A stretch of DNA of 64,000 nt from a bacterium (GCA_021800275.1 JAJYZB010000001.1:124001-188000); one strand, 5' to 3'; positions 1 through 64,000 are shown, counted from the stretch's first letter. A program made the numbers and translations. The notes: generated by a model from the sequence alone, not told the origin.

Positions 1-1125
1 GCAGTCATTGGGGGTGGAGTCATTGGACTGGCGACAGGCTGGCGATTAGCCCGCTCAGGCAAAAAAGTCGTTGTTTTCGAAAAAAAAGAAGCGGGACGAG
101 GAGCAGGCTGGGCTTCTGCGGGAATGCTTGCCCCTCAAACAGAAGCGGGCTATGAACAAAAAGATCTCCTGGAATTCAGCCTTGAGAGCTTACGAAAATA
201 TCCTGAATTTTTAAGAGAATTAACGGAAGATTCAGGGATAAAAGTTGAAGCGGGAAAAACAGGAAGCTTGTTCTGCGCTCTAAATCGAGATGATCTAGAA
301 CGCCTGCAGCGATTTTTCGATTTTCGGCAGCGGCTGGGATTTCCAGTGATGAAATTGAAGGGGGAAGAAACAAGAGAAAAAGAGCCCTATTTATCCCCTA
401 GAGTCACAGCTTCAGTTTTTGTTCCTGATGACTGGCATTTAGATTCAAGAAAACTTTTAGCAGCTCTTAAAACAGCTTTTATCAATAAAGGAGGATTGAT
501 TCATGAAGATTCTCCTGTGACTGAAATTTTGCTTGATGGTAAAACCGCAGCTGGAATAAAAGTTTTAGATCCTAAAACAAAAACAGAAAAAGAAGTAAAA
601 GCTAATACCCTGGTTTTAGCAGCAGGCGCTTGGTCAAGCCAGATTAAAGGGCTGCCAGAAAATTTGATTCCTCCGATTCGCCCGATAAAGGGAATGATTT
701 TAAACTTAAAAGCTGAATCCTGTCCCTTATCCCATGTCATTCGAGCTGAAGGAGTGTATCTGGTTCCTAAACAAAATGGGAGACTTTTAGTGGGAGCCAC
801 CAGTGAAGAAAAAGGATATGATGTCTCTCCCCTTGCAGGAGGAATTAAAGACCTGCTTCAAAACGCTTTTGATATTGTTCCTGGAATTTCTGAATGCCCT
901 CTTGAAGAGATTCAAATCGGGCTCCGTCCCGCCAATCGAGACCATTCCCCTGTTCTAGGACCCTCTCCAATTCAAGGCTTATATTATGCTGCAGGACACT
1001 ACCGTCATGGAATCCTGCTTGCCCCTATGACAGCTCTTGAGGTTTCACATTCTGTCCTCACAGGAGACTTTGAGCGATTGAAACCCTTTTCAATCACCCG
1101 ATTCTTTTCCTCTGCTGCTGCGTAA
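1..1125 (+). CDS. thiO: Glycine oxidase ThiO-like FAD-dependent oxidoreductase (5' end outside window)
   Basis: Frame +1 is open from base 1 (AVIGGGVIGLATGWRLARSGKKVVVFEKKEAGRGAGWASAGMLAPQ...), with a dinucleotide-binding GxGxxG; followed directly by thiS. Confidence 0.85.
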   Translation, partial: AVIGGGVIGLATGWRLARSGKKVVVFEKKEAGRGAGWASAGMLAPQTEAGYEQKDLLEFSLESLRKYPEFLRELTEDSGIKVEAGKTGSLFCALNRDDLERLQRFFDFRQRLGFPVMKLKGEETREKEPYLSPRVTASVFVPDDWHLDSRKLLAALKTAFINKGGLIHEDSPVTEILLDGKTAAGIKVLDPKTKTEKEVKANTLVLAAGAWSSQIKGLPENLIPPIRPIKGMILNLKAESCPLSHVIRAEGVYLVPKQNGRLLVGATSEEKGYDVSPLAGGIKDLLQNAFDIVPGISECPLEEIQIGLRPANRDHSPVLGPSPIQGLYYAAGHYRHGILLAPMTALEVSHSVLTGDFERLKPFSITRFFSSAAA

Positions 1126-1128
1126 ACC

Positions 1129-1335
1129 ATGAAAATTTTTGTCAATGGAAAAGAAGTCCTGGCGGAAAACGATGAAACTCTTGGAACTCTTTTGCAAAAA
1201 TTTTTAATCTCTCAAGATACCCATGGAACAGCAGTAGCTGTTGGAGAAGAAGTAGTCCCCCAATCGAGCTGGAAAAAATTAACCTTAAAAGAAGGAGACA
1301 GGATAGAAATCGTTCGAGCTGTCCAGGGAGGATAA
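1129..1335 (+). CDS. thiS: Sulfur carrier protein ThiS
   Basis: 68 aa, MKIFVNGKEV start and C-terminal GG, adjacent to thiO. Confidence 0.9.
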   Translation: MKIFVNGKEVLAENDETLGTLLQKFLISQDTHGTAVAVGEEVVPQSSWKKLTLKEGDRIEIVRAVQGG

Positions 1336-1339
1336 ATCC

Positions 1340-1684
1340 TTATTTTTTTTGCAGCAGCTCCACTAACTTTGAAACTTTTTTAGGGATAGCGGCAAAAATA
1401 GCTTCATTTTTAAAATCCTCAGAATTGGCATCTGTAAAATAAGCGGTAAAAATGATATTCCTCACATTGGGATACTGTTTTTTGATCTCTTTTGCTAAAT
1501 CCACCCCATTCCCATCAGGAAGAACATAATCAATAACACACAGATCAATAACACTCTGTTTCAAGGCAGCTCTTGCCTGTTTGCAGTTTGAAGCTAATAT
1601 CAGATCCGTATATCCGTGTTCATTCAGAAGAAACTCAAGAGAGCTCAACATATTTCTGTCATCATCAATCAACAGAATTTTCAT
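1340..1684 (-). CDS. Single-domain response regulator receiver
   Basis: MKILLIDDDRNML...CVIDYVLPDGNG...K; start moved to the internal ATG at 1684. Confidence 0.8.
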   Translation of the reverse strand: MKILLIDDDRNMLSSLEFLLNEHGYTDLILASNCKQARAALKQSVIDLCVIDYVLPDGNGVDLAKEIKKQYPNVRNIIFTAYFTDANSEDFKNEAIFAAIPKKVSKLVELLQKK

Positions 1685-1694
1685 TTTATCCTTT

Positions 1695-2408
1695 CTATTT
1701 TTGTTCCAGATTTTTGATGGCGCTGACCAGGGTCTGTATGTCCACAGGCTTTCTAAAACAAGTATAAATGCCAAGCCTGATCCCTTTTTGAATCAATTCT
1801 GCCACATCATATCCTGTCAGAAAAATAACAGGGGTTCCGGGTTTCATTCGATTGATCTCTTCGTACAGTTCTATGCCATTTTTTCCCGGCAGCACAATAT
1901 CAATGATGCAAATATTCACATTTTGCTTCGTAAATTTCTCAAAAGCCTCCTCAGCGTTTTTAGCGGTGTCAACCTTGTAACGATTCAACTCCAGCAGGGT
2001 TTTTAAAAGTTCGCGGTCCGCAAAAGAATCATCCACAACCAGGATTAAATTTTGGGCGGAAAGGGTTGTAATCAACTCCGCAATTTTTTCAATGTCGAAT
2101 GGCTTGTGAATAATGGTGTAAGCTCCCAATCTGACAGCTTCTTCCAGGAGATCTTCAACCGCATACGCAGTCATCATGATGACTTTAATGTCAGGATTGA
2201 TTTTTTTAATCTCTTTAAAGGCTTCCACTCCATTCATCTGAGGCATTCTGACATCCATGAAAATAATATCGGGAGAGTGCTGCTTCGCCATTTCAATGGC
2301 TTTTTTACCGTTTTCTGCTTCCAGAATCTGATGATCCATCATTTCAAGAGAGGCGGAAAAAGTAATGCGCAAATTGGTTTCATCATCCACAATTAAAATC
2401 TTGCTCAT
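1695..2408 (-). CDS. Tandem double-receiver response regulator without output domain
   Basis: Two complete REC modules (ILIVDDE..DVRMPQMNG and LVVDDSF..DIVLPGKNG) in 237 aa. Confidence 0.85.
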   Translation of the reverse strand: MSKILIVDDETNLRITFSASLEMMDHQILEAENGKKAIEMAKQHSPDIIFMDVRMPQMNGVEAFKEIKKINPDIKVIMMTAYAVEDLLEEAVRLGAYTIIHKPFDIEKIAELITTLSAQNLILVVDDSFADRELLKTLLELNRYKVDTAKNAEEAFEKFTKQNVNICIIDIVLPGKNGIELYEEINRMKPGTPVIFLTGYDVAELIQKGIRLGIYTCFRKPVDIQTLVSAIKNLEQK

Positions 2409-3136
2409 GAATTTTCCTCTTCCCTGATTTCTGCTTCACGTGGAATTTCTAAAATCACGCATGTCCCCTTTCCTGGTTGGCTTTCCACTGTCATTTCTCC
2501 GTCTAAATTTTTAACAGCGGCATAAGCGATAGGAAGACCCAGTCCCATCCTTTTTTCTTTTGTCGAAAAAAATGGGTCAAACACCTTTTCCCGATCGGTT
2601 TGATCCATGCCGCAGCCCGAATCTTTAATTTCCAGAAAGAAACCTTGATTTGTTATTCTTCCTTTTAACTCCAGGATTCCTCCTTGTTCCATCGCTTCCA
2701 CCGCGTTTTTCATGAGGGCTTCCAGGGCTCTGCCCATCTGCCAGCGATCTAAAAGAAGAGGCGGAAATTCAGGAAAATTTCGAATCACTTGAATGGTCTT
2801 ATCTTTAAGTTCCTGATCAAAGTTCATTAAAGCGTTTTCAATCACTTCGTTCAGTCTGACAGGGAACTTCTTTAAAGTTTTCGTCACAGAATCCAGCAGA
2901 CTCAATGTTTCAAGCGTTTGTTCCCCTTTCTGGACTTCTTCTTTAATGACTTGCAGGCATCTTGCAATTTTCGGATCCTCTGATTTCAATCTCATGCGTA
3001 TCACTTCTGCCGCGTTGTTTATAATGCTTAAACCATTTCGCATCGCATGGGATAAATCACGAGAAGTGTAACTTAAACCTTTAATTCGGTCTAGAATAAG
3101 ATCCGATTTTTCTTTACTGGGTTGTTTTAAAATCAC
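2405..3136 (-). CDS. Soluble sensor histidine kinase
   Basis: H-box SHAMRNGLS, N/G boxes NAVEAME, DSGCGM, GLGLPIAYAAV; no TM segment. Confidence 0.8.
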   Translation of the reverse strand: MILKQPSKEKSDLILDRIKGLSYTSRDLSHAMRNGLSIINNAAEVIRMRLKSEDPKIARCLQVIKEEVQKGEQTLETLSLLDSVTKTLKKFPVRLNEVIENALMNFDQELKDKTIQVIRNFPEFPPLLLDRWQMGRALEALMKNAVEAMEQGGILELKGRITNQGFFLEIKDSGCGMDQTDREKVFDPFFSTKEKRMGLGLPIAYAAVKNLDGEMTVESQPGKGTCVILEIPREAEIREEENS

Positions 3137-3507
3137 TTTTTATCCCCTTTTTTCAGACAGAGTTTTTCGAGAGTTTCAATAATCATTTTTGGATCCGCTG
3201 GTTTTACAAAATACCAGGATGCCCCATTTTCATAAGATGTTTTTTCAAGATCAGGACTGGAGTCCCCTGACATGATTCCCACTTCAATTTCGGGCGAAAT
3301 CACTTTAATGGCTTTCATGGCAGTTATTCCATCCATATCAGGCAAATGCAAATCCACAATAGCAGCATCAATTTGATTTTTTTTTACCATTTCCTGGGCT
3401 TCACTTCCTTTTTCAGCAGTGAACACTTGATGCCCTTCCATTTCCAGGAGAGCTTCAAGGGTAAATGCCAGGTCTTTCTCATCATCTAGAATAAGAATCT
3501 TTGCCAT
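3133..3507 (-). CDS. Response regulator receiver protein
   Basis: ILILDDEKDLAFTLE...VDLHLPDMDG. Confidence 0.85.
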   Translation of the reverse strand: MAKILILDDEKDLAFTLEALLEMEGHQVFTAEKGSEAQEMVKKNQIDAAIVDLHLPDMDGITAMKAIKVISPEIEVGIMSGDSSPDLEKTSYENGASWYFVKPADPKMIIETLEKLCLKKGDKK

Positions 3508-5113
3508 CGTTTTTTGACGGTAGGTAAACCGTGAATGTCGTGCCTTTCCCTGGTTCTGACTCCAGTTTTAATTTTCCTTGATTTGCTTCCACGTTTTGTT
3601 TCACAACAGGAAGTCCTAAACCCGTTCCTTTTAATTTTGTGGTAAATAAAGGCTCAAATATTTTATTTTTTAAATCATCAGGAATGCCTGTGCCCTGGTC
3701 TTGAATTTTAAGGACCGAATAAACGATGCCATTGTCTGAACTTTGATTCAAAGAAATATTTAAGGTTCCTCCCTCAGGCATGGCTTCAAGACCATTTTTA
3801 ATCAAGTTCAGCAGGACCTGACGAATTTGCTGGGGATCCCCTGAGATAATCCCCTGGTCATGAGGAAGATCTATTTTAACTGTTATATTTTCAGGCTTCT
3901 CTAAAATAGAGAGGCATTCTTTGACCATCTCATCTAAAAAGATCTCCTTTTTTTCCGGTTTTCTCCATCGAGCGAAATCCAGCAGATCATTGATGATCCT
4001 TGAAGAACTATCCACCTCTCTCAAAATGATCGCCAAAAATTGTTTAATTTTTTCATCCTGCTGCAGAGCTTCTATTTTTTTTGCTTTTTCAGAAAGGAAA
4101 TAAGCGGCATTGCGGACTGCTGCAAGGGGATTCCGAAGCTCATGTCCCACCACTCCTGCCAACTGCCCTACCGCCGCTAATTTTTCAGAACGAATCAGTT
4201 TTTCCTGCGCTTCTTGCAGCTCATGATTGATTTGCTGCAGCTGTTTATTCGTGGCAGCCATCTCTTCATTTGTTGAAGTTAACTCTTCATTTTTTTTATT
4301 AATGTCCTGAATTAATTTTTGGATGGATTCTGTCATGTCATTAAAGGATCTTGCCAGATTGCCAATTTCATCTTTTGTATGAACGCTCACTCGTTTCGAG
4401 AAATCGCCTTTTGCGATTTCCCCGGCTGTTGACGTTAAGAGTTCAATAGGTCTTGTCAGATTAGCCGCTAAAGGATAGAATCCGATGGAGCCTGCCATCA
4501 AAACCGTTAAAAAAATGAGAAGTGAAGTCAACAGCGCTTTTCGCGCTTCAGCATTTGAGTGCGACAAAGACAATCCTACATGGACAGAACCCAGCAGCCG
4601 AGGCTTCTGCGGCGCGGGGCTGGCAGAAATCAATCCCGGAAAAAGAGAAGAAGACTTCCTGCTCCCATAAACAGGGGATGAAAACTGGATATAGCCAGTC
4701 ATCTCGGGAACGTGATTAAATACCATTTGTTTTCTGACAAGAGGCTGCTGAGAGATCCATGCAGCCAGAAAACTGGAAAGGCGAGAGGGAAAAGCTTTTT
4801 TAAAGTAAGTGAATAAAATTTTCTTGTGTTTGTCCACAATGTAAACATAGGCAACATCATCATCTTCACGAACTCCTCTGACCAGACGAGAAAGGAGGGT
4901 CTTGTCTTCCGTATAGATCGGATATCTGGCATTCGAGGCAAGGCTTGAAGAAATGTAGTCTCCTTTCTCAATCAATTGATGTTTAAGCGCCTGGTTCGTG
5001 TAAAGATAGAAATAAGAACTAAGCGTGATCCCCATAAAAAAAGAAAGAACAACTCCTGCAAAAGTATATTTTAAACGCAGGGAAGAGAAAACCTTATTTT
5101 TCACTTCAGTCAC
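3482..5113 (-). CDS. Membrane sensor histidine kinase (extracytoplasmic sensor, HAMP, HisKA, HATPase_c)
   Basis: TM segments, HAMP, VVGHELRNPLAAVRN, N/G boxes; likely GTG start at 5113 rather than the longer ORF to 5242. Confidence 0.8.
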   Translation of the reverse strand: MTEVKNKVFSSLRLKYTFAGVVLSFFMGITLSSYFYLYTNQALKHQLIEKGDYISSSLASNARYPIYTEDKTLLSRLVRGVREDDDVAYVYIVDKHKKILFTYFKKAFPSRLSSFLAAWISQQPLVRKQMVFNHVPEMTGYIQFSSPVYGSRKSSSLFPGLISASPAPQKPRLLGSVHVGLSLSHSNAEARKALLTSLLIFLTVLMAGSIGFYPLAANLTRPIELLTSTAGEIAKGDFSKRVSVHTKDEIGNLARSFNDMTESIQKLIQDINKKNEELTSTNEEMAATNKQLQQINHELQEAQEKLIRSEKLAAVGQLAGVVGHELRNPLAAVRNAAYFLSEKAKKIEALQQDEKIKQFLAIILREVDSSSRIINDLLDFARWRKPEKKEIFLDEMVKECLSILEKPENITVKIDLPHDQGIISGDPQQIRQVLLNLIKNGLEAMPEGGTLNISLNQSSDNGIVYSVLKIQDQGTGIPDDLKNKIFEPLFTTKLKGTGLGLPVVKQNVEANQGKLKLESEPGKGTTFTVYLPSKNDGKDSYSR

Positions 5114-6038
5114 CAACCTGCTTTGCAGCTGCCAGGATGGCTGAAGGAAAGTGCACCCTGGATTCTCTGAGAATCCTCCTGTTGATGACCAGACTAAAAT
5201 GGGTCGGATAACTGGGTTGTATCTGGCGGGGAGGGGTTCCATTTAAAACCTCCTGAGCCAGGACCCCAGTCTGTTTCCCAATATATTTGTAACTGGGAGA
5301 AAGAGCAAAAAGTCCTCCCACTTTTAAAAATTCTGAAGAAAAAACTAAAAATGGAAGGTGGTGTTCTATCATTTTTTCATTCATGAACATGAAAGAATCA
5401 GATGTTAAAACTGAACTATCCGGGACCATCCACAGGGCTTGAATATGGGGAAGGATTTTTCGCAGCATTGAAGGAACCTGCCTCGGGGAAGAAACGGCTG
5501 CTGCATCCAGATGAAAGCCAAGCTCTCGCGAAACCATTTTGGCATCTCGAATTTCCGGTCCTGTTTTAGCAGGATTATACAAAACCCCAACAGATTTCAA
5601 TTTTGGAAAAGCTCTCAGCAAAACATATAACTGTTCATGAACAGAAGTGTCCATAAAAACACCTGTGGCATTTTGATTTTTTATCAGAGGCCATTCCACC
5701 GAAAGAATCATCGAAAAAACGACCGGACGGCCGCCTCCGTATTTTACGGCTGAATCAGTCGCCGGCCAGCCCACTGAAACAATAACATTTACTCCTGGAT
5801 GCTGCTTAAGAATTTTTCTCCCCTGACGCAGACTTCCATGGATATTATAGACCCTAACAGAACCTCCCAGAACTTTTTCAATTCCACGAACAGCCTTGTT
5901 GTAAGGTCCTAAATTTAAACTCTTTAAAATAAGGATAGAGGAATGCGCAGATGAAAAAGAAGGAATAATAAAAAGACAAAAAAGCAGAATTAAAATTTTG
6001 CTCGGGTTATTCCTAAAACCAAATCCACGCCGCCGCAT
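5106..6038 (-). CDS. ABC-type substrate-binding protein
   Basis: Signal peptide; VIVSVGWPATDSAVKY...GVLYNPAKTG pattern of the TrpX/ABC substrate-binding family. Confidence 0.65.
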   Translation of the reverse strand: MRRRGFGFRNNPSKILILLFCLFIIPSFSSAHSSILILKSLNLGPYNKAVRGIEKVLGGSVRVYNIHGSLRQGRKILKQHPGVNVIVSVGWPATDSAVKYGGGRPVVFSMILSVEWPLIKNQNATGVFMDTSVHEQLYVLLRAFPKLKSVGVLYNPAKTGPEIRDAKMVSRELGFHLDAAAVSSPRQVPSMLRKILPHIQALWMVPDSSVLTSDSFMFMNEKMIEHHLPFLVFSSEFLKVGGLFALSPSYKYIGKQTGVLAQEVLNGTPPRQIQPSYPTHFSLVINRRILRESRVHFPSAILAAAKQVGD

Positions 6039-6074
6039 CTCAATCCCGTTTTCACTTCATCCAAACTTTTTCCT

Positions 6075-8297
6075 TTAAAATCTGTATTGGACAGTCATCT
6101 GGAATCTTCCGCCAATTGTAACTCCGCTCCAGGGAATATAAACAGGAGCATTAAAAACATCGTAACTGGCTAAACCAAGGCTGACTTGTTTCCAAAGAGG
6201 AGTCTCAATGCCTAAATTGATCTGATTGCTCCCATTGACGAAAAAATCAGTCCCGATATCATGCAGATCCATATGTGAAAAAGAGTACAATTCCACAAAC
6301 CCGCTCCACTTTTTCCCCTCATATTTTATTCCAATGGTTGAAATTGCCTGTGGAGAGGCATCCTGTTTAGAGATTACAGGAACTCCTAAAAGGGCTGCCT
6401 GAGAGGGAAAGTACTGCATGGTAATCGTCTGGTTTCGATAGTTTCCATAAGCGTAAAAATCCTTGGCAAGTTTATAATCCATACTCAGCTCTGCCCCTGC
6501 TTCCTGCACATTGGGCATGTTCTGAGGAATACGAACATCTGCGATCACAGGAGTCGCAGGAACAATAACACCTGGAGCGATAGGCAGTGGAACAGTTAAT
6601 GGAGAGAGAGGGCCTCCCACCGCTGGGACAGCAAAAGGAGGATATTCCGCGCACAAAGATGCAGTTGCTGGATTTACGCAGTCAAGAGGAGAAACTAAAA
6701 ATCCTTGTCTGGTTATGTAGCTGTTGTTGTTCTTTAAATAAAACTCGGCTCGAGCCTTAAAATGAGGCGTAAAAAATCCGCCATAACTTAATTCATAATC
6801 TGTCACTTTTTCAGGATTTACCATTTGTCCTGTACTGGTCACAGAGCCATAAGTATCAGACACAAAAGGGTAAGGAGCAAGAGGCGGAAAAGTAAAAGTG
6901 CCGGTCGGAGTAAAATCAAAATAATCTTCACTCACGTCAGGAAAGCGGTAAGAAACATTGACGTTTGCCCTTAATGCTGTTCCAACAGTAACCCTGTGGA
7001 CGTATGAAATAAAAGGCGCGAATCCTGATTCACCGCTCCAATCTTTGTCATATCTGGCGCCATAATAAAGCCAATCCTTTCTTGTCAAGCCGCTTTTATT
7101 TTGAAAATAAATATCCCACCCGGTGCCAGTAAAAGGTTTCAAATAAAATCCTAACTGAGATTTAGTCGGGGGAATAAGGAATGGGGTCGCATAATCCGGG
7201 TCAACGCTGGTCCCTATGTTCAAATTATAGAGATCAGCTCCATACGTCAGGGTCTCATGTCCTCCCCATGAAAAATAATCGTTAAATCCAATCTGATCCC
7301 TTCCTTCCTGAGCAAAAGCAGAGGGAAGAGTGAGAAAATACTGTGTCACAAAATCCCCTGTCAATTGATTGTGAGACGCATAAACAGTAAGCTGCGATTT
7401 TTTTCCAAAGCGGTGAATGTAATCCCCTGCCAAAAAATCATTCTGGGCATTAAAAAGAACGCTGAATGGGACAGAATATTCGTAGCTGCCCTTGCTGTAA
7501 GATCGGCCGAAAAGGACATTGACCTGAGAGTTTTTCCAGGAATACCGCATCTGAGAAGAAAGTTTCCAGTCCTGATTATAGGGATTGAGAGGCTGTGGAA
7601 TCATATTAGAAGAATCAAAAAAAGAAGGTCTCCAGACATCAGAATTATAATTAGAAGAATCCACACGGTAAGAAAATCCCCCGACTTTTCCTCCATAGCT
7701 GAGAAACTCGGTATAAGTTCCCTGGCTCCCAATTCCAGCGCTGACGCGAACACCTGTCGTTTTTGCGGGAGATTCTGTTGTGATCGCTATTAATCCCTCA
7801 TCATCATTGGCTCCTGAAACAGTGGTCGGGGTTCGAACCACCTCAATATTTTTAATATCCTGAAAATCCACAGGCAGATCATCAGCAATGTTAATACCTG
7901 CTAAATTAGCCCACATTGGAATTCCATCAATTAAAAAAACGGTTCTGGTCTGGTCAACTGTTGAATCAATCAGTCCTCTGATATCCACCCAATTGAGCCC
8001 ATCATTGAATGGAACCACGTTAACCCCTGGAATTCTCTGAAGGAGTTCCCCGAAATTCAAAGGTTGATAGGTTTTAATGTCTTTACGGCTGATCACGGAA
8101 ACAGAATAAGGGGCGAGAATTTCTTTAACAGGCATTTTAGAGCCGGCTTCAACAACAGGCTGCTCTCGAAAGATCTCCAGCATCTGCTCAAAAGCTTTCG
8201 ACGGTTTTTTCTTGCGAGAATGGGCGATCACTCTCCCGCTGCACAAAGATAAAATCAAAAGCAGAAAAATTCCAGCCGCTAAAAACTTAACTTTCAT
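6075..8297 (-). CDS. TonB-dependent outer-membrane receptor
   Basis: Plug domain (SVSVISRKDIKTYQPLNFGELLQRIPGVNV...DIRG...FLIDGIP) and C-terminal beta-strand ending QYRF. Confidence 0.85.
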   Translation of the reverse strand: MKVKFLAAGIFLLLILSLCSGRVIAHSRKKKPSKAFEQMLEIFREQPVVEAGSKMPVKEILAPYSVSVISRKDIKTYQPLNFGELLQRIPGVNVVPFNDGLNWVDIRGLIDSTVDQTRTVFLIDGIPMWANLAGINIADDLPVDFQDIKNIEVVRTPTTVSGANDDEGLIAITTESPAKTTGVRVSAGIGSQGTYTEFLSYGGKVGGFSYRVDSSNYNSDVWRPSFFDSSNMIPQPLNPYNQDWKLSSQMRYSWKNSQVNVLFGRSYSKGSYEYSVPFSVLFNAQNDFLAGDYIHRFGKKSQLTVYASHNQLTGDFVTQYFLTLPSAFAQEGRDQIGFNDYFSWGGHETLTYGADLYNLNIGTSVDPDYATPFLIPPTKSQLGFYLKPFTGTGWDIYFQNKSGLTRKDWLYYGARYDKDWSGESGFAPFISYVHRVTVGTALRANVNVSYRFPDVSEDYFDFTPTGTFTFPPLAPYPFVSDTYGSVTSTGQMVNPEKVTDYELSYGGFFTPHFKARAEFYLKNNNSYITRQGFLVSPLDCVNPATASLCAEYPPFAVPAVGGPLSPLTVPLPIAPGVIVPATPVIADVRIPQNMPNVQEAGAELSMDYKLAKDFYAYGNYRNQTITMQYFPSQAALLGVPVISKQDASPQAISTIGIKYEGKKWSGFVELYSFSHMDLHDIGTDFFVNGSNQINLGIETPLWKQVSLGLASYDVFNAPVYIPWSGVTIGGRFQMTVQYRF

Positions 8298-8373
8298 AAA
8301 CCACCCCTTTAGAAAAATTATTTTTTTAATTTCATCTTGATTTATACCAACAGGCAGCTTTTCCTTCTAAATT

Positions 8374-8391
8374 TTATGATATAAATCATAA
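8374..8391. promoter_or_regulatory. FNR-like dyad TTATGAT-ATAA-ATCATAA
   Basis: Perfect 7-bp inverted repeat with 4-nt spacer (TGAT-N4-ATCA core) between divergent genes. Confidence 0.45.
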
Positions 8392-8465
8392 TTTATTAAA
8401 AAAAGAAAAGGGGTTTAGCTTCAAGTGATAAATCTTTTTAGTTAATATTGAAAAATGGAGGTATC

Positions 8466-9371
8466 ATGGGAAAACAGTCAAGCCGCTCTGCCGAAAGAAA
8501 AAAAAGAAAAGAGTTTAACTACCCCAATTTTTTTGGAATCATCTTAGCCCATATTTTCGCGCTCTGCGGAATCTGGTATCTGTTCATCTATGGGATTTCT
8601 CTCACGAATTGGATTCTTTTCGGAATTTTTTCGCTTTTAACCGGGTTTGGAATTACGATAGGATATCACAGAATGCTGACCCACCGAGGATTTCAGTGCA
8701 GCCAGCCGCTTCGCTGGGCTTTAGCCATCATGGGCGGGATGGCAGGAGAAGGTTATGAATATGAGTGGGTGGCTAATCACCGCGTGCATCATTTTTTCTC
8801 GGATCAGGAACAGGATCCCCATTCCCCCAGAGCATACCCAGGAATAAAAGGATTTTTATGGGCGCATATAGGGTGGCTGTTTTTTAAATATGAAAGGCCT
8901 GATCTCTATAAGACCTTTCAAGACTTGGATCGAGATCCAGTAACTCAGTGGCAGAGAAAATTTTATCTGCTTATCGTTATTTCAGGCTTTATCATCCCTT
9001 TTCTGATTTCTGGACTCTCGGGAATTTTAATTTCCGGATTTCTGCGTTTAGTGTTTGTCTGGCATTCAACCTGGTCAGTCAACTCTATCTGCCATTTGTT
9101 TGGCTCCAGGGCTAAAGATGCTGAGGGAAATCTTTATACAAGAGATGACAGCAGAAATAACATTTTAATCGCTCTTTTTGCTCTAGGAGAAGGATATCAT
9201 TCAAATCACCATTTCAGGCCCACCTGGGCTTACCATGGATGGGAATGGCACAACCTGGATATGAGCAAATGGATGATTCAATCTTTCGAATGGCTGGGCT
9301 TGATATGGAATGTGAAGAAACCTGTCATAGACAAAGGTCTGCTGATCAAAGAGATTCCAAAAATTGCATAA
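8466..9371 (+). CDS. Acyl-CoA / fatty acid desaturase (delta-9 type)
   Basis: Three His boxes HRMLTH, HRVHH, HSNHH; GGAGG upstream of ATG 8466. Confidence 0.85.
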   Translation: MGKQSSRSAERKKRKEFNYPNFFGIILAHIFALCGIWYLFIYGISLTNWILFGIFSLLTGFGITIGYHRMLTHRGFQCSQPLRWALAIMGGMAGEGYEYEWVANHRVHHFFSDQEQDPHSPRAYPGIKGFLWAHIGWLFFKYERPDLYKTFQDLDRDPVTQWQRKFYLLIVISGFIIPFLISGLSGILISGFLRLVFVWHSTWSVNSICHLFGSRAKDAEGNLYTRDDSRNNILIALFALGEGYHSNHHFRPTWAYHGWEWHNLDMSKWMIQSFEWLGLIWNVKKPVIDKGLLIKEIPKIA

Positions 9372-9481
9372 TCGCTTGCGCTTCCAAGCAGCCAAACTTC
9401 GTGTTTCGGTCTGCAAGGTTTTAGCGGTCTTTCCGCGAAAATTAAAAAAGGAAAATTACTTCAGAAAAAACAGCTTTTAAA

Positions 9482-10036
9482 ATGCCGATAAACGCAGAAA
9501 GATCCAGAAAAAAATTAACCTCTCTAAAAGTGAATGGCAGGGTTTATGAAAAAGCGCTGTCTCCGATTTCAACGCTTCTTGAAATCTTAAGAGAAGATCT
9601 AGGACTGACAGGAACAAAACATGGATGTGAATTAGGGGAATGCGGCGCCTGCGCCGTTCTTCTGAATGATGTTCCTGTTCTTTCTTGTTTAACCCTGGCA
9701 GTAGAATGTGAAGGGAAGGAAATCACCACTATTGAAGGGCTTGCAGATGGAAATCGTCTTCACCCTCTTCAAACAGCTTTTGCGGAGTTAGGAGCTGCCC
9801 AGTGCGGCTACTGCACCTCTGGAATTTTATGTGTGGCAAAATCTCTTTTAGATAAAGCAGCTCAAGAAAAAAAATCTAACCCTGGGAGAGAATTGAGCCG
9901 AGCAGAAATTAAAGAAGCTCTTTCCGGAAATATCTGCCGCTGCACCGGATATTTAAAAATCATTGAAGCCATTGAACTGACTGCCGAAAGACTCAACCTG
10001 TTTCACAGATGTGAACCTGTAAGAGAAGACCGATGA
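9482..10036 (+). CDS. Molybdenum hydroxylase [2Fe-2S] small subunit (4-hydroxybenzoyl-CoA reductase gamma-like)
   Basis: CELGECGACAVLLN...C and CGYCTSG...CRCTGY motifs. Confidence 0.85.
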   Translation: MPINAERSRKKLTSLKVNGRVYEKALSPISTLLEILREDLGLTGTKHGCELGECGACAVLLNDVPVLSCLTLAVECEGKEITTIEGLADGNRLHPLQTAFAELGAAQCGYCTSGILCVAKSLLDKAAQEKKSNPGRELSRAEIKEALSGNICRCTGYLKIIEAIELTAERLNLFHRCEPVREDR

Positions 10037-12414
10037 CTTTAAAAGTCATCGGAAAACCAATCCCTAAAGTAGATGCCCTTGCGCGATGCACGGGAAAGCT
10101 GCAGTATGCCGACGATTTAATTTTTCCTGAAATGCTGTTCTGTAAAATTTACCGTTCTCCTTATGGTCATGCTTTCATTAAAAAGATTGATGTTTCAAAA
10201 GCCGAAAAAATCCCCGGTGTCCTGAAAGTTCTGACAGGGAAAGATTTTCCTATTTCATTTGGGATTCTTCCTGTCAGCCAGGATGAGCCTCCACTGGCTG
10301 AACAGGAAGTGCGATATGTGGGGGAACCGACTGCAGCTGTGGCTGCCCTGGATGAAAATACAGCTTATGCAGCAGTCAGAGCCATTTCTGTTGACTTTGA
10401 ACCTGTAAAACCGGTCATGACCATTGAAGAATCTTTAAAACAAGAGATGATCCACAAAATCGCTGGTTTAGAGTTTGGAGATATTGAAAAAGGATTTTTA
10501 GAATCCGATGAAATTTTTGAAAATACTTATTTTTATGAAGGAAACACCCATCTGGCATTAGAAGAACACGCATCTGTCGCTGTTCCTGAACCAGACGGGA
10601 AATTGACCCTTTATTCCAGCACCCAGGTTCCTCATTATCTGCACAGGACATTAGCTAAAACACTAAATCTTCCACCTTCAAGAATCCGAGTGATTGCTGC
10701 GCCCAATGGAGGCGGGTTTGGAGGAAAATCCGATGTTTTTTCCCATGAAATTGTGGTCTCTAAACTGGCTCTTTTAACGGGAAAACCGGTTAAAATCTGC
10801 TTGACCAGAGAAGAAATTTTTTATCTCCACAGAGGAAGACACCCTGTTTTAATGTGGCTGAAAACAGGGGTTAAAAAAGATGGAACCATAACTTCTATGC
10901 ACTTTAAATCCCTTTTAGATGGGGGAGCTTATGGCAGCTATGGAGTGGCTTCTCTTTATTATACAGGTGCTCTTCAAACCACAACCTATAAAATGAAAAA
11001 TTACAAATTTGAAGGAGCACGACTTTTTACCCATAAAGCCCCCTGTGGTCCAAAACGAGGACATGGAACTCCACAGCCAAGATTTGCTGTTGAAATCATG
11101 CTGGATGAAATCGCGGAAAAATTTCAGTTAGATCCGGCTGAATTTAGAAAAAAACAATTAGTGGAACCTGGTTCTGTGACGATCAATTATCTCAAAATCG
11201 GAAGCATTAGCCTTGGAAAATGCATTGATAAAGTGATAGAAAGATCAGGCTGGAAAGAGAAATTTAGGAAACTTCCTTTTGGGAAAGGGCTAGGACTTGC
11301 CTGTGGATCTTATCTCTGTGGGGCTGGTCTTCCCATTTACTGGAACCCAATGCCCCATTCCAGTGTGATGATAAAGCTGGACAGAGGAGGCGGAATCTCG
11401 GTTTACTGCGGTCAAATTGACATAGGACAAGGATCAAATTCCATGCTGGCTCAAGTGGTGGCTGAGGTTTTAGGAGTTGAACCTTCTGAAATTAAACTTT
11501 TCTGCGCTGATACCGATTTCACTCCTGTTGATCTGGGGAGCTATTCTTCACGGGTAACATTAATGGTAGGAAATGCGGCCATTCAAGCAGCTCAACGAGC
11601 TGCGGCCTTTTTAAAAGAAGCAGTCTCTGAAAAATGGGGGATCCCTAAAACCCGCATTGAATTAAGCGAAGGGAGAATCTGGGATCGAGAAAATCTAAAT
11701 TTGACGATTCCCCTGGCTGAGGGAATTCAACTAGCAGAAGCTAAATTTGGAGCAATCTGCGCTGCAGGGTCTTACACTCCTCCTAAATCTCCAGGAAATT
11801 ATAAAGGATCCGGAGTTGGTCCCTCCCCTGCCTACAGTTATTCAGCCAGTGTGGTTCAAGTAGAAGTGGATCCTGAAACAGGAAACATTCAAGTTGAGAA
11901 AGTCTGGATTGCCCATGATATTGGAAAAGCGATCAACCCTTTGTCAGTGATCGGGCAGGTGGAAGGTTCAGTTTATATGGGACTTGGAGAAGCTCTGATG
12001 GAAGAACAAACTTTCAGGGCTCGTTATCAAGGAGTTCACAAAACTCCATCAATGCTGGATTATAAAAGTTTAACGTTTAAAGACATGCCTGATGTGGAAA
12101 CTCATTTAATTGAAGATCCTGATCCCAATGGCCCTTTTGGAGCAAAAGAAGTGGGTCAGGGTCCACTGCTGCCTGTTCCTCCAGCAGTGGCAAATGCAGT
12201 TTATGATGCGGTGGGAGTCAGAATCCGAGAAATTCCGCTCCACCCCGAAAAAATTCTTTTCGCTCTGAAAAATAAACCCCCAAAAAAGAATTTTCCTGAT
12301 TTCCATGCTCCAAAAATTATCTCTGTGCCCCTTCCTTCCTTATCAGAAGAGCGATCTAGGCAACCCAATTCTTCTCTGACGCCAGATTCATCTGCTTCTA
12401 AAAACCCGTCATGA
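10033..12414 (+). CDS. Molybdopterin-binding large subunit, xanthine oxidase family (HcrA-like)
   Basis: GGGFGGKSD motif; GQGSNSMLAQVVAEVLG; GAKEVGQGPLLP near C-terminus. Confidence 0.85.
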   Translation: MTLKVIGKPIPKVDALARCTGKLQYADDLIFPEMLFCKIYRSPYGHAFIKKIDVSKAEKIPGVLKVLTGKDFPISFGILPVSQDEPPLAEQEVRYVGEPTAAVAALDENTAYAAVRAISVDFEPVKPVMTIEESLKQEMIHKIAGLEFGDIEKGFLESDEIFENTYFYEGNTHLALEEHASVAVPEPDGKLTLYSSTQVPHYLHRTLAKTLNLPPSRIRVIAAPNGGGFGGKSDVFSHEIVVSKLALLTGKPVKICLTREEIFYLHRGRHPVLMWLKTGVKKDGTITSMHFKSLLDGGAYGSYGVASLYYTGALQTTTYKMKNYKFEGARLFTHKAPCGPKRGHGTPQPRFAVEIMLDEIAEKFQLDPAEFRKKQLVEPGSVTINYLKIGSISLGKCIDKVIERSGWKEKFRKLPFGKGLGLACGSYLCGAGLPIYWNPMPHSSVMIKLDRGGGISVYCGQIDIGQGSNSMLAQVVAEVLGVEPSEIKLFCADTDFTPVDLGSYSSRVTLMVGNAAIQAAQRAAAFLKEAVSEKWGIPKTRIELSEGRIWDRENLNLTIPLAEGIQLAEAKFGAICAAGSYTPPKSPGNYKGSGVGPSPAYSYSASVVQVEVDPETGNIQVEKVWIAHDIGKAINPLSVIGQVEGSVYMGLGEALMEEQTFRARYQGVHKTPSMLDYKSLTFKDMPDVETHLIEDPDPNGPFGAKEVGQGPLLPVPPAVANAVYDAVGVRIREIPLHPEKILFALKNKPPKKNFPDFHAPKIISVPLPSLSEERSRQPNSSLTPDSSASKNPS

Positions 12415-13442
12415 TCAGACTCCCTGAATTCTCCTATTATTCCCCTAAAACCCTTCGCGAAACTCTGAAGATTTTAGCTTCAGAAAGGGGGAAAGCCAGA
12501 GCAGTGGCAGGGGGAACCGATCTTTTCCCTAACATGAAGCGGAGAGTTCAGACTCCTGCTGTTTTAGTGAGTTTGAATCAGGTGAAAGAACTCCATCGAA
12601 ACATCTCTCGCCGCCGATCAGCAGGGATCGTGATTCCATCCGGTTCAACACTTTCAGAAGTGAGCAGAAACCAGTTGATTCAACAGTTTTATCCCTCTCT
12701 TTCCAAAACTGCTTCTTCCATTGCCACCCCTTTAATTCAGAATATGGGAACCATTGGAGGGAATCTGTGTCTGGATACCCGATGCACTTATTATAATCAA
12801 TCACCAGAATGGAGGGAAAGTGTGGGTTACTGCATGAAAGCCCCTGAAGGAAAACCTGATATTCCCTGCAGAGTTGCCCCTGGCAGCCCTCAGTGCGTAG
12901 CTGTGAATTCCAGTGATACAGCCCCTCTTTTCTGCGCTCTTCAAGGAGAATTCACTCTGGTTTCTTCGGATGGAGAACGAAAAATAAAAGCCTGTGATTT
13001 TTATCGAAATGATGGGGAGCTTTATTTAAATCTTAAACCAGACGAAATCCTATCTGAAATGATTCTTCCGCTCCCCGAAAATTTAAAAGTCTGTTATCTT
13101 AAATTAAGGAGAAGGGGATCTTTTGATTTTCCAGTATTAGGAGTGGCTGCTGCCCTTAAAATCGCGAACCAGAAAGTGGAAGAAGCTAGAATTTTTTTAA
13201 ATGCTGTTTCATCCGCTCCTATTGAAGCTGCTGAATCCGAAAAAATTTTAATAGGAAGCAGCCTGGAGGACGGAAAACTGAAAAAGGAAACAATCGCTAA
13301 ATCTGCCAGACAGGCTGTAAAATATTCAGCTCCTTATGACAATACCGATTTTTACGCTTTCTGGAGAAAAGAGATGACAGAAGTATTTGTAAAAAGAGCT
13401 CTTGAATCTCTTAATGAGCCAGAGATCCTGAAAGAGCTTTAG
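12411..13442 (+). CDS. FAD subunit with extra 4Fe-4S loop (HcrB-like)
   Basis: VAGGTDL; IGGNLCLDTRCTYYN...YCMKA...C...C cysteine loop as in 4-hydroxybenzoyl-CoA reductase beta. Confidence 0.8.
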   Translation: MIRLPEFSYYSPKTLRETLKILASERGKARAVAGGTDLFPNMKRRVQTPAVLVSLNQVKELHRNISRRRSAGIVIPSGSTLSEVSRNQLIQQFYPSLSKTASSIATPLIQNMGTIGGNLCLDTRCTYYNQSPEWRESVGYCMKAPEGKPDIPCRVAPGSPQCVAVNSSDTAPLFCALQGEFTLVSSDGERKIKACDFYRNDGELYLNLKPDEILSEMILPLPENLKVCYLKLRRRGSFDFPVLGVAAALKIANQKVEEARIFLNAVSSAPIEAAESEKILIGSSLEDGKLKKETIAKSARQAVKYSAPYDNTDFYAFWRKEMTEVFVKRALESLNEPEILKEL

Positions 13443-14415
13443 AAACTCCTAATTTTTCCAGATCAAATTTCAATTCCGCTTTCTCATTTTCAGTTAATGG
13501 AATAACAGGGGGTCTGACCTGTCCTCCAGCCATTCCCATAAGTTCACTCCAATACTTTATCATTTGTACAGGCAGGGAACCGCCGGTTTGAGCAGCCATT
13601 CTCCCCCACCATTTTCTGGAAAGCTGTTTTATCGGGACAATTTTAGAATACAACGTTTTCCCTTTATCAAATTCCCCTTTTGTCATCAAATTAATGAACT
13701 CCACATAATCATGTCTTTCTTCTGTATCAAATCTCCAGTCGCTGGTATTGGCAAACATGACCTGCTGATGGAACCCATAATAGGGTTCATAAAAGAAAAT
13801 CTCCTCATCCGGAACACTGATGACAGCGTTTTTCCCTGCTGCGAGATGAGTGTCCAGAGAAATCTGCGCATTGAAGCTCGCCTCTTTAATGGCTGCCAGA
13901 TTTTTAATTTCAGTCATTTTTGTAAGGGCTTTTGCTGAAAGCGTAATTCCAAACTGAGGGGAATTATAAAAAGCGATTCCAATATTCAGTTTTTCTGCCA
14001 CACGCTCAACCCAATCTAAAACCTGAGATTCAGTTTTTGTCATCATGTAAGGAGCTGCTAAAATTGCCAGATCAAACCCTGCTGCTTCGATTTTCTTCCC
14101 ATAAGAAATCACTTCCTTTAAGCAGGTTCCTGTGATTTGAAAAGCGATCCTGGCTCTTTGTTTAACCAATCCAGGAACCGCTTCAATCAATTTCAGCCTT
14201 TCTTCATGAGTTAAGCTCCAGAACTCTCCCATGTTCCAGGAAAATCCCATTCCTTTAGTTCCTAATTTTAAAACATGCTCAATGTTTTTCTTCAATCCCT
14301 CAAAATCAATTTCATCTTCAGAAGTAAAAGGAGTCATCATCGTGGTCCACTGACCCACCATATTCTGACGAGCCCAATCTTTTGCTTGCGCTTTTGAATA
14401 GTTCATAAGCTGCAC
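13411..14415 (-). CDS. Dihydrodipicolinate synthase/N-acetylneuraminate lyase family (DapA-like) aldolase
   Basis: TIM-barrel family signature, AFYNSP Tyr and AAIKEAS Schiff-base Lys. Confidence 0.8.
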   Translation of the reverse strand: MQLMNYSKAQAKDWARQNMVGQWTTMMTPFTSEDEIDFEGLKKNIEHVLKLGTKGMGFSWNMGEFWSLTHEERLKLIEAVPGLVKQRARIAFQITGTCLKEVISYGKKIEAAGFDLAILAAPYMMTKTESQVLDWVERVAEKLNIGIAFYNSPQFGITLSAKALTKMTEIKNLAAIKEASFNAQISLDTHLAAGKNAVISVPDEEIFFYEPYYGFHQQVMFANTSDWRFDTEERHDYVEFINLMTKGEFDKGKTLYSKIVPIKQLSRKWWGRMAAQTGGSLPVQMIKYWSELMGMAGGQVRPPVIPLTENEKAELKFDLEKLGVSKALSGSLAH

Positions 14416-14467
14416 CTCTTTCTATAAATTTTCAAATTTAACATTCTCCACTGCCCTGATAGACTCA

Positions 14468-15226
14468 TCAAACACTGGCGTAAATAGAAAGAGATTTGCA
14501 GATCGGGTTTCGTTCCACACCAACCCTTTTCTCAATTTCATCTTTCACTTTTTTCACGGCAGAAGCTTCCACACGCCCATTTTCTCGATTCTGATTTGTG
14601 CAAACAGCTCCTCGAACCCCTACAATATGGGGGTTAATTCTGCTCAGTTCATCGAAATTTTCAATTTTCAAGGACCCTGAAAGAGCTGTGCTCATATTAA
14701 AACTCTTCCCTTTATCCACGACTTTCTTCAACGTTTTTTCATCCATAAAATCAAAAAGGTTTCTGCCATCTTTTGTGACTGTATCAATGAGAATCCCATT
14801 GCACATCGCTTTTTCTGCCAGATCCACAACCCGCTCTGGAGCTAGTCCATGATAAAGAGGAGCATCAGCAAAAGTGGCTGCAATCAATTTGCTTTCAAAT
14901 CCTTTCAAAGCTCTCCGACATTCCTTTAGAATCGTTAGAGCTGTGTCATAATCCGTGTTCAAAAATCCGACTTTTATAGAGCTAGCCTTTAAACAAGCTG
15001 CTCCATAAACAGCCATGGCAATAGTTCCTGGCTGGTTGGGAACAACACCAAGAGTGACACTGACATGCATTTCCTGAGGAACATAATCTCTGACCTCTTT
15101 GATCACAGAAGGAACGTTTGAACCAATAGTCACTTCTCTCAGGTCCTTGACATCTACAATGTCAGCTCCCCCTTGAACTGATTCTTGCGCTTCCTTTAAA
15201 TCCTGCACACTGACCATTAGCAGCAT
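14468..15226 (-). CDS. mfnB: (5-formylfuran-3-yl)methyl phosphate synthase MfnB
   Basis: LLMVSVQDLKEAQESVQGGADIVDVKD...SVTLGVVPNQPGTIA...VGF; start moved to internal ATG 15226. Confidence 0.75.
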   Translation of the reverse strand: MLLMVSVQDLKEAQESVQGGADIVDVKDLREVTIGSNVPSVIKEVRDYVPQEMHVSVTLGVVPNQPGTIAMAVYGAACLKASSIKVGFLNTDYDTALTILKECRRALKGFESKLIAATFADAPLYHGLAPERVVDLAEKAMCNGILIDTVTKDGRNLFDFMDEKTLKKVVDKGKSFNMSTALSGSLKIENFDELSRINPHIVGVRGAVCTNQNRENGRVEASAVKKVKDEIEKRVGVERNPICKSLSIYASV

Positions 15227-15251
15227 AGGGTTTACTTCATCTCCTTTTTTT

Positions 15252-15289
15252 GATTTTCTATAATTCATCATAGATTTTCTATAATCTAT
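15252..15289. promoter_or_regulatory. Two direct repeats GATTTTCTATAAT at a 21-bp period overlapping a 7-bp dyad ATAGATT-N6-AATCTAT
   Basis: Exact 13-bp copies at 15252-15264 and 15273-15285 between divergent mfnB and tnaA. Confidence 0.5.
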
Positions 15290-15412
15290 TATTCTGACAT
15301 AAATCTATTTAGAATTTTTGTTTTAATCTCCTGCTTCTGGAGGGTATTCTGAGAGATTCGAGAAATTCTCACGAAAAACCTAAGGAGAGGGTAAAATTTT
15401 GACTGAACCCAA

Positions 15413-16789
15413 ATGACAAAAACAATTATCGAACCCTTCAAAATAAAAATGGTGGAACCTCTCCATTTAACACGAGAAGAAGACAGAAGAGAAATTTTAA
15501 AAAAAGCGGGATATAATCTTTTTCTGGTTAAAGCCCAGAATATTTTAATTGACCTCCTGACTGATTCTGGGACTTCTGCCATGAGCTCTGAACAGTGGGC
15601 AGGCATGATGAGGGGGGATGAATCTTATGCAGGAGCTTCCAGTTTTTACAAGTTTGAAGAAGCCATCCGTTCTATCACAGGGTTTCGCTATATTATTCCA
15701 ACCCACCAGGGAAGAGCAGCAGAAAGAATTCTTTTTGGAACCATCAATGTAAAAGATAAATTTGTCCTGAATAATACCCATTTTGATACCACCAGAGCCA
15801 ATATCGAGTATCTGGGAGGTACTGCCGTGGATCTCCCTATTCCTGAAGCCCGCATCCCATCTGATGAATTCCCATTTAAAGGGAACATGGATGTCTCTCT
15901 CTTAAAATCTTTTATTCAGGAAAAGGGAAGAGATAAAATCTCGCTGGTGATGCTCACGATCACGAATAATTCTGGGGGTGGACAGCCTGTTTCTTTGCAA
16001 AATGTGAAAGAAGTGAGCGCGGTCTGTAAAAGCAGCGGCATTCCTTTTTTCCTGGATGCCTGCCGATTCGCGGAAAACTGCTATTTAATTAAAGAACGAG
16101 AGCCTGGATATTCCAGCAAGACAGTCAAAGAGATAGCACAGGAGCTTTTTTCTTATGCTGATGGCTGCACCATGAGCGCTAAAAAAGATGGATTAGCCAA
16201 TATCGGCGGATTTTTAGCTTTAAATGATGAAAACCTGGCGATTCAGGAAAAAAACCTTCTCATTTTAACCGAAGGATTCCCAACTTATGGAGGGCTGGCA
16301 GGGCGGGATCTGGAAGCCATTGCCCAGGGACTTATTGAGGTTCTGGATGAAGATTATTTAAATTACCGGATCGCTTCTATTCGCTATCTCCAAAATGGAT
16401 TTGAAAAAGCGGGAATCCCAACAGTAAAGCCCCCAGGAGGTCATGCCGTATATATTGATTCCAGAGCTTTTCTCCCCCATATTTCCCCTGAACAGTTTCC
16501 AGGACAGGCTTTGGTCTGCGAATTGTACGTTAAAGGAGGAATCAGGGCAGTGGAAGTTGGGTCCCTTATGTTCGGGAAAAAACAATCTGACGGTAAAGAG
16601 ATTCTTCCTGCTCTGGATCTGGTGCGTTTAGCGATTCCAAGAAGGGTTTACACACAAAGTCATATTGATTACGTCATTGAAATCGGAGAAGAAATCGCGA
16701 AACATAAAGAAAAAACTCGGGGACTTAAACTGATTTATGAGTCCCCTTTTCTTCGGCATTTTACAGCAAAACTGGAACCTCTATTTTAA
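15413..16789 (+). CDS. tnaA: Tryptophanase (beta-eliminating lyase, PLP)
   Basis: THQGRAAERILF, SAKKDGLANIGGF; GIRAVEVGSL and LRHFTAKL match tryptophanase rather than tyrosine phenol-lyase. Confidence 0.8.
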   Translation: MTKTIIEPFKIKMVEPLHLTREEDRREILKKAGYNLFLVKAQNILIDLLTDSGTSAMSSEQWAGMMRGDESYAGASSFYKFEEAIRSITGFRYIIPTHQGRAAERILFGTINVKDKFVLNNTHFDTTRANIEYLGGTAVDLPIPEARIPSDEFPFKGNMDVSLLKSFIQEKGRDKISLVMLTITNNSGGGQPVSLQNVKEVSAVCKSSGIPFFLDACRFAENCYLIKEREPGYSSKTVKEIAQELFSYADGCTMSAKKDGLANIGGFLALNDENLAIQEKNLLILTEGFPTYGGLAGRDLEAIAQGLIEVLDEDYLNYRIASIRYLQNGFEKAGIPTVKPPGGHAVYIDSRAFLPHISPEQFPGQALVCELYVKGGIRAVEVGSLMFGKKQSDGKEILPALDLVRLAIPRRVYTQSHIDYVIEIGEEIAKHKEKTRGLKLIYESPFLRHFTAKLEPLF

Positions 16790-17143
16790 GGGAATGGCTG
16801 GCATTCTCTTCAAAGTCTTTTTAACTGGATCCACCAGAATACCTACGGATTCCAAAGCCGTTACTCCTAATATAGGCTCTGCATCATCCGGTCCAAAAAT
16901 CACTCTGCCTCCGGTGATCTCCCCCATAAATTCAATGATGACAACTCCAAAATCATACTCGACTTTTTCTCCATTGGCTAATTCGTAAGTCATCTTTCCT
17001 GCAGGAGTTATTTTCGCTTTTTTCAACTCTCTGGCAGGAGCTAAACAATCTGTGGCTCCAGTATCCACTAGAAAATCAGCCTGATACTTTTCTTTTGATT
17101 TTTGCTGCGACTTCAAACTCACAGTTACATGCATTAACCCCAT
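16781..17143 (-). CDS. Clan AA retropepsin-like aspartic protease
   Basis: FLVDTGATDCLAP and ILGVTALESVGILVDP. Confidence 0.75.
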   Translation of the reverse strand: MGLMHVTVSLKSQQKSKEKYQADFLVDTGATDCLAPARELKKAKITPAGKMTYELANGEKVEYDFGVVIIEFMGEITGGRVIFGPDDAEPILGVTALESVGILVDPVKKTLKRMPAIPLK

Positions 17144-17332
17144 ATTCTTTCCCTTTCACGCTCATTTTTAAAAATCTGATCACTACTCTTTATTAAAATT
17201 CGACAGGTGAATCTTTTCCCCCTGGATAAGATTAGTCCTATCTATCATGCCGCAGCGCCTAATACTAACTGCAGTCATGACCTTCAGCGCACAGGTAAAA
17301 TTCGATGGAAATGATTTCCCTGCTATTTCTTG

Positions 17333-18763
17333 TTACGAGCTGAGCAGCTTTGCCAGAACATCAGCGGCCGTATAAGAAAAACCGTGTGAAGGGAAAAACC
17401 GCTTGATTTCATTCAAATCATCCCCTGCTGTCACAATTCCTGGCTCAAGATGTTTCCCATTTCGTATTTGGGGATGTCCTGCTGTGGCGATTAGGGCATT
17501 GCAAATACATTTGCGTCCACGGCTTTTTTCCACATCCCCCCCTTTTGCAGCATAAACAGTTACAGGTTCAGCAGCACACCGAAACCCGATTGAGCCATCC
17601 TCCATTCTGTAGACTTCCCGCAGATAACCCAGATCGCAGATTCGAGGACGGGCAGCATAAACTTCTTCTTCTGAGACTGTTCCTGCTAATCGAGCCACTT
17701 TGAATGGAAAACCTGTAGGGGATGCCTGGGCATCGGTAAAAACCTGAACTTTACCTTCATGAATTTGCTGCAGTATCCTTTTTTTATAATCAGGACTCAA
17801 ACCTGACTCTTCGCAGAAGGCAAAAGCAGTTCCTACCTGAACCCCTGCTGCTCCAAGGTTCAATGCCTCTCGCAGTTTTTCAGGAGATCCATATCCACCT
17901 GCCAGCCAGAAAGGAAGTCCGAGAGCTTTTATTTTTTCGATGTCAATTTTATCGCGTTCTCCATAAATCGGTTCCCCTATTTCGTTAAACTTAATGGATC
18001 CTCGAGGAGGAGCATTGTGCCCCCCTGCTGAAGGGTTTTCGATCACAAAACCATCAATTTTCCCATTGGATCGTTTGATCATAATCTCCGCAAGAGTACT
18101 TGAAGAAATGATAGGAAGAAACTGCGGACGAGAAAGAGGAGGCAGCTCTTTTTCCATAAATTCTTTTGGAACTAAACGCACCAATAAATCATCTTCTGGG
18201 CGCGAACCTGTCACCTGGAGAGGATAAACTGCAGGTTCATGATTCGCTAGAAGATCGAGAACTCCAGGAATTTTTAAGGGAATCCCAGCGCCCATCAATA
18301 CATAATCAACTCCTGCCAGCAGTGCGCCGTAAAGAGAAGGCAGATGAGGAATCTGAATTTTTTCCAAATAATTAATTCCAACCGGATTCTGATGCCCCTC
18401 TTTCGCCAAAAAAACTTCCACAAAGTTCCCGGCAATACACAGCTCTTTCAGCAGACGAGAACTCTCTTGTTGATGCAGCTCTAAAGTCACATAAGAATCT
18501 TTCTTTTTCTTTCCTCCTGGGAGATAATAGGTTTTCCAGATCCTCTCCGCCATCTTCTGAAAAGGGAAAAAACTCAATGCGCGGCAGATATGTCCACCAG
18601 GATCTCCATCCTGCAGTCTCCTGACAAGAACTTGATCTAAAGCGGTTCCGGAAACAATTCCAAGCTGCCCCAGGCGTGATACAGCCTGTGCCAATTTCCA
18701 GCAGGAAACACTAACTCCCATTCCTCCTTGAATGATCCTGGGGTGGTAATTTTTGTGTGTCAA
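17333..18763 (-). CDS. Nitronate monooxygenase / 2-nitropropane dioxygenase family
   Basis: IIQGGMGVSVS start, PSAGGHNAPPRG, WLAGGYGSPEKLREALNLGAAGVQVGTAFAFCEESG. Confidence 0.85.
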   Translation of the reverse strand: MTHKNYHPRIIQGGMGVSVSCWKLAQAVSRLGQLGIVSGTALDQVLVRRLQDGDPGGHICRALSFFPFQKMAERIWKTYYLPGGKKKKDSYVTLELHQQESSRLLKELCIAGNFVEVFLAKEGHQNPVGINYLEKIQIPHLPSLYGALLAGVDYVLMGAGIPLKIPGVLDLLANHEPAVYPLQVTGSRPEDDLLVRLVPKEFMEKELPPLSRPQFLPIISSSTLAEIMIKRSNGKIDGFVIENPSAGGHNAPPRGSIKFNEIGEPIYGERDKIDIEKIKALGLPFWLAGGYGSPEKLREALNLGAAGVQVGTAFAFCEESGLSPDYKKRILQQIHEGKVQVFTDAQASPTGFPFKVARLAGTVSEEEVYAARPRICDLGYLREVYRMEDGSIGFRCAAEPVTVYAAKGGDVEKSRGRKCICNALIATAGHPQIRNGKHLEPGIVTAGDDLNEIKRFFPSHGFSYTAADVLAKLLSS

Positions 18764-18770
18764 ACCAGTC

Positions 18771-19544
18771 TCAAAGGAAAATTCGCGGATATCTGTCAGA
18801 TCCCATTTGCGCTGGCTGCTTACCCTTCTGCCTCCCCTCTAAATCCATATTAGGACTTGGACAGATCTCACAGAAAAAATCTATCTCCGCTTTCCCAAAC
18901 TTCTCTTCCCATTTCGCGGGAACGATTTTGCACGTATGATCTCGATATTGAATAACCCCCGTTTTCCTGAAATAACTCAAGGTCCGCAAAATGGTCTCCG
19001 GTTCACATCCAATAAAATCCGCAAGGGTTCTGCTTTTAGGAAGAGTGAAATATTTTTTGCCGCCGAGAGCAGAAAGAACACTGGCTAATCTTTCTTCAAC
19101 CGTTCTTTTCATGAGATCTTGATGCGATTTTTGAAGACTATTAAACTTTGAATGAACACAAGAATAGCAGCTTTGATATAATAGGCGGTGTTTTCTGGTC
19201 AGATCCACAAATGTTTTCGCTCGGATGCCTATTAAATGAGTTTCTTCCAGCGCCTGGACAGAAAAAGGATAGGTTTCCATAAAGAGAGATTCAGTGGCTC
19301 CTACAATCCCTCCAGGATAAACGAGCTGCTGGATGCACTCTTCTCCATCAGGGCTCTGATTAAAAACCTTAAGGGACCCGCTTTTTACAAAATAGATCAA
19401 GGCTAAAGGTTGGTGTTCAACCACAACCATTCCCCTTTTTTTCACCGTTATTTTTTTGGAAGACCTCAGCAGTTCATCCAGGGTATAATCGCTTAAAGGC
19501 TTGAAAAAACAAACCTGTTTTAAAAGCTTTTTAATCTCTGACAC
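18771..19544 (-). CDS. Crp/Fnr family transcriptional regulator
   Basis: cNMP-binding fold and HTH LADFIGCEPETILRTLSYFRKTGVIQYRD. Confidence 0.85.
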   Translation of the reverse strand: MSEIKKLLKQVCFFKPLSDYTLDELLRSSKKITVKKRGMVVVEHQPLALIYFVKSGSLKVFNQSPDGEECIQQLVYPGGIVGATESLFMETYPFSVQALEETHLIGIRAKTFVDLTRKHRLLYQSCYSCVHSKFNSLQKSHQDLMKRTVEERLASVLSALGGKKYFTLPKSRTLADFIGCEPETILRTLSYFRKTGVIQYRDHTCKIVPAKWEEKFGKAEIDFFCEICPSPNMDLEGRQKGKQPAQMGSDRYPRIFL

Positions 19545-20055
19545 TTAAACCACCTCCTTCAAAATTTTGAATGACCTTGCGAAAAAATTCAGGAATTCTT
19601 TTAGGCTTCCAGAGTTCGTCGTCAACCGCCACGTGGATTGATTCTCCTCTGGCAGCAATAATCGAATCTCCAGCAGCGCCGCTTTTCTTCTCACCCGCAG
19701 AACTCTGCTGATTCACCATTAAAAACTCGAATCGAAAGCTGGACCAGCCCATCTCAGAAACTCGAGTGTAAATTAACAGCAGATCATCGAATCGCACTGG
19801 AGACTCAAATTCGCAGACAGCTTTTTTCACAAGATTATGGAATCCTTTGATAGGTCTTCCTGGTTCAGAAAGGCCGAGATTCCGCAAATATTCCATCCTT
19901 CCCACTTCCATGTAGACAAAAAATGTTCCATGAAAAACGATTCCCATGACGTCAGTTTCAGGCATGCGTACTCGAACCTCGGTAGAAAAACGAAAAGGTT
20001 TAAGGAGCTCTTCTAAATTATCTTCTAGCATGCTCTTTCTCCTCTGATTTCCCAT
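19531..20055 (-). CDS. 4-hydroxybenzoyl-CoA thioesterase-family hotdog protein
   Basis: VRMPETDVMGIVFHGTFFVYMEVGRMEYLRNLG. Confidence 0.8.
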   Translation of the reverse strand: MGNQRRKSMLEDNLEELLKPFRFSTEVRVRMPETDVMGIVFHGTFFVYMEVGRMEYLRNLGLSEPGRPIKGFHNLVKKAVCEFESPVRFDDLLLIYTRVSEMGWSSFRFEFLMVNQQSSAGEKKSGAAGDSIIAARGESIHVAVDDELWKPKRIPEFFRKVIQNFEGGGLSVRD

Positions 20056-20061
20056 CTTATA

Positions 20062-20550
20062 TTAAACTCCTCTGACCAGAACAACCGCTAAAAAAACCAC
20101 GATAACCCCAAAAATCAAATTCAGTCTGCCCAGCCATTTAGCCCAGGATCTAAATTTTCCCGTCTCTCTAGACCCAGGATCCTGTTTAGACAGTTCAACC
20201 GCTTTCCCCCCAATCCAGAGATCATGCAGCAGCGTTAAAACAATGATCACGAGAACCAGAAATAACTTTAAAGCTAAAACTTTACCTAGAGCAGTCTGCA
20301 TAAAAGATGGAGAATATCCCCTGAAATCAATCTGGAGCATGCCGGTTATGATTAAAATGCCCAGAGAAATCCACCCCACAACTCGAAATCTTTTCCCGGC
20401 TTTTTGGAATAAAACAGGATAAACTTTTTCGAGTTCGGGAGACTTAATCACAGGAACCAGCACAAAAGCTAAAAAAAGACTGCCCCCAATCCAGGTCATG
20501 GCAGCTAAAATGTGAATCCAAACACAGATTATATAAATCCAGTGATTCAT
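20062..20550 (-). CDS. CopD family membrane protein
   Basis: WIHILAAMTWIGGSLFL...four TM segments. Confidence 0.75.
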   Translation of the reverse strand: MNHWIYIICVWIHILAAMTWIGGSLFLAFVLVPVIKSPELEKVYPVLFQKAGKRFRVVGWISLGILIITGMLQIDFRGYSPSFMQTALGKVLALKLFLVLVIIVLTLLHDLWIGGKAVELSKQDPGSRETGKFRSWAKWLGRLNLIFGVIVVFLAVVLVRGV

Positions 20551-20582
20551 CTCATAGTATTATATCAGGTATGACCTTAAAA

Positions 20583-20608
20583 AGATATCGGATCAAGATC
20601 CGATATCT
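20583..20608. promoter_or_regulatory. 26-bp perfect palindrome AGATATCGGATC-AA-GATCCGATATCT
   Basis: 12-bp arms read directly, between copD-like (-) and kinase (+). Confidence 0.55.
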
Positions 20609-20704
20609 AAAAATACAGTCGGGAGAGGATTGCGGGAAGCTGGCGCCTTCAGTTATAATAATCTTAACAAGGAAGCCTGGCTCTAACCAGAGAAAAAGTG
20701 GGGT

Positions 20705-21790
20705 ATGATGGAAAGTTATCACCGGCTGCGGAATCGCGCTCTGCGTTTTCCGATTTCATATAAGATTTTAATCGCCAATTCGACTCTGATCGTCCTGTGG
20801 GCTCTGGGCTGTATTCTTTTTTTCTCTCATATTGGAAGCCCTATCCAATGGGGAATAGCTGCCCTTATTTTAATCGCAGGGGTTGTCCTCTGTGTCTTAA
20901 TTAACATGGCATTAATTCATTTAGCTCTTTCTCCTCTGGACAGTTTGTGCAGCAGCATGAATCAAATCGCAGCGGGAAATTTCGAGGTTTGCGCATTCCC
21001 TCATCCTCTTGCCGAAACTCGAATGGCGTCTTGTTTTCACGCTCTAAACCGAATGATGGATGTTATCAGAGAAGAACGAGAACGCTCAGAAACCCTGGCA
21101 AAGCAGATTATTTCTGCTCAAGAAGGAGAAAGAAAACGAATTGCCGGCGAACTCCATGATGAGACCAGCCAGATTTTAGCCACGCTCAGCATTGGACTCG
21201 AAAAACTGAAAATGGATCTCCCTGACTCATCCCCTAACTGCGCTAAATGCAGGGCTGATCTTTACCGTTTAAAAGGATTGACAGATAAAGCGCTTATAGA
21301 GCTGCACCGCCTCACCTTTAATCTCCGTCCCTCTCTCCTGGATGACATGGGACTCAAAGCAGCCTTATCCTCTCTTTTAAGAGAACAGTTAGAAAAAACG
21401 GGAATTCAAGTTCATTTTGAATGGGATGGGAAAGAAATTCGAATTCCTGAAGAGGTTGAAATCTCCATTTTCAGAATTATTCAAGAGGCTGTCACCAATA
21501 TTATTAAATATGCGCATGCTTCTGAAGTCACGCTGACTGTTTGCCAAACTCCTGACCAGGTGAACTTAGTCCTGAAGGATAATGGGATAGGATTTAACCC
21601 GGCAGGGGTTAAACTTGATCACATGAGCCGCTTCGGAATTTATGGGATGAAGGAACGGGTGCTGCTTTTGAACGGAAAATTCGAGCTTCAATCAGAAGCT
21701 GGAAAAGGAACTATGATTTCAGCCAGTATCCCTGTTTTAAAAATAGAAACACTTTACTCAAGGAAAATACAAGAACCTGCTTATGATTAA
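20705..21790 (+). CDS. NarX/DegS-type histidine kinase (HAMP, HisKA_3)
   Basis: ERKRIAGELHDETSQILATL; HATPase IFRIIQEAVTNIIKYAHA. Confidence 0.85.
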   Translation: MMESYHRLRNRALRFPISYKILIANSTLIVLWALGCILFFSHIGSPIQWGIAALILIAGVVLCVLINMALIHLALSPLDSLCSSMNQIAAGNFEVCAFPHPLAETRMASCFHALNRMMDVIREERERSETLAKQIISAQEGERKRIAGELHDETSQILATLSIGLEKLKMDLPDSSPNCAKCRADLYRLKGLTDKALIELHRLTFNLRPSLLDDMGLKAALSSLLREQLEKTGIQVHFEWDGKEIRIPEEVEISIFRIIQEAVTNIIKYAHASEVTLTVCQTPDQVNLVLKDNGIGFNPAGVKLDHMSRFGIYGMKERVLLLNGKFELQSEAGKGTMISASIPVLKIETLYSRKIQEPAYD

Positions 21791-22424
21791 AGTACTTTTA
21801 GCAGATGACCACGCCATTCTCAGGGAAGGATTAAAAAGTTTAATTTCACTGGATCCTGAATTTAAGGTTGTGGGAGAGGCAAATGATGGACTAGAAGCTC
21901 TGGAGATGGCAGGATCTCTAAAACCTGACGTCATCCTCATGGATATCGCCATGCCGGTGATGAATGGGATGGAAGCCACCAAAAAAATTAAAGAAAAATA
22001 CCCCCTCATCAAGGTTCTAATTTTAAGTCAGTATGATTCCCAGGAATATTTATTTAATGTTCTTCAGGCAGGGGCGTCAGGGTATGTTCTGAAACGAAAC
22101 GCCTCGGGCGAGCTTTTCTGGGCGATTAAATCGGTTCATGAAGGGCTAGCTTATTTAACTCCTGCCATGGCTTCCCTCTTGATCAATAACCACTTTAAGG
22201 AAAAAGAACCTGAACCTGATGGCAAGGAGATTTTCACTCCAAGAGAACACGAAGTTTTAAAATTGATCGCAGAAGGATCCACCAATCAGGAAATCGCGGA
22301 AAAACTGATCATTTCTTTAAAAACCGTTCAGACGCACCGATCCCACATTATGGAAAAATTAAACCTGCACGACAGAACAGAACTGATCAAATATGCGCTG
22401 GCTAAAGGGATTATTTCGGTTTAA
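21783..22424 (+). CDS. NarL/LuxR-family response regulator
   Basis: IKVLLADDHAILREGL; LuxR HTH FTPREHEVLKLIAEGSTNQEIAEKL. Confidence 0.9.
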   Translation: MIKVLLADDHAILREGLKSLISLDPEFKVVGEANDGLEALEMAGSLKPDVILMDIAMPVMNGMEATKKIKEKYPLIKVLILSQYDSQEYLFNVLQAGASGYVLKRNASGELFWAIKSVHEGLAYLTPAMASLLINNHFKEKEPEPDGKEIFTPREHEVLKLIAEGSTNQEIAEKLIISLKTVQTHRSHIMEKLNLHDRTELIKYALAKGIISV

Positions 22425-22444
22425 CGCGAGTTAGCCCGAAAAAA

Positions 22445-22903
22445 TTAGCCTGAATATCTTTTCTCATGAATCTCATCCATCGCCTTAAAAATTTCTTTTT
22501 TTTCCATAGGAGAAGCCTCGGTCTCAATCATAGGATAAAGGACGTTTTCCTCTTTGAGATTATGTTTCATCAGGATTTCAAACAGCTCCTTTTCCTCTGC
22601 TCCTGTCTGAAGATCACGCTGAGCGACTTTCTGATGAATCGCTTGCAGGGCTTTGAGAATGGCGCTGTGCTCTTGTTTCATGACTTCTGTTGGACCGGAT
22701 GAAATTCCCGATTTTTTCTCAAAAAACGGAAAAAGAATCTCCTCTTCCCAAAGAATATGCTTCTCCAGCCCCTGTTTAAATTCTTTAAAAAACGACTGGG
22801 CTTCAGAGAAATCCTGCTGCTTAAGATTTTGGAAATTCTCAAAAAGAGCGTCCAAACGACGATGATCTTTTTCGAAAAAAGAGGGAATTGTTGGCACTGA
22901 CAT
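22445..22903 (-). CDS. Hemerythrin-domain protein
   Basis: DHRRLD, HILWEEEILFPFFE, EHSAIL, HNLKEENVLYPMIE. Confidence 0.85.
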   Translation of the reverse strand: MSVPTIPSFFEKDHRRLDALFENFQNLKQQDFSEAQSFFKEFKQGLEKHILWEEEILFPFFEKKSGISSGPTEVMKQEHSAILKALQAIHQKVAQRDLQTGAEEKELFEILMKHNLKEENVLYPMIETEASPMEKKEIFKAMDEIHEKRYSG

Positions 22904-23103
22904 AGATTTAGAATATCAAAATGTAGAAGGGAAAGTCTATCGGATCAAAACCTGATTTTTCCCCTCAAAATCCGAAAATTTCATCTTTAAAATCGTCTTT
23001 AGAACGGATTGCGGGAACCATGAGAGTCTGGTATGCTTAATTTGAAAGTCATGATGTATGATATCTATTCGTGACAAAATTAAAAACAAAAGGAGAAACG
23101 AAA

Positions 23104-23568
23104 ATGAAAAAATCTTATTTTAAAACAGCGGTCCGTCTTCTTTCACTGGCTCTATTGGCAGCCTTATTCATTCCTGCCGCAGGGTTTTCTAATCCTGCCA
23201 GTGGCAACCATCTGATCTTCCAAAGCAAGCCCACCCAATCCGTCGTCAATATCACCATGATCGCCAGTGTTCCCCAATTTAAAAATGGAAAACTAACTGG
23301 AGGCTGGGATCCCAGAAGAATCATCGTTTATCAAGGTCAAACCGTGAATTTAACCATTGAAGCTCTAGATGTCCAGCATATTTTCGCTCTGCCGGCTTAT
23401 GGAATTAAGCAGCCTTTAACACCAGGAAAAAAAGAACAGGTTTCTTTTGTGGCAAACAAAACAGGCATGTTTTTCTTCCAGTGCGATAATAAAGAATGCG
23501 CCCCCATGGCTCTTCACCGCCTGATGGTAGGACAACTTATCGTAAAAGACGAAAAAGACACGCGATAA
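23104..23568 (+). CDS. Secreted cupredoxin, cytochrome c oxidase subunit II / CuA-like
   Basis: Signal peptide; ALDVQHIFALPAYGIK...FFFQCDNKECAPMALHRLM; AGGAG before ATG 23104. Confidence 0.75.
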   Translation: MKKSYFKTAVRLLSLALLAALFIPAAGFSNPASGNHLIFQSKPTQSVVNITMIASVPQFKNGKLTGGWDPRRIIVYQGQTVNLTIEALDVQHIFALPAYGIKQPLTPGKKEQVSFVANKTGMFFFQCDNKECAPMALHRLMVGQLIVKDEKDTR

Positions 23569-23596
23569 GATCCCAATACAATAAGGAGACTCAGAA

Positions 23597-24982
23597 ATGG
23601 CGAGCAAAAACAAGAAAAAAAATAACATCCAAAATCTAGAAACTTACTTGTTCGGCGGAGCCATTCTGGCTCTCTTTTTATTGGCAGTATTCTGCCAGCC
23701 TCGAAGCTCTTATGCTCTGCCTGCTTTTGCTCGTCAGTTAGGTGTAAACTGTGATGAATGCCATACTGTTTGGCCTCGATTAAATTCTTTTGGCAGGCAT
23801 TTTATGGCCATGGGATATATCCAGAAAGGAGCCCATCCAGGCTTCCCAATCGCCGCTAAATTCGCCACTTTTGACCAGTGGAATACCACCACTTCACCTC
23901 CCCCTTCCTCAACTTCAAACAAATTTCTTTTCCCTAATGAAGTTACATTTGCGATTGGAGAAGCTGTTCTTCCAAAAGTAGGAGTCTTTGGAGAAGTGAA
24001 TCTGGATCAAATTAAAAACCCGGTTGGCGGCACTGAAATGTACGCTAATTTTGCCATGGAAAGGATTGCCCTCAGCTTAAGCGAAAAACACCCATCCTCT
24101 GTGGTTTTCTTTAAAGGAAGCCCGTTTGAAGAAGTGGACCCCAATATCTCCTTGGGAAATTTAATTTTAGAAAATTATTTAACCCCTGGAACCCTTGGAA
24201 TGGGTTATCTGTACGATCTGGGTGACCTGTCTGATTATGGAGTGGCTTTAAGCAGTTACTTCACAAAACACAACCGCTGGTACGGGGCAGTCGGATTATC
24301 AACAGGCGGATTGGTTGCCAATAATGATGCAGCCATTCCAGGAAACCCCTTTACCAGTGGAGCCTATGGAACCAATGACTCTGCTGACGGCGCTCTCAGT
24401 TATTTTGGGAGAATTGCCTATGAAGGTGACGTGGGTGAATGGGGAGGAACCTTTAATATTGGAGCAGCAGGATATTATGGACAGCAGAGCTCTACCCTCC
24501 AGCTCCCTGGAACGTTTTACAATTATAATGGATCCATTCAGCGAACCTACCTGGATGCTGGTCTACAAATTCCCACTGACATGTATGATTCTCGGTGGTT
24601 TGAACTGGTGGCAGATTATGGTTATGGTCAGGACCAGAATGTCCATGAATTGAATGCAGCTGGAAACGGTATTCTTCCCCCTTTCAACGGAGAAATAAAG
24701 GGATTTTATGCGGAAACAGATTGGGTTGGATTTAACATGGTTACTCCTTTTATCGCTTATGACCACACCACTCTAACAGCTGCCCCAAGCGCTGGACTTG
24801 AAGCGGCCTTAGGAGCAGTCAATACTCCCAGTGTATGGACTACCAATACCTGGGAATATGGGATTCAATATTATCCTCCTGCTTCCACTAAATTAAGAGT
24901 GCAGCTGTGGTTTCAGCCTTACACAGACAACCTTGGAAACTCAGGGAACCAGGTTAAGATCATGATCACGAAGTGGTTTTGA
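23597..24982 (+). CDS. c-type cytochrome with C-terminal outer-membrane-like domain
   Basis: Single CDECH heme site (GVNCDECHTVWPRLNSFGRHF) plus aromatic beta-strand-rich C-terminus. Confidence 0.7.
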   Translation: MASKNKKKNNIQNLETYLFGGAILALFLLAVFCQPRSSYALPAFARQLGVNCDECHTVWPRLNSFGRHFMAMGYIQKGAHPGFPIAAKFATFDQWNTTTSPPPSSTSNKFLFPNEVTFAIGEAVLPKVGVFGEVNLDQIKNPVGGTEMYANFAMERIALSLSEKHPSSVVFFKGSPFEEVDPNISLGNLILENYLTPGTLGMGYLYDLGDLSDYGVALSSYFTKHNRWYGAVGLSTGGLVANNDAAIPGNPFTSGAYGTNDSADGALSYFGRIAYEGDVGEWGGTFNIGAAGYYGQQSSTLQLPGTFYNYNGSIQRTYLDAGLQIPTDMYDSRWFELVADYGYGQDQNVHELNAAGNGILPPFNGEIKGFYAETDWVGFNMVTPFIAYDHTTLTAAPSAGLEAALGAVNTPSVWTTNTWEYGIQYYPPASTKLRVQLWFQPYTDNLGNSGNQVKIMITKWF

Positions 24983-24995
24983 GTTTCAGGCTGAA

Positions 24996-25415
24996 CTATT
25001 TTATAAACAACTGTCCTGTTTCTTTAACCACCCCGACTTTTTTCGGCGGCAGAACGATCGGAATGGCAGGGGGAGCGAACAGAAAAATGTATTCTGAAAT
25101 TTTCTGAACGTTTCCGCTCAGGGCATAAGTCATTCCACTTGTAAAATCCAGGATTCGCACGGCTGTGTCTTTGTCAAGATTCTGCAAATTTACAATGACC
25201 GCTGAACGGTTTTTCAAGTGGTCAGCCAGTTCTTGAGCTTCTTTCACGCTGGAAGGCTCCATGACCACAATGGCATTGTGGCGAGAAGAGGTTAGTCCAA
25301 CCAGTTTCCCTTTCCATTTTGATTTTTCAGATGGAAGGATAACTTCTTCTTCATCGTTCAGGTCATCCTCAACTGCAAAAAAACTTTTAATCTTTCCCAT
25401 AAACCCTGCTGACAT
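24996..25415 (-). CDS. sepF: Cell division protein SepF
   Basis: VMEPSSVKEAQELADHLKNRSAVIVNLQNLDKDTAVRILDFTSGMTYALSG. Confidence 0.9.
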   Translation of the reverse strand: MSAGFMGKIKSFFAVEDDLNDEEEVILPSEKSKWKGKLVGLTSSRHNAIVVMEPSSVKEAQELADHLKNRSAVIVNLQNLDKDTAVRILDFTSGMTYALSGNVQKISEYIFLFAPPAIPIVLPPKKVGVVKETGQLFIK

Positions 25416-25441
25416 ATTTTCTCCTCCTTAAAAATAGACTC

Positions 25442-26137
25442 TTATGACTTTATCGGCGCTCTTTCCCCAAAAATGGCTCTCCCTATTCGAAGAAGGGTTG
25501 CCCCTTCTTCCACAGCAGCAGAAAAATCTCCGCTCATTCCCATTGAGATTTCAGTAAAGGACTCGCCAAAAACCTGCTCCCTCAACCGCAGAAAAAGGTC
25601 TCTGGTTTCTTTAAAATATCCCCGGGCTGATTCAGCGCCTGAAACAGGCGGCGCCATCATCATCAATCCTTTCCACTGAATCCAGTCTTTTTTTAATTTA
25701 TGCGCTGCACTCAGCAAATCTGAGGGAAGAAAGCCGTACCCCGCTTCTTTTCCCATTTTAATCTGGATCAGAGCGGGAACTTCTTTTTTTTTCTTTTCTC
25801 CAATCTGGCTGAACTTTTCGGCAAGATGTACAGAATCAATGCTGTGAATTAAAGAAAAATTTTCAGCCACTGCTGCTGCCTTATTGGTTTGCACATGCCC
25901 AGTAAAATGCCACAATATGGGAAGATTTCCCAATACCTTCTTTTTTGCGGAAAACTCTTGAAAGTAGTTCTCCCCTATATCTGAAACACCCGCTTCCAAA
26001 ACTTCCACGATCTTTTCTGGCGCTGCTCCCTTTGAAATCGCGACAATTCGGACTCCCCCAGGATCCCTGCCGACTTTAGAACAAGCCGATTCTATCACCT
26101 CCTTAATTTTATTAATTTGCTCTTTTACAGGAGACAT
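25442..26137 (-). CDS. yggS: YggS family PLP homeostasis protein
   Basis: RIVAISKG...DIGENYFQEF...WHFTGHVQTNKA...SMGMSGDFSAAVEEGATLLRIGRAIFG. Confidence 0.9.
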   Translation of the reverse strand: MSPVKEQINKIKEVIESACSKVGRDPGGVRIVAISKGAAPEKIVEVLEAGVSDIGENYFQEFSAKKKVLGNLPILWHFTGHVQTNKAAAVAENFSLIHSIDSVHLAEKFSQIGEKKKKEVPALIQIKMGKEAGYGFLPSDLLSAAHKLKKDWIQWKGLMMMAPPVSGAESARGYFKETRDLFLRLREQVFGESFTEISMGMSGDFSAAVEEGATLLRIGRAIFGERAPIKS

Positions 26138-26148
26138 TAAAGAATTCG

Positions 26149-27744
26149 TCAGTCATAGGTAGGAGCTCCTGTAAAATGACCTTCAATGCCGAGCCTGAAT
26201 TCTGTAGGATGTTCAGCATAAAAAAGGGCGATTTCTTTTGAAACCAAACCCGATTGATAAAGTTTTGTGAGAGACTCGGTAAAAGTTTGCATGCCCTCGC
26301 TTTCACCTTGAGAAATATAAGTGTAAATCTCGCTGGTGTTCCCTTCAGCAATTAAACTGGCGATCGTAGGAGTGGTGATCATGATCTCCACTGCTGGAAC
26401 CCTTCCTGAACCATCTGCTTTGGGAATAAGACGCTGCGACACAACCGCTCTTAAACTGCGAGCCAGAAGTTCTCTAAACTGGCGCTGCTGTTCTCCTGAA
26501 AAAGGATCTAAAATACGGTCAATGGATTGAATAGCATTGGGAGTATGCAGGGTGGATAAAACCAGATGCCCAGTTTCTGCTGCCATAACCGCTGTCCAGA
26601 TTGTCTCGGGGTCTCGCATTTCTCCAATTAGAATGACATTGGGGTCTTGACGAAGCGCCTGTTTTAAAGCGTCAAAAAATGAAGAGGTATCAGCTCCAAT
26701 CTCCCTCTGGCTGATAAAACTTTTTTCATCTTTATGCACATATTCAATGGGATCCTCGATCGTAATAATGTGCTTTTTTTGTGATGAATTAAGATGATGA
26801 ATCATAGAAGCAAGAGTGGTGGATTTCCCATTTCCCGCAGGTCCTGTCACTAAAATTAAACCATGGTTAACCTCGACAATTTTGCCTAAACTATCAGGCA
26901 AATTCAAATCTTGAAAAGATGGAACATCAGCGCTTAAACAGCGAACTGCGGCGCTGACAGCAGACCTTTGAAGATAAGCATTGATCCTGAATCTCCCGTC
27001 GGGAATGGCATAAGCATAATCGACGTACCCCTGCTGATAGAATTTGCGCAGAACAGAGTCTGGCATGGAGTCCAAAATTAATTTTTGCGTATCAGCTTCC
27101 TGAAGAACCGTGTTTCCGACAGGAATCAATTCGCCTTCCAATCTAACCACAGGTCTGACTCCGGGCTTTATGTGCAGATCAGATGCTTTATATTTAATCA
27201 AAACTTTAAGCAGAGTGTTTAAAGTAAAATTGATGGAAGAAGAGTCTTTTATGGTCTTAAAGTAAAAGGGAAGAGCGGAATCAAAGGAGGATTCAGCCGC
27301 AGGAAAATGAGGTTGAGCCTTAAAATTCGATTCTAGTTTGCTCAATCGTTCACTCAATTGGAGCACCTGATTTTGCAACTCGACTAAACCGGGAGTTTCC
27401 TCCCTATCGGATTCGCCTGTGTTTGAAAACTCTGACGAGCTGTCTGTCTGGGTCTGAGCTGCTGCAACTGCAGCCTCTTCTCTTTGAGGTTCATCTGCTG
27501 GTGTTTCTGCTGTTGCTGCAGCAGAAACTCTATTTTCTGAGTCTAATGGTTTTTCGCTTTCTTCCGGCTCCTGCAGGTTTTTGTCAGGATAATTTCTATC
27601 TACCTCTAACTCCTGGAGTGAAACTCCTGCTGCAGAATTCATTTCAGGCTCCATGTTTTCCATGACACTATATGAAACAGAGCTGCTTGACCCGTCCTCT
27701 TGAGATGAACTGTCAGAAACTCCTCTTTTTTTTCGTTTGCTCAT
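26149..27744 (-). CDS. pilT: PilT/PilU-type twitching ATPase with long acidic N-terminal extension
   Basis: GPAGNGKSTTLASMIHHLN, ITIEDPIEYVHKDEKSFISQREIG, GEMRDPETI. Confidence 0.85.
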   Translation of the reverse strand: MSKRKKRGVSDSSSQEDGSSSSVSYSVMENMEPEMNSAAGVSLQELEVDRNYPDKNLQEPEESEKPLDSENRVSAAATAETPADEPQREEAAVAAAQTQTDSSSEFSNTGESDREETPGLVELQNQVLQLSERLSKLESNFKAQPHFPAAESSFDSALPFYFKTIKDSSSINFTLNTLLKVLIKYKASDLHIKPGVRPVVRLEGELIPVGNTVLQEADTQKLILDSMPDSVLRKFYQQGYVDYAYAIPDGRFRINAYLQRSAVSAAVRCLSADVPSFQDLNLPDSLGKIVEVNHGLILVTGPAGNGKSTTLASMIHHLNSSQKKHIITIEDPIEYVHKDEKSFISQREIGADTSSFFDALKQALRQDPNVILIGEMRDPETIWTAVMAAETGHLVLSTLHTPNAIQSIDRILDPFSGEQQRQFRELLARSLRAVVSQRLIPKADGSGRVPAVEIMITTPTIASLIAEGNTSEIYTYISQGESEGMQTFTESLTKLYQSGLVSKEIALFYAEHPTEFRLGIEGHFTGAPTYD

Positions 27745-27840
27745 AAACAGACACCTCTCCTTTCATCAACATCATAAAAACACATGTTAATAAATATTCC
27801 TACTTCCTATAGCAAAACCTTCTAAAAAATAGTTTTAAGA

Positions 27841-29070
27841 TCAACCTTTCTGCCTCCAGGATTCAAAAGGATGAAAAGTATCTTCAACAGCTTCCAGTTG
27901 GTTTAATCTCTGAGACAGATTATCCCGAATCTGGGAAAACGAATCAGGTTCAGTTAACCGGGGAGAAGCTTTAAGCTGGATCACTTGGGCGATAAGGGCG
28001 CGGAGCATGGCAAGAGTTTCAGCCATTTGAGCCTGAATATGAGATTTCAGATCTTCAAGATTCTTTTTTGTTTTTGTCTCCTGCTCCAAAACAGAAGCAG
28101 GAAGAGAAGTCTGGATTTCCCCCTCCTGAAGAGGAATCATCTGGCTTAAAAGTTTGGCCACATTTTTCCAGACTTCATTCAGCTTATTCGCTTTTTCCCG
28201 CAAGGTCTGGAGATCATTCTGAATCCCTTTAAAAGAAGAAGCAAGATCTTTGGGAACCTGTTTCAATTCCTGTTCCAGAGAATTCAAAAGATCATTGATC
28301 TGGAGCAGCATCGGATGGCTTTCCGGTGAAAGTCCTGGTAAAGCTGCAGGAACTTTTGCAGCATCAAAATCTTCTTCAGATTCCCCTTCTGCACGAGATT
28401 TATTTTTTACGATTTGAAGGGCAATAATAAAAATAAAAACTAACGATGTGATTAAAACATCTCTGACTCCAACCCCATTAAAAGCTTCTAGCAGCAAAAC
28501 AAAAACCCCAATGATGGCTAACTCCAAAGGGGTCTTCTTCCTCTTCCGTCTGTTTTTCCTGAGTCCCAAATTCACTCTCACAGAGGGAATCATGCCTTCC
28601 AGATCCTCTTTCAATCGGGCAAGAGAGGGAAGCTGCTGGTTAGAAGCAGAAGTAGATGAGGAATTCTGCGAGATGCTGGCGGGAGGAACAGAAGCTGGCA
28701 GGGCTGCTGTCTGACTGAATACACCAGTTTGGTCTGCAGGACTAACAGAAGAGTTCTGCACTGCCTGACTGCCCGCCTGCCGAATTTCAGTCCGCAAATT
28801 CCCAGCTAAAAGTTTCACTTGATCATAAAGAGCAGGATGTTTAACTTCTGAAACTTCAGTCAAGAGATCCTCGCAAACTCCAAGAGCCTCATGCTGCGAG
28901 CCGCTGTTCCTCAATTCATGCGCATAATTTAATCTGGATCTCAAATGGGCTTCTAATTCACGATCTTCTTTTCGTTTAGAAAAAGAATTTAATAGATATC
29001 CTCCAGCAACAGTGGCGATTAAAGTTCCTCCAACAGTAACTGCCCATAAATTATTTGTCAGATCAATCAA
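27841..29070 (-). CDS. Membrane-anchored coiled-coil protein, unknown function; N-terminus paralogous to 52220..53137
   Basis: N-terminal TM plus NNLWAVTVGGTLIATVAGGYLLNS; second TM mid-protein. Confidence 0.6.
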   Translation of the reverse strand: MIDLTNNLWAVTVGGTLIATVAGGYLLNSFSKRKEDRELEAHLRSRLNYAHELRNSGSQHEALGVCEDLLTEVSEVKHPALYDQVKLLAGNLRTEIRQAGSQAVQNSSVSPADQTGVFSQTAALPASVPPASISQNSSSTSASNQQLPSLARLKEDLEGMIPSVRVNLGLRKNRRKRKKTPLELAIIGVFVLLLEAFNGVGVRDVLITSLVFIFIIALQIVKNKSRAEGESEEDFDAAKVPAALPGLSPESHPMLLQINDLLNSLEQELKQVPKDLASSFKGIQNDLQTLREKANKLNEVWKNVAKLLSQMIPLQEGEIQTSLPASVLEQETKTKKNLEDLKSHIQAQMAETLAMLRALIAQVIQLKASPRLTEPDSFSQIRDNLSQRLNQLEAVEDTFHPFESWRQKG

Positions 29071-29194
29071 GTGTTTCCCCTCTTTTAGAAATTAAATTCA
29101 ACTGACCCAGCTTATTCCCTTGCAGGCATCAGAGACTCAATCAGGAAAAGAGTACACCCACTGCATCAAAATCGGCTGTTTTCTTTACCCCTGA

Positions 29195-29239
29195 GACTCG
29201 ATTCGAAGCCTTGACAGAAGGTATAACTTTTGTTATACT
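29195..29239 (+). promoter_or_regulatory. TA promoter: GACTCGATTCGA box, TTGACA-17 bp-TATACT, dyad GTATAAC-tttt-GTTATAC
   Basis: Elements read directly at 29195-29206, 29211-29216, 29234-29239, dyad 29221-29238. Confidence 0.75.
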
Positions 29240-29248
29240 TGAATTAAA

Positions 29249-29485
29249 GTGAAAACAGCAGTTTTTCTTCCAGATGAACTTTTTCAGAAAGCCGAAAAAG
29301 AGGCTGCGAGACTTAACATCAGTCGAAGTAAGCTTTTTGCTGCTGCTCTTCAGACTTATCTAGAACCGTTTTTTTCTGATGAGATAACACAAACTCTTAA
29401 TAAAATATACTCGGACACTTCCTCTCGGCTCGATTCTGTAACCCGCGAACTGCAGTTTCATTCACTCCCACCAGAAAAATGGTAA
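29249..29485 (+). CDS. MazE-like ribbon-helix-helix antitoxin (GTG start)
   Basis: KTAVFLPDELFQKAEKEAARLNISRSKLFAAAL; overlaps the toxin gene. Confidence 0.85.
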   Translation: MKTAVFLPDELFQKAEKEAARLNISRSKLFAAALQTYLEPFFSDEITQTLNKIYSDTSSRLDSVTRELQFHSLPPEKW

Positions 29486-29823
29486 TAAAGAGAAAAGAGA
29501 TCTGGTGGGCAGCTCTTTTCGATCCACGAAAATCAGAACCGGGTTACAAAAGACCTGTTCTAATCCTTCAAACAGATGAATTCAATAAAAGTAAAATTGC
29601 GACTGTGATTGTTGTCATCTTAACATCAAACTTGAAACTTGCTGATGCCCCAGGAAATGTTCTTCTTTCTAAAAGCGAAACCAGACTCTCAAAAGATTCA
29701 GTAGCGAACGTTTCTCAAATCATAACGCTTGACAAATCTTTTCTTACAGCTTATGTCAGCTCTCTTCCTAATCCTCTTTTTCGCAAAATTGAAAATGGCA
29801 TAAGACTTATTTTAGGGTTATAG
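29479..29823 (+). CDS. mazF: MazF/PemK-family endoribonuclease toxin
   Basis: KEIWWAALFDPRKSEPGYKRPVLILQTDEFNKSKIATVIVVILTSN. Confidence 0.9.
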   Translation: MVIKRKEIWWAALFDPRKSEPGYKRPVLILQTDEFNKSKIATVIVVILTSNLKLADAPGNVLLSKSETRLSKDSVANVSQIITLDKSFLTAYVSSLPNPLFRKIENGIRLILGL

Positions 29824-29953
29824 GCTATTTATCTCAAAGCTGGAAAGAGGAGGCAGTGTTGAGCTTCATACGATTGAGAAAGTCGCCAGAGCGATGAACG
29901 CTCAAATTGTAATTGATTTAGTGCCTCGTCATAAGAATGCTCGCTCTCTGTAA
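29822..29953 (+). pseudogene. Remnant of XRE-family (mobile mystery protein A-like) antitoxin C-terminus
   Basis: Uncalled frame reads RLFISKLERGGSVELHTIEKVARAMNAQIVIDLVPRHKNARSL*. Confidence 0.5.
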
Positions 29954-29961
29954 TCTAACGG

Positions 29962-30750
29962 TTAACGATTTAAAAATTTTGCGGCTGCAGCATCTAAAAA
30001 CCAGATCAACTCTCCAGAAACAGGAGACACCATTTGAGCGGGAAAATTTTGTTCAACCTCAAAAGAGAAACCAGAGGCTGCGGAAGAAATTTCACTGCTC
30101 AATTTTTTTCCCCCTAAAACTTGAGACACAATCTCAGCTTTCTCTGATCCAGACACCAGAAAAGCAGCGGCTTGAGCCGCATTGATCACCGGAAAAGTAA
30201 GGGTCATGCGGAACATTTTTAATTTCTCAACATAATAAGCAGTCACCCATCTTTTTTTTTCATGCAGGGCTGCAGTATGGGGAAACAGTGAAGCCGTGTG
30301 TCCATCTTCACCCATTCCCAAAAGCATCAAATCCATGACGGGAAAACCTGATGCTGCGCTGAAAATCTTCCTCATTTCCATTTCATAATCCAAAGCCGCT
30401 TTTTCCGGCTCCAGTTCCCCTTTCATTCGGTGAATGTTCTGAGAAGGAATCTTTATCTTCGAGAAAAAATGTTCTTGAATCATTTTGAAATTGCTTGCAG
30501 CGTGATCAGGAGGAACACACCTTTCATCTGAAAAAAAGAAGTGAATCTTGTCCCATGAAATTTCTGTTTGATAAGGGCTGCCTCCTAAAATTTCATAAAA
30601 CCTTTTAGGAGTTGAACCTCCTGATAAAGCGCAGGAAAAAATCCCTTTCTCTAAAATGGCTTTTTTTACGCGAAGCAAAAAATCATGAGCAACAGCCTGT
30701 GAAAGGGCTTCATAATCTTCTTTGACAATAACTTCTATGGATTTCTCCAT
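29962..30750 (-). CDS. pgl: 6-phosphogluconolactonase
   Basis: ALSGGSTPKRFYEIL, FFFSDERCVPPDHAASNF, LLGMGEDGHTASLFP. Confidence 0.9.
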   Translation of the reverse strand: MEKSIEVIVKEDYEALSQAVAHDFLLRVKKAILEKGIFSCALSGGSTPKRFYEILGGSPYQTEISWDKIHFFFSDERCVPPDHAASNFKMIQEHFFSKIKIPSQNIHRMKGELEPEKAALDYEMEMRKIFSAASGFPVMDLMLLGMGEDGHTASLFPHTAALHEKKRWVTAYYVEKLKMFRMTLTFPVINAAQAAAFLVSGSEKAEIVSQVLGGKKLSSEISSAASGFSFEVEQNFPAQMVSPVSGELIWFLDAAAAKFLNR

Positions 30751-32267
30751 TTTCTCTTATCCTGAGCTAATAAAATATCGGCTTCTGAGGGTCCCCACGT
30801 GCCTGAGGCATAAATGGGAATAGGAGAGTACCGGTCGTTTTCCCATGCCTCTAAAATAGGAGTGATAAAAGCCCAGGCAGCTTCAATCCAATCCCCTCGG
30901 GCGAATAAAGTGGCATCCCCTAAAAACGCATCCAATAAAAGTCTTTCATAAGCCTCTTCTACAGGTTTAGAAAAAGAAGAACCATACTGGAATCTCATAT
31001 CAACAGGCTGAAGATGGATATCAGGGCCAGGGACCTTTGCTTCAAAACGCAGGGTGATCCCTTCATCAGGCTGAATGTGCAGAATTAAAAGATTCGGATC
31101 CATATACTTCTCAGGAACACGGGCAAAAACCAGATGAGGGGTTCTTCTAAATTGAATCGTAATTTCAGTGACCCGCTTCGGAAGATGTTTCCCAGTTCTG
31201 AGATAAAAAGGGACATCTGCCCATCTCCAATTGTCAATAAACAGTTTCAAAAGCACATAGGTTTCAGTTCGGGAAGCAGGGTTGACATTCTTTTCTTTTC
31301 GGTAAGCCTGCACTTGTTTTCCGTCAATCACTCCATCCCCATACTGAGCTCTGACAGTAACACGATTCACTTCTTCCTCTTTCATCAAGCGCAGCCCCTG
31401 CAGCGTTTTCGTCTTTTCATCGCGGACAGCTGCTGCTGTAAAAGCCACAGGAGGTTCCATTCCAATGGTGCAGACCAGCTGCAGCAGATGATTCTGAACC
31501 ATGTCTCTCAGAGCGCCTGCTGAATCATAATACCCGCCTCTATTTTCAATCCCAATGCTTTCTGCCACCGTGATCTGAACATGATCAATAAACTGGCGGT
31601 TCCAGATCGGTTCAAAAATACTGTTAGCAAAACGAAAAGCTAAAATATTCTGAACGGTTTCTTTTCCTAAAAAATGATCGATTCGGTAAACCTGATCCTC
31701 TTTGAAATACTGCACGATTTTATCATTCAGAGACTGAGCGGACAAAAGGTCATGACCAAAAGGTTTTTCAATAATAATTCTAGACCAATTTTTTTCAGAT
31801 AAAGGACAGGACAGCCCTGATTTGCCTAAATGTTCAATAATCGTTGGATACAACTGGGGAGAAACAGCCAGATAAAAAAGACGATTCCCTGAACACCCTC
31901 TTTCTTTATCCAATTTAGAAAAAAGATCGATCAGCTGCTGATAAATCCCCGGATTGTCCACATCTCCAGAAAGATAAAAAAGCGCTTTTTCAAATCGGCT
32001 CCAAACTTCAGGATCCGGAGGCTCAAAATACAAAGCTACCGCTTCTTTCATCTTGCTTCTGAAAGACTCATTCGTTTCTGGAGTTCTTGCAATTCCCACC
32101 AGTGAAAAACCATCAGGCAGGAGCTGGCTCTGAAATAATTTATACAGAGCAGGAATCAATTTTCGATGGGTCAAATCCCCTGATGCCCCAATTGTAACCA
32201 TAGCGCAGGAATCGGGAATTCGCTCTCTTCGAGCCGCGGCTTTAACAGGAGCTTCTAAAAAACTCAT
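30735..32267 (-). CDS. zwf: Glucose-6-phosphate dehydrogenase
   Basis: GASGDLTHRKLIPALY, RIDHFLGKETVQN. Confidence 0.95.
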   Translation of the reverse strand: MSFLEAPVKAAARRERIPDSCAMVTIGASGDLTHRKLIPALYKLFQSQLLPDGFSLVGIARTPETNESFRSKMKEAVALYFEPPDPEVWSRFEKALFYLSGDVDNPGIYQQLIDLFSKLDKERGCSGNRLFYLAVSPQLYPTIIEHLGKSGLSCPLSEKNWSRIIIEKPFGHDLLSAQSLNDKIVQYFKEDQVYRIDHFLGKETVQNILAFRFANSIFEPIWNRQFIDHVQITVAESIGIENRGGYYDSAGALRDMVQNHLLQLVCTIGMEPPVAFTAAAVRDEKTKTLQGLRLMKEEEVNRVTVRAQYGDGVIDGKQVQAYRKEKNVNPASRTETYVLLKLFIDNWRWADVPFYLRTGKHLPKRVTEITIQFRRTPHLVFARVPEKYMDPNLLILHIQPDEGITLRFEAKVPGPDIHLQPVDMRFQYGSSFSKPVEEAYERLLLDAFLGDATLFARGDWIEAAWAFITPILEAWENDRYSPIPIYASGTWGPSEADILLAQDKRKWRNP

Positions 32268-33170
32268 TTATGATTTTGCTGTCAGAACAGCATGTCCCCC
32301 AAATTCATTCCGGAGAGCAGCAATCATTTTTGCCGAGAAAGAATCGGTCTGACGAGACCGCATGCGTTCCAGAAGACTCAACGTAATGACAGGAGCCGGA
32401 ACATTGTGATCAATGGCTTCCTGAACTGTCCATCTGCCCTCCCCTGAATCCTCTACATAGCCTTTAATTTCAGACAGATCGGAATCCTTGGCTAAAGCAT
32501 CTTCCGCCAATTCCAGCAGCCAGGAGCGAACCACACTTCCCCGATTCCAGAGTTTAGCGATTTTAAACAGATCTAACTTGTAATTCGAAGCATTTAAAAT
32601 TTCAAAGCCCTCCCCATAAGCCTGGAGCATTCCATACTCAATCCCATTGTGAACCATTTTTACATAGTGCCCTGAACCAGAAGGTCCCATGTATCCATAT
32701 CCCTCAGAAGGGGCAAGACTTTTAAAAATCGGCTCGCATTTTTTAAAAGATGCCTCTTCTCCACCGATCATCAAGCAGTAGCCCTCTTTCAAGCCCCAGA
32801 TTCCACCACTGGTTCCCACATCTAAAAATTTGATCCCTTTAGACGAAAGAAACTCATTTCTGCGAATGGTATCTATAAAACGTGAATTTCCTCCATCAAT
32901 TAAAATATCCCCTTTAGTCAGCATAGGAAGAAGCTGCCCGATCATGTCATCAACTGGTTTTCCAGCAGGGACCATTAACCAGACGATTTTAGGAAGAGGC
33001 AGCTGTTTCATCAATTCATCTAAAGTAAAAGATGGAATTGCGCCCTCATTGCCTAACTCTCTGGTTTTATCAGGAGTTCTATTATAGACAACGACTTTAT
33101 GCTTTTCTTTGAGCAGCCGCCTTGCCATATTGGCACCCATTCTCCCTAATCCAATGATTCCTAATTCCAT
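32268..33170 (-). CDS. gnd: 6-phosphogluconate dehydrogenase (decarboxylating, GndA-type short form)
   Basis: LGIIGLGRMGANMARRL, VDGGNSRF, GTSGGIWGLKEGYCLMIGG, KMVHNGIEYG; start at ATG 33170 after GGAGG. Confidence 0.9.
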   Translation of the reverse strand: MELGIIGLGRMGANMARRLLKEKHKVVVYNRTPDKTRELGNEGAIPSFTLDELMKQLPLPKIVWLMVPAGKPVDDMIGQLLPMLTKGDILIDGGNSRFIDTIRRNEFLSSKGIKFLDVGTSGGIWGLKEGYCLMIGGEEASFKKCEPIFKSLAPSEGYGYMGPSGSGHYVKMVHNGIEYGMLQAYGEGFEILNASNYKLDLFKIAKLWNRGSVVRSWLLELAEDALAKDSDLSEIKGYVEDSGEGRWTVQEAIDHNVPAPVITLSLLERMRSRQTDSFSAKMIAALRNEFGGHAVLTAKS

Positions 33171-33188
33171 GATCTGCCTCCTCTCCAA

Positions 33189-33232
33189 ATGAGAAGTGAG
33201 GAACACAAAAGTTTCAAAGCAGCACTTCTCAT
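33189..33232. promoter_or_regulatory. Inverted repeat ATGAGAAGTG-N24-CACTTCTCAT in gnd-zwf-pgl leader
   Basis: 10-bp perfect arms just upstream of gnd start. Confidence 0.45.
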
Positions 33233-33360
33233 CAGCCTTGATGTCTTCTTGTTTCGAGAAAACAATCCTCTCATTCCCCCTCTAGCCCCTGAACGATTTG
33301 CAGCCGGCCTGTGGATAAAAAGGGAAAACAATCAGAAAAGAGTAATCTTTTCAATAAAAA

Positions 33361-34653
33361 ATGAGCGAAAAAGCGACCCCCTTTAAACTTTACCCCTGGG
33401 TCTTCATCAGCGCAGCCGTTGTCTTATGCCTTCTGCTGTATGTTTTCCACCTCCCTTTTGCGCACGCAAAAAGCTTCGTTCTTTTTTCAGGACTGGCTGT
33501 TCTGATGGAATTCTGGGAAATCCAGCTGCCCAAATTCCCTAAAATCACAGTGGGAGATGCCCTGTATATCGCCAGTTTGTTTTTGTTTCCTCTCCCTCTG
33601 GTTTTAGGAATCGCCTGCATTGGAAAAATCGGAAAACTGGCTTATCTGAGAACCACTGACTCCCTGGAACTTCTCATTCTGACTCGAAGACTTGTGCTGC
33701 TGAGTTTGTCTGCCTTGTACTTTAAATTTTCCCAACTTTATGGGGCTTTTATTCACCCCCCTCATGTCAGCGCTCTGCAGCAGATTTCTCTCCTGTCCCA
33801 CCAAATCATAATCTTAGTCATCTGGATCGCGATTTATTCATTCGGACAATTTTTTCTTCTGCATTTCGAAAGAATGTTTACGCGTGGCACGACCCACCTC
33901 TCTTTAAACTGGAAAAACTTAAAAAATCTCTTTTTATCCAATGCCCTTTTAATTTTTCCCTTAGGCATTTTAATTTATATCCTTTACTCTCTGCAGTCTT
34001 CTCCTCTCCCCTACCCCCTCATCCTCCTCGTCCCCTCACTTTTAATCATTTACCGATCCATCAAAAATTACACCGAAAGCCTTGAAGCAGCCAAATCCAC
34101 AGTAGAAGCCCTGGCAGATGCCGTTGACAAAAGACTGGATTTCACCCATGATCATTCCCCCAATGTCTCTGACCTCTCGAAAAAAATAGCCCTGCAGCTC
34201 GGATTGAGCGATGAAGAAACCGAACTTCTGGTGCGCGCAGCCAAAATTCACAACCTCGGAAAAGTCGGAATCGCCGATCGCATTTTGAACAAACCTGACA
34301 GCTTGACAGAAGAAGAATTTAAAGCCATCAAAAAACATCCTGAAATCGGAGCCAAAGTCGCAGGGCAGCTTTCCATTTATGAACAGGAAGTCGAAATTAT
34401 TCGAAGCCACCATGAACATTTTGACGGATCCGGCTATCCTAAAGGATTAAAAGGAGAAGAAATCCCCCTGGGCGCCCGAATCCTCGGTGTAGCAGACGCT
34501 TATGAAGCCATGATCTCAGAGCGCCCCTATCGGAAAGCCTTCAGCAGAGAAGAAGCGATTCAGGAGATACAACTGAGCTCAGGAACAAAGTTCGACCCCC
34601 ATGTAGTCAGAGCTTTTGCAAAAGCTCTGGAAGAGGAAAAGTCGCGCGCGTAA
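33361..34653 (+). CDS. Membrane HD-GYP-like signalling protein with HN in place of HD
   Basis: Multi-TM N-terminus; AAKIHNLGKVGIADRIL...HHEHFDGSGYPKGLKGEEIPLGARILGVADAYEAM. Confidence 0.8.
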   Translation: MSEKATPFKLYPWVFISAAVVLCLLLYVFHLPFAHAKSFVLFSGLAVLMEFWEIQLPKFPKITVGDALYIASLFLFPLPLVLGIACIGKIGKLAYLRTTDSLELLILTRRLVLLSLSALYFKFSQLYGAFIHPPHVSALQQISLLSHQIIILVIWIAIYSFGQFFLLHFERMFTRGTTHLSLNWKNLKNLFLSNALLIFPLGILIYILYSLQSSPLPYPLILLVPSLLIIYRSIKNYTESLEAAKSTVEALADAVDKRLDFTHDHSPNVSDLSKKIALQLGLSDEETELLVRAAKIHNLGKVGIADRILNKPDSLTEEEFKAIKKHPEIGAKVAGQLSIYEQEVEIIRSHHEHFDGSGYPKGLKGEEIPLGARILGVADAYEAMISERPYRKAFSREEAIQEIQLSSGTKFDPHVVRAFAKALEEEKSRA

Positions 34654-34657
34654 AGAA

Positions 34658-37600
34658 ATGAAAAAGTCAAAAATGGAACCCAGAAATCAATTTATTTATG
34701 GTTTTCAAGAACTAGACTTTCCTGCCAATACCGGATGCGAAGTTTCAATAAAAATTTTATTTTTTAAATTGACTTTCATCATCACGGGAATTTCATTGCT
34801 CAAATTTAGAGAAAAAAAGTTTATAAACTCTTTTTCTCTATCAGTAAAGATGACCTCTGGCTTTAAGCAGGATTTCCTATCTATAATTTTCAGTAAATTA
34901 TTCAATATGTTTCTCCCTACCCCGAAATTTCATGTGCAGCCTCAAAAAAATCTTATATTTCTGGGAGGAGATTTGTGGGAAGCTAAAGATGATGATTCTG
35001 CCTTTCTGATTGATTTAAACAACTTCCCATCAAGCTATTACACTCTGCAAGCTAACATAAATCTCGATTCCGACTTAAAAACCAATAAACTATCCAAACT
35101 TAATCCTAAAATCATTCTTGAAAAAGAAGACAAATCATGTATAGATAGCAATGCTATTTTTTCAAGTTTCTGGAAAGAAAAACTAAGCGCTCATTTTTTT
35201 ATTCCTGAAGGAACCCAAAAAATCTATTTTTACCCAATTGGTAAACCAACAAAATTCCATCTAAAAGCGCTTAAATTATTCTATAAACAAGAATCCGAAC
35301 CCAATAAATTCCTGAATTATCTTCCGAAACTCACCTCAGAAAGCTTAATTGTAAAAGAAACACCGTGCAGCAACAATAACAAAGCCGCCCTACCAACCAG
35401 GACGGAAAAAAACAAAATTGCGGTTGTTATAGGAATGCACAGAAGCGGTACTTCTCTGGTGAGTAGAATTCTCAATATTGGAGACTATTACTTGGGAGAT
35501 GAAGATGAATTATTAGAACCTGACTTTGACAACGAGAAAGGATTTTGGGAAAACAAAAACTTTATGAGAATTAACGAAAGAATTCTCATGACTTTTCAAG
35601 GAGATTGGGACAAGATTCCCGATTTTCCAAAAGATTGGCTGTCTCAAAAAGAAATCTCGGTTCTAGCAAGTAAAGCAGAAGAAATGGTAAAAAAATTTGC
35701 TCAATACCAACGGTGGGGATGGAAAGATCCACGAACCACGATAACCCTTCCATTTTGGAAAAGAATAATCGCAGAAGTTTTCCCTGAATCTCAAATTTAT
35801 TATATTCTCTGCATCAGAAACCCAATAGATGTCGCAAAATCTCTTCAAAAAAGAAACAATATGACTTTAAATCAAGGCTCTCTGCTGTGGGAGGAATACA
35901 CAAAAAAAGCAATTCAATACACAGCCAACGAAAAGCGAATTTTCGTAAATTATGAAAATTTCTTTTATCATCCTGAAGCTGAAATAAAAAAAATCGATGA
36001 CTTTCTCATGGACTTCTGGACCCCTGATCAATATGCCGCATCCATAAATTTTATTGATCAGAAAATAAGACATCAAAACTCATCTTATCTGGATTTGTTT
36101 GAAAACGATGAAATACCTGAATCTTCTAAGCTTCTATATGCTGCAGTTTTAGAGGGAGAAAATTTAGTGAAACTCAAGGAAGAAATTAAAATTCCAGTCA
36201 CAATTTCTCATTCCTGCTATCCTCCAATCCTTGACGACAATCACCCTCAAAAGGCACCTAATGGCAATAAAGTAACTGCTGTGGTTGAACGACTCTTGAG
36301 CAAAATAAAAGAAAATAAAACCGTTAAAAATAAGAAATTGAGCAGTTCCTTAAAACGAGATGAAAAAATGTTGTTTCGTTTTTTTACCCAAAAAAAATAT
36401 GAAGAAGCATTAAAAACCGGAAATAAAATTTTACAGGAATCATGGCTCAAATTTCAAAATGGAGACCAGGGGGCTATTCGAAAAGCCAACGAAGTCGTCA
36501 ATAAAATAATAAAAAATATTGCTGCAGAGTTAGAACTCCGAAAAAAGTTACCCATTTTATCTTCCTCTCCAAATTCTGAAAACAAAATAAAACTTGCTTT
36601 TATTAAAGGTGGAGTGGTTCCTAATGATGGACCAACTATGGTTCTGCTGAGCTTCTGCAGAAACTACGATAAGAATAAGTTTTCTCTCAAAGTTTATGAC
36701 ACCTATCCCCCTGAGTTAAGTCGATTTCCAAACTATCCTTTGTTCGAATTAAACAGATGGAAAATCCCTTACTTTTCATCTGATTTCTCTGATATATTGG
36801 ACAGAACAGAAGAAATCGTGACAGAAATCCAACAAAATAACACAGATATCACAGTTATTTTTGGATCAATGATGGATATTCCGTGCAGATTAATTGCCTG
36901 CTGCAAACCAGCAAAAGTAGTGTTTCATTATGATTTAATGCAAGATACTGGGCTCATTGATGTTTTCGATCTGGTCATTGCAACAGAAAAAAATCAACTT
37001 GAAAGGCATACTGATAAAAAAGTCTCTTGTTACATTCAAGGGGAACCTTCAGACATCAAAAGTCGAATAGAAGAATGTAATAGCAATGGCTTAATGATTC
37101 AAAAATGCTGCCTGGGGTTTAAACAGGATTCTACTATTCTAGGAACTTTTGGACGCTTAACTAAAATTACCAACCCTGCTTTTCTTACAATGCTCGCCGA
37201 ACTACTGAGAGAGTTTCCGCAAACTTGCTATATAACTGCTGGACCAGGAACAGCAGAAGAAATAAATGAAATCCGTAAACTAGAAGCATCTTTTCCTTCG
37301 AGAGTAAAATATTTAGGTAATATTGGCTACCTTGAAGCGAACCTGCTGCTTTTGCTGGACATTTACCTGAATTCTTTCCCACTCCCAGGAGGACAATCCT
37401 TTGTTAATGCTCTGGGAGCAGGCCTGCCAGCTATCAGTATGCCCTCAAAAGGGGGAATTCCTATGGGAAACACTTTCAGCGATGATATTGAGGGATATCC
37501 ACAGTTTCCCTCAGGAAAATTAGAAGATGCATACACAGCATTCGCTAAAAGAGCAGTAAAAGAAGTGGAATTTAGAAATGAACTAAAGAAAATTTGCAGC

Positions 37601-37714
37601 GATTACTTTAAAAAATATCTGGATGCAGAACTTAGGGTCCCAGTTTATGAAGAGAAATGGGTAGAAGTTTTGGAAACAAAAATAAAAAAAATGAAAGTCA
37701 ATGTCTGCATCTAA
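34658..37714 (+). CDS. Sulfotransferase - GT1/GT4-like glycosyltransferase fusion
   Basis: IGMHRSGTSLVSRIL 5'-PSB-like motif mid-protein; C-terminal GTAGPGTAEE...YLNSFPLPGGQSFVNALGAGLPAI pattern; in-frame ATG 34658 avoids overlap with upstream gene. Confidence 0.7.
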   Translation: MKKSKMEPRNQFIYGFQELDFPANTGCEVSIKILFFKLTFIITGISLLKFREKKFINSFSLSVKMTSGFKQDFLSIIFSKLFNMFLPTPKFHVQPQKNLIFLGGDLWEAKDDDSAFLIDLNNFPSSYYTLQANINLDSDLKTNKLSKLNPKIILEKEDKSCIDSNAIFSSFWKEKLSAHFFIPEGTQKIYFYPIGKPTKFHLKALKLFYKQESEPNKFLNYLPKLTSESLIVKETPCSNNNKAALPTRTEKNKIAVVIGMHRSGTSLVSRILNIGDYYLGDEDELLEPDFDNEKGFWENKNFMRINERILMTFQGDWDKIPDFPKDWLSQKEISVLASKAEEMVKKFAQYQRWGWKDPRTTITLPFWKRIIAEVFPESQIYYILCIRNPIDVAKSLQKRNNMTLNQGSLLWEEYTKKAIQYTANEKRIFVNYENFFYHPEAEIKKIDDFLMDFWTPDQYAASINFIDQKIRHQNSSYLDLFENDEIPESSKLLYAAVLEGENLVKLKEEIKIPVTISHSCYPPILDDNHPQKAPNGNKVTAVVERLLSKIKENKTVKNKKLSSSLKRDEKMLFRFFTQKKYEEALKTGNKILQESWLKFQNGDQGAIRKANEVVNKIIKNIAAELELRKKLPILSSSPNSENKIKLAFIKGGVVPNDGPTMVLLSFCRNYDKNKFSLKVYDTYPPELSRFPNYPLFELNRWKIPYFSSDFSDILDRTEEIVTEIQQNNTDITVIFGSMMDIPCRLIACCKPAKVVFHYDLMQDTGLIDVFDLVIATEKNQLERHTDKKVSCYIQGEPSDIKSRIEECNSNGLMIQKCCLGFKQDSTILGTFGRLTKITNPAFLTMLAELLREFPQTCYITAGPGTAEEINEIRKLEASFPSRVKYLGNIGYLEANLLLLLDIYLNSFPLPGGQSFVNALGAGLPAISMPSKGGIPMGNTFSDDIEGYPQFPSGKLEDAYTAFAKRAVKEVEFRNELKKICSDYFKKYLDAELRVPVYEEKWVEVLETKIKKMKVNVCI

Positions 37715-39350
37715 GTTAATCAGTATTTTGGTCCCTGTCTATAATACAAAACCCAACCTACTGATTGACATGATCGAATCAGTTATTCATCAGACTTCTG
37801 ACCAGTGGGAATTGTGCCTGGTCAATGATGGATCCAAAGCACCATTGGTTGACTGCATTATAAAATATTATAGAGATAAAATTAATATCGAACAAGGAAA
37901 AAGTAAAATAAAATATTTTAATCTTGACTTCAACCATGGAATTGCCATCGCATCAAACGTCTGCCTATCCATGGCTGAAGGTGATTTCTGCGGTCTGCTC
38001 GATCATGATGACTGCCTGGAACACACTGCTGTAGAAAAAGTTATGGCACTGTTCAATGGAAGTGAAGAAATTGATCTTGTTTACACAGATGAAGATCAGA
38101 TAGATGAAAAAGGGGAATGCTCCAATCCCATATATAAAACTGACTTCGGATTAGAATCGGTTTTACACTGGATGTTCCTTAATCATTTCCTCGTTATTCG
38201 AACGGATATTCTAAAAAAAATCGGTGGTTTTTCTATTTACTCAAACCGATGTCCTGACAATGACCTGGTTTATAAAATTCTAGAACGAACCAATAAAGTC
38301 CACCATTTAAAAGAAATATTATATCATTGGCGTCTGACAGAAACTTCAAGCAGCATGAAAACCAATAAAACCGCAATCATTGAAGATTCTTTATCAGGTC
38401 TCAACCGCTATTTATCAAGAAATGGGAAATCTGCAACGGCCAGTCAGCCAGATAGCGCGGTAAAATATAATGTAGGATTTTTCCAGACAAGTCTAAAAAA
38501 AATCGAAGAAGAACATATTTCCAACCTGCGTAAGAACACAAATATAGTAATACTGCATAATGGAAATTCTACTGACCTTATGAGAATGACACAATATTTT
38601 TATACTTTTTTTAAAATGAAAGTGTATGCTGTTATTTCATACAAAAAAGTGTTATGCGATTTGCAAAGCACTGTGTCAGAATACTACGATATTTTAAATG
38701 AGGAGGCAACCACGATTGCCCAAATTATTAATTCTAGCGGCAAACCCTTTACCCTGATCATGTCTGATCTCTTATTTTTTAAAAACCATGATTGGGTTAA
38801 AGAAATCCTTTACTGGAAAAATCAACACGGAGTCGCTGCGGTGACCGGTAAACTCTTAAAAAACGAACAACTCCTTGACTCTGCTGGACTAACGGTCCAA
38901 AGCGACTTCCCTTATTTCTTAAAAATCTTGAATTCTTCTAATACTGACACCGTCCTCTACCATCACTGCGCGAATAGAACAAGAAATATTTCAATAGCCT
39001 CTAAAGACTTGATTTTCCTAAGCAACGACTGTATAAAAGAGATAGGAGGGATACGACATTCACTATTCCCCAACGAGTATTACATCAGCGACTTATGCTT
39101 AAGATTTATCCAATCCAATTATCGTATCGTTTATTCACCTTATATTCAAGCACAATATCTAGATTCCAATATTTTTACCCGAGAAACAGAGAAACTATTT
39201 CATGAAGGAGAACTTTTTTTCTCTGAATGGCAAAAGTTTGTCGATCCCTATTTCCCGAATATCAACATGAACTCAAATCATAACTCCCAAACAATGACCT
39301 CCAAAAAGCAGTATTCCATTCTAAACTCTTGTGGGGCCTCGCTAACTTGA
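37701..39350 (+). CDS. Family 2 glycosyltransferase
   Basis: SILVPVYNTKP...DDGS-like NDGSK, LDHDDCLE. Confidence 0.85.
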   Translation: MSASKLISILVPVYNTKPNLLIDMIESVIHQTSDQWELCLVNDGSKAPLVDCIIKYYRDKINIEQGKSKIKYFNLDFNHGIAIASNVCLSMAEGDFCGLLDHDDCLEHTAVEKVMALFNGSEEIDLVYTDEDQIDEKGECSNPIYKTDFGLESVLHWMFLNHFLVIRTDILKKIGGFSIYSNRCPDNDLVYKILERTNKVHHLKEILYHWRLTETSSSMKTNKTAIIEDSLSGLNRYLSRNGKSATASQPDSAVKYNVGFFQTSLKKIEEEHISNLRKNTNIVILHNGNSTDLMRMTQYFYTFFKMKVYAVISYKKVLCDLQSTVSEYYDILNEEATTIAQIINSSGKPFTLIMSDLLFFKNHDWVKEILYWKNQHGVAAVTGKLLKNEQLLDSAGLTVQSDFPYFLKILNSSNTDTVLYHHCANRTRNISIASKDLIFLSNDCIKEIGGIRHSLFPNEYYISDLCLRFIQSNYRIVYSPYIQAQYLDSNIFTRETEKLFHEGELFFSEWQKFVDPYFPNINMNSNHNSQTMTSKKQYSILNSCGASLT

Positions 39351-39958
39351 ACAGTAAAATTTTAATTATTACAGGAAGTGAGGACCAAGGGGTTTCATGT
39401 CTGGCTAAATTGCTCAAAACTCAGGATATTTATTTTGGAAAAAAAGAATTCTTTCCCCCAGGAGATGGGAATCTTGAAGGATTCTGGGGACACATGAGTT
39501 TTCTTTCCATTAACACAAAACTTTTAGAAACTTTTCATGGAAGCTGGGATAACCCACCAATCTTACCAGAAAACTGGGAAAAAAATGAAACTCTAAAAAT
39601 GATTGAAAAACACGCAGAGAAATTAATCGAACAGTTCATTGATAAACCGCTGTGGGGCTGGAATGACTCTCGAACATCTTTATTTTTACCTTTTTGGAGA
39701 AACATTATCGTGAAAACTATTCCGAATGCAGAAATTTTTAGTATAATTTGTATTAGAAGACCGTGGGATGCTGCAGCTTATTTTGAAAATCATCACAACT
39801 TCGATACGGATAAAAGTATAAAATTATGGATCAGATACACTTATGATTCCTTAATTTACACAAAAAAAACGAGAAAACTTTTTATCGAATATGAATCTTT
39901 AACCCAAAAACCTCAGGATGAAATAGAAAGAATACATCATCTTTTAAAGGAGCTCTAA
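39329..39958 (+). CDS. Sulfotransferase-family protein
   Basis: Same fold pattern as the 34658 ORF (GYFGK..EGFWGHMSFLSIN...WGWNDSRTSLFLPFWR...CIRRPWDAA). Confidence 0.7.
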   Translation: MWGLANLNSKILIITGSEDQGVSCLAKLLKTQDIYFGKKEFFPPGDGNLEGFWGHMSFLSINTKLLETFHGSWDNPPILPENWEKNETLKMIEKHAEKLIEQFIDKPLWGWNDSRTSLFLPFWRNIIVKTIPNAEIFSIICIRRPWDAAAYFENHHNFDTDKSIKLWIRYTYDSLIYTKKTRKLFIEYESLTQKPQDEIERIHHLLKEL

Positions 39959-39959
39959 A

Positions 39960-41162
39960 ATGAAAAACCAGGAAATTCCATTTTTTAAACCCACGATAGA
40001 GAAAGAGGAAATAGAAGAAGTTGTCAACACGCTCAAAACCGGCTGGATAGGACAAGGACCTAAATGTGAACAATTTGAACTTAATTTTCGAAACTATATA
40101 GGAACAGATTATGCCGTTTCTGTAAGTTCCTGCACTGCAGGCTTACATCTCTCCCTGATCGCTCTCGGTATTGGACGAGGTGATGAAGTCATAACAACTC
40201 CTTTGACATTCTGTTCCACAGCAAACGCAATTGTCCATGCAGGGGCCACTCCTATTTTCTGCGATATTGAACCAAAAACTCTAACGATTGACCCTGAAAA
40301 AATAGAAGAAAAAATCACCCAAAAAACAAAAGCTATTATCCCTGTCCATCTTTACGGCTATCCAGCAGAAATGACCAAAATCCTAAAAATTGCTAAAAAA
40401 TACAATCTTTATGTTGTGGAAGACGCAGCGCATGCGGTTGAAACTGTCTATCACAACCAAAAAATTGGAGCCATCGGCGACACAGCAGTATTCAGCTTTT
40501 ATGCTTCTAAAAACATAACCACAGGAGAAGGGGGGATGATTACTACAAATAATGAAGCAGTCGCTGAAAAACTGAAAATCCTTAGGCTGCATGGTCTGGA
40601 TAAAGACGCATGGAAGAGATACAAAGCAGGACAATACAAACATTATGAATGTGTCATGCCAGGTTACAAGTTTAATATGACTGACATTCAGGCTTCACTT
40701 GGAATTTGGCAGCTGAAAAAAGTAGAAAAATGGCGAAAAATGAGAAAACAAATCGTCCAAACATACAATGAGCTTTTTAACACGTTGAAAGAAGTTCAAT
40801 GTGTCGTAAGGCCAGGAGAGGATACTCCAGACAATGTAGTCCAAGCCTATCATCTTTTCCCAATAATGGTTAAAAACCCTCATGATCGCGATCACTTATT
40901 AACCTATTTACAGAGTAATGGTGTTGGAGTTGGGGTCCACTTTAAACCTGTTCACCAATATACTTACTACCAGTCAATCTTAAAAAACGAATCTTATCCA
41001 ATAGCAGAAAATGCTGGGGATCGACTGCTCTCCCTTCCTCTTTTTCCAACTTTGCATCAGGAAGACGTAAAAACCGTTTTTGAAGTTGTACAAAACTTTT
41101 TTACCAGCAAGAAACAAATTCACTTATTGAACTCAAATGCGCAAGATACTGTTAAAAAATAA
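39960..41162 (+). CDS. DegT/DnrJ/EryC1/StrS sugar aminotransferase (PseC/ArnB-like)
   Basis: FFKPTIEKEEIEEVVNTLKTGWIGQGPKCEQFE; VVEDAAHA; SFYASKNITTGEGG Lys. Confidence 0.9.
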   Translation: MKNQEIPFFKPTIEKEEIEEVVNTLKTGWIGQGPKCEQFELNFRNYIGTDYAVSVSSCTAGLHLSLIALGIGRGDEVITTPLTFCSTANAIVHAGATPIFCDIEPKTLTIDPEKIEEKITQKTKAIIPVHLYGYPAEMTKILKIAKKYNLYVVEDAAHAVETVYHNQKIGAIGDTAVFSFYASKNITTGEGGMITTNNEAVAEKLKILRLHGLDKDAWKRYKAGQYKHYECVMPGYKFNMTDIQASLGIWQLKKVEKWRKMRKQIVQTYNELFNTLKEVQCVVRPGEDTPDNVVQAYHLFPIMVKNPHDRDHLLTYLQSNGVGVGVHFKPVHQYTYYQSILKNESYPIAENAGDRLLSLPLFPTLHQEDVKTVFEVVQNFFTSKKQIHLLNSNAQDTVKK

Positions 41163-41264
41163 AAAAAGTGCTCCAATAAATACAATTGTACAGAAAATTC
41201 TAAAAGGTGATTCAATAGTCGCTGAGAAAACTTACACTAATGTAAAAAATAAGAGAAAGCAAGT

Positions 41265-42134
41265 TTGAAGAATCAACCTCAACATAAAGTTGTACTTATC
41301 ATTGGAATGGCGCGCAGCGGCACATCCATGATGGGAGGGGTTTTTTCCAAATTAGGAGTCTATTTAGGAGAAAGTCTCGCAGAGCCATCCCCAATGAATA
41401 AAAAAGGGTTTTTCGAAGATCAAGAAATTGTAAATTTAAACGACCAATTTCTGCTAAACCTAGGAGTGGGATGGCCTAAACCTCTTCCACTTCCTATTGG
41501 ATGGGCATCCAGCCAAAGCGCCACTGCCTACGAAGAAAAAATTCTAAAAATTATTGTAGAAAAATTCTCAAATAAACCAGTTTTTGCAATAAAAGATCCA
41601 ACAATTTCCCGTCTCCTGCCGATTTGGGTTCCTCTATTATCCAAGTTAAACATCGAACCTATATTTATCCAAATGGTGCGCAATCATTATGAAGTTTACG
41701 CCTCTATGACTTATGGAGAAGGGGGGGGAAAAAGAATAAAACCGGAACAAGCCTGTCTTTTATGGCTTCGACACAATATCGAAGGCGAGAGGTACACCAG
41801 ATGGAAAAAACGAGTTTTTGTGAAATATGATGCAGTACTAACGAATCCGCCTGAAATGATAAAAAAAATTGCTGAATTTTGTGAAATTCCTATCCCTGAT
41901 TTAAGTAACGATGAACCACTCAACTTCATTGACATCTCAATGAAACATTATAATTTCACTTCTATCCCTGTCACATTTACTTCCCCATTTTCTAATTGGT
42001 CGGATCGCATTTACAAATCTTTCCCGGACTTTGGAAATCTTCTTGACACTTCTGTTTTAGAGGAAGTCAACAACGAAATCGAAAAAATGGATCAATTTAA
42101 TTTTTTATCAGGAATATATGAGTTTCCGAAATAA
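41265..42134 (+). CDS. Sulfotransferase-family protein
   Basis: VVLIIGMARSGTSMMGGVFSKLGVYLGE. Confidence 0.8.
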   Translation: MKNQPQHKVVLIIGMARSGTSMMGGVFSKLGVYLGESLAEPSPMNKKGFFEDQEIVNLNDQFLLNLGVGWPKPLPLPIGWASSQSATAYEEKILKIIVEKFSNKPVFAIKDPTISRLLPIWVPLLSKLNIEPIFIQMVRNHYEVYASMTYGEGGGKRIKPEQACLLWLRHNIEGERYTRWKKRVFVKYDAVLTNPPEMIKKIAEFCEIPIPDLSNDEPLNFIDISMKHYNFTSIPVTFTSPFSNWSDRIYKSFPDFGNLLDTSVLEEVNNEIEKMDQFNFLSGIYEFPK

Positions 42135-42168
42135 AATGCAGCGATTCCGCAGCAGTACTTGCGTCTAG

Positions 42169-43425
42169 ATGTCGAACAACTTACAATCTAGCATAATTAT
42201 TCCCGTATGGAATCAATGGGAATATACAAATAACTGTATTAATGCTCTTCTTAAAACAGTCTCTCCTGAAAGCACAGAAATTATTGTTGTTGACAATGGT
42301 TCTAGTGATAAAACGATCCAAGAGCTGCAGAAATTTTCCGCTAAATTCAACTATTTTAAAATCATACGCAACCAACAGAATTTAGGCTTTGCAAAAGCCT
42401 GTAATCAAGGAGGGCATTCAGCATCCGGTGAATATCTTATTTTCCTCAATAATGACACGGTTCCAAACCAAAGATGGCTGGAAAATCTCATTGAAGCAGT
42501 CAAAATTGATCCAGCCATTGGAGGAGCTGGAAGCCTGCTCCTTTATCCGAATGGAACCATCCAGCATGCTGGAATGGGACTGCTGCATCATCAAATGATC
42601 GCTACCGACAGTAAAATCATGGGACCTCTTTCTCTCCCTTATCATCTCTGGAAAGGAGAACAACCGGCAGCAACCATAAAACATGGATATCAAATTGTTC
42701 CTGCTTTAACTGGAGCATGCCTTTTAATTCCAAAAAAATATTTTATTGAAATAGGCGGCTTTGATGAAAATTTTAAAAATGGATTTGAAGATATTGATCT
42801 CTGCTTCAGACTTCGCAGTAAAGGACTGAAAATGCTATTTTGTCCTTTCAGCGTTTTAACCCATTTTGAATCAGTCACACCAAACAGATATGAACGGGAA
42901 AAACAAAATCTCATCTATTTTTTACAAAAGTGGGCACACTATCTAAATGGAACGCCTGATGCGGCACTTAAAGCACACCTGCAAAATGTTTCCTCCTCAT
43001 CTTCTTTTTGGATAGATATCTCAGGAATTTATTTTAATCAATCCGATCCTCGTAAAAAAATCTCTGCTCTTTTAAAACAAGTTAAAGAAAAGACAACCCC
43101 AGTGATATGGGATGCCTATCCTTTGCCAAATCTTAAAATTACAGTAAAACTTTTTTTCGTGAAAGCAACCTTCATCCTTCCCTTTGCAAAAGGACATGGA
43201 TTCTACACTGTTCCACTAAACAATGCGAAAAATTTTACTTTTAATAAAAAATTCCAATATTTTTCTTTTTTTTCAATTCAAATCTCACGAACAGGTGAAA
43301 TCCAAGAAGATTTTACTACCAAATTCCTTCGCAAAATATTCTTCTTTCCCCTTAAATTTTTAAATAAACGAAAACCTCTACAGATTCCTCAAGAGGAAAA
43401 ATTATTCATTTTGGGCTCTTCATAA
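42169..43425 (+). CDS. Family 2 glycosyltransferase with extra C-terminal domain (apparently truncated)
   Basis: SIIIPVWNQWEYTNNCINALL, DNGSSD, FLNNDT, GGFDENFKNGFEDIDLCFRL. Confidence 0.85.
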   Translation: MSNNLQSSIIIPVWNQWEYTNNCINALLKTVSPESTEIIVVDNGSSDKTIQELQKFSAKFNYFKIIRNQQNLGFAKACNQGGHSASGEYLIFLNNDTVPNQRWLENLIEAVKIDPAIGGAGSLLLYPNGTIQHAGMGLLHHQMIATDSKIMGPLSLPYHLWKGEQPAATIKHGYQIVPALTGACLLIPKKYFIEIGGFDENFKNGFEDIDLCFRLRSKGLKMLFCPFSVLTHFESVTPNRYEREKQNLIYFLQKWAHYLNGTPDAALKAHLQNVSSSSSFWIDISGIYFNQSDPRKKISALLKQVKEKTTPVIWDAYPLPNLKITVKLFFVKATFILPFAKGHGFYTVPLNNAKNFTFNKKFQYFSFFSIQISRTGEIQEDFTTKFLRKIFFFPLKFLNKRKPLQIPQEEKLFILGSS

Positions 43426-44048
43426 TATCAATAGGAAAATGCAATTCGACTTGCCGTATCAGCAAACTTACATTACAATTGAGTCAGAAACCTTGATGAG
43501 CTTCAGCCTATTTTCTGTGCTTTTGAAAGGATTTTTTCAAAACTTAATTTTCTAGACTTTTATAATATTATCCGGGTTAAAAAACATTTGATTGAGAGCT
43601 GCATATTAAGTTATGCAACAAAACAAAAGAAACGCCAGGACTTACGGTTCTTTACTCGTACACTTTTGGGTGGCTCAAATCTGCTGAGAAGAATTCTTAT
43701 GCAATTCAAAGGAGGCTCTATTTGAGCGCATCGTAAAGATTAATTCTAAATGATCGGGAACACAAGGAAAGTCAAAATTTAAAATATCAAAACAAAAAAA
43801 TAAAATTTTCGTTGTTGTCTCAAAATTTTTACCCAAAAAACAGGTTAAAAAGAAGTGTAAAAGAAGATACATTAAAAAATGGAGATTCAATTTATGCCAA
43901 AATTAATGAATCAATTCTGGCTGCAGTTCTATCACATGGTTATTAATGGCTTATTCTAGCTGTTTTAAGTGCTAGTATTAGAAAGAGCTGAAGGGATGGA
44001 CATAGCTAAAAAAAACTGTCGTAACGGGGTAGGGTTAAAAACGGCCAT

Positions 44049-44885
44049 ATGACGGAAACTAGAAACCACTCGGAGCCAAATTTCTTTCCCAATAAATCTC
44101 CAGAGACCATGCGTCTCGAATTTCGTCTCAGAAATGCCATAAAGAATCTTCCTGAAGAACTTCGATGCACACTTTATGAAATTTTTACTGAAGCACATCC
44201 TCAACTCGCTAAAACAAAGTTTACCATTAACTTAGAACATATGATCGTCAGACAGAACGGCCGCGATATTTTCTTCCCAAGACCCATCCCTGAAATCATA
44301 TATGCTCATATTTCTTGCGGATACGAAGAATGGTTGCAACGAAAATACGCGCTCCCTGGATTTGTAGAAGTCGAACTAGGTGATATTGTCGTCGATTGCG
44401 GGGCCTATGTTGGTGGTTTTTCATTAAGCGCGGCTCGCGTGGCCTCGCAGGTCCACGCCTTTGAGCCGGAAAGCGCCAATTTCAATTGTCTTCATATTAA
44501 TGTTGAAGGATTGCCAAACGTCATAACAAACAACTGTGGACTCTTTAAAGAAACTGGATTCGTCAAATTAAACCTTTCTAAAACGAACTGGCAGCATTCC
44601 TTGCTGCAACCCAAAGACGGCACCATAGACACTAGACCCATTAAAGTAGTGTCTCTAAAAGACTACTGTGAATCCCACGGCGTAACAAGGATCGACTTTG
44701 CCAAAATCGAAGCAGAGCAAGTTGAATTAGAAGTTTTAGAGGGACTTGGTCCCATTAAGCCCCGAAAATTAGCGATTGATGGACATACTGAGGGGCAGAA
44801 TAGCCCACTTATCGAATTACTAACGAGGCGCGGATATGAAATAAAACAACGAGGACAGGTCGTTTTTGCCCGCGAGAAATTATGA
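44049..44885 (+). CDS. FkbM-family methyltransferase
   Basis: ELGDIVVDCGAYVGGFSLSAARVASQVHAFEPESANFNCLHINVE. Confidence 0.85.
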   Translation: MTETRNHSEPNFFPNKSPETMRLEFRLRNAIKNLPEELRCTLYEIFTEAHPQLAKTKFTINLEHMIVRQNGRDIFFPRPIPEIIYAHISCGYEEWLQRKYALPGFVEVELGDIVVDCGAYVGGFSLSAARVASQVHAFEPESANFNCLHINVEGLPNVITNNCGLFKETGFVKLNLSKTNWQHSLLQPKDGTIDTRPIKVVSLKDYCESHGVTRIDFAKIEAEQVELEVLEGLGPIKPRKLAIDGHTEGQNSPLIELLTRRGYEIKQRGQVVFAREKL

Positions 44886-45031
44886 CCTTCCGAGGTTAAC
44901 CATGAGAAAAACAATAAAAATTTTCAGGCTTAAATGAGCCTGCGTGATGCCTAAAAAAATTGCGCCGCCCTGCAGAGATCCGCGAGTAAATGAAAATTTA
45001 AATTTGTTCTCTTGCCAATCCCATCCTTATT

Positions 45032-45160
45032 TTAATGCTGCAGAAAAACCCGTAGCATCCATGCCATTTTTTCGTGTTTTTCCATAAATCCTGTAAGAAA
45101 ATCACTGGTTCCCATATCATGGAAGCGCTTCAAAAAATTTATGCAGAGCATTTAAAATAG
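45032..45160 (-). pseudogene. 3' remnant of a Dps/ferritin-like gene
   Basis: Reverse-strand frame reads LKRFHDMGTSDFLTGFMEKHEKMAWMLRVFLQH*. Confidence 0.6.
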
Positions 45161-45162
45161 AA

Positions 45163-45188
45163 GCTGACCCTTACATTAAGGGGTCAGC
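45163..45188. repeat. Hairpin GCTGACCCTTA-cat-TAAGGGGTCAGC
   Basis: Inverted repeat read directly with one bulged C; possible terminator/REP-like unit. Confidence 0.45.
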
Positions 45189-45189
45189 G

Positions 45190-45363
45190 TTTAAAGAAAA
45201 GAGCCATACAGAGGGCTGTTAAAAGACTGATCACCACCAGAACACGCGATCTGTTTTCTGATCTAACTTTCGTTCTAAATGTTCGAGTTTCTGCCCCATT
45301 TCCATCAGTTTCTGCTCAAACAGGGCAAACCGTCTATCAGATTTAAAGGTTAAAATCAACCTT
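45190..45363 (-). pseudogene. Frameshifted small coiled-coil/TM protein
   Basis: DRRFALFEQKLMEMGQKLEHLERKLDQKTDR then in another frame VLVVISLLTALCMALFFKR*. Confidence 0.45.
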
Positions 45364-45563
45364 TTTTCAAGTTTAACACGCCCTTGTCAAAAGAGTGTCA
45401 AAAATAGAAGGAATTTATCGGTTTTTGTTACCTTTCATGCAGAAAAAGTGCTCAGCGCTCTGGCTGGAATTCTCGGGAATGAGGCAAAAAATCTGCACTG
45501 ACCACGCGTGAATTTAAGCTGCGGCAGAATCCTGCGTTCGCTTTTATCAGACACTAACGATTT

Positions 45564-46211
45564 TTATTTCAGCAGTTCATCCGTCATTTCACGGCTTAAT
45601 TGTTCAAAGTGAGAGCGAATTTTTTCCCAAGAGATAGGTTTCAGCAGACGAGGAATCGGTTCTTGTTCAGCATCCTCGAAGTAATTAAGCGCTTTTGCTG
45701 CTTGAAATGGAAAATCTAGACTATCGGGATATTTTTTGGCCGCCTCTTCCATTAGAAGTTTTATGGGAATCTGCTGGATGATTTCATACAGATCGATAAA
45801 ATCTTTTCGAGCGCCCCTGTTAATAATGGCTGAGAGCTTCATGATTCCAATATCCACAGGAGAAGCCAGCAGAAGTTTTTGGAATGAAACCAGAGGTTTA
45901 ACCAGTAGGTAAGGATAGTAGAAAAAGCTTATCCGCACACCCTCCAAAAAAATGATTAAAGTTCTCTCTTTATCTTTCTCTACAGAAAGGGAAACTTGTT
46001 TTTGTCTAAAGTAATCTTTTACTTTTTCTCGATCCTCAAAGTCAAGCTTCAGATGTTCAGAAAAAAAATCAAAATCAATGGATATGCGGTGTTTCAGCTG
46101 CAGGGCTAATCCTGTTCCTCCCGCTAGATAAAAAAGTGGGGGAGGAAGCTCTTCAAGGATTGGAAATATTTTTTGGGCTTCAGGGAGCAGAACAGGAGAA
46201 AGGGATGGCAT
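45564..46211 (-). CDS. AbiEii/MenT-like nucleotidyltransferase toxin
   Basis: FYLAGGTGLALQLKHRISIDFDFFSEHL. Confidence 0.8.
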   Translation of the reverse strand: MPSLSPVLLPEAQKIFPILEELPPPLFYLAGGTGLALQLKHRISIDFDFFSEHLKLDFEDREKVKDYFRQKQVSLSVEKDKERTLIIFLEGVRISFFYYPYLLVKPLVSFQKLLLASPVDIGIMKLSAIINRGARKDFIDLYEIIQQIPIKLLMEEAAKKYPDSLDFPFQAAKALNYFEDAEQEPIPRLLKPISWEKIRSHFEQLSREMTDELLK

Positions 46212-46504
46212 TAAAACTCCCAGAGGATCGATTTTCGAGACTCAGGAATTGGAATGTTGAAAAAATTCCCCCAAAAAATTTGGGAAGGGCGCGACAGTTT
46301 TTTCAAACCATGCTTCTGCAGATAGTTCGCTATTTCAGTTTTGTCAATGCAAGAAAAAAGCCATTTAACTTCTTCTCGGGTGCCGCTTTCCAAAATTCGC
46401 TCAATTAAAATTGGTTTTAAAATTTCTAACGTGAAGGCGGGATCCTGCAGATCATATTCTTGAAGTCTGGAGCGAGTGAGAGAAGGACAGTCAGCCCAAT
46501 TCAT
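46211..46504 (-). CDS. Small partner protein of the nucleotidyltransferase (DUF6922-like)
   Basis: 97 aa, stop/start overlap with the NTase gene; YLQKHGLKKLSRPSQIFWGNFFN. Confidence 0.6.
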   Translation of the reverse strand: MNWADCPSLTRSRLQEYDLQDPAFTLEILKPILIERILESGTREEVKWLFSCIDKTEIANYLQKHGLKKLSRPSQIFWGNFFNIPIPESRKSILWEF

Positions 46505-46617
46505 TCTGGTTAATCATTTCTTTGAAAGGGGCGGCTGTCCTGCCATTCAAGGGTTTTTTCCGCATCATCTGCAGACCTGCAGCCAGAATTGACCCTGCAT
46601 GATCGTTTAAATTAGAA

Positions 46618-46680
46618 CTTTCACCTTTCATCCACCCTGCGGCGGAGTTTGCCGCTGCCTGGAATTCTATTTTCATTCCT
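46618..46680 (-). repeat. 63-bp direct repeat copy 1, encoding RIPGSGKLRRRVDER* remnant
   Basis: 61/63 identical to 48158-48220. Confidence 0.8.
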
Positions 46681-46890
46681 CGATCGTTCCCGATTCCAGC
46701 AATTGGCGACACTAAGCAGTGTCAGCGACTTCTTAGCCCAAGCTCAATATCCAGCAGACTGCCCTTTGAAGCTGCCTGCGCATAAAGATTAGCAAAGACC
46801 TGCCCCAACAGGTAAAAGACTTCATATACCGGTTCCCTTGATATTTTTCAGCTGCCTGGTCAAACTGATGGGAGAAATATGGATTCACTT

Positions 46891-47589
46891 CTAGCCATCT
46901 AAAGGGTTTTGCAGTATCGGCTTGCGGGTGGACAGATCGCGTAAGGCTTCTATGGCAGCAGACTTGTACTTGGTGAAGAATGGCACATCGATCTCTAATG
47001 GAACTTTCCCGTTTTTCCCCTCAGCCAGTCCTTGAAAATTTTCGAGCCAATCTGCAAACTCGGCAAGCTGAGTACGCTGAAATTCAAAGAGATCGCCGAC
47101 CACCTTTCCTTCCTCATTCCTTTCGAGTCCTGGAGGGACGACCTCTTCTGGTGGACTTTCCTGTCCAGTTTGTATGAAACCTAATTGCCTCAGTACTCCC
47201 CGAGGTTCTTGATTCTTTTCGTGAACGTGTGCGATAACAGGTATATCCATTGAAGGCGGATCCAGGATAAATAAACTGGATACAGCTGCTTTCCCCAAGG
47301 CAGCTGCCAATCCAAATCCTCGGTACTTGGGGACGACGTACACCCCTCCAAATTCAATACGGCATTGGGATTCGGATGGATCCTCTGTAATATAACATAC
47401 ACCTACCATCTCTTCAGCGAAAGGAGTATTGGCTACGATTTCAAAGAGGCTCTCCCTCTGCGCTAGTTCTCGAAAGAATTCCAGCCCGCGAGGCCACAAA
47501 TAGGGGGTGATATGGTCTCTATGAAATTGGAATACTTTTTCGGCTCGTTCTTGCGTTACTCTCCGTATAACGAAACTCGTATGCCTCAT
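46891..47589 (-). CDS. GNAT-family acetyltransferase
   Basis: GGVYVVPKYRGFGLAAALGKAAVSSLF acetyl-CoA motif. Confidence 0.75.
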   Translation of the reverse strand: MRHTSFVIRRVTQERAEKVFQFHRDHITPYLWPRGLEFFRELAQRESLFEIVANTPFAEEMVGVCYITEDPSESQCRIEFGGVYVVPKYRGFGLAAALGKAAVSSLFILDPPSMDIPVIAHVHEKNQEPRGVLRQLGFIQTGQESPPEEVVPPGLERNEEGKVVGDLFEFQRTQLAEFADWLENFQGLAEGKNGKVPLEIDVPFFTKYKSAAIEALRDLSTRKPILQNPLDG

Positions 47590-47634
47590 TGGGAAATACG
47601 GTTCTAGATCTTACTTCGTGATCCTTTGCCCTCG

Positions 47635-47916
47635 CTATTCACCTGTGGTGATCGGAATAAATTTTTCCGTCCGTTTTCGCAGCCAATTGAAAATAACTTT
47701 CCGTACAGCCGGGTGAGGTGCATTCTTTCCATTTCTCCAGCGTGTTACGGTCGGGCGGCTTGCTCCAAACTCGTGCGCTATATCTTTATCGGTCAACCTG
47801 AGAAAATGCATGCCTTGGTTTAAGAGAGCATAGAAAGTTTTGACATTTGAGATATCAGCGCTGCGCAGTTCTCTAGAATAAGCTTCCAATTCATTCATGA
47901 TCTTATTCATGATCAT
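47635..47916 (-). CDS. XRE-type helix-turn-helix protein
   Basis: LTDKDIAHEFGASRPTVTRWRNGKNAPHPAVRKVIFNWL. Confidence 0.8.
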   Translation of the reverse strand: MIMNKIMNELEAYSRELRSADISNVKTFYALLNQGMHFLRLTDKDIAHEFGASRPTVTRWRNGKNAPHPAVRKVIFNWLRKRTEKFIPITTGE

Positions 47917-47960
47917 CCACCACCAGAATATTTCAATTTCTTATACGTTACATCATTATA

Positions 47961-48055
47961 ATACAACTTGCACTTAAAATTGTCAAGAATTTTGGTAAAA
48001 TACATTGTTAAATAAATATTAAAACGGAATATATATGTGCAAATTGCACTTAAAA
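47961..48055 (-). promoter_or_regulatory. Promoter TTGACA-17 bp-TATTAT of HTH-GNAT operon with two TTGCACTTAAAA sites
   Basis: Sites on + strand at 47968-47979 (inside spacer) and 48044-48055; second overlaps GTGCAA-a-TTGCAC. Confidence 0.6.
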
Positions 48056-48157
48056 ATGCGTTCCTATTTCTGCTAAAGCCTAACACTCTCACTACTGAAT
48101 TGTTTTCTTTCGCTCTTTGATCTGGTGGACATAATATAAATCGTTCATCACCCACCT

Positions 48158-48220
48158 CTTTCACCTTTCATCCACCATGCGGCGGAGTTTGCCGCTGCCT
48201 GGAATTCTCTTTTCATTCCT
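48158..48220 (-). repeat. 63-bp direct repeat copy 2, encoding RIPGSGKLRRMVDER* remnant
   Basis: 61/63 identical to 46618-46680. Confidence 0.8.
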
Positions 48221-48253
48221 TTTATCCCACTTTTACCTCAGACTTAGAAATCT

Positions 48254-48298
48254 GACTCGATTCGAAAAGTTAACAATAAATCATAAATGATATATCAT
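48254..48298 (+). promoter_or_regulatory. TA promoter: GACTCGATTCGA box, TTAACA-17 bp-TATCAT, palindrome ATGATATATCAT
   Basis: Box 48254-48265, -35 48270-48275, -10 48293-48298, dyad 48287-48298. Confidence 0.7.
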
Positions 48299-48308
48299 AT
48301 ATAATATA

Positions 48309-48797
48309 ATGTTGGCAATTGGGTTTTACGAGGAATTAGACGGAACCTGCCCAGTTGAAGATTTCTTAAACAAGCTCTCCATAGAGGAAAGAGCGAAAAT
48401 GATTCAGGTTGTTCAACTGCTGGAAGAATTCGGCCCCACCCTAACGTTTCCTTTCAGCAGTCACATTGAAGGCAAACTGCGAGAACTGCGAACACAATAT
48501 GGAAAATCTAAACTGAGAATATTATATTATGCAGATGTAAATAGAGCCTTTGTGCTTCTCCATGGGACTAAAAAAAAGACTCAAAAACTGCCAGAAGAAA
48601 ACAAAAAATTGGCTTTGAATCATATGGCGATTGATATGGAACAACTATTTTTCATCTCTGCCAGGGGTGAAGAGCGAAAAATCACCTCGATGAATTTATG
48701 CAAATGCACATCCCAAGCGCTGCGGATTTCTAAAAAATTTCTGCGACCTTCGCATACGAATAAAACCTACGCCTTTTCAGAAGTTCTGCAAAACTAA
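48309..48797 (+). CDS. RelE/HigB (phage Gp49-like) toxin, possibly with frameshifted 3' end
   Basis: EFGPTLTFPFSSHIEGKLRELRTQYGKSKLRILYYADVNRAFVLLHGTKKKTQKLP. Confidence 0.7.
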   Translation: MLAIGFYEELDGTCPVEDFLNKLSIEERAKMIQVVQLLEEFGPTLTFPFSSHIEGKLRELRTQYGKSKLRILYYADVNRAFVLLHGTKKKTQKLPEENKKLALNHMAIDMEQLFFISARGEERKITSMNLCKCTSQALRISKKFLRPSHTNKTYAFSEVLQN

Positions 48798-49506
48798 ATA
48801 ATCCATGGTTGTGAATAGATATTACAACCAGAAGAATCAGCGGGATAATAATGATGGCGCAGAGAACGAAAAACGCGATAACGATCGCCAGGATCGGCTT
48901 CCAAATCGGAACATCATGAGCCCTGCTGAGGCCGATAGTCTGGACGATCAGAGCCAATAACCATCCCACAAAAGGAATAATGTTCAATCCATAGCCATAA
49001 GCCCATGTACAAATAGTCGTGTTGAATCCTTTTTTAGATCCGCCCACCAGCATGAGAAACAAGTGTACAATTCCCGACTCAAAGGAAAGCGCGGCAAGGA
49101 CAAAGATTGGACCTAGAATAATTAAAAACATCCGAGCGGCAATTCCACTCAGCAAGGAGGCCGCCGCGCTTCCAGGACCCATAGCCGCAGCCAAAAGTTC
49201 AAAGAAAAAAATTACTATAGATGAGACAATAATCGCGGCTTCTCCCCAGAGAAGCGCGAAGAAAATAGCTGAAGCCATATCCGCCCCGTTCCCCACAAGA
49301 GGGAAAAAGCTGTTCGGATAAAGTGAGGCTTTCACCCAGGTGTCCCACAGGCTTTTCCAGAAGCCACGTGTCTGCCGCTCTTCAAAAGGAATGCGCTCAA
49401 CAGAAGGAGCTGCAGAGGTTTGAATAGAGGAGAATGAGCTCCCACAGTGTGTGCAGAACAAAACCTCCTCTGGAAACTGCTTGCCGCATTTTTCGCATGT
49501 CTTCAT
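48730..49506 (-). CDS. Zinc-ribbon + Yip1-family membrane protein
   Basis: KTCEKCGKQFPEEVLFCTHCGSSF and multi-TM Yip1-like C-terminus. Confidence 0.7.
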   Translation of the reverse strand: MKTCEKCGKQFPEEVLFCTHCGSSFSSIQTSAAPSVERIPFEERQTRGFWKSLWDTWVKASLYPNSFFPLVGNGADMASAIFFALLWGEAAIIVSSIVIFFFELLAAAMGPGSAAASLLSGIAARMFLIILGPIFVLAALSFESGIVHLFLMLVGGSKKGFNTTICTWAYGYGLNIIPFVGWLLALIVQTIGLSRAHDVPIWKPILAIVIAFFVLCAIIIIPLILLVVISIHNHGLFSFAELLKRRRFYSYAKVAEIF

Positions 49507-49705
49507 GTTGGGGTCTCCACAGTTGTACAGAATGGAAAACGGAGTGCATCCTCTTATTCTGCATCCTTTATATTTACCTATTATATCACATCGGCATGTG
49601 TTTTTGTCAAGAGCCCAAAAATTTGCTATGTCTCCTAAGAATAATAAAATTCTTCGGTAAGATGATTTATGACGCGATAATACTTTCCATGGTAAGATTA
49701 TATAT

Positions 49706-49750
49706 GACTCGATTCGAGGAATTGACTATTGTATATTTTTATTATATACT
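49706..49750 (+). promoter_or_regulatory. TA promoter: GACTCGATTCGA box, TTGACT-17 bp-TATACT, dyad GTATAT-N7-ATATAC
   Basis: Box 49706-49717, -35 49722-49727, -10 49745-49750, dyad 49731-49749. Confidence 0.75.
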
Positions 49751-49756
49751 ATAAAG

Positions 49757-50068
49757 GTGGATATTCTTGCTCAGATAAACACTTTTGAATGGGATGAAGG
49801 CAACCGAAATAAAAATCTTTTTAAACATCAGGTCACCCAGCAAGAAGCAGAAGAAGTTTTCTTTAATAAGCCGCATTTGCTGCTTGAAGACGAGAAACAT
49901 TCGGAAGGAGAAAGGCGATTTGCGCTCCTGGGTAAAGCAGGAAACGGCAGAAAACTCGCAGTTGTCTTCACCATTCGAAAGGACAGGCTTCGAATTATTT
50001 CTGTTAGAGATATGAGCAAGAAAGAGAGGAGGATTTATGAAAAAAATGAAAAAAATCCCAGTCTTTAA
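49757..50068 (+). CDS. brnT: BrnT-family toxin (GTG start)
   Basis: FEWDEGNRNKNLFKHQVTQQEAEEVF...RKLAVVFTIRKDRLRIISVRDMSKKERRIYE. Confidence 0.85.
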   Translation: MDILAQINTFEWDEGNRNKNLFKHQVTQQEAEEVFFNKPHLLLEDEKHSEGERRFALLGKAGNGRKLAVVFTIRKDRLRIISVRDMSKKERRIYEKNEKNPSL

Positions 50069-50306
50069 GAGCGAGGATGCAGAGAGGGATTTTTGGGCGA
50101 CTCATGATATCACTGACTATTTTCAAATTGCTGAACAACAGAAGGGGGTTTTTTTAAATCTTAAACCTTCAACCGAAACGATTTCTATTCGTTTACCCAA
50201 ATATTTGCTTGCTCAAATTAAGGAACTGGCTAATGCCCAGGATGTTCCTTATCAGTCTTTCATGAAAATGCTTCTGGCCGAAAGCATAAAAAAACGTTTT
50301 ATTTAA
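50037..50306 (+). CDS. BrnA/CopG-family antitoxin
   Basis: ISIRLPKYLLAQIKELANAQDVPYQSFMKMLLAESIKKR. Confidence 0.85.
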   Translation: MKKMKKIPVFKSEDAERDFWATHDITDYFQIAEQQKGVFLNLKPSTETISIRLPKYLLAQIKELANAQDVPYQSFMKMLLAESIKKRFI

Positions 50307-50492
50307 AGTTGTATTTGCCCTGCACGTATGCGGGTTGCGATGTCAGCAGGGGGAGCTGCATGGTCCTTTCTACATATAATATATGAGTGACAAGAAAGAG
50401 AGGAAAATGATTCATCGGTATGTGGGCAAAACGCTGGGGAGAAGACACCGAAAGAAAGGAGGCTCAACTCTAAGCCGCGGCTTGTCTAAGAC

Positions 50493-50640
50493 TCAGTCAT
50501 TAAAAAAATCGAAATCTACAGATGGACGGTGCGCCAACCTTAAAGCAATTGCGGTGCCGCCGTACAACACAAAGCCCTGGTTGGTGAAAAATGATACGAA
50601 CATGTTATTATTGATCCTGGCAGTCCTCACTTTGTAAAAA
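50493..50640 (-). pseudogene. Remnant of AbiEii-like nucleotidyltransferase
   Basis: FFTNQGFVLYGGTAIALRLAHRPSVDFDFFND* on reverse strand. Confidence 0.6.
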
Positions 50641-50675
50641 ATCACCTCAATCATGTTGGCTCTCCAAAAATCATC

Positions 50676-50813
50676 TTAATTGATGATTGGGAGATCCGAA
50701 AGTTTTTCAACTGAAGAAATCCCTTGATAGAGTTTCTGGTAATATGGGGAATGTTTCAGCGCCCACTCCACTATCTCTTGCCAGTTGTATTTTTTTATTC
50801 CATCCTGTCTCAT
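50676..50813 (-). pseudogene. N-terminal remnant of PaaK/LuxE-like adenylate-forming ligase
   Basis: MRQDGIKKYNWQEIVEWALKHSPYYQKLYQGISSVEKLSDLPIIN*DDFWRAN. Confidence 0.5.
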
Positions 50814-50814
50814 T

Positions 50815-51981
50815 TCACTCTCTCTTGATTTTTCCCATTAATCTCGAACGCAGATCTGGATTGAGCGCCATATCCAGAATTGTCCATCCTAAAGCTAATG
50901 CTCCATCATAAATCGCTTTTTCTGCGCTTGGGGTTATGCAGTGGGCTGTAAATTCAGGCTGATGATTCACTGCTGGAAAAGAATCAATTCCAATGAAAGG
51001 ATGAATCGAAGGGATCACTAAAGAAAGGTTCCCCATATCTGTTGATGCAGCAGCTCTTTCTGCCAGTTCCCCTAAATCCGGGAATCTTCTGCCTATAGAT
51101 TCAGCGTTTTTCTTATACAGTTCGGCAATTTCCAGATCAGGCTGCACTTGAGCATACGGCTTATCACCACCTGAAATTTTAAGTTCTGCCCCGGTCGCTA
51201 ATCCTCCAGCTTCAAAGCAGTGGTAAACTCTGGATCTTAAAACCTCAAGATCTTTCAGGGTTTTCTCTCTTACAATGTATCGAGCAGAAGCTGCTGCTGG
51301 AACCACATTAGGAGCGCTCCCCCCTTTTGTAATAATTCCATGAATTCGAGCAGTCTGAGGAATATGCTGCCTTAAAAGACCAATCGAAACCTGAGCAATC
51401 GTTAATGCATCTAAAGCATTGATCCCAAGTTCTGGCATGGCAGAAGCATGAGACTCTTTTCCCGTGTAATGAACCTCAAAAGAGCTGGCAGCAATCATTT
51501 TAGGCAGCAGCAGATCAAAAGGGGCGGGATGAACCATCAGAGCTGCGTGGATTTCAGAAAATACCCCTTTTTCCAATAATACAATTTTTCCTGAGGCATT
51601 CCCGATCTCTTCTGCAGGGGTTCCAACCACAAAAACTGTAACACCAAGCTGTTCTGCTGCTTCTGCTGCAGCTGCACCAGCCCCAACAGCCATGGCTGCA
51701 ATCAGATTGTGTCCACAGGCATGGCCAATATCAGGGAGTGCATCGTATTCAGCACAGATGGCTATCTTGAGATCTCCATCCCCTTTCCGCGCCCAAAAAG
51801 CAGTTGGGAGCCCTTCAATCCCGACTTCTACAGCAAACCCTTGTTTCTTCAACTGCTCTGTAAGAAGAGAACAAGCCATTTTTTCCTGGAAAGCAGTCTC
51901 AGGATTAGAGTGAATTTTACGACTCAATTCAAGAAGAGAAGGATAAACAGAATCCAGCCGTTTTTTAATCGTGTCTTTCAT
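50815..51981 (-). CDS. M20-family amidohydrolase/peptidase
   Basis: AICAEYDALPDIGHACGHNLIAAMAVGAG, GTPAEEIGN. Confidence 0.85.
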   Translation of the reverse strand: MKDTIKKRLDSVYPSLLELSRKIHSNPETAFQEKMACSLLTEQLKKQGFAVEVGIEGLPTAFWARKGDGDLKIAICAEYDALPDIGHACGHNLIAAMAVGAGAAAAEAAEQLGVTVFVVGTPAEEIGNASGKIVLLEKGVFSEIHAALMVHPAPFDLLLPKMIAASSFEVHYTGKESHASAMPELGINALDALTIAQVSIGLLRQHIPQTARIHGIITKGGSAPNVVPAAASARYIVREKTLKDLEVLRSRVYHCFEAGGLATGAELKISGGDKPYAQVQPDLEIAELYKKNAESIGRRFPDLGELAERAAASTDMGNLSLVIPSIHPFIGIDSFPAVNHQPEFTAHCITPSAEKAIYDGALALGWTILDMALNPDLRSRLMGKIKRE

Positions 51982-52219
51982 ACTTATCTTTGTTATGTTC
52001 TGCCCTTAAAAAAGAAATCTTGCTCCTTAAAGTTTTTTCTTGTATTAAGGAGATGAAAAGCGTGATACAGTCAGGAAGGAAGTAATTTATGAAAAGTACA
52101 GGGTGAAAGAGTACTGGGCAATTTACCCAGGACATCATCGCTGGAGGAATAAAACTTGCTATACGGAAACAAAAACCATATTCTTTTTCTCAGATTGATG
52201 ACAGGGGAGGCAGCCGCTC

Positions 52220-53137
52220 ATGAATTTCATGAATAATCTTTGGGTAATAACCATGGGAAGCACTTTAATTGCTTCTGTTGCTGCAGGCTACTTGCTGAAT
52301 TCCTGGTCAAGATCCAAGGAAGAAAAAGAAAAGGAAGCTCACTTCAACTCCAGACTTCAGTATGCTCACGAGCTGCATGAAAGCGGAGCATCTTCAGAGG
52401 CGCTGAGGATTTGCATGGATCTACTTAAAGAACTTTCGGAACCGAAATATCCTGTGCTTTGGAACGAAACTAAAACTCTCATCAGTAAGATTCACTTGAA
52501 AGCACCTTCTCAGCAGCAGAGCCCATCAGGCATGACTCAATCTCCTGGCGCCCCCCAATCAGTTTCAAACTCTATAACTGAATCATCTATCTCAGAACCA
52601 GACACAGCTTCTACCAAGGCACAGCCTCTAAAAAAATTAGAGCCTGCAGCATCACAAGTTTCGCAGCCATTAGAGGTAAAACTAAATCTTAATCCTGCTG
52701 GTTTCTGGAGGAGAACCTTTGCTTTTTTGATCGATTCAATTATTGTCATAGGGTTTACAGTTATCATCATTTTGTCGGCTCTGCATGATGCAGGCACCAA
52801 AACCAACTTTCTTTACTTCTCGCTCTCAAACCATAAATTAACTTCTATTCCTGTTAATTTTCCTGTTAAAGGATCGTTTAATTTTGATGTCCCAATCCTC
52901 ATCTATTTTTTTCTCTTCTGGACACTTCGCAGCGCCACGATTGGACAGACAGCCCTTGGGATGAAAATCATTAGAGAAGATGGCAGGCCGCTCGATTTCC
53001 GCGTGGCTCTTATGCGTCTTATAGGTTTTATAATTTCATTTATTCCAGTGGGTATTGGACTTTTCTGGATCGGGTTTAATTCCAAAAAACAAGGCTGGCA
53101 CGATCTGTTTGCAAGAACTTATGTGATCAAATTATAA
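52220..53137 (+). CDS. RDD-family membrane protein with N-terminal module shared with 27841..29070
   Basis: GFWRRTFAFLIDSIIVIGFTV...TIGQTALGMKIIREDGRPLDFRVALMRLIG. Confidence 0.8.
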   Translation: MNFMNNLWVITMGSTLIASVAAGYLLNSWSRSKEEKEKEAHFNSRLQYAHELHESGASSEALRICMDLLKELSEPKYPVLWNETKTLISKIHLKAPSQQQSPSGMTQSPGAPQSVSNSITESSISEPDTASTKAQPLKKLEPAASQVSQPLEVKLNLNPAGFWRRTFAFLIDSIIVIGFTVIIILSALHDAGTKTNFLYFSLSNHKLTSIPVNFPVKGSFNFDVPILIYFFLFWTLRSATIGQTALGMKIIREDGRPLDFRVALMRLIGFIISFIPVGIGLFWIGFNSKKQGWHDLFARTYVIKL

Positions 53138-53346
53138 AGAGTGGCTGCAGGCTTCAATCGCCCGATTGATGACCCCAATTGAAAGATGACAGAAAAAACA
53201 TCCATAACTACGGCAAGAACTCCTTTAGAAAATCTTCAATTTCTTTTAGAGAAGAGGTTTCAGTATAATTTACTTGTTTTCTTTGATAAAATCCGATGCT
53301 GACAAGCTCTATCGGAACACTTGTGGAATTGACTTTTTTAGTAAAA

Positions 53347-54093
53347 TTAAGGATGATGAATAAGAAGAGGGATAACAATAAAAGCAAATCCATCGTTTAG
53401 AATATGCATGATTATGCAAACCCATAGATTTCTGCGCCACACATACAAAAGGGTAACGACAATAGCCCATATACTGATCTGTAACGCTCCGGCTAATCCC
53501 CAGAGCCACAAATGCCCTGCGGTAAAAACAAACCATGAAATAAAAGCGCTGATCCAGAGATTTCCAGTTAAACGATTCAACCGTTCAATCGCGTAGCCGC
53601 GATAAAGAACCTCTTCGCAAATTCCTGCTGTCATCACAATGAGAACTCTTCCCAAAAGGGAAAGATCAGCAAGTTTCGTTATTACAGCAGAGGTTGTATT
53701 CAAGTGGAAAGCTTTTAAAACAGGAGCGGTTGCTGCAAATGTCAGAAATCCAACAATAAATCCAATAGCCCCCCATCCAATATCTGAAATTTTCATTTTT
53801 TGAATCCCAATACTGTTCAATGATTCTTTTTCCCAAAACAGGACAATCAGCAAAATTCCTATCCCTAGAATCCATTCAGATGCAATGCCTTGCCATATCT
53901 TGACATAAAATGAATGCGTCGGTAAGATTTTTTTTAAAACAAAAATAGAGATGTCAATTCCTACGAGGGCAGTTAGAATCCCAATGATGGACGGAATATA
54001 CTTTTTATTTTTACTTTTTTCAAACTCAGATTTCACAACTTTCATTCCATGTTTAAAAATTAAAAAGCGCCAGGATTTAAAAGTCAACTTCAC
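53347..54093 (-). CDS. CPBP-family intramembrane metalloprotease (Abi/CAAX)
   Basis: GICEEVLYRGYAIERL, FTAGHLWLWG, ILNDGFAFIV. Confidence 0.85.
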   Translation of the reverse strand: MKLTFKSWRFLIFKHGMKVVKSEFEKSKNKKYIPSIIGILTALVGIDISIFVLKKILPTHSFYVKIWQGIASEWILGIGILLIVLFWEKESLNSIGIQKMKISDIGWGAIGFIVGFLTFAATAPVLKAFHLNTTSAVITKLADLSLLGRVLIVMTAGICEEVLYRGYAIERLNRLTGNLWISAFISWFVFTAGHLWLWGLAGALQISIWAIVVTLLYVWRRNLWVCIIMHILNDGFAFIVIPLLIHHP

Positions 54094-54290
54094 TTTTAAT
54101 GCAGGTTTTCCTGTCTTCCTTCTTCATATCTGTTTATCTATCAAGAGAGCATTAAAATTGGAGGGCCTGGATTTCTTTATCGTGTATTAACTTTTCTGTC
54201 AAGCAGGGGTGAAGTGCATATTCCACATCTGTAGATTCCGACAAATTTTTGACAGTGGCATAATACGATAAAAGGAGATGAAACTGGAAA

Positions 54291-56984
54291 CTAGCGCCCC
54301 TGCAGGTTGTTCAACGCCTGCTGATACTGCGCATTGCCGGGATCAAGCTGAACCGCCCGCTGATATTCATGGATGATGTACTGCCGCCTCTGATTGTAAT
54401 CAGTGATGTCGTATCCGTCGAACATTTTTTTCGAACAGTCAGAGTAAGACTCCATCGCCATGGTGCAACCGCCGTACGGGCCATCCAAAAAGCGATCCAC
54501 ATCCACAGGTTGAAGATTGAGGATGATTACACCGATGTTGAAGTGGGCCACGGCTTGTTCTCGGCTCTCTAAGCTAACATTTTGACCAGGGCAGCATTCA
54601 ATCACGGTTCGATACGCGAGGACGGCATCCCACAAAGTGTCAAGGGGATTGCTGTCAATGTCGTCTCCAGAGATCTCTGACCAATGGGCGGCCAGCCCTT
54701 TCACCGTGAAAAAATTGATATAATCACTGACGGTGAAACCTTCTGGCTGCCAATCTTTCGTGAAATCCATAAGCTTGGCGCGGCCGAAAGGGATCTGCCC
54801 GACTTCAATCGCGGTGTTGTAAGCTTCCCTGTATTGTTTATTCCTGTAATACGCCCATGCCAGCCCGATATGCGCCCCCACATAATTCGGATCCATCTGT
54901 ACCGCCTGGCTTAATTTTTGAATAGCGCCATTGGGATCTATGTTATAACGATCGGACAAATACCAGTACTCCACAATCTGATACGCTTTCTTGTGCGCAT
55001 CCGCTTTGGCTTTTAATTTGGCAATATGGTCCTTGACTGTTTGCATGGCAGAAACCTCCTCCGGGTACGATGCCCAGTCGGGCTCCGATGCTTTCGCGGC
55101 TTCCACCCCCTCCTTCAGAAGATTGGCCGCGGCATCGTATTCATGCAAATCGCTTTCAACTATAGACAGGTCCCCGTACGGTTTTGTCAGCCATGGGGCA
55201 GACATCACAGCGGATTTCAAAAGATTTTCGGCATCCACGTAATCTTGGATGTGTTCAGCGCTTTTCCATTTATCTTCTGCAGTTTTGATGTTGGTTTCAA
55301 CATCTGCTGGCGCATCAGGATAAGCATTTAATTGGGCTAGTTTAGCGGCATCGAAGATGATGTCCGATTGATAATCGATGTCCAAAAAAGCTCTCCAGTC
55401 TCTATACACGCCGCTCCCGTTCCAGACGTTTAAAAAATCCTGATTGGATTCAAGGGATTTAAGATCTTTATTAAAATTTGCTTGAGCATCGGACACCCCT
55501 TTTTGATGTTTCCGATCAATGATTTGCTGAATATCGGAAATAAGCTTGGCGTTCTCGGTCAAGATCTTGGCTGCAGGCGCTTCCCCAGCGGAGGAGAGCT
55601 TCTTCAGCGCCGAAATGGTTTCCCCCCATGCTTGAAAAAAGTCATCTTCATCGTACCTTCCATACTCCTGATACCAGAAAAGGCGCAAAGCCTCAAAAGC
55701 GCCATAAGGATTCGGTGTTCCAGATTTCCCTTCGATAAGGATCTGTCCTGCCCCAAGATTGCAACCCTCAACCCCCGGGCAGGATTGATACCAGTGGAGC
55801 GCCTGGCTGTAATCCTGCGGGTACCCCTCGTCTCCATAATAGTAATTAGATCCAAGCCATTCTCCCACTACGTCGTCCCCAGAGGCAGCAGCGCGCTCAT
55901 ACCATTTAAGCGCAGTATTTATATCTTTTTTCACCCCGGTGCCGACGTTATACATACCGCCAATGGATTCAAGACAAGACGGAACCCCGTGATCGGCGCA
56001 TTCCTGATAAAGCCGGATTGCTTCCTGCCCGTTTTGCACGACCCCTTCCCCATGAGCATACATCCCCGCCAGATCAGTAAGCCCATCCTGGTAGCCAAGC
56101 TTTACTGATTCCTGATACCACTGGAGCGCTTTGCTATCATCTTTCTTGATTCCCCCCCATCCACCATGGTAAAAATCCCCAACCAAATCAGCGGCTTCGC
56201 CCGATCCTTTTGCGGCTGCTTTCTCACTCCATACCATCTCATGAGGATAATCGTTCATATTCTCATAAACGTCAGCGACGTGCATCATCAAATCCGCATC
56301 CCCATGTTTTGTCATTGGAATCAGCTTATTGATCGCCGCTTGATACCATTTTTTCTCTTCATTCGAATCTTTCTTTACACCCTCGCCGAAGGTGTAAAGT
56401 CTGCCAAGGGACTCCATGGCGGAGATATCTCCTTTTTGCGCCCGACGTCGGTAGCCCAGATACGCAATCCGATACCACTTATACCTGGCGGCATCGTCAT
56501 TGGCTTGGAAGGCCAGCTTCTCAGCCGCGTGAGGGTATCCTTTTTCAGCCAGAGTCCGATAAGCGGTCATGGCGCGGTCGCGCCATTTCAAGGCTGCATC
56601 CAGATCCACAGTGAGACCATTCTCTCCCTTCAAATAACTCTTATAAAGCTCATAACAGGCATCAGGACTGCCGGCATGGGCGGCTTTTTGAATGAGCAGA
56701 TTCCCTTTTTTCAGATTCTTTGGCACCCCTTCTCCATAGAGATAAAGCATTCCAAGAAGATATTCCGCTTTAGGGTTTCCAGCCTTGGCTGGCGCCTGCA
56801 GAAGCTTGAACGCGCGCGAATAATCTTGAAGTTCGTACGCTTCCCATCCCTGCTGAACTACCTGTGCTGCTGCGGCTGGCTTGTTTGCTGACCTGGCGGA
56901 CAGCGGGCTTAAAACAAAAACAATCAGAAAAGCAAAAAACGCAATTTCACAAAATTTTTGAGCACTCACAAAATTCCCCTCCAA
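54291..56984 (-). CDS. Secreted Sel1-repeat/TPR protein
   Basis: Repeated GNPKAEYLLGMLYLYGEGVPKN-type units after a signal peptide. Confidence 0.85.
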   Translation of the reverse strand: MEGNFVSAQKFCEIAFFAFLIVFVLSPLSARSANKPAAAAQVVQQGWEAYELQDYSRAFKLLQAPAKAGNPKAEYLLGMLYLYGEGVPKNLKKGNLLIQKAAHAGSPDACYELYKSYLKGENGLTVDLDAALKWRDRAMTAYRTLAEKGYPHAAEKLAFQANDDAARYKWYRIAYLGYRRRAQKGDISAMESLGRLYTFGEGVKKDSNEEKKWYQAAINKLIPMTKHGDADLMMHVADVYENMNDYPHEMVWSEKAAAKGSGEAADLVGDFYHGGWGGIKKDDSKALQWYQESVKLGYQDGLTDLAGMYAHGEGVVQNGQEAIRLYQECADHGVPSCLESIGGMYNVGTGVKKDINTALKWYERAAASGDDVVGEWLGSNYYYGDEGYPQDYSQALHWYQSCPGVEGCNLGAGQILIEGKSGTPNPYGAFEALRLFWYQEYGRYDEDDFFQAWGETISALKKLSSAGEAPAAKILTENAKLISDIQQIIDRKHQKGVSDAQANFNKDLKSLESNQDFLNVWNGSGVYRDWRAFLDIDYQSDIIFDAAKLAQLNAYPDAPADVETNIKTAEDKWKSAEHIQDYVDAENLLKSAVMSAPWLTKPYGDLSIVESDLHEYDAAANLLKEGVEAAKASEPDWASYPEEVSAMQTVKDHIAKLKAKADAHKKAYQIVEYWYLSDRYNIDPNGAIQKLSQAVQMDPNYVGAHIGLAWAYYRNKQYREAYNTAIEVGQIPFGRAKLMDFTKDWQPEGFTVSDYINFFTVKGLAAHWSEISGDDIDSNPLDTLWDAVLAYRTVIECCPGQNVSLESREQAVAHFNIGVIILNLQPVDVDRFLDGPYGGCTMAMESYSDCSKKMFDGYDITDYNQRRQYIIHEYQRAVQLDPGNAQYQQALNNLQGR

Positions 56985-57094
56985 ATTTGTGCCAGATGAA
57001 ATTTTATTCGTTCGAAAACAATCAAATCCTCCAAACCCAAGCAGCTCTTTTATTTCAACCGAAAACCTGAGAATGCCGCTTTCCTTGAGAAATT

Positions 57095-57138
57095 TTTCGT
57101 GTGGCTCTTATGCGTCTTACAGGTGTTCTGCTTCACTG
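57095..57138 (+). pseudogene. Short RDD-gene remnant
   Basis: TTTCGTGTGGCTCTTATGCGTCTTACAGGT matches 52997-53026 at 27/30, same frame (FRVALMRLTG). Confidence 0.45.
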
Positions 57139-57307
57139 AAAGTTAATTTTTTAAAATGTTTTTTCTTTGTATGATTTTCTATATTTTTTGTACTGCTTCT
57201 TTCTAACTTTTTTCTCGTTTTTTTAAGTATTTCAGATCCTGACGCCCTCTCCTTAAATTCACAGCTGCCGCACCAAAACGAAACACAACGGCACTACCAC
57301 CCCTCCT

Positions 57308-59869
57308 TTACCTTTCATCCACAATGCGCCTGAGTTTTCCGCTGCCTGGAACTCTCGGGAATGAGGCAGCAGGCTGAATCGAGATCTCCAGATCGAGAAT
57401 TTTTTCTTCTACGACCACTTCTTTGAGATCCGAATATCCTTCCAGGATCGCGGATCTGACAGCTTTTTCCTCCAGTCCGCTTTCACGAGAGATGCAGAGC
57501 CTCAGTTTCTCTTTTCCAGCCCTCTCTCCGGACTGCAGGAGGATCTGCAGTTCTCCTGTGTACTGGAACTCTTCTTCTAAAATTCGTTCGAATTTCGCGT
57601 AATTAAAAAACATGCTGCCAATTCTGAAAACATCCCCATGGCGTCCCAGGAGTTCGAATCTAGGGGTTTTTCTGCCGCAGGGGCAGGCTCCAGGGAGAAA
57701 ACGCGCCATATCACCGATCTCATACCTTTCTAATTTCTGACCTGCCCGAGCCAGTGAAGTCAGAACCACTCTTCCTGGTTCTCCGAGGGGGGCTGGCATA
57801 TCTTTTTCTAAATCTAAAATTTCCATGATTTGAAAGCTGCTGAAAAGATGATGAACACTTCCTTCACAGTAGGAACATTGAAATCCAATGGGTCCTGCGT
57901 CCACACTTCCATAAGCAGCAGATCGGATCCATTTCACTCCGAAAGTTTTCTTAAAATATTTTCTTTTCACTTCACTGAAATGTTCCCCTCCATAAAAGAT
58001 CTTTTCAACCACAGGATGTTTTTTTAAAAATACTTCATTCTGACCAAAAAGCTGAATAAGATAAGAGGGCATTCCTAAAAGCGTATTCACTTGATGGGCA
58101 GCGATCATTTCAGCCACCATTTTAGTATCAGGATGAGCCCCCATGGGAAATTGAACTGCTTTTAAATTTTCCAGCACAGAAAAAATGCTGACAAATCCTC
58201 CGTAAAGCCCTCCTGCATACAGTAAATTCATGCAGCGATCTTTTATGGGATCAAGCCCAGCGGCAAAAAGGCCGTCTGCCCCTGCTGCCATTTGAAGGTG
58301 ATATTCCTCATAACTGAAAATCGAAAGCTTGGGATCCCCGCTGCTCCCTCCGCTTTTAAAATACAAATGGGCATACTGAGGCTCCACTGCAGCTGCTTGA
58401 AACTCTGCTTTACTCATGACCTTGACTTTAGGAGGCTGGTGAGAAACTGAAGTCAACTCTGAAAAAGTGGAAATTCCGTCAGTTTTCTGATCCGACTGAA
58501 GGCTGGTTCTTCGAGCATATCTCTGCAGCGCATAAACCCCGTCATGAGGTTCTCCTGGATAACTGTCCAGCATCTGACCAACAGGGGTAATTCTGAGAAC
58601 TCCAGAGCTGACAAGGGCTTCACTAATTTCAGCTAAAGACTCAAGGCCGCAAGACAGCCCAACAGTTTGGAGGTAAAACCGAAAAGGGCGCAGCGATTCT
58701 AAAATCTTATTTCGTTTTATGGGTTTTACCCAGATCGTTCGAAATAAGGGGGATGCTCTTAAAGCGCTGGCGTGATCAATTAAAATTCTCCAGCTTTTAT
58801 CAGGAGTTTCGATCACTTCAGTTAAGCCAAGACAGGATTCCAGACGGCAGAGTTCTGTCACAGAAGTGATCTCCGCCTGTTCTTGAAGAGACGGAATTTT
58901 TGCGGGAATGGTCGGAGAAACTTTTTCAAGTTCTGCAGCAAACTGGTGAGCAAACCTTTTCAAAACTTCCTGATTCGATGTTTCTACATACACACACTGA
59001 GGGCTGGAACATGCCTCCTGATCCAGAAGACAGCAGTCTCTCGCAAGCCGTCCGATCTCCTCTTTATTTTCCAGACTTTCTAAAGCAAAATACGCGAATG
59101 AGATTTTAGGTCCCCAATCAATAAATCTGACAGAAGAAGGGGCAAGAGCTCGAATTCCTTCAATCCCTTCTTCCCCTCCCCATGCAGCAATTCCATCTGC
59201 ATAAGAGAGGATCTCTTTTAAGAGATCCTGCTCCCGCGAAGAGATACGACATGCAAACACTTTAGAAGAGATTGTTCCAGATTCATCTAAATCACCTAAA
59301 AATTTTAAAAAAAATTGAGCAAATAAACCATCAGAACCGCCGGTTTTGAGAAAATTAACATTCCCCGCTAAAAGCCCTTCAACAACAGACAAAGCTCCAA
59401 CGCTGAAGGAATTCGTTGGAGCTGTATGCACCAAAAATCCGAGAGGAGCCCATTTCTCAAAAATTGGAAGCCGTCTATCCGGACGAGAAAAATCAAAAGG
59501 GTTGTTAGTTCCAAGTTCTCTTTCCAGTTTCTGCTCTAATTTTTCTCGTTTCATAAACTCGGAGATTTCTTGAAAACTATTTGAAATGTCTAAACTCTCC
59601 ATCCCAAAATCTTCTGCCAGTGATCTGGATAAAAGAGCATAAATCTTTCCTTTTTTATCCCTCAGTTCCTGACTTAAAAGATCGCAGGCGCTCAACAGAT
59701 GAGACGTTTCCAGTCGAACCTGCAACCCGGCTTCAAGAACACTCGAAAGATTTTTGACAGCAGAGCGAAGCTCTAATTCATCCAGCCATTCCCCCTGCCA
59801 CAAATGCGGGTTAGCCCTCTCCTCTCCTATCCTCTCAACTCCTGAACCTAAACCCCTACAGGCTGTCAT
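57308..59869 (-). CDS. LuxC-type acyl-CoA/acyl-thioester reductase fused to PaaK/LuxE-like adenylate-forming ligase
   Basis: LuxC nucleophile region CLLDQEACSSPQCVYVE; C-terminal YFKSGGSSGDPKLSIFSYEEY...YGGEHFSE...RVPGSGKLRRIVDER. Confidence 0.8.
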   Translation of the reverse strand: MTACRGLGSGVERIGEERANPHLWQGEWLDELELRSAVKNLSSVLEAGLQVRLETSHLLSACDLLSQELRDKKGKIYALLSRSLAEDFGMESLDISNSFQEISEFMKREKLEQKLERELGTNNPFDFSRPDRRLPIFEKWAPLGFLVHTAPTNSFSVGALSVVEGLLAGNVNFLKTGGSDGLFAQFFLKFLGDLDESGTISSKVFACRISSREQDLLKEILSYADGIAAWGGEEGIEGIRALAPSSVRFIDWGPKISFAYFALESLENKEEIGRLARDCCLLDQEACSSPQCVYVETSNQEVLKRFAHQFAAELEKVSPTIPAKIPSLQEQAEITSVTELCRLESCLGLTEVIETPDKSWRILIDHASALRASPLFRTIWVKPIKRNKILESLRPFRFYLQTVGLSCGLESLAEISEALVSSGVLRITPVGQMLDSYPGEPHDGVYALQRYARRTSLQSDQKTDGISTFSELTSVSHQPPKVKVMSKAEFQAAAVEPQYAHLYFKSGGSSGDPKLSIFSYEEYHLQMAAGADGLFAAGLDPIKDRCMNLLYAGGLYGGFVSIFSVLENLKAVQFPMGAHPDTKMVAEMIAAHQVNTLLGMPSYLIQLFGQNEVFLKKHPVVEKIFYGGEHFSEVKRKYFKKTFGVKWIRSAAYGSVDAGPIGFQCSYCEGSVHHLFSSFQIMEILDLEKDMPAPLGEPGRVVLTSLARAGQKLERYEIGDMARFLPGACPCGRKTPRFELLGRHGDVFRIGSMFFNYAKFERILEEEFQYTGELQILLQSGERAGKEKLRLCISRESGLEEKAVRSAILEGYSDLKEVVVEEKILDLEISIQPAASFPRVPGSGKLRRIVDER

Positions 59870-61056
59870 ATTCCCCTCCTCTCTTTCCCCAGCATTTCTG
59901 CTGCAGTGACAGCGCAGCTTTTATTTTTCGAAATCCCTGCTCTTCCATGCACGACAAAATAAGGGGTTTTTAAAGGACAGGGGCAAGAGTCCCCTTCATG
60001 CCAGGACGCTAAATCTCCCATGAGAACACTGCAGGCAGGAACAGAGGTAACCACTGGAGTCACAAAATGAAGAAATCCTTTCAAACCAGGAGGAAGAGGT
60101 TCAAGAGTTTTCACGTCTCGAATAAAAACTTTAGACCAGATTGGAACATGAAATTCATGCTGCTCACATTCAATATAAGGGATGCTGTGTTCCACAGAAC
60201 CAAATCCATCCCGAATTCTGTGATCTGGAATTCCTAACTGTTCTGTGACCCTGTGATACAGTTCTCTTTTATCAATCTGCTCTTCAGCATACCCTTTCCA
60301 ACCCCCTCCTAAAAAGATAAGAGAGTCCGGAGAAAGTTCTAGAGGAGGGATCTCCAATTCTCTCATCCGCTCTAGAGTAAAATGAAGAAAAGCGGGAAAC
60401 CCGAAAATCCGCACAGGGAGTTTTTCTTTAGAATATTGAATCAGCTGCTCAATACAGCCAAACCGATCAAATTCATGGGATCCGCTGCCAGTCCGACGCA
60501 GAGCATAAAACAGATGATTCACGGGGGCATATTGGCAGAGAAAATTATCGGTATAAGCGGTTCCCAGTTTCAGGTCTGGCACAGGCTCATAAGAGTATAA
60601 AAGATAATTGGCAGGCTGCTGAGGAGTTGTCCATCCATAAAACTCAAAAATCCAGTCAATCATTCTCTGGGTTCCCCGCAGGGTCCAATCATCAAAAAAA
60701 AATTGAGATTTTTGTCCTGTTGTTCCAGAAGAAGTGGCATGAAGGACGATTTTATCTTTTGAAATTGAAAGCTCTTCATGAACTTTAAAATAATTTGCCA
60801 GAACAAATGGGACTTTAAAACAATCTTTGACAGTTTTCAAATGTTCAGGGGTAAATTCTCGAAACTCGATCAATTTTTTAAAAAATAAATTGTTCCGACT
60901 GTGCCACTGGACAATCTCTTTCATCCCTTCCACAAACAGCTCCTCAGAATGAGGGGTGATCTCATACGGAGTGTTCAGATCACACAGGGCTTGAACACTA
61001 TTTAAAGCCGAGGGATCAGGAACCTGAATCTTATTCATAATCTTTAAACACCTCAA
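59866..61056 (-). CDS. LuxE-like acyl-protein synthetase
   Basis: HATSSGTTGQKSQFFFDDWTLRGTQRM; C-terminal GRAGISKNKSCAVTAAEML; 4-bp overlap with LuxC fusion. Confidence 0.8.
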   Translation of the reverse strand: MRCLKIMNKIQVPDPSALNSVQALCDLNTPYEITPHSEELFVEGMKEIVQWHSRNNLFFKKLIEFREFTPEHLKTVKDCFKVPFVLANYFKVHEELSISKDKIVLHATSSGTTGQKSQFFFDDWTLRGTQRMIDWIFEFYGWTTPQQPANYLLYSYEPVPDLKLGTAYTDNFLCQYAPVNHLFYALRRTGSGSHEFDRFGCIEQLIQYSKEKLPVRIFGFPAFLHFTLERMRELEIPPLELSPDSLIFLGGGWKGYAEEQIDKRELYHRVTEQLGIPDHRIRDGFGSVEHSIPYIECEQHEFHVPIWSKVFIRDVKTLEPLPPGLKGFLHFVTPVVTSVPACSVLMGDLASWHEGDSCPCPLKTPYFVVHGRAGISKNKSCAVTAAEMLGKERRGI

Positions 61057-62182
61057 GGGTTTCTAAATACATGCCCTTCCATAAATTCACATATTGATCA
61101 ATATATGGCTTAAAAGCCTGTTCAATTTGAATTCCTCGAAAATTGAGAGGTTCCATGGTTCGGGTCATGACCACAAAATCATACGTTTTCCCTTTGACTT
61201 CTCTCATGGAAGGATAAAGAGCAGAGGGAAGAAACTGGGACCGCAGCATCACTTCCACTGCCTGCAGCCGATCCGCTCCAACCAGAACTTCCACGTACGA
61301 AACTCCAAGGCTGTGCAGCTCATCCAAAAGCGCAGGAATCACATCCTCAAGTTCCTGCATCTGGGGATTAAAAGAAATCAACGTGCAGTATCCATCAGAA
61401 TGATTAAAAAAAGCAAAAATTTCAATTTCCCCTTTTTCTTCTGCTAAAAGCAGATTTGGAGAATGGAATGGATAAAACTGACTGTAGGGATCAGTCACCT
61501 CTTTTTTAAAGCGGCGGAAAACATAATGAGGAGCAAAAATCGCTTCAAAAGAGGCTTCTCTCCGTTTTGAACGTTTGGAAAGTCCATTCACAGCCCCAGC
61601 GCTTTTTGGAATCTCAATTTCAGGCAGCCTTTCTTTCACCACTTTATACAGAGGAACCAATTTCTCCGGAATCTTTTCAATAGGAACCCTTGTGTCCAAA
61701 ACCCCTTGTTTAAATTTGACTAAAAGGGTTGTGGTTTCGTACGTTTTCAGTTTATGGGCATTAGGAAAGATCCCAAGAGGCAGATACCCTTCTCTCAAGC
61801 AGATCAATTGGGGTCCAATGCTCTGAGTTCGAGTGGTGGTATAAATTGAATTAAGAAACCCTTCCGGACCAATCATCCAATTTCCGTGCGATAAAAGCTG
61901 AGATCCAATTCCTGATTTTCGATAATCCGGATGAACCACAAGGGCAGCTGCTTTCCCTACTTTGTTCCCTCGATCCAGCTCAAAAACAATGGAGCCGACA
62001 ATCAAATCATTTTTTGAATCTCGCGCTGTCAGCCACAAGTAATCTTCAGATTGAACGGCTTCCGCCATTTTTTCAGGATCAGTCCCATAAACAATAGGAT
62101 AATCTCTGCCGTAAACTAAAAAATAAAGTTTTAAAAGTTCATCAGTATCTTTCAAAACTGCGGCCTGAATGTCAATTTTCAT
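61031..62182 (-). CDS. GNAT-family acyltransferase
   Basis: AAALVVHPDYRKSGIGSQLLSHG. Confidence 0.75.
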   Translation of the reverse strand: MKIDIQAAVLKDTDELLKLYFLVYGRDYPIVYGTDPEKMAEAVQSEDYLWLTARDSKNDLIVGSIVFELDRGNKVGKAAALVVHPDYRKSGIGSQLLSHGNWMIGPEGFLNSIYTTTRTQSIGPQLICLREGYLPLGIFPNAHKLKTYETTTLLVKFKQGVLDTRVPIEKIPEKLVPLYKVVKERLPEIEIPKSAGAVNGLSKRSKRREASFEAIFAPHYVFRRFKKEVTDPYSQFYPFHSPNLLLAEEKGEIEIFAFFNHSDGYCTLISFNPQMQELEDVIPALLDELHSLGVSYVEVLVGADRLQAVEVMLRSQFLPSALYPSMREVKGKTYDFVVMTRTMEPLNFRGIQIEQAFKPYIDQYVNLWKGMYLETLEVFKDYE

Positions 62183-62192
62183 AGAGCCCTTT

Positions 62193-63509
62193 TCATGCAG
62201 CCCTTTTCAGATCAGCTCTCTTAAACCCTTGGGAAAAAGCCAGAGAAAAAGCCGCCAGAATCACCACTGAGCTGCAAGATACCGCCAAACTTTTCACAGG
62301 AACATCTTCAATCAGGGCTCCTGTTAAAGCCATTGAAACCGGTAAAGAAGCCACAGTGATTAAATTCACCACAGCCATCACACCAGGCACATCCTGAGGT
62401 TCTGGAACACTTTGAAAAAAGTTCAAAATCATCACATTGGCAAAAGAGAGAAAAAAGCCGAGAATCCCCATAAACAAAGACCCCCAAAAAAGCCCTTTTG
62501 TAAAAGAAAAAGCTAGATAAGCTGCTCCAGTGAGAACGGCTGACAGAGTGATCTTTTTCCATGCAGCAGTCCCAGAAAATGAAAAAAATGAAAGAAGAAG
62601 GGTTCCTGCTAAAGTCCCAACTCCTAGAAAAACTTCGAGCGCTGCTAATCCAGCAATCCCTTTCCCATAAACATTTTTAGTGTACCACGGCATAAAAACC
62701 ATGATCGGAGCTAAAAAAAGATTAATCACAAGAAACCGTCCTAACATTCCTGAAATCACAGGCTCATTTTTCAATATCTGCAGAGTAGATTTAGGCGCAG
62801 GAGAAAGAATCCCCTTTCCAGCGACTGGAAGGACGGCTTCATTCTCTGTAATGGGTTCGCCAGATGCTGCAAGGGCTGTCTCAGGTTCTGGAAGGGGTGT
62901 TCCAATTTTCGTCTTGAGTTTAATCCCTGAAGCCAGAAGCGCTGAAAAAAGATAGCTGACTCCATTGGCGATAAGAAGACCCTCTAATCCAAGAGCTGAA
63001 TAAACAAGGGCAGAAGACAGGGGCCCAAGGACATTCCCAAAAGAAAAACAGGAATCCAGAAGAGCAGTCAGTTTATCCCTTTTTTCGCCCGGTGGAAGCA
63101 TCTCGACAGGCAGGCTCAAGATCGCGGGATTAAACAAAGCCCCTGCAGTGTTAGAGATAAAAATAGAAAGAAAAAGAAGCAGCAGAAGATCGACTGAAGT
63201 TTTGAGATAAAACACAGCCCCTCCTGCTGCCAGAAAAAGAAAACCCCGAAAAGCATCTGCCCCAATCACTGTCCGCAGCGCCCCTTTTTTCTCTATCCAT
63301 TTCCCAGAAGAAGTGGAAAGCAGCAAATGAGGCAGAGCGCTGATTCCAATAAACCAGGGGATCCATTTGGGGCTGAACTGAACAGTCAGCACCCAGATCA
63401 TCCCAATGGTCATCATTTTATCACAGGCTTGAGAGATCAGCTGCCCCCCAAAAACTTTCTGCGCATTGGAGTCATTGAGAATAAAGCTGTCTTTCTTAAA
63501 GCTGCCCAT
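62193..63509 (-). CDS. MFS transporter (enterobactin exporter/LplT-like)
   Basis: About 12 hydrophobic segments; GKWIEKKGALRTVIGADAFRGFLFL. Confidence 0.75.
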   Translation of the reverse strand: MGSFKKDSFILNDSNAQKVFGGQLISQACDKMMTIGMIWVLTVQFSPKWIPWFIGISALPHLLLSTSSGKWIEKKGALRTVIGADAFRGFLFLAAGGAVFYLKTSVDLLLLLFLSIFISNTAGALFNPAILSLPVEMLPPGEKRDKLTALLDSCFSFGNVLGPLSSALVYSALGLEGLLIANGVSYLFSALLASGIKLKTKIGTPLPEPETALAASGEPITENEAVLPVAGKGILSPAPKSTLQILKNEPVISGMLGRFLVINLFLAPIMVFMPWYTKNVYGKGIAGLAALEVFLGVGTLAGTLLLSFFSFSGTAAWKKITLSAVLTGAAYLAFSFTKGLFWGSLFMGILGFFLSFANVMILNFFQSVPEPQDVPGVMAVVNLITVASLPVSMALTGALIEDVPVKSLAVSCSSVVILAAFSLAFSQGFKRADLKRAA

Positions 63510-63635
63510 CCCCCACTATTTCAGGGATTCAACTGGTTCTCCTGTAAAAAAATAAAAGCAGATACTTCACTTAGACTTTCGACGTTTTCTAATCTCTGAC
63601 AGGCTAATGGACAGGAACCCTGGCAGTAAAATAGA

Positions 63636-63850
63636 TGAAATATAGTAATCCATTAAAATCATGAAATAACCATGAGATAGCTCTCAATCTTACAACTCAT
63701 GGGGAAGGCATAGAAGGAGCCAGAAGCGCAGCCGTAGAGTTAATACGCCTTTGGATTCAAGAAAAAAAAGCGAATGGGGAAGTAATTCCAGAGGATGTTT
63801 GTGACTGGTTTTTGGGGATGGCTTTCCCTCATGATCGCGATCCTCTTTAA
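63636..63850 (+). pseudogene. HicB-like ORF interrupted by in-frame TGA
   Basis: MKYSNPLKS*NNHEIALNLTTHGEGIEGARSAAVELIRLWIQEKKANGEVIPEDVCDWFLGMAFPHDRDPL*. Confidence 0.4.
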
Positions 63851-63916
63851 ACATTGCTGCAGGTTTTATCGGACAGTACTGAGTCAGCCATAGTGGTATA
63901 ATGAAAGAGATCGGCG

Positions 63917-64000
63917 ATGCAAAACAAAATAGAAAAACAGGAAAAGGGGAAATCAGCTTTAAAACAGAGGATTACTAGTGACCCCCATGAGCAGTCAAAA
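63917..64000 (+). CDS. Possible ORF running off the window (MQNKIEKQEKGKSALKQRITSDPHEQSK...)
   Basis: Open to the last base; no family recognised. Confidence 0.25.
   Translation, partial: MQNKIEKQEKGKSALKQRITSDPHEQSK

Follow-up and report, generated by a model that had tools for sequence, protein, structure and literature searches.

A probable leup-type operon, related to the leupeptin genes of Klebsiella, in an uncultured bacterial lineage

Gene content and organization

The window analyzed here is a stretch of 64,000 nucleotides of bacterial DNA (GCA_021800275.1 JAJYZB010000001.1:124001-188000), with positions counted from its first letter. It comes from an uncultured lineage whose phylum also takes in genome records labelled UBP9 and CPR1. 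Four tightly spaced open reading frames (ORFs) lie on the minus strand at 57308-63509, exactly where an initial annotation of the DNA had placed four packed genes. The first gene of the operon (62193-63509; 438 aa) encodes an MFS exporter and is followed on the same strand by a gene for a predicted LeupD-type tandem-GNAT N-acetyltransferase (61031-62182; 383 aa), a leupA homologue encoding a LuxE-like acyl/peptidyl-protein synthetase (59866-61038), and a leupB homologue whose product joins a LuxC acyl reductase to an adenylate-forming, PaaK-like ligase (57308-59869; 853 aa). Read from a TTG codon, the LuxE ORF spans 59866-61056 and encodes 396 aa, which is the numbering used below; the protein probably starts instead at the ATG at 61038 (MNKIQVPDPS...). 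The initial annotation had listed overlaps of 4 and 26 bp and a gap of 10 bp. The 4-bp overlap and the gap stand, and the GNAT/LuxE overlap is reduced from 26 to 8 bp because homologues suggest the ATG start. Promoter and terminator scans gave no signal clearly above that of shuffled sequences, PADLOC returned no defence-system match, and no RNA family from Rfam was matched across the window. Elsewhere in the window, 13 kb from the operon, reading of the sequences at 34616-44885 suggests glycosyltransferases, sulfotransferase-like proteins, a DegT-type aminotransferase and an FkbM-like methyltransferase.

The LuxE protein matches PF04443 (E 1e-24) and is the sole LuxE copy in the 2.46-Mb genome. 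Its best match among solved structures is the LuxC-LuxE complex 7xc6. Cys381, in the C-terminal KNKSCA motif to which attention had already been drawn (codon 59914-59916, minus strand), is invariant in 20 aligned LuxE/LeupA proteins, two bioluminescence LuxE among them, and aligns with the C-terminal Cys of true bioluminescence LuxE (Photorhabdus-like).

The fusion contains both a LuxC domain (PF05893, E 1e-86) and an AMP-binding domain, so that the reported joining of a DQEACSS-bearing LuxC to a second adenylate-forming domain is borne out. In NCBIfam, its C-terminal half is nearest to PaaK/DVU_1553-type ligases. Two residues are invariant in 30 aligned fusions, from which one row taken from a plasmid record was left out, namely Cys287 of the LuxC domain (DQEACSSPQ; codon 59009-59011, minus strand), which falls within the stretch aligned to the active-site Cys of 7xc6 LuxC, and Lys845 of the ligase domain (codon 57335-57337, minus strand), which belongs to the C-terminal GK motif of adenylate-forming enzymes. 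The closest solved structures are 7xc6 for the LuxC half and BT_0428/PaaK for the ligase half. When the whole fusion was modeled with AlphaFold (pLDDT 89), the best fold matches were likewise 7xc6_A and the BT_0428/PaaK ligases. The C-terminal half shares its fold and motifs with PaaK-type ligases (BT_0428 4r1l, PaaK1/2, AjiA1, NatL2) but differs from them in being fused to LuxC and in carrying Asp (D657) at the A5-type motif, where PaaK enzymes are generally known to have Glu.

The GNAT protein has GNAT Pfam matches and aligns with the LeupD family by hhalign (probability 98%, 267 columns), whereas direct sequence comparison with LeupD gives marginal similarity. Its AlphaFold model (pLDDT 92) is closest to solved folds that include ArsN and phosphinothricin acetyltransferase, both amino-acid N-acetyltransferases, and tandem GNATs. 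The residues and folds of LuxE, the fusion and the GNAT are consistent with working enzymes. The exporter matches MFS_1 (PF07690, E 2e-21) and TIGR00900 (E 2e-22) and appears DHA3/H+ antiporter-like, NCBIfam placing it near H+ antiporters. An MFS gene occupies the same position in Bacteriovoracaceae (34% identity) and in the sister genome G001 (66%).

Relationship to leupABCD

Li et al. 2020 reportedly described a leupeptin operon, leupABCD, in Klebsiella michiganensis/oxytoca, Photorhabdus and Xenorhabdus. The gene set in the window suggested a leupeptin pathway of this non-NRPS kind, one that combines N-acetyl capping with ligases and a reductase, and this was tested by locating published leup primers in genomes. 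The literature presents leupABCD as the leupeptin biosynthesis operon (PMC8283571, PMC11480411, PMC11212599), the secondary sources from which the roles of single Leup proteins were taken, and describes it with a transporter alongside (PMC8283571); leup coordinates and leupA/leupB PCR primers are available for K. michiganensis (PMC8283571). The products reported for Klebsiella leup are leupeptin, a lysine analogue and leupeptin-derived pyrazinones (PMC11480411), and PMC11212599 attributes the leupeptin of Xenorhabdus bovienii to separate AMP-dependent ligases and a reductase. A literature search for LuxC/LuxE with GNAT or PaaK yielded just lux reporters, flagellin islands and the Mycobacterium mel2 locus.

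The leup primers had no match in the first 398 Enterobacteriaceae genomes, and the blaOXY marker did not lead to a K. oxytoca-complex genome. One exact match each for leupA_f and leupB_r was found in locus L170 of a 6.2-Mb genome whose genus was recognized as Klebsiella through a tonB primer. The primers span 7905-9139 of this locus, or 1,235 bp, which is the published amplicon length. L170 encodes, in order, a LuxE homologue of 378 aa (which holds leupA_f), a LuxC-ligase fusion of 802 aa (which holds leupB_r), a PaaK-like ligase of 446 aa and a GNAT of 305 aa, with an MFS transporter adjacent to the set on the opposite side of LuxE. Since the primers locate leupA and leupB and the gene order supplies the remainder, leupA corresponds to the LuxE homologue, leupB to the LuxC-ligase, leupC to the PaaK-like ligase and leupD to the GNAT. 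A doubt about this link arose because frame 1 of leupA_f gives MKIAIHN, which is unlike a LuxE start, and was set aside since the primer is internal to the gene and in another frame. Two further genomes, Photorhabdus-like because they hold luxCDABE, also carry the four-gene leup set.

Over 384 aa, the LuxE of the window shares 48% identity with Klebsiella LeupA; for the fusion and LeupB, the figure is 39% over 762 aa. A homologue of LeupC is encoded elsewhere in the same genome, on contig C8 of G000 (L045:8750-10072). It is intact, with all motifs conserved, and is 38% identical to Klebsiella LeupC and 69% identical to the second ligase of sister genome G001, which lies directly downstream of the operon there. 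This resemblance to an operon-adjacent ligase indicates that, in the genome of the window, leupC has become detached from the operon. The gene list first drawn up was therefore incomplete: it overlooked the essential second ligase, which sits outside the window. Compared with Klebsiella leupABCD, the shared parts are a LuxE-like A, a LuxC-ligase B, a PaaK-like C, a GNAT D and an MFS gene alongside. The window differs in its unlinked leupC, its gene order (MFS-D-A-B), its longer GNAT (383 versus 305 aa) and an exporter from another MFS subfamily, which has no BLAST match to the Klebsiella leup-adjacent transporter.

Distribution and phylogeny

To place the operon among its relatives, the fusion alignment was scanned against 85,488 species genomes, in which at least 468 relatives were confirmed, and 80 loci were kept. 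These loci belong to at least nine phyla; many are MAG contigs, and some taxon labels (archaeal, Nitrospirota) may be binning errors. LuxE is present in 77 of the 80, that is, in every locus with room for one; the three remaining fusions start at most 610 bp from a contig end, where one of them (L088) shows the end of a LuxE gene. A second PaaK-like ligase occurs in 69 loci and a GNAT of the window's kind in 59. Where this type of GNAT is lacking and the flanking sequence suffices, most of the loci have a different GNAT, which stands by itself (L099, L104, L105) or follows a HATPase domain; L090, for one, lies outside the loci checked. MFS genes flank many loci and MATE genes flank two. The fusion, LuxE, GNAT and MFS genes thus recur together, and their joint recurrence in unrelated phyla takes the gene set far beyond chance. 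The initial annotation had held that a set not conserved together would count against its proposal, and on this point the proposal stands. In two Bdellovibrionaceae loci (L069:9007-11508 and L116:8803-11297), LuxC and ligase are encoded by two neighboring genes in place of the fusion, which shows where the border between its domains lies.

Among the matches listed, the cassette is common in Streptomyces and Bacteriovoracaceae. It also occurs isolated among unrelated neighbors, including on two Salmonella IncF-type plasmids and one Streptomyces linear plasmid. For example, a stand-alone leup-type cassette of LuxE, LuxC-ligase, ligase and GNAT (L126:12614-18372) is found on Salmonella enterica plasmids CP054717 and CP053580, the former typed as IncFIB/IncFII and conjugative, where the annotation reads merely acyl-protein synthase, AMP-binding protein and similar. 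No near match to this cassette was found in E. coli.

In the fusion tree, the window and G001 fall among 77 leup-lineage rows that are split from 11 other rows with an SH-aLRT of 100, a value that applies to that split. The 11 outside rows include 885-aa fusions from the window's own phylum. This grouping within the leup lineage, apart from the fusions of its own phylum, suggests that the window operon was acquired horizontally.

Two further observations concern these relatives. The window's phylum contains a second lineage of GNAT-LuxE-LuxC/ligase operons with the 885-aa fusion (L029, L030, L032, L036, L038, L041), mostly without a nearby second ligase. In many leup-type loci, the LeupD GNAT (hhalign 99.9% to LeupD) follows an RsbW-like HATPase_c_2 domain within one fused protein, for instance at L046:5186-6676, L054:12790-14283, L086:12813-14339, L098:6831-8207 and L100:13512-14978. 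These fusions are found in Pseudomonadota, Bacteroidota, a Methanomassiliicoccus and a Lachnospiraceae MAG. At several of the loci, a SpoIIE phosphatase (with a dCache sensor in two) and STAS-like genes adjoin, a partner-switching module tied to the biosynthetic cassette, and the Methanomassiliicoccus locus also encodes a MATE exporter with a C-terminal HATPase_c_2 domain (L098:11838-13559).

Proposed pathway and alternative explanations

Taken together, homology and gene content make it very probable that the window carries a leup-type (leupeptin-like) biosynthetic operon, with a peptide aldehyde as the predicted product that is made and exported. The initial annotation had proposed that a carboxylate is activated, reduced to an aldehyde and exported independently of luciferase, and the conserved gene set and the homology to leupABCD lend support to this outline. 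It had also regarded the system as uncharacterized, which no longer holds, as tracing of the leupA/leupB primers shows the core genes to be homologous to leupABCD. By its sequence relationships the system is of an already known kind, a distant relative of leupABCD in which leupC has moved and the GNAT and exporter have diverged. Because of this homology, an N-acylated peptide is the most likely substrate, ahead of a fatty acid.

In the proposed pathway, the LeupD-type GNAT would N-acetylate the first amino acid. By analogy with the reported leup pathway, the PaaK-like ligases, one in the fusion and the other encoded by the leupC homologue on C8, would form acyl-adenylates and thereby yield a short N-capped peptide acid. 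LuxE (LeupA) would use ATP to convert the peptide carboxylate to an acyl-AMP and place the acyl group on its C-terminal Cys, as expected from the chemistry of LuxC-LuxE. The acyl group would then pass from this Cys to Cys287 of LuxC, both of which are observed, and its reduction with NAD(P)H would release the aldehyde, which the MFS protein would export. By analogy, the product may inhibit serine/cysteine proteases. It is possible that it is leupeptin itself (Ac-Leu-Leu-argininal), and it could also carry other residues, since identities of 38-48% do not fix the substrate.

A different exported product of leup-lineage enzymes, such as a single N-acyl amino aldehyde or an aldehyde that cyclizes to a pyrazinone signal instead of serving as a protease inhibitor, is unlikely but deserves consideration: the second ligase lies apart from the operon, divergence is seen in both GNAT and exporter, and Klebsiella leup itself also yields leupeptin-derived pyrazinones (PMC11480411). 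Against this, the genome keeps an intact leupC homologue, 69% identical to the linked copy of G001, and the motifs are all conserved. A much smaller probability attaches to fatty-acid reduction in the LuxC/LuxE sense, in which fatty aldehydes or alcohols would be made to supply lipids, wax esters or surface glycans modified with lipid; such a role has been proposed for the luxC/luxE genes of flagellin glycosylation islands. The LuxC and LuxE folds and residues and the glycosyltransferase region 13 kb away would fit this proposal, and flagellin islands hold luxC/luxE with acyl-carrier and ketoreductase genes (PMC7874193, PMC4875605). However, when ORFs were read over 50-63.5 kb of the window and just past the operon (the Pfam scan covering the four operon proteins), no acyl carrier protein, FabG-type reductase or glycosyltransferase was recognized in or beside the operon; moreover, homologues occur in isolated cassettes, on plasmids and in unrelated contexts, and the closest characterized operon is leupABCD.

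Given the LuxC and LuxE homologues side by side, a remnant of a bioluminescence lux operon might also be imagined, and the fold, the catalytic Cys residues and a presumed acyl-Cys relay are indeed shared with the LuxC-LuxE pair of 7xc6. In contrast to that system, the window has no luxA, luxB or luxD, its LuxC is fused to a ligase, a fusion that lux operons lack, and another substrate is expected. The absence of luxAB that had been remarked upon extends to the whole genome, in which a search for the bacterial-luciferase family (PF00296) gave zero matches (assembly 98% complete). The LuxE protein is also far nearer to LeupA (48%) than to Photorhabdus-like LuxE (about 20%). These data largely refute the idea of a lux remnant, to which we attach next to no probability.

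Peptide aldehydes beyond Klebsiella

Under the leup-type interpretation, a vague guess at an aldehyde metabolite becomes testable: the uncultured lineage is predicted to make an N-capped peptide aldehyde that inhibits proteases. The locus is of interest for this product, which can be tested for, and for how widely the family is spread. Systems of this kind are already known; new here is the presence of one in the window's lineage and in many other phyla, and the set of LuxE, LuxC-ligase, ligase and GNAT should be a good signature for genome mining. We see about an even chance for a broader proposal, namely that leup-type synthesis is a mobile four-enzyme cassette spread across much of the bacterial domain and an archaeal MAG, beyond the Gammaproteobacteria where it was described, that the product of the window copy is a new peptide aldehyde from an uncultured phylum, and that some relatives are coupled to SpoIIE/RsbW-like partner-switching through the HATPase-LeupD fusion.

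The predicted product is of the same kind as the N-capped peptide aldehydes antipain and livipeptin (PMC10548850, PMC11212599). Those compounds are NRPS-made, whereas the window has no NRPS modules and would rely on free-standing ligases and a LuxC-type reductase. Circumstantial backing for the leup interpretation comes from Streptomyces anandii: strain JCM 4720 carries the cassette (L076), and leupeptin and acetylleucine were detected in another strain by metabolomics at level 1 (PMC13364919). Streptomyces leupeptin is treated as NRPS-made in a recent peptide-aldehyde paper (PMC10548850); because the cassette is common in this genus while that paper assumes an NRPS origin, the cassette may lead to the true leupeptin genes of Streptomyces.
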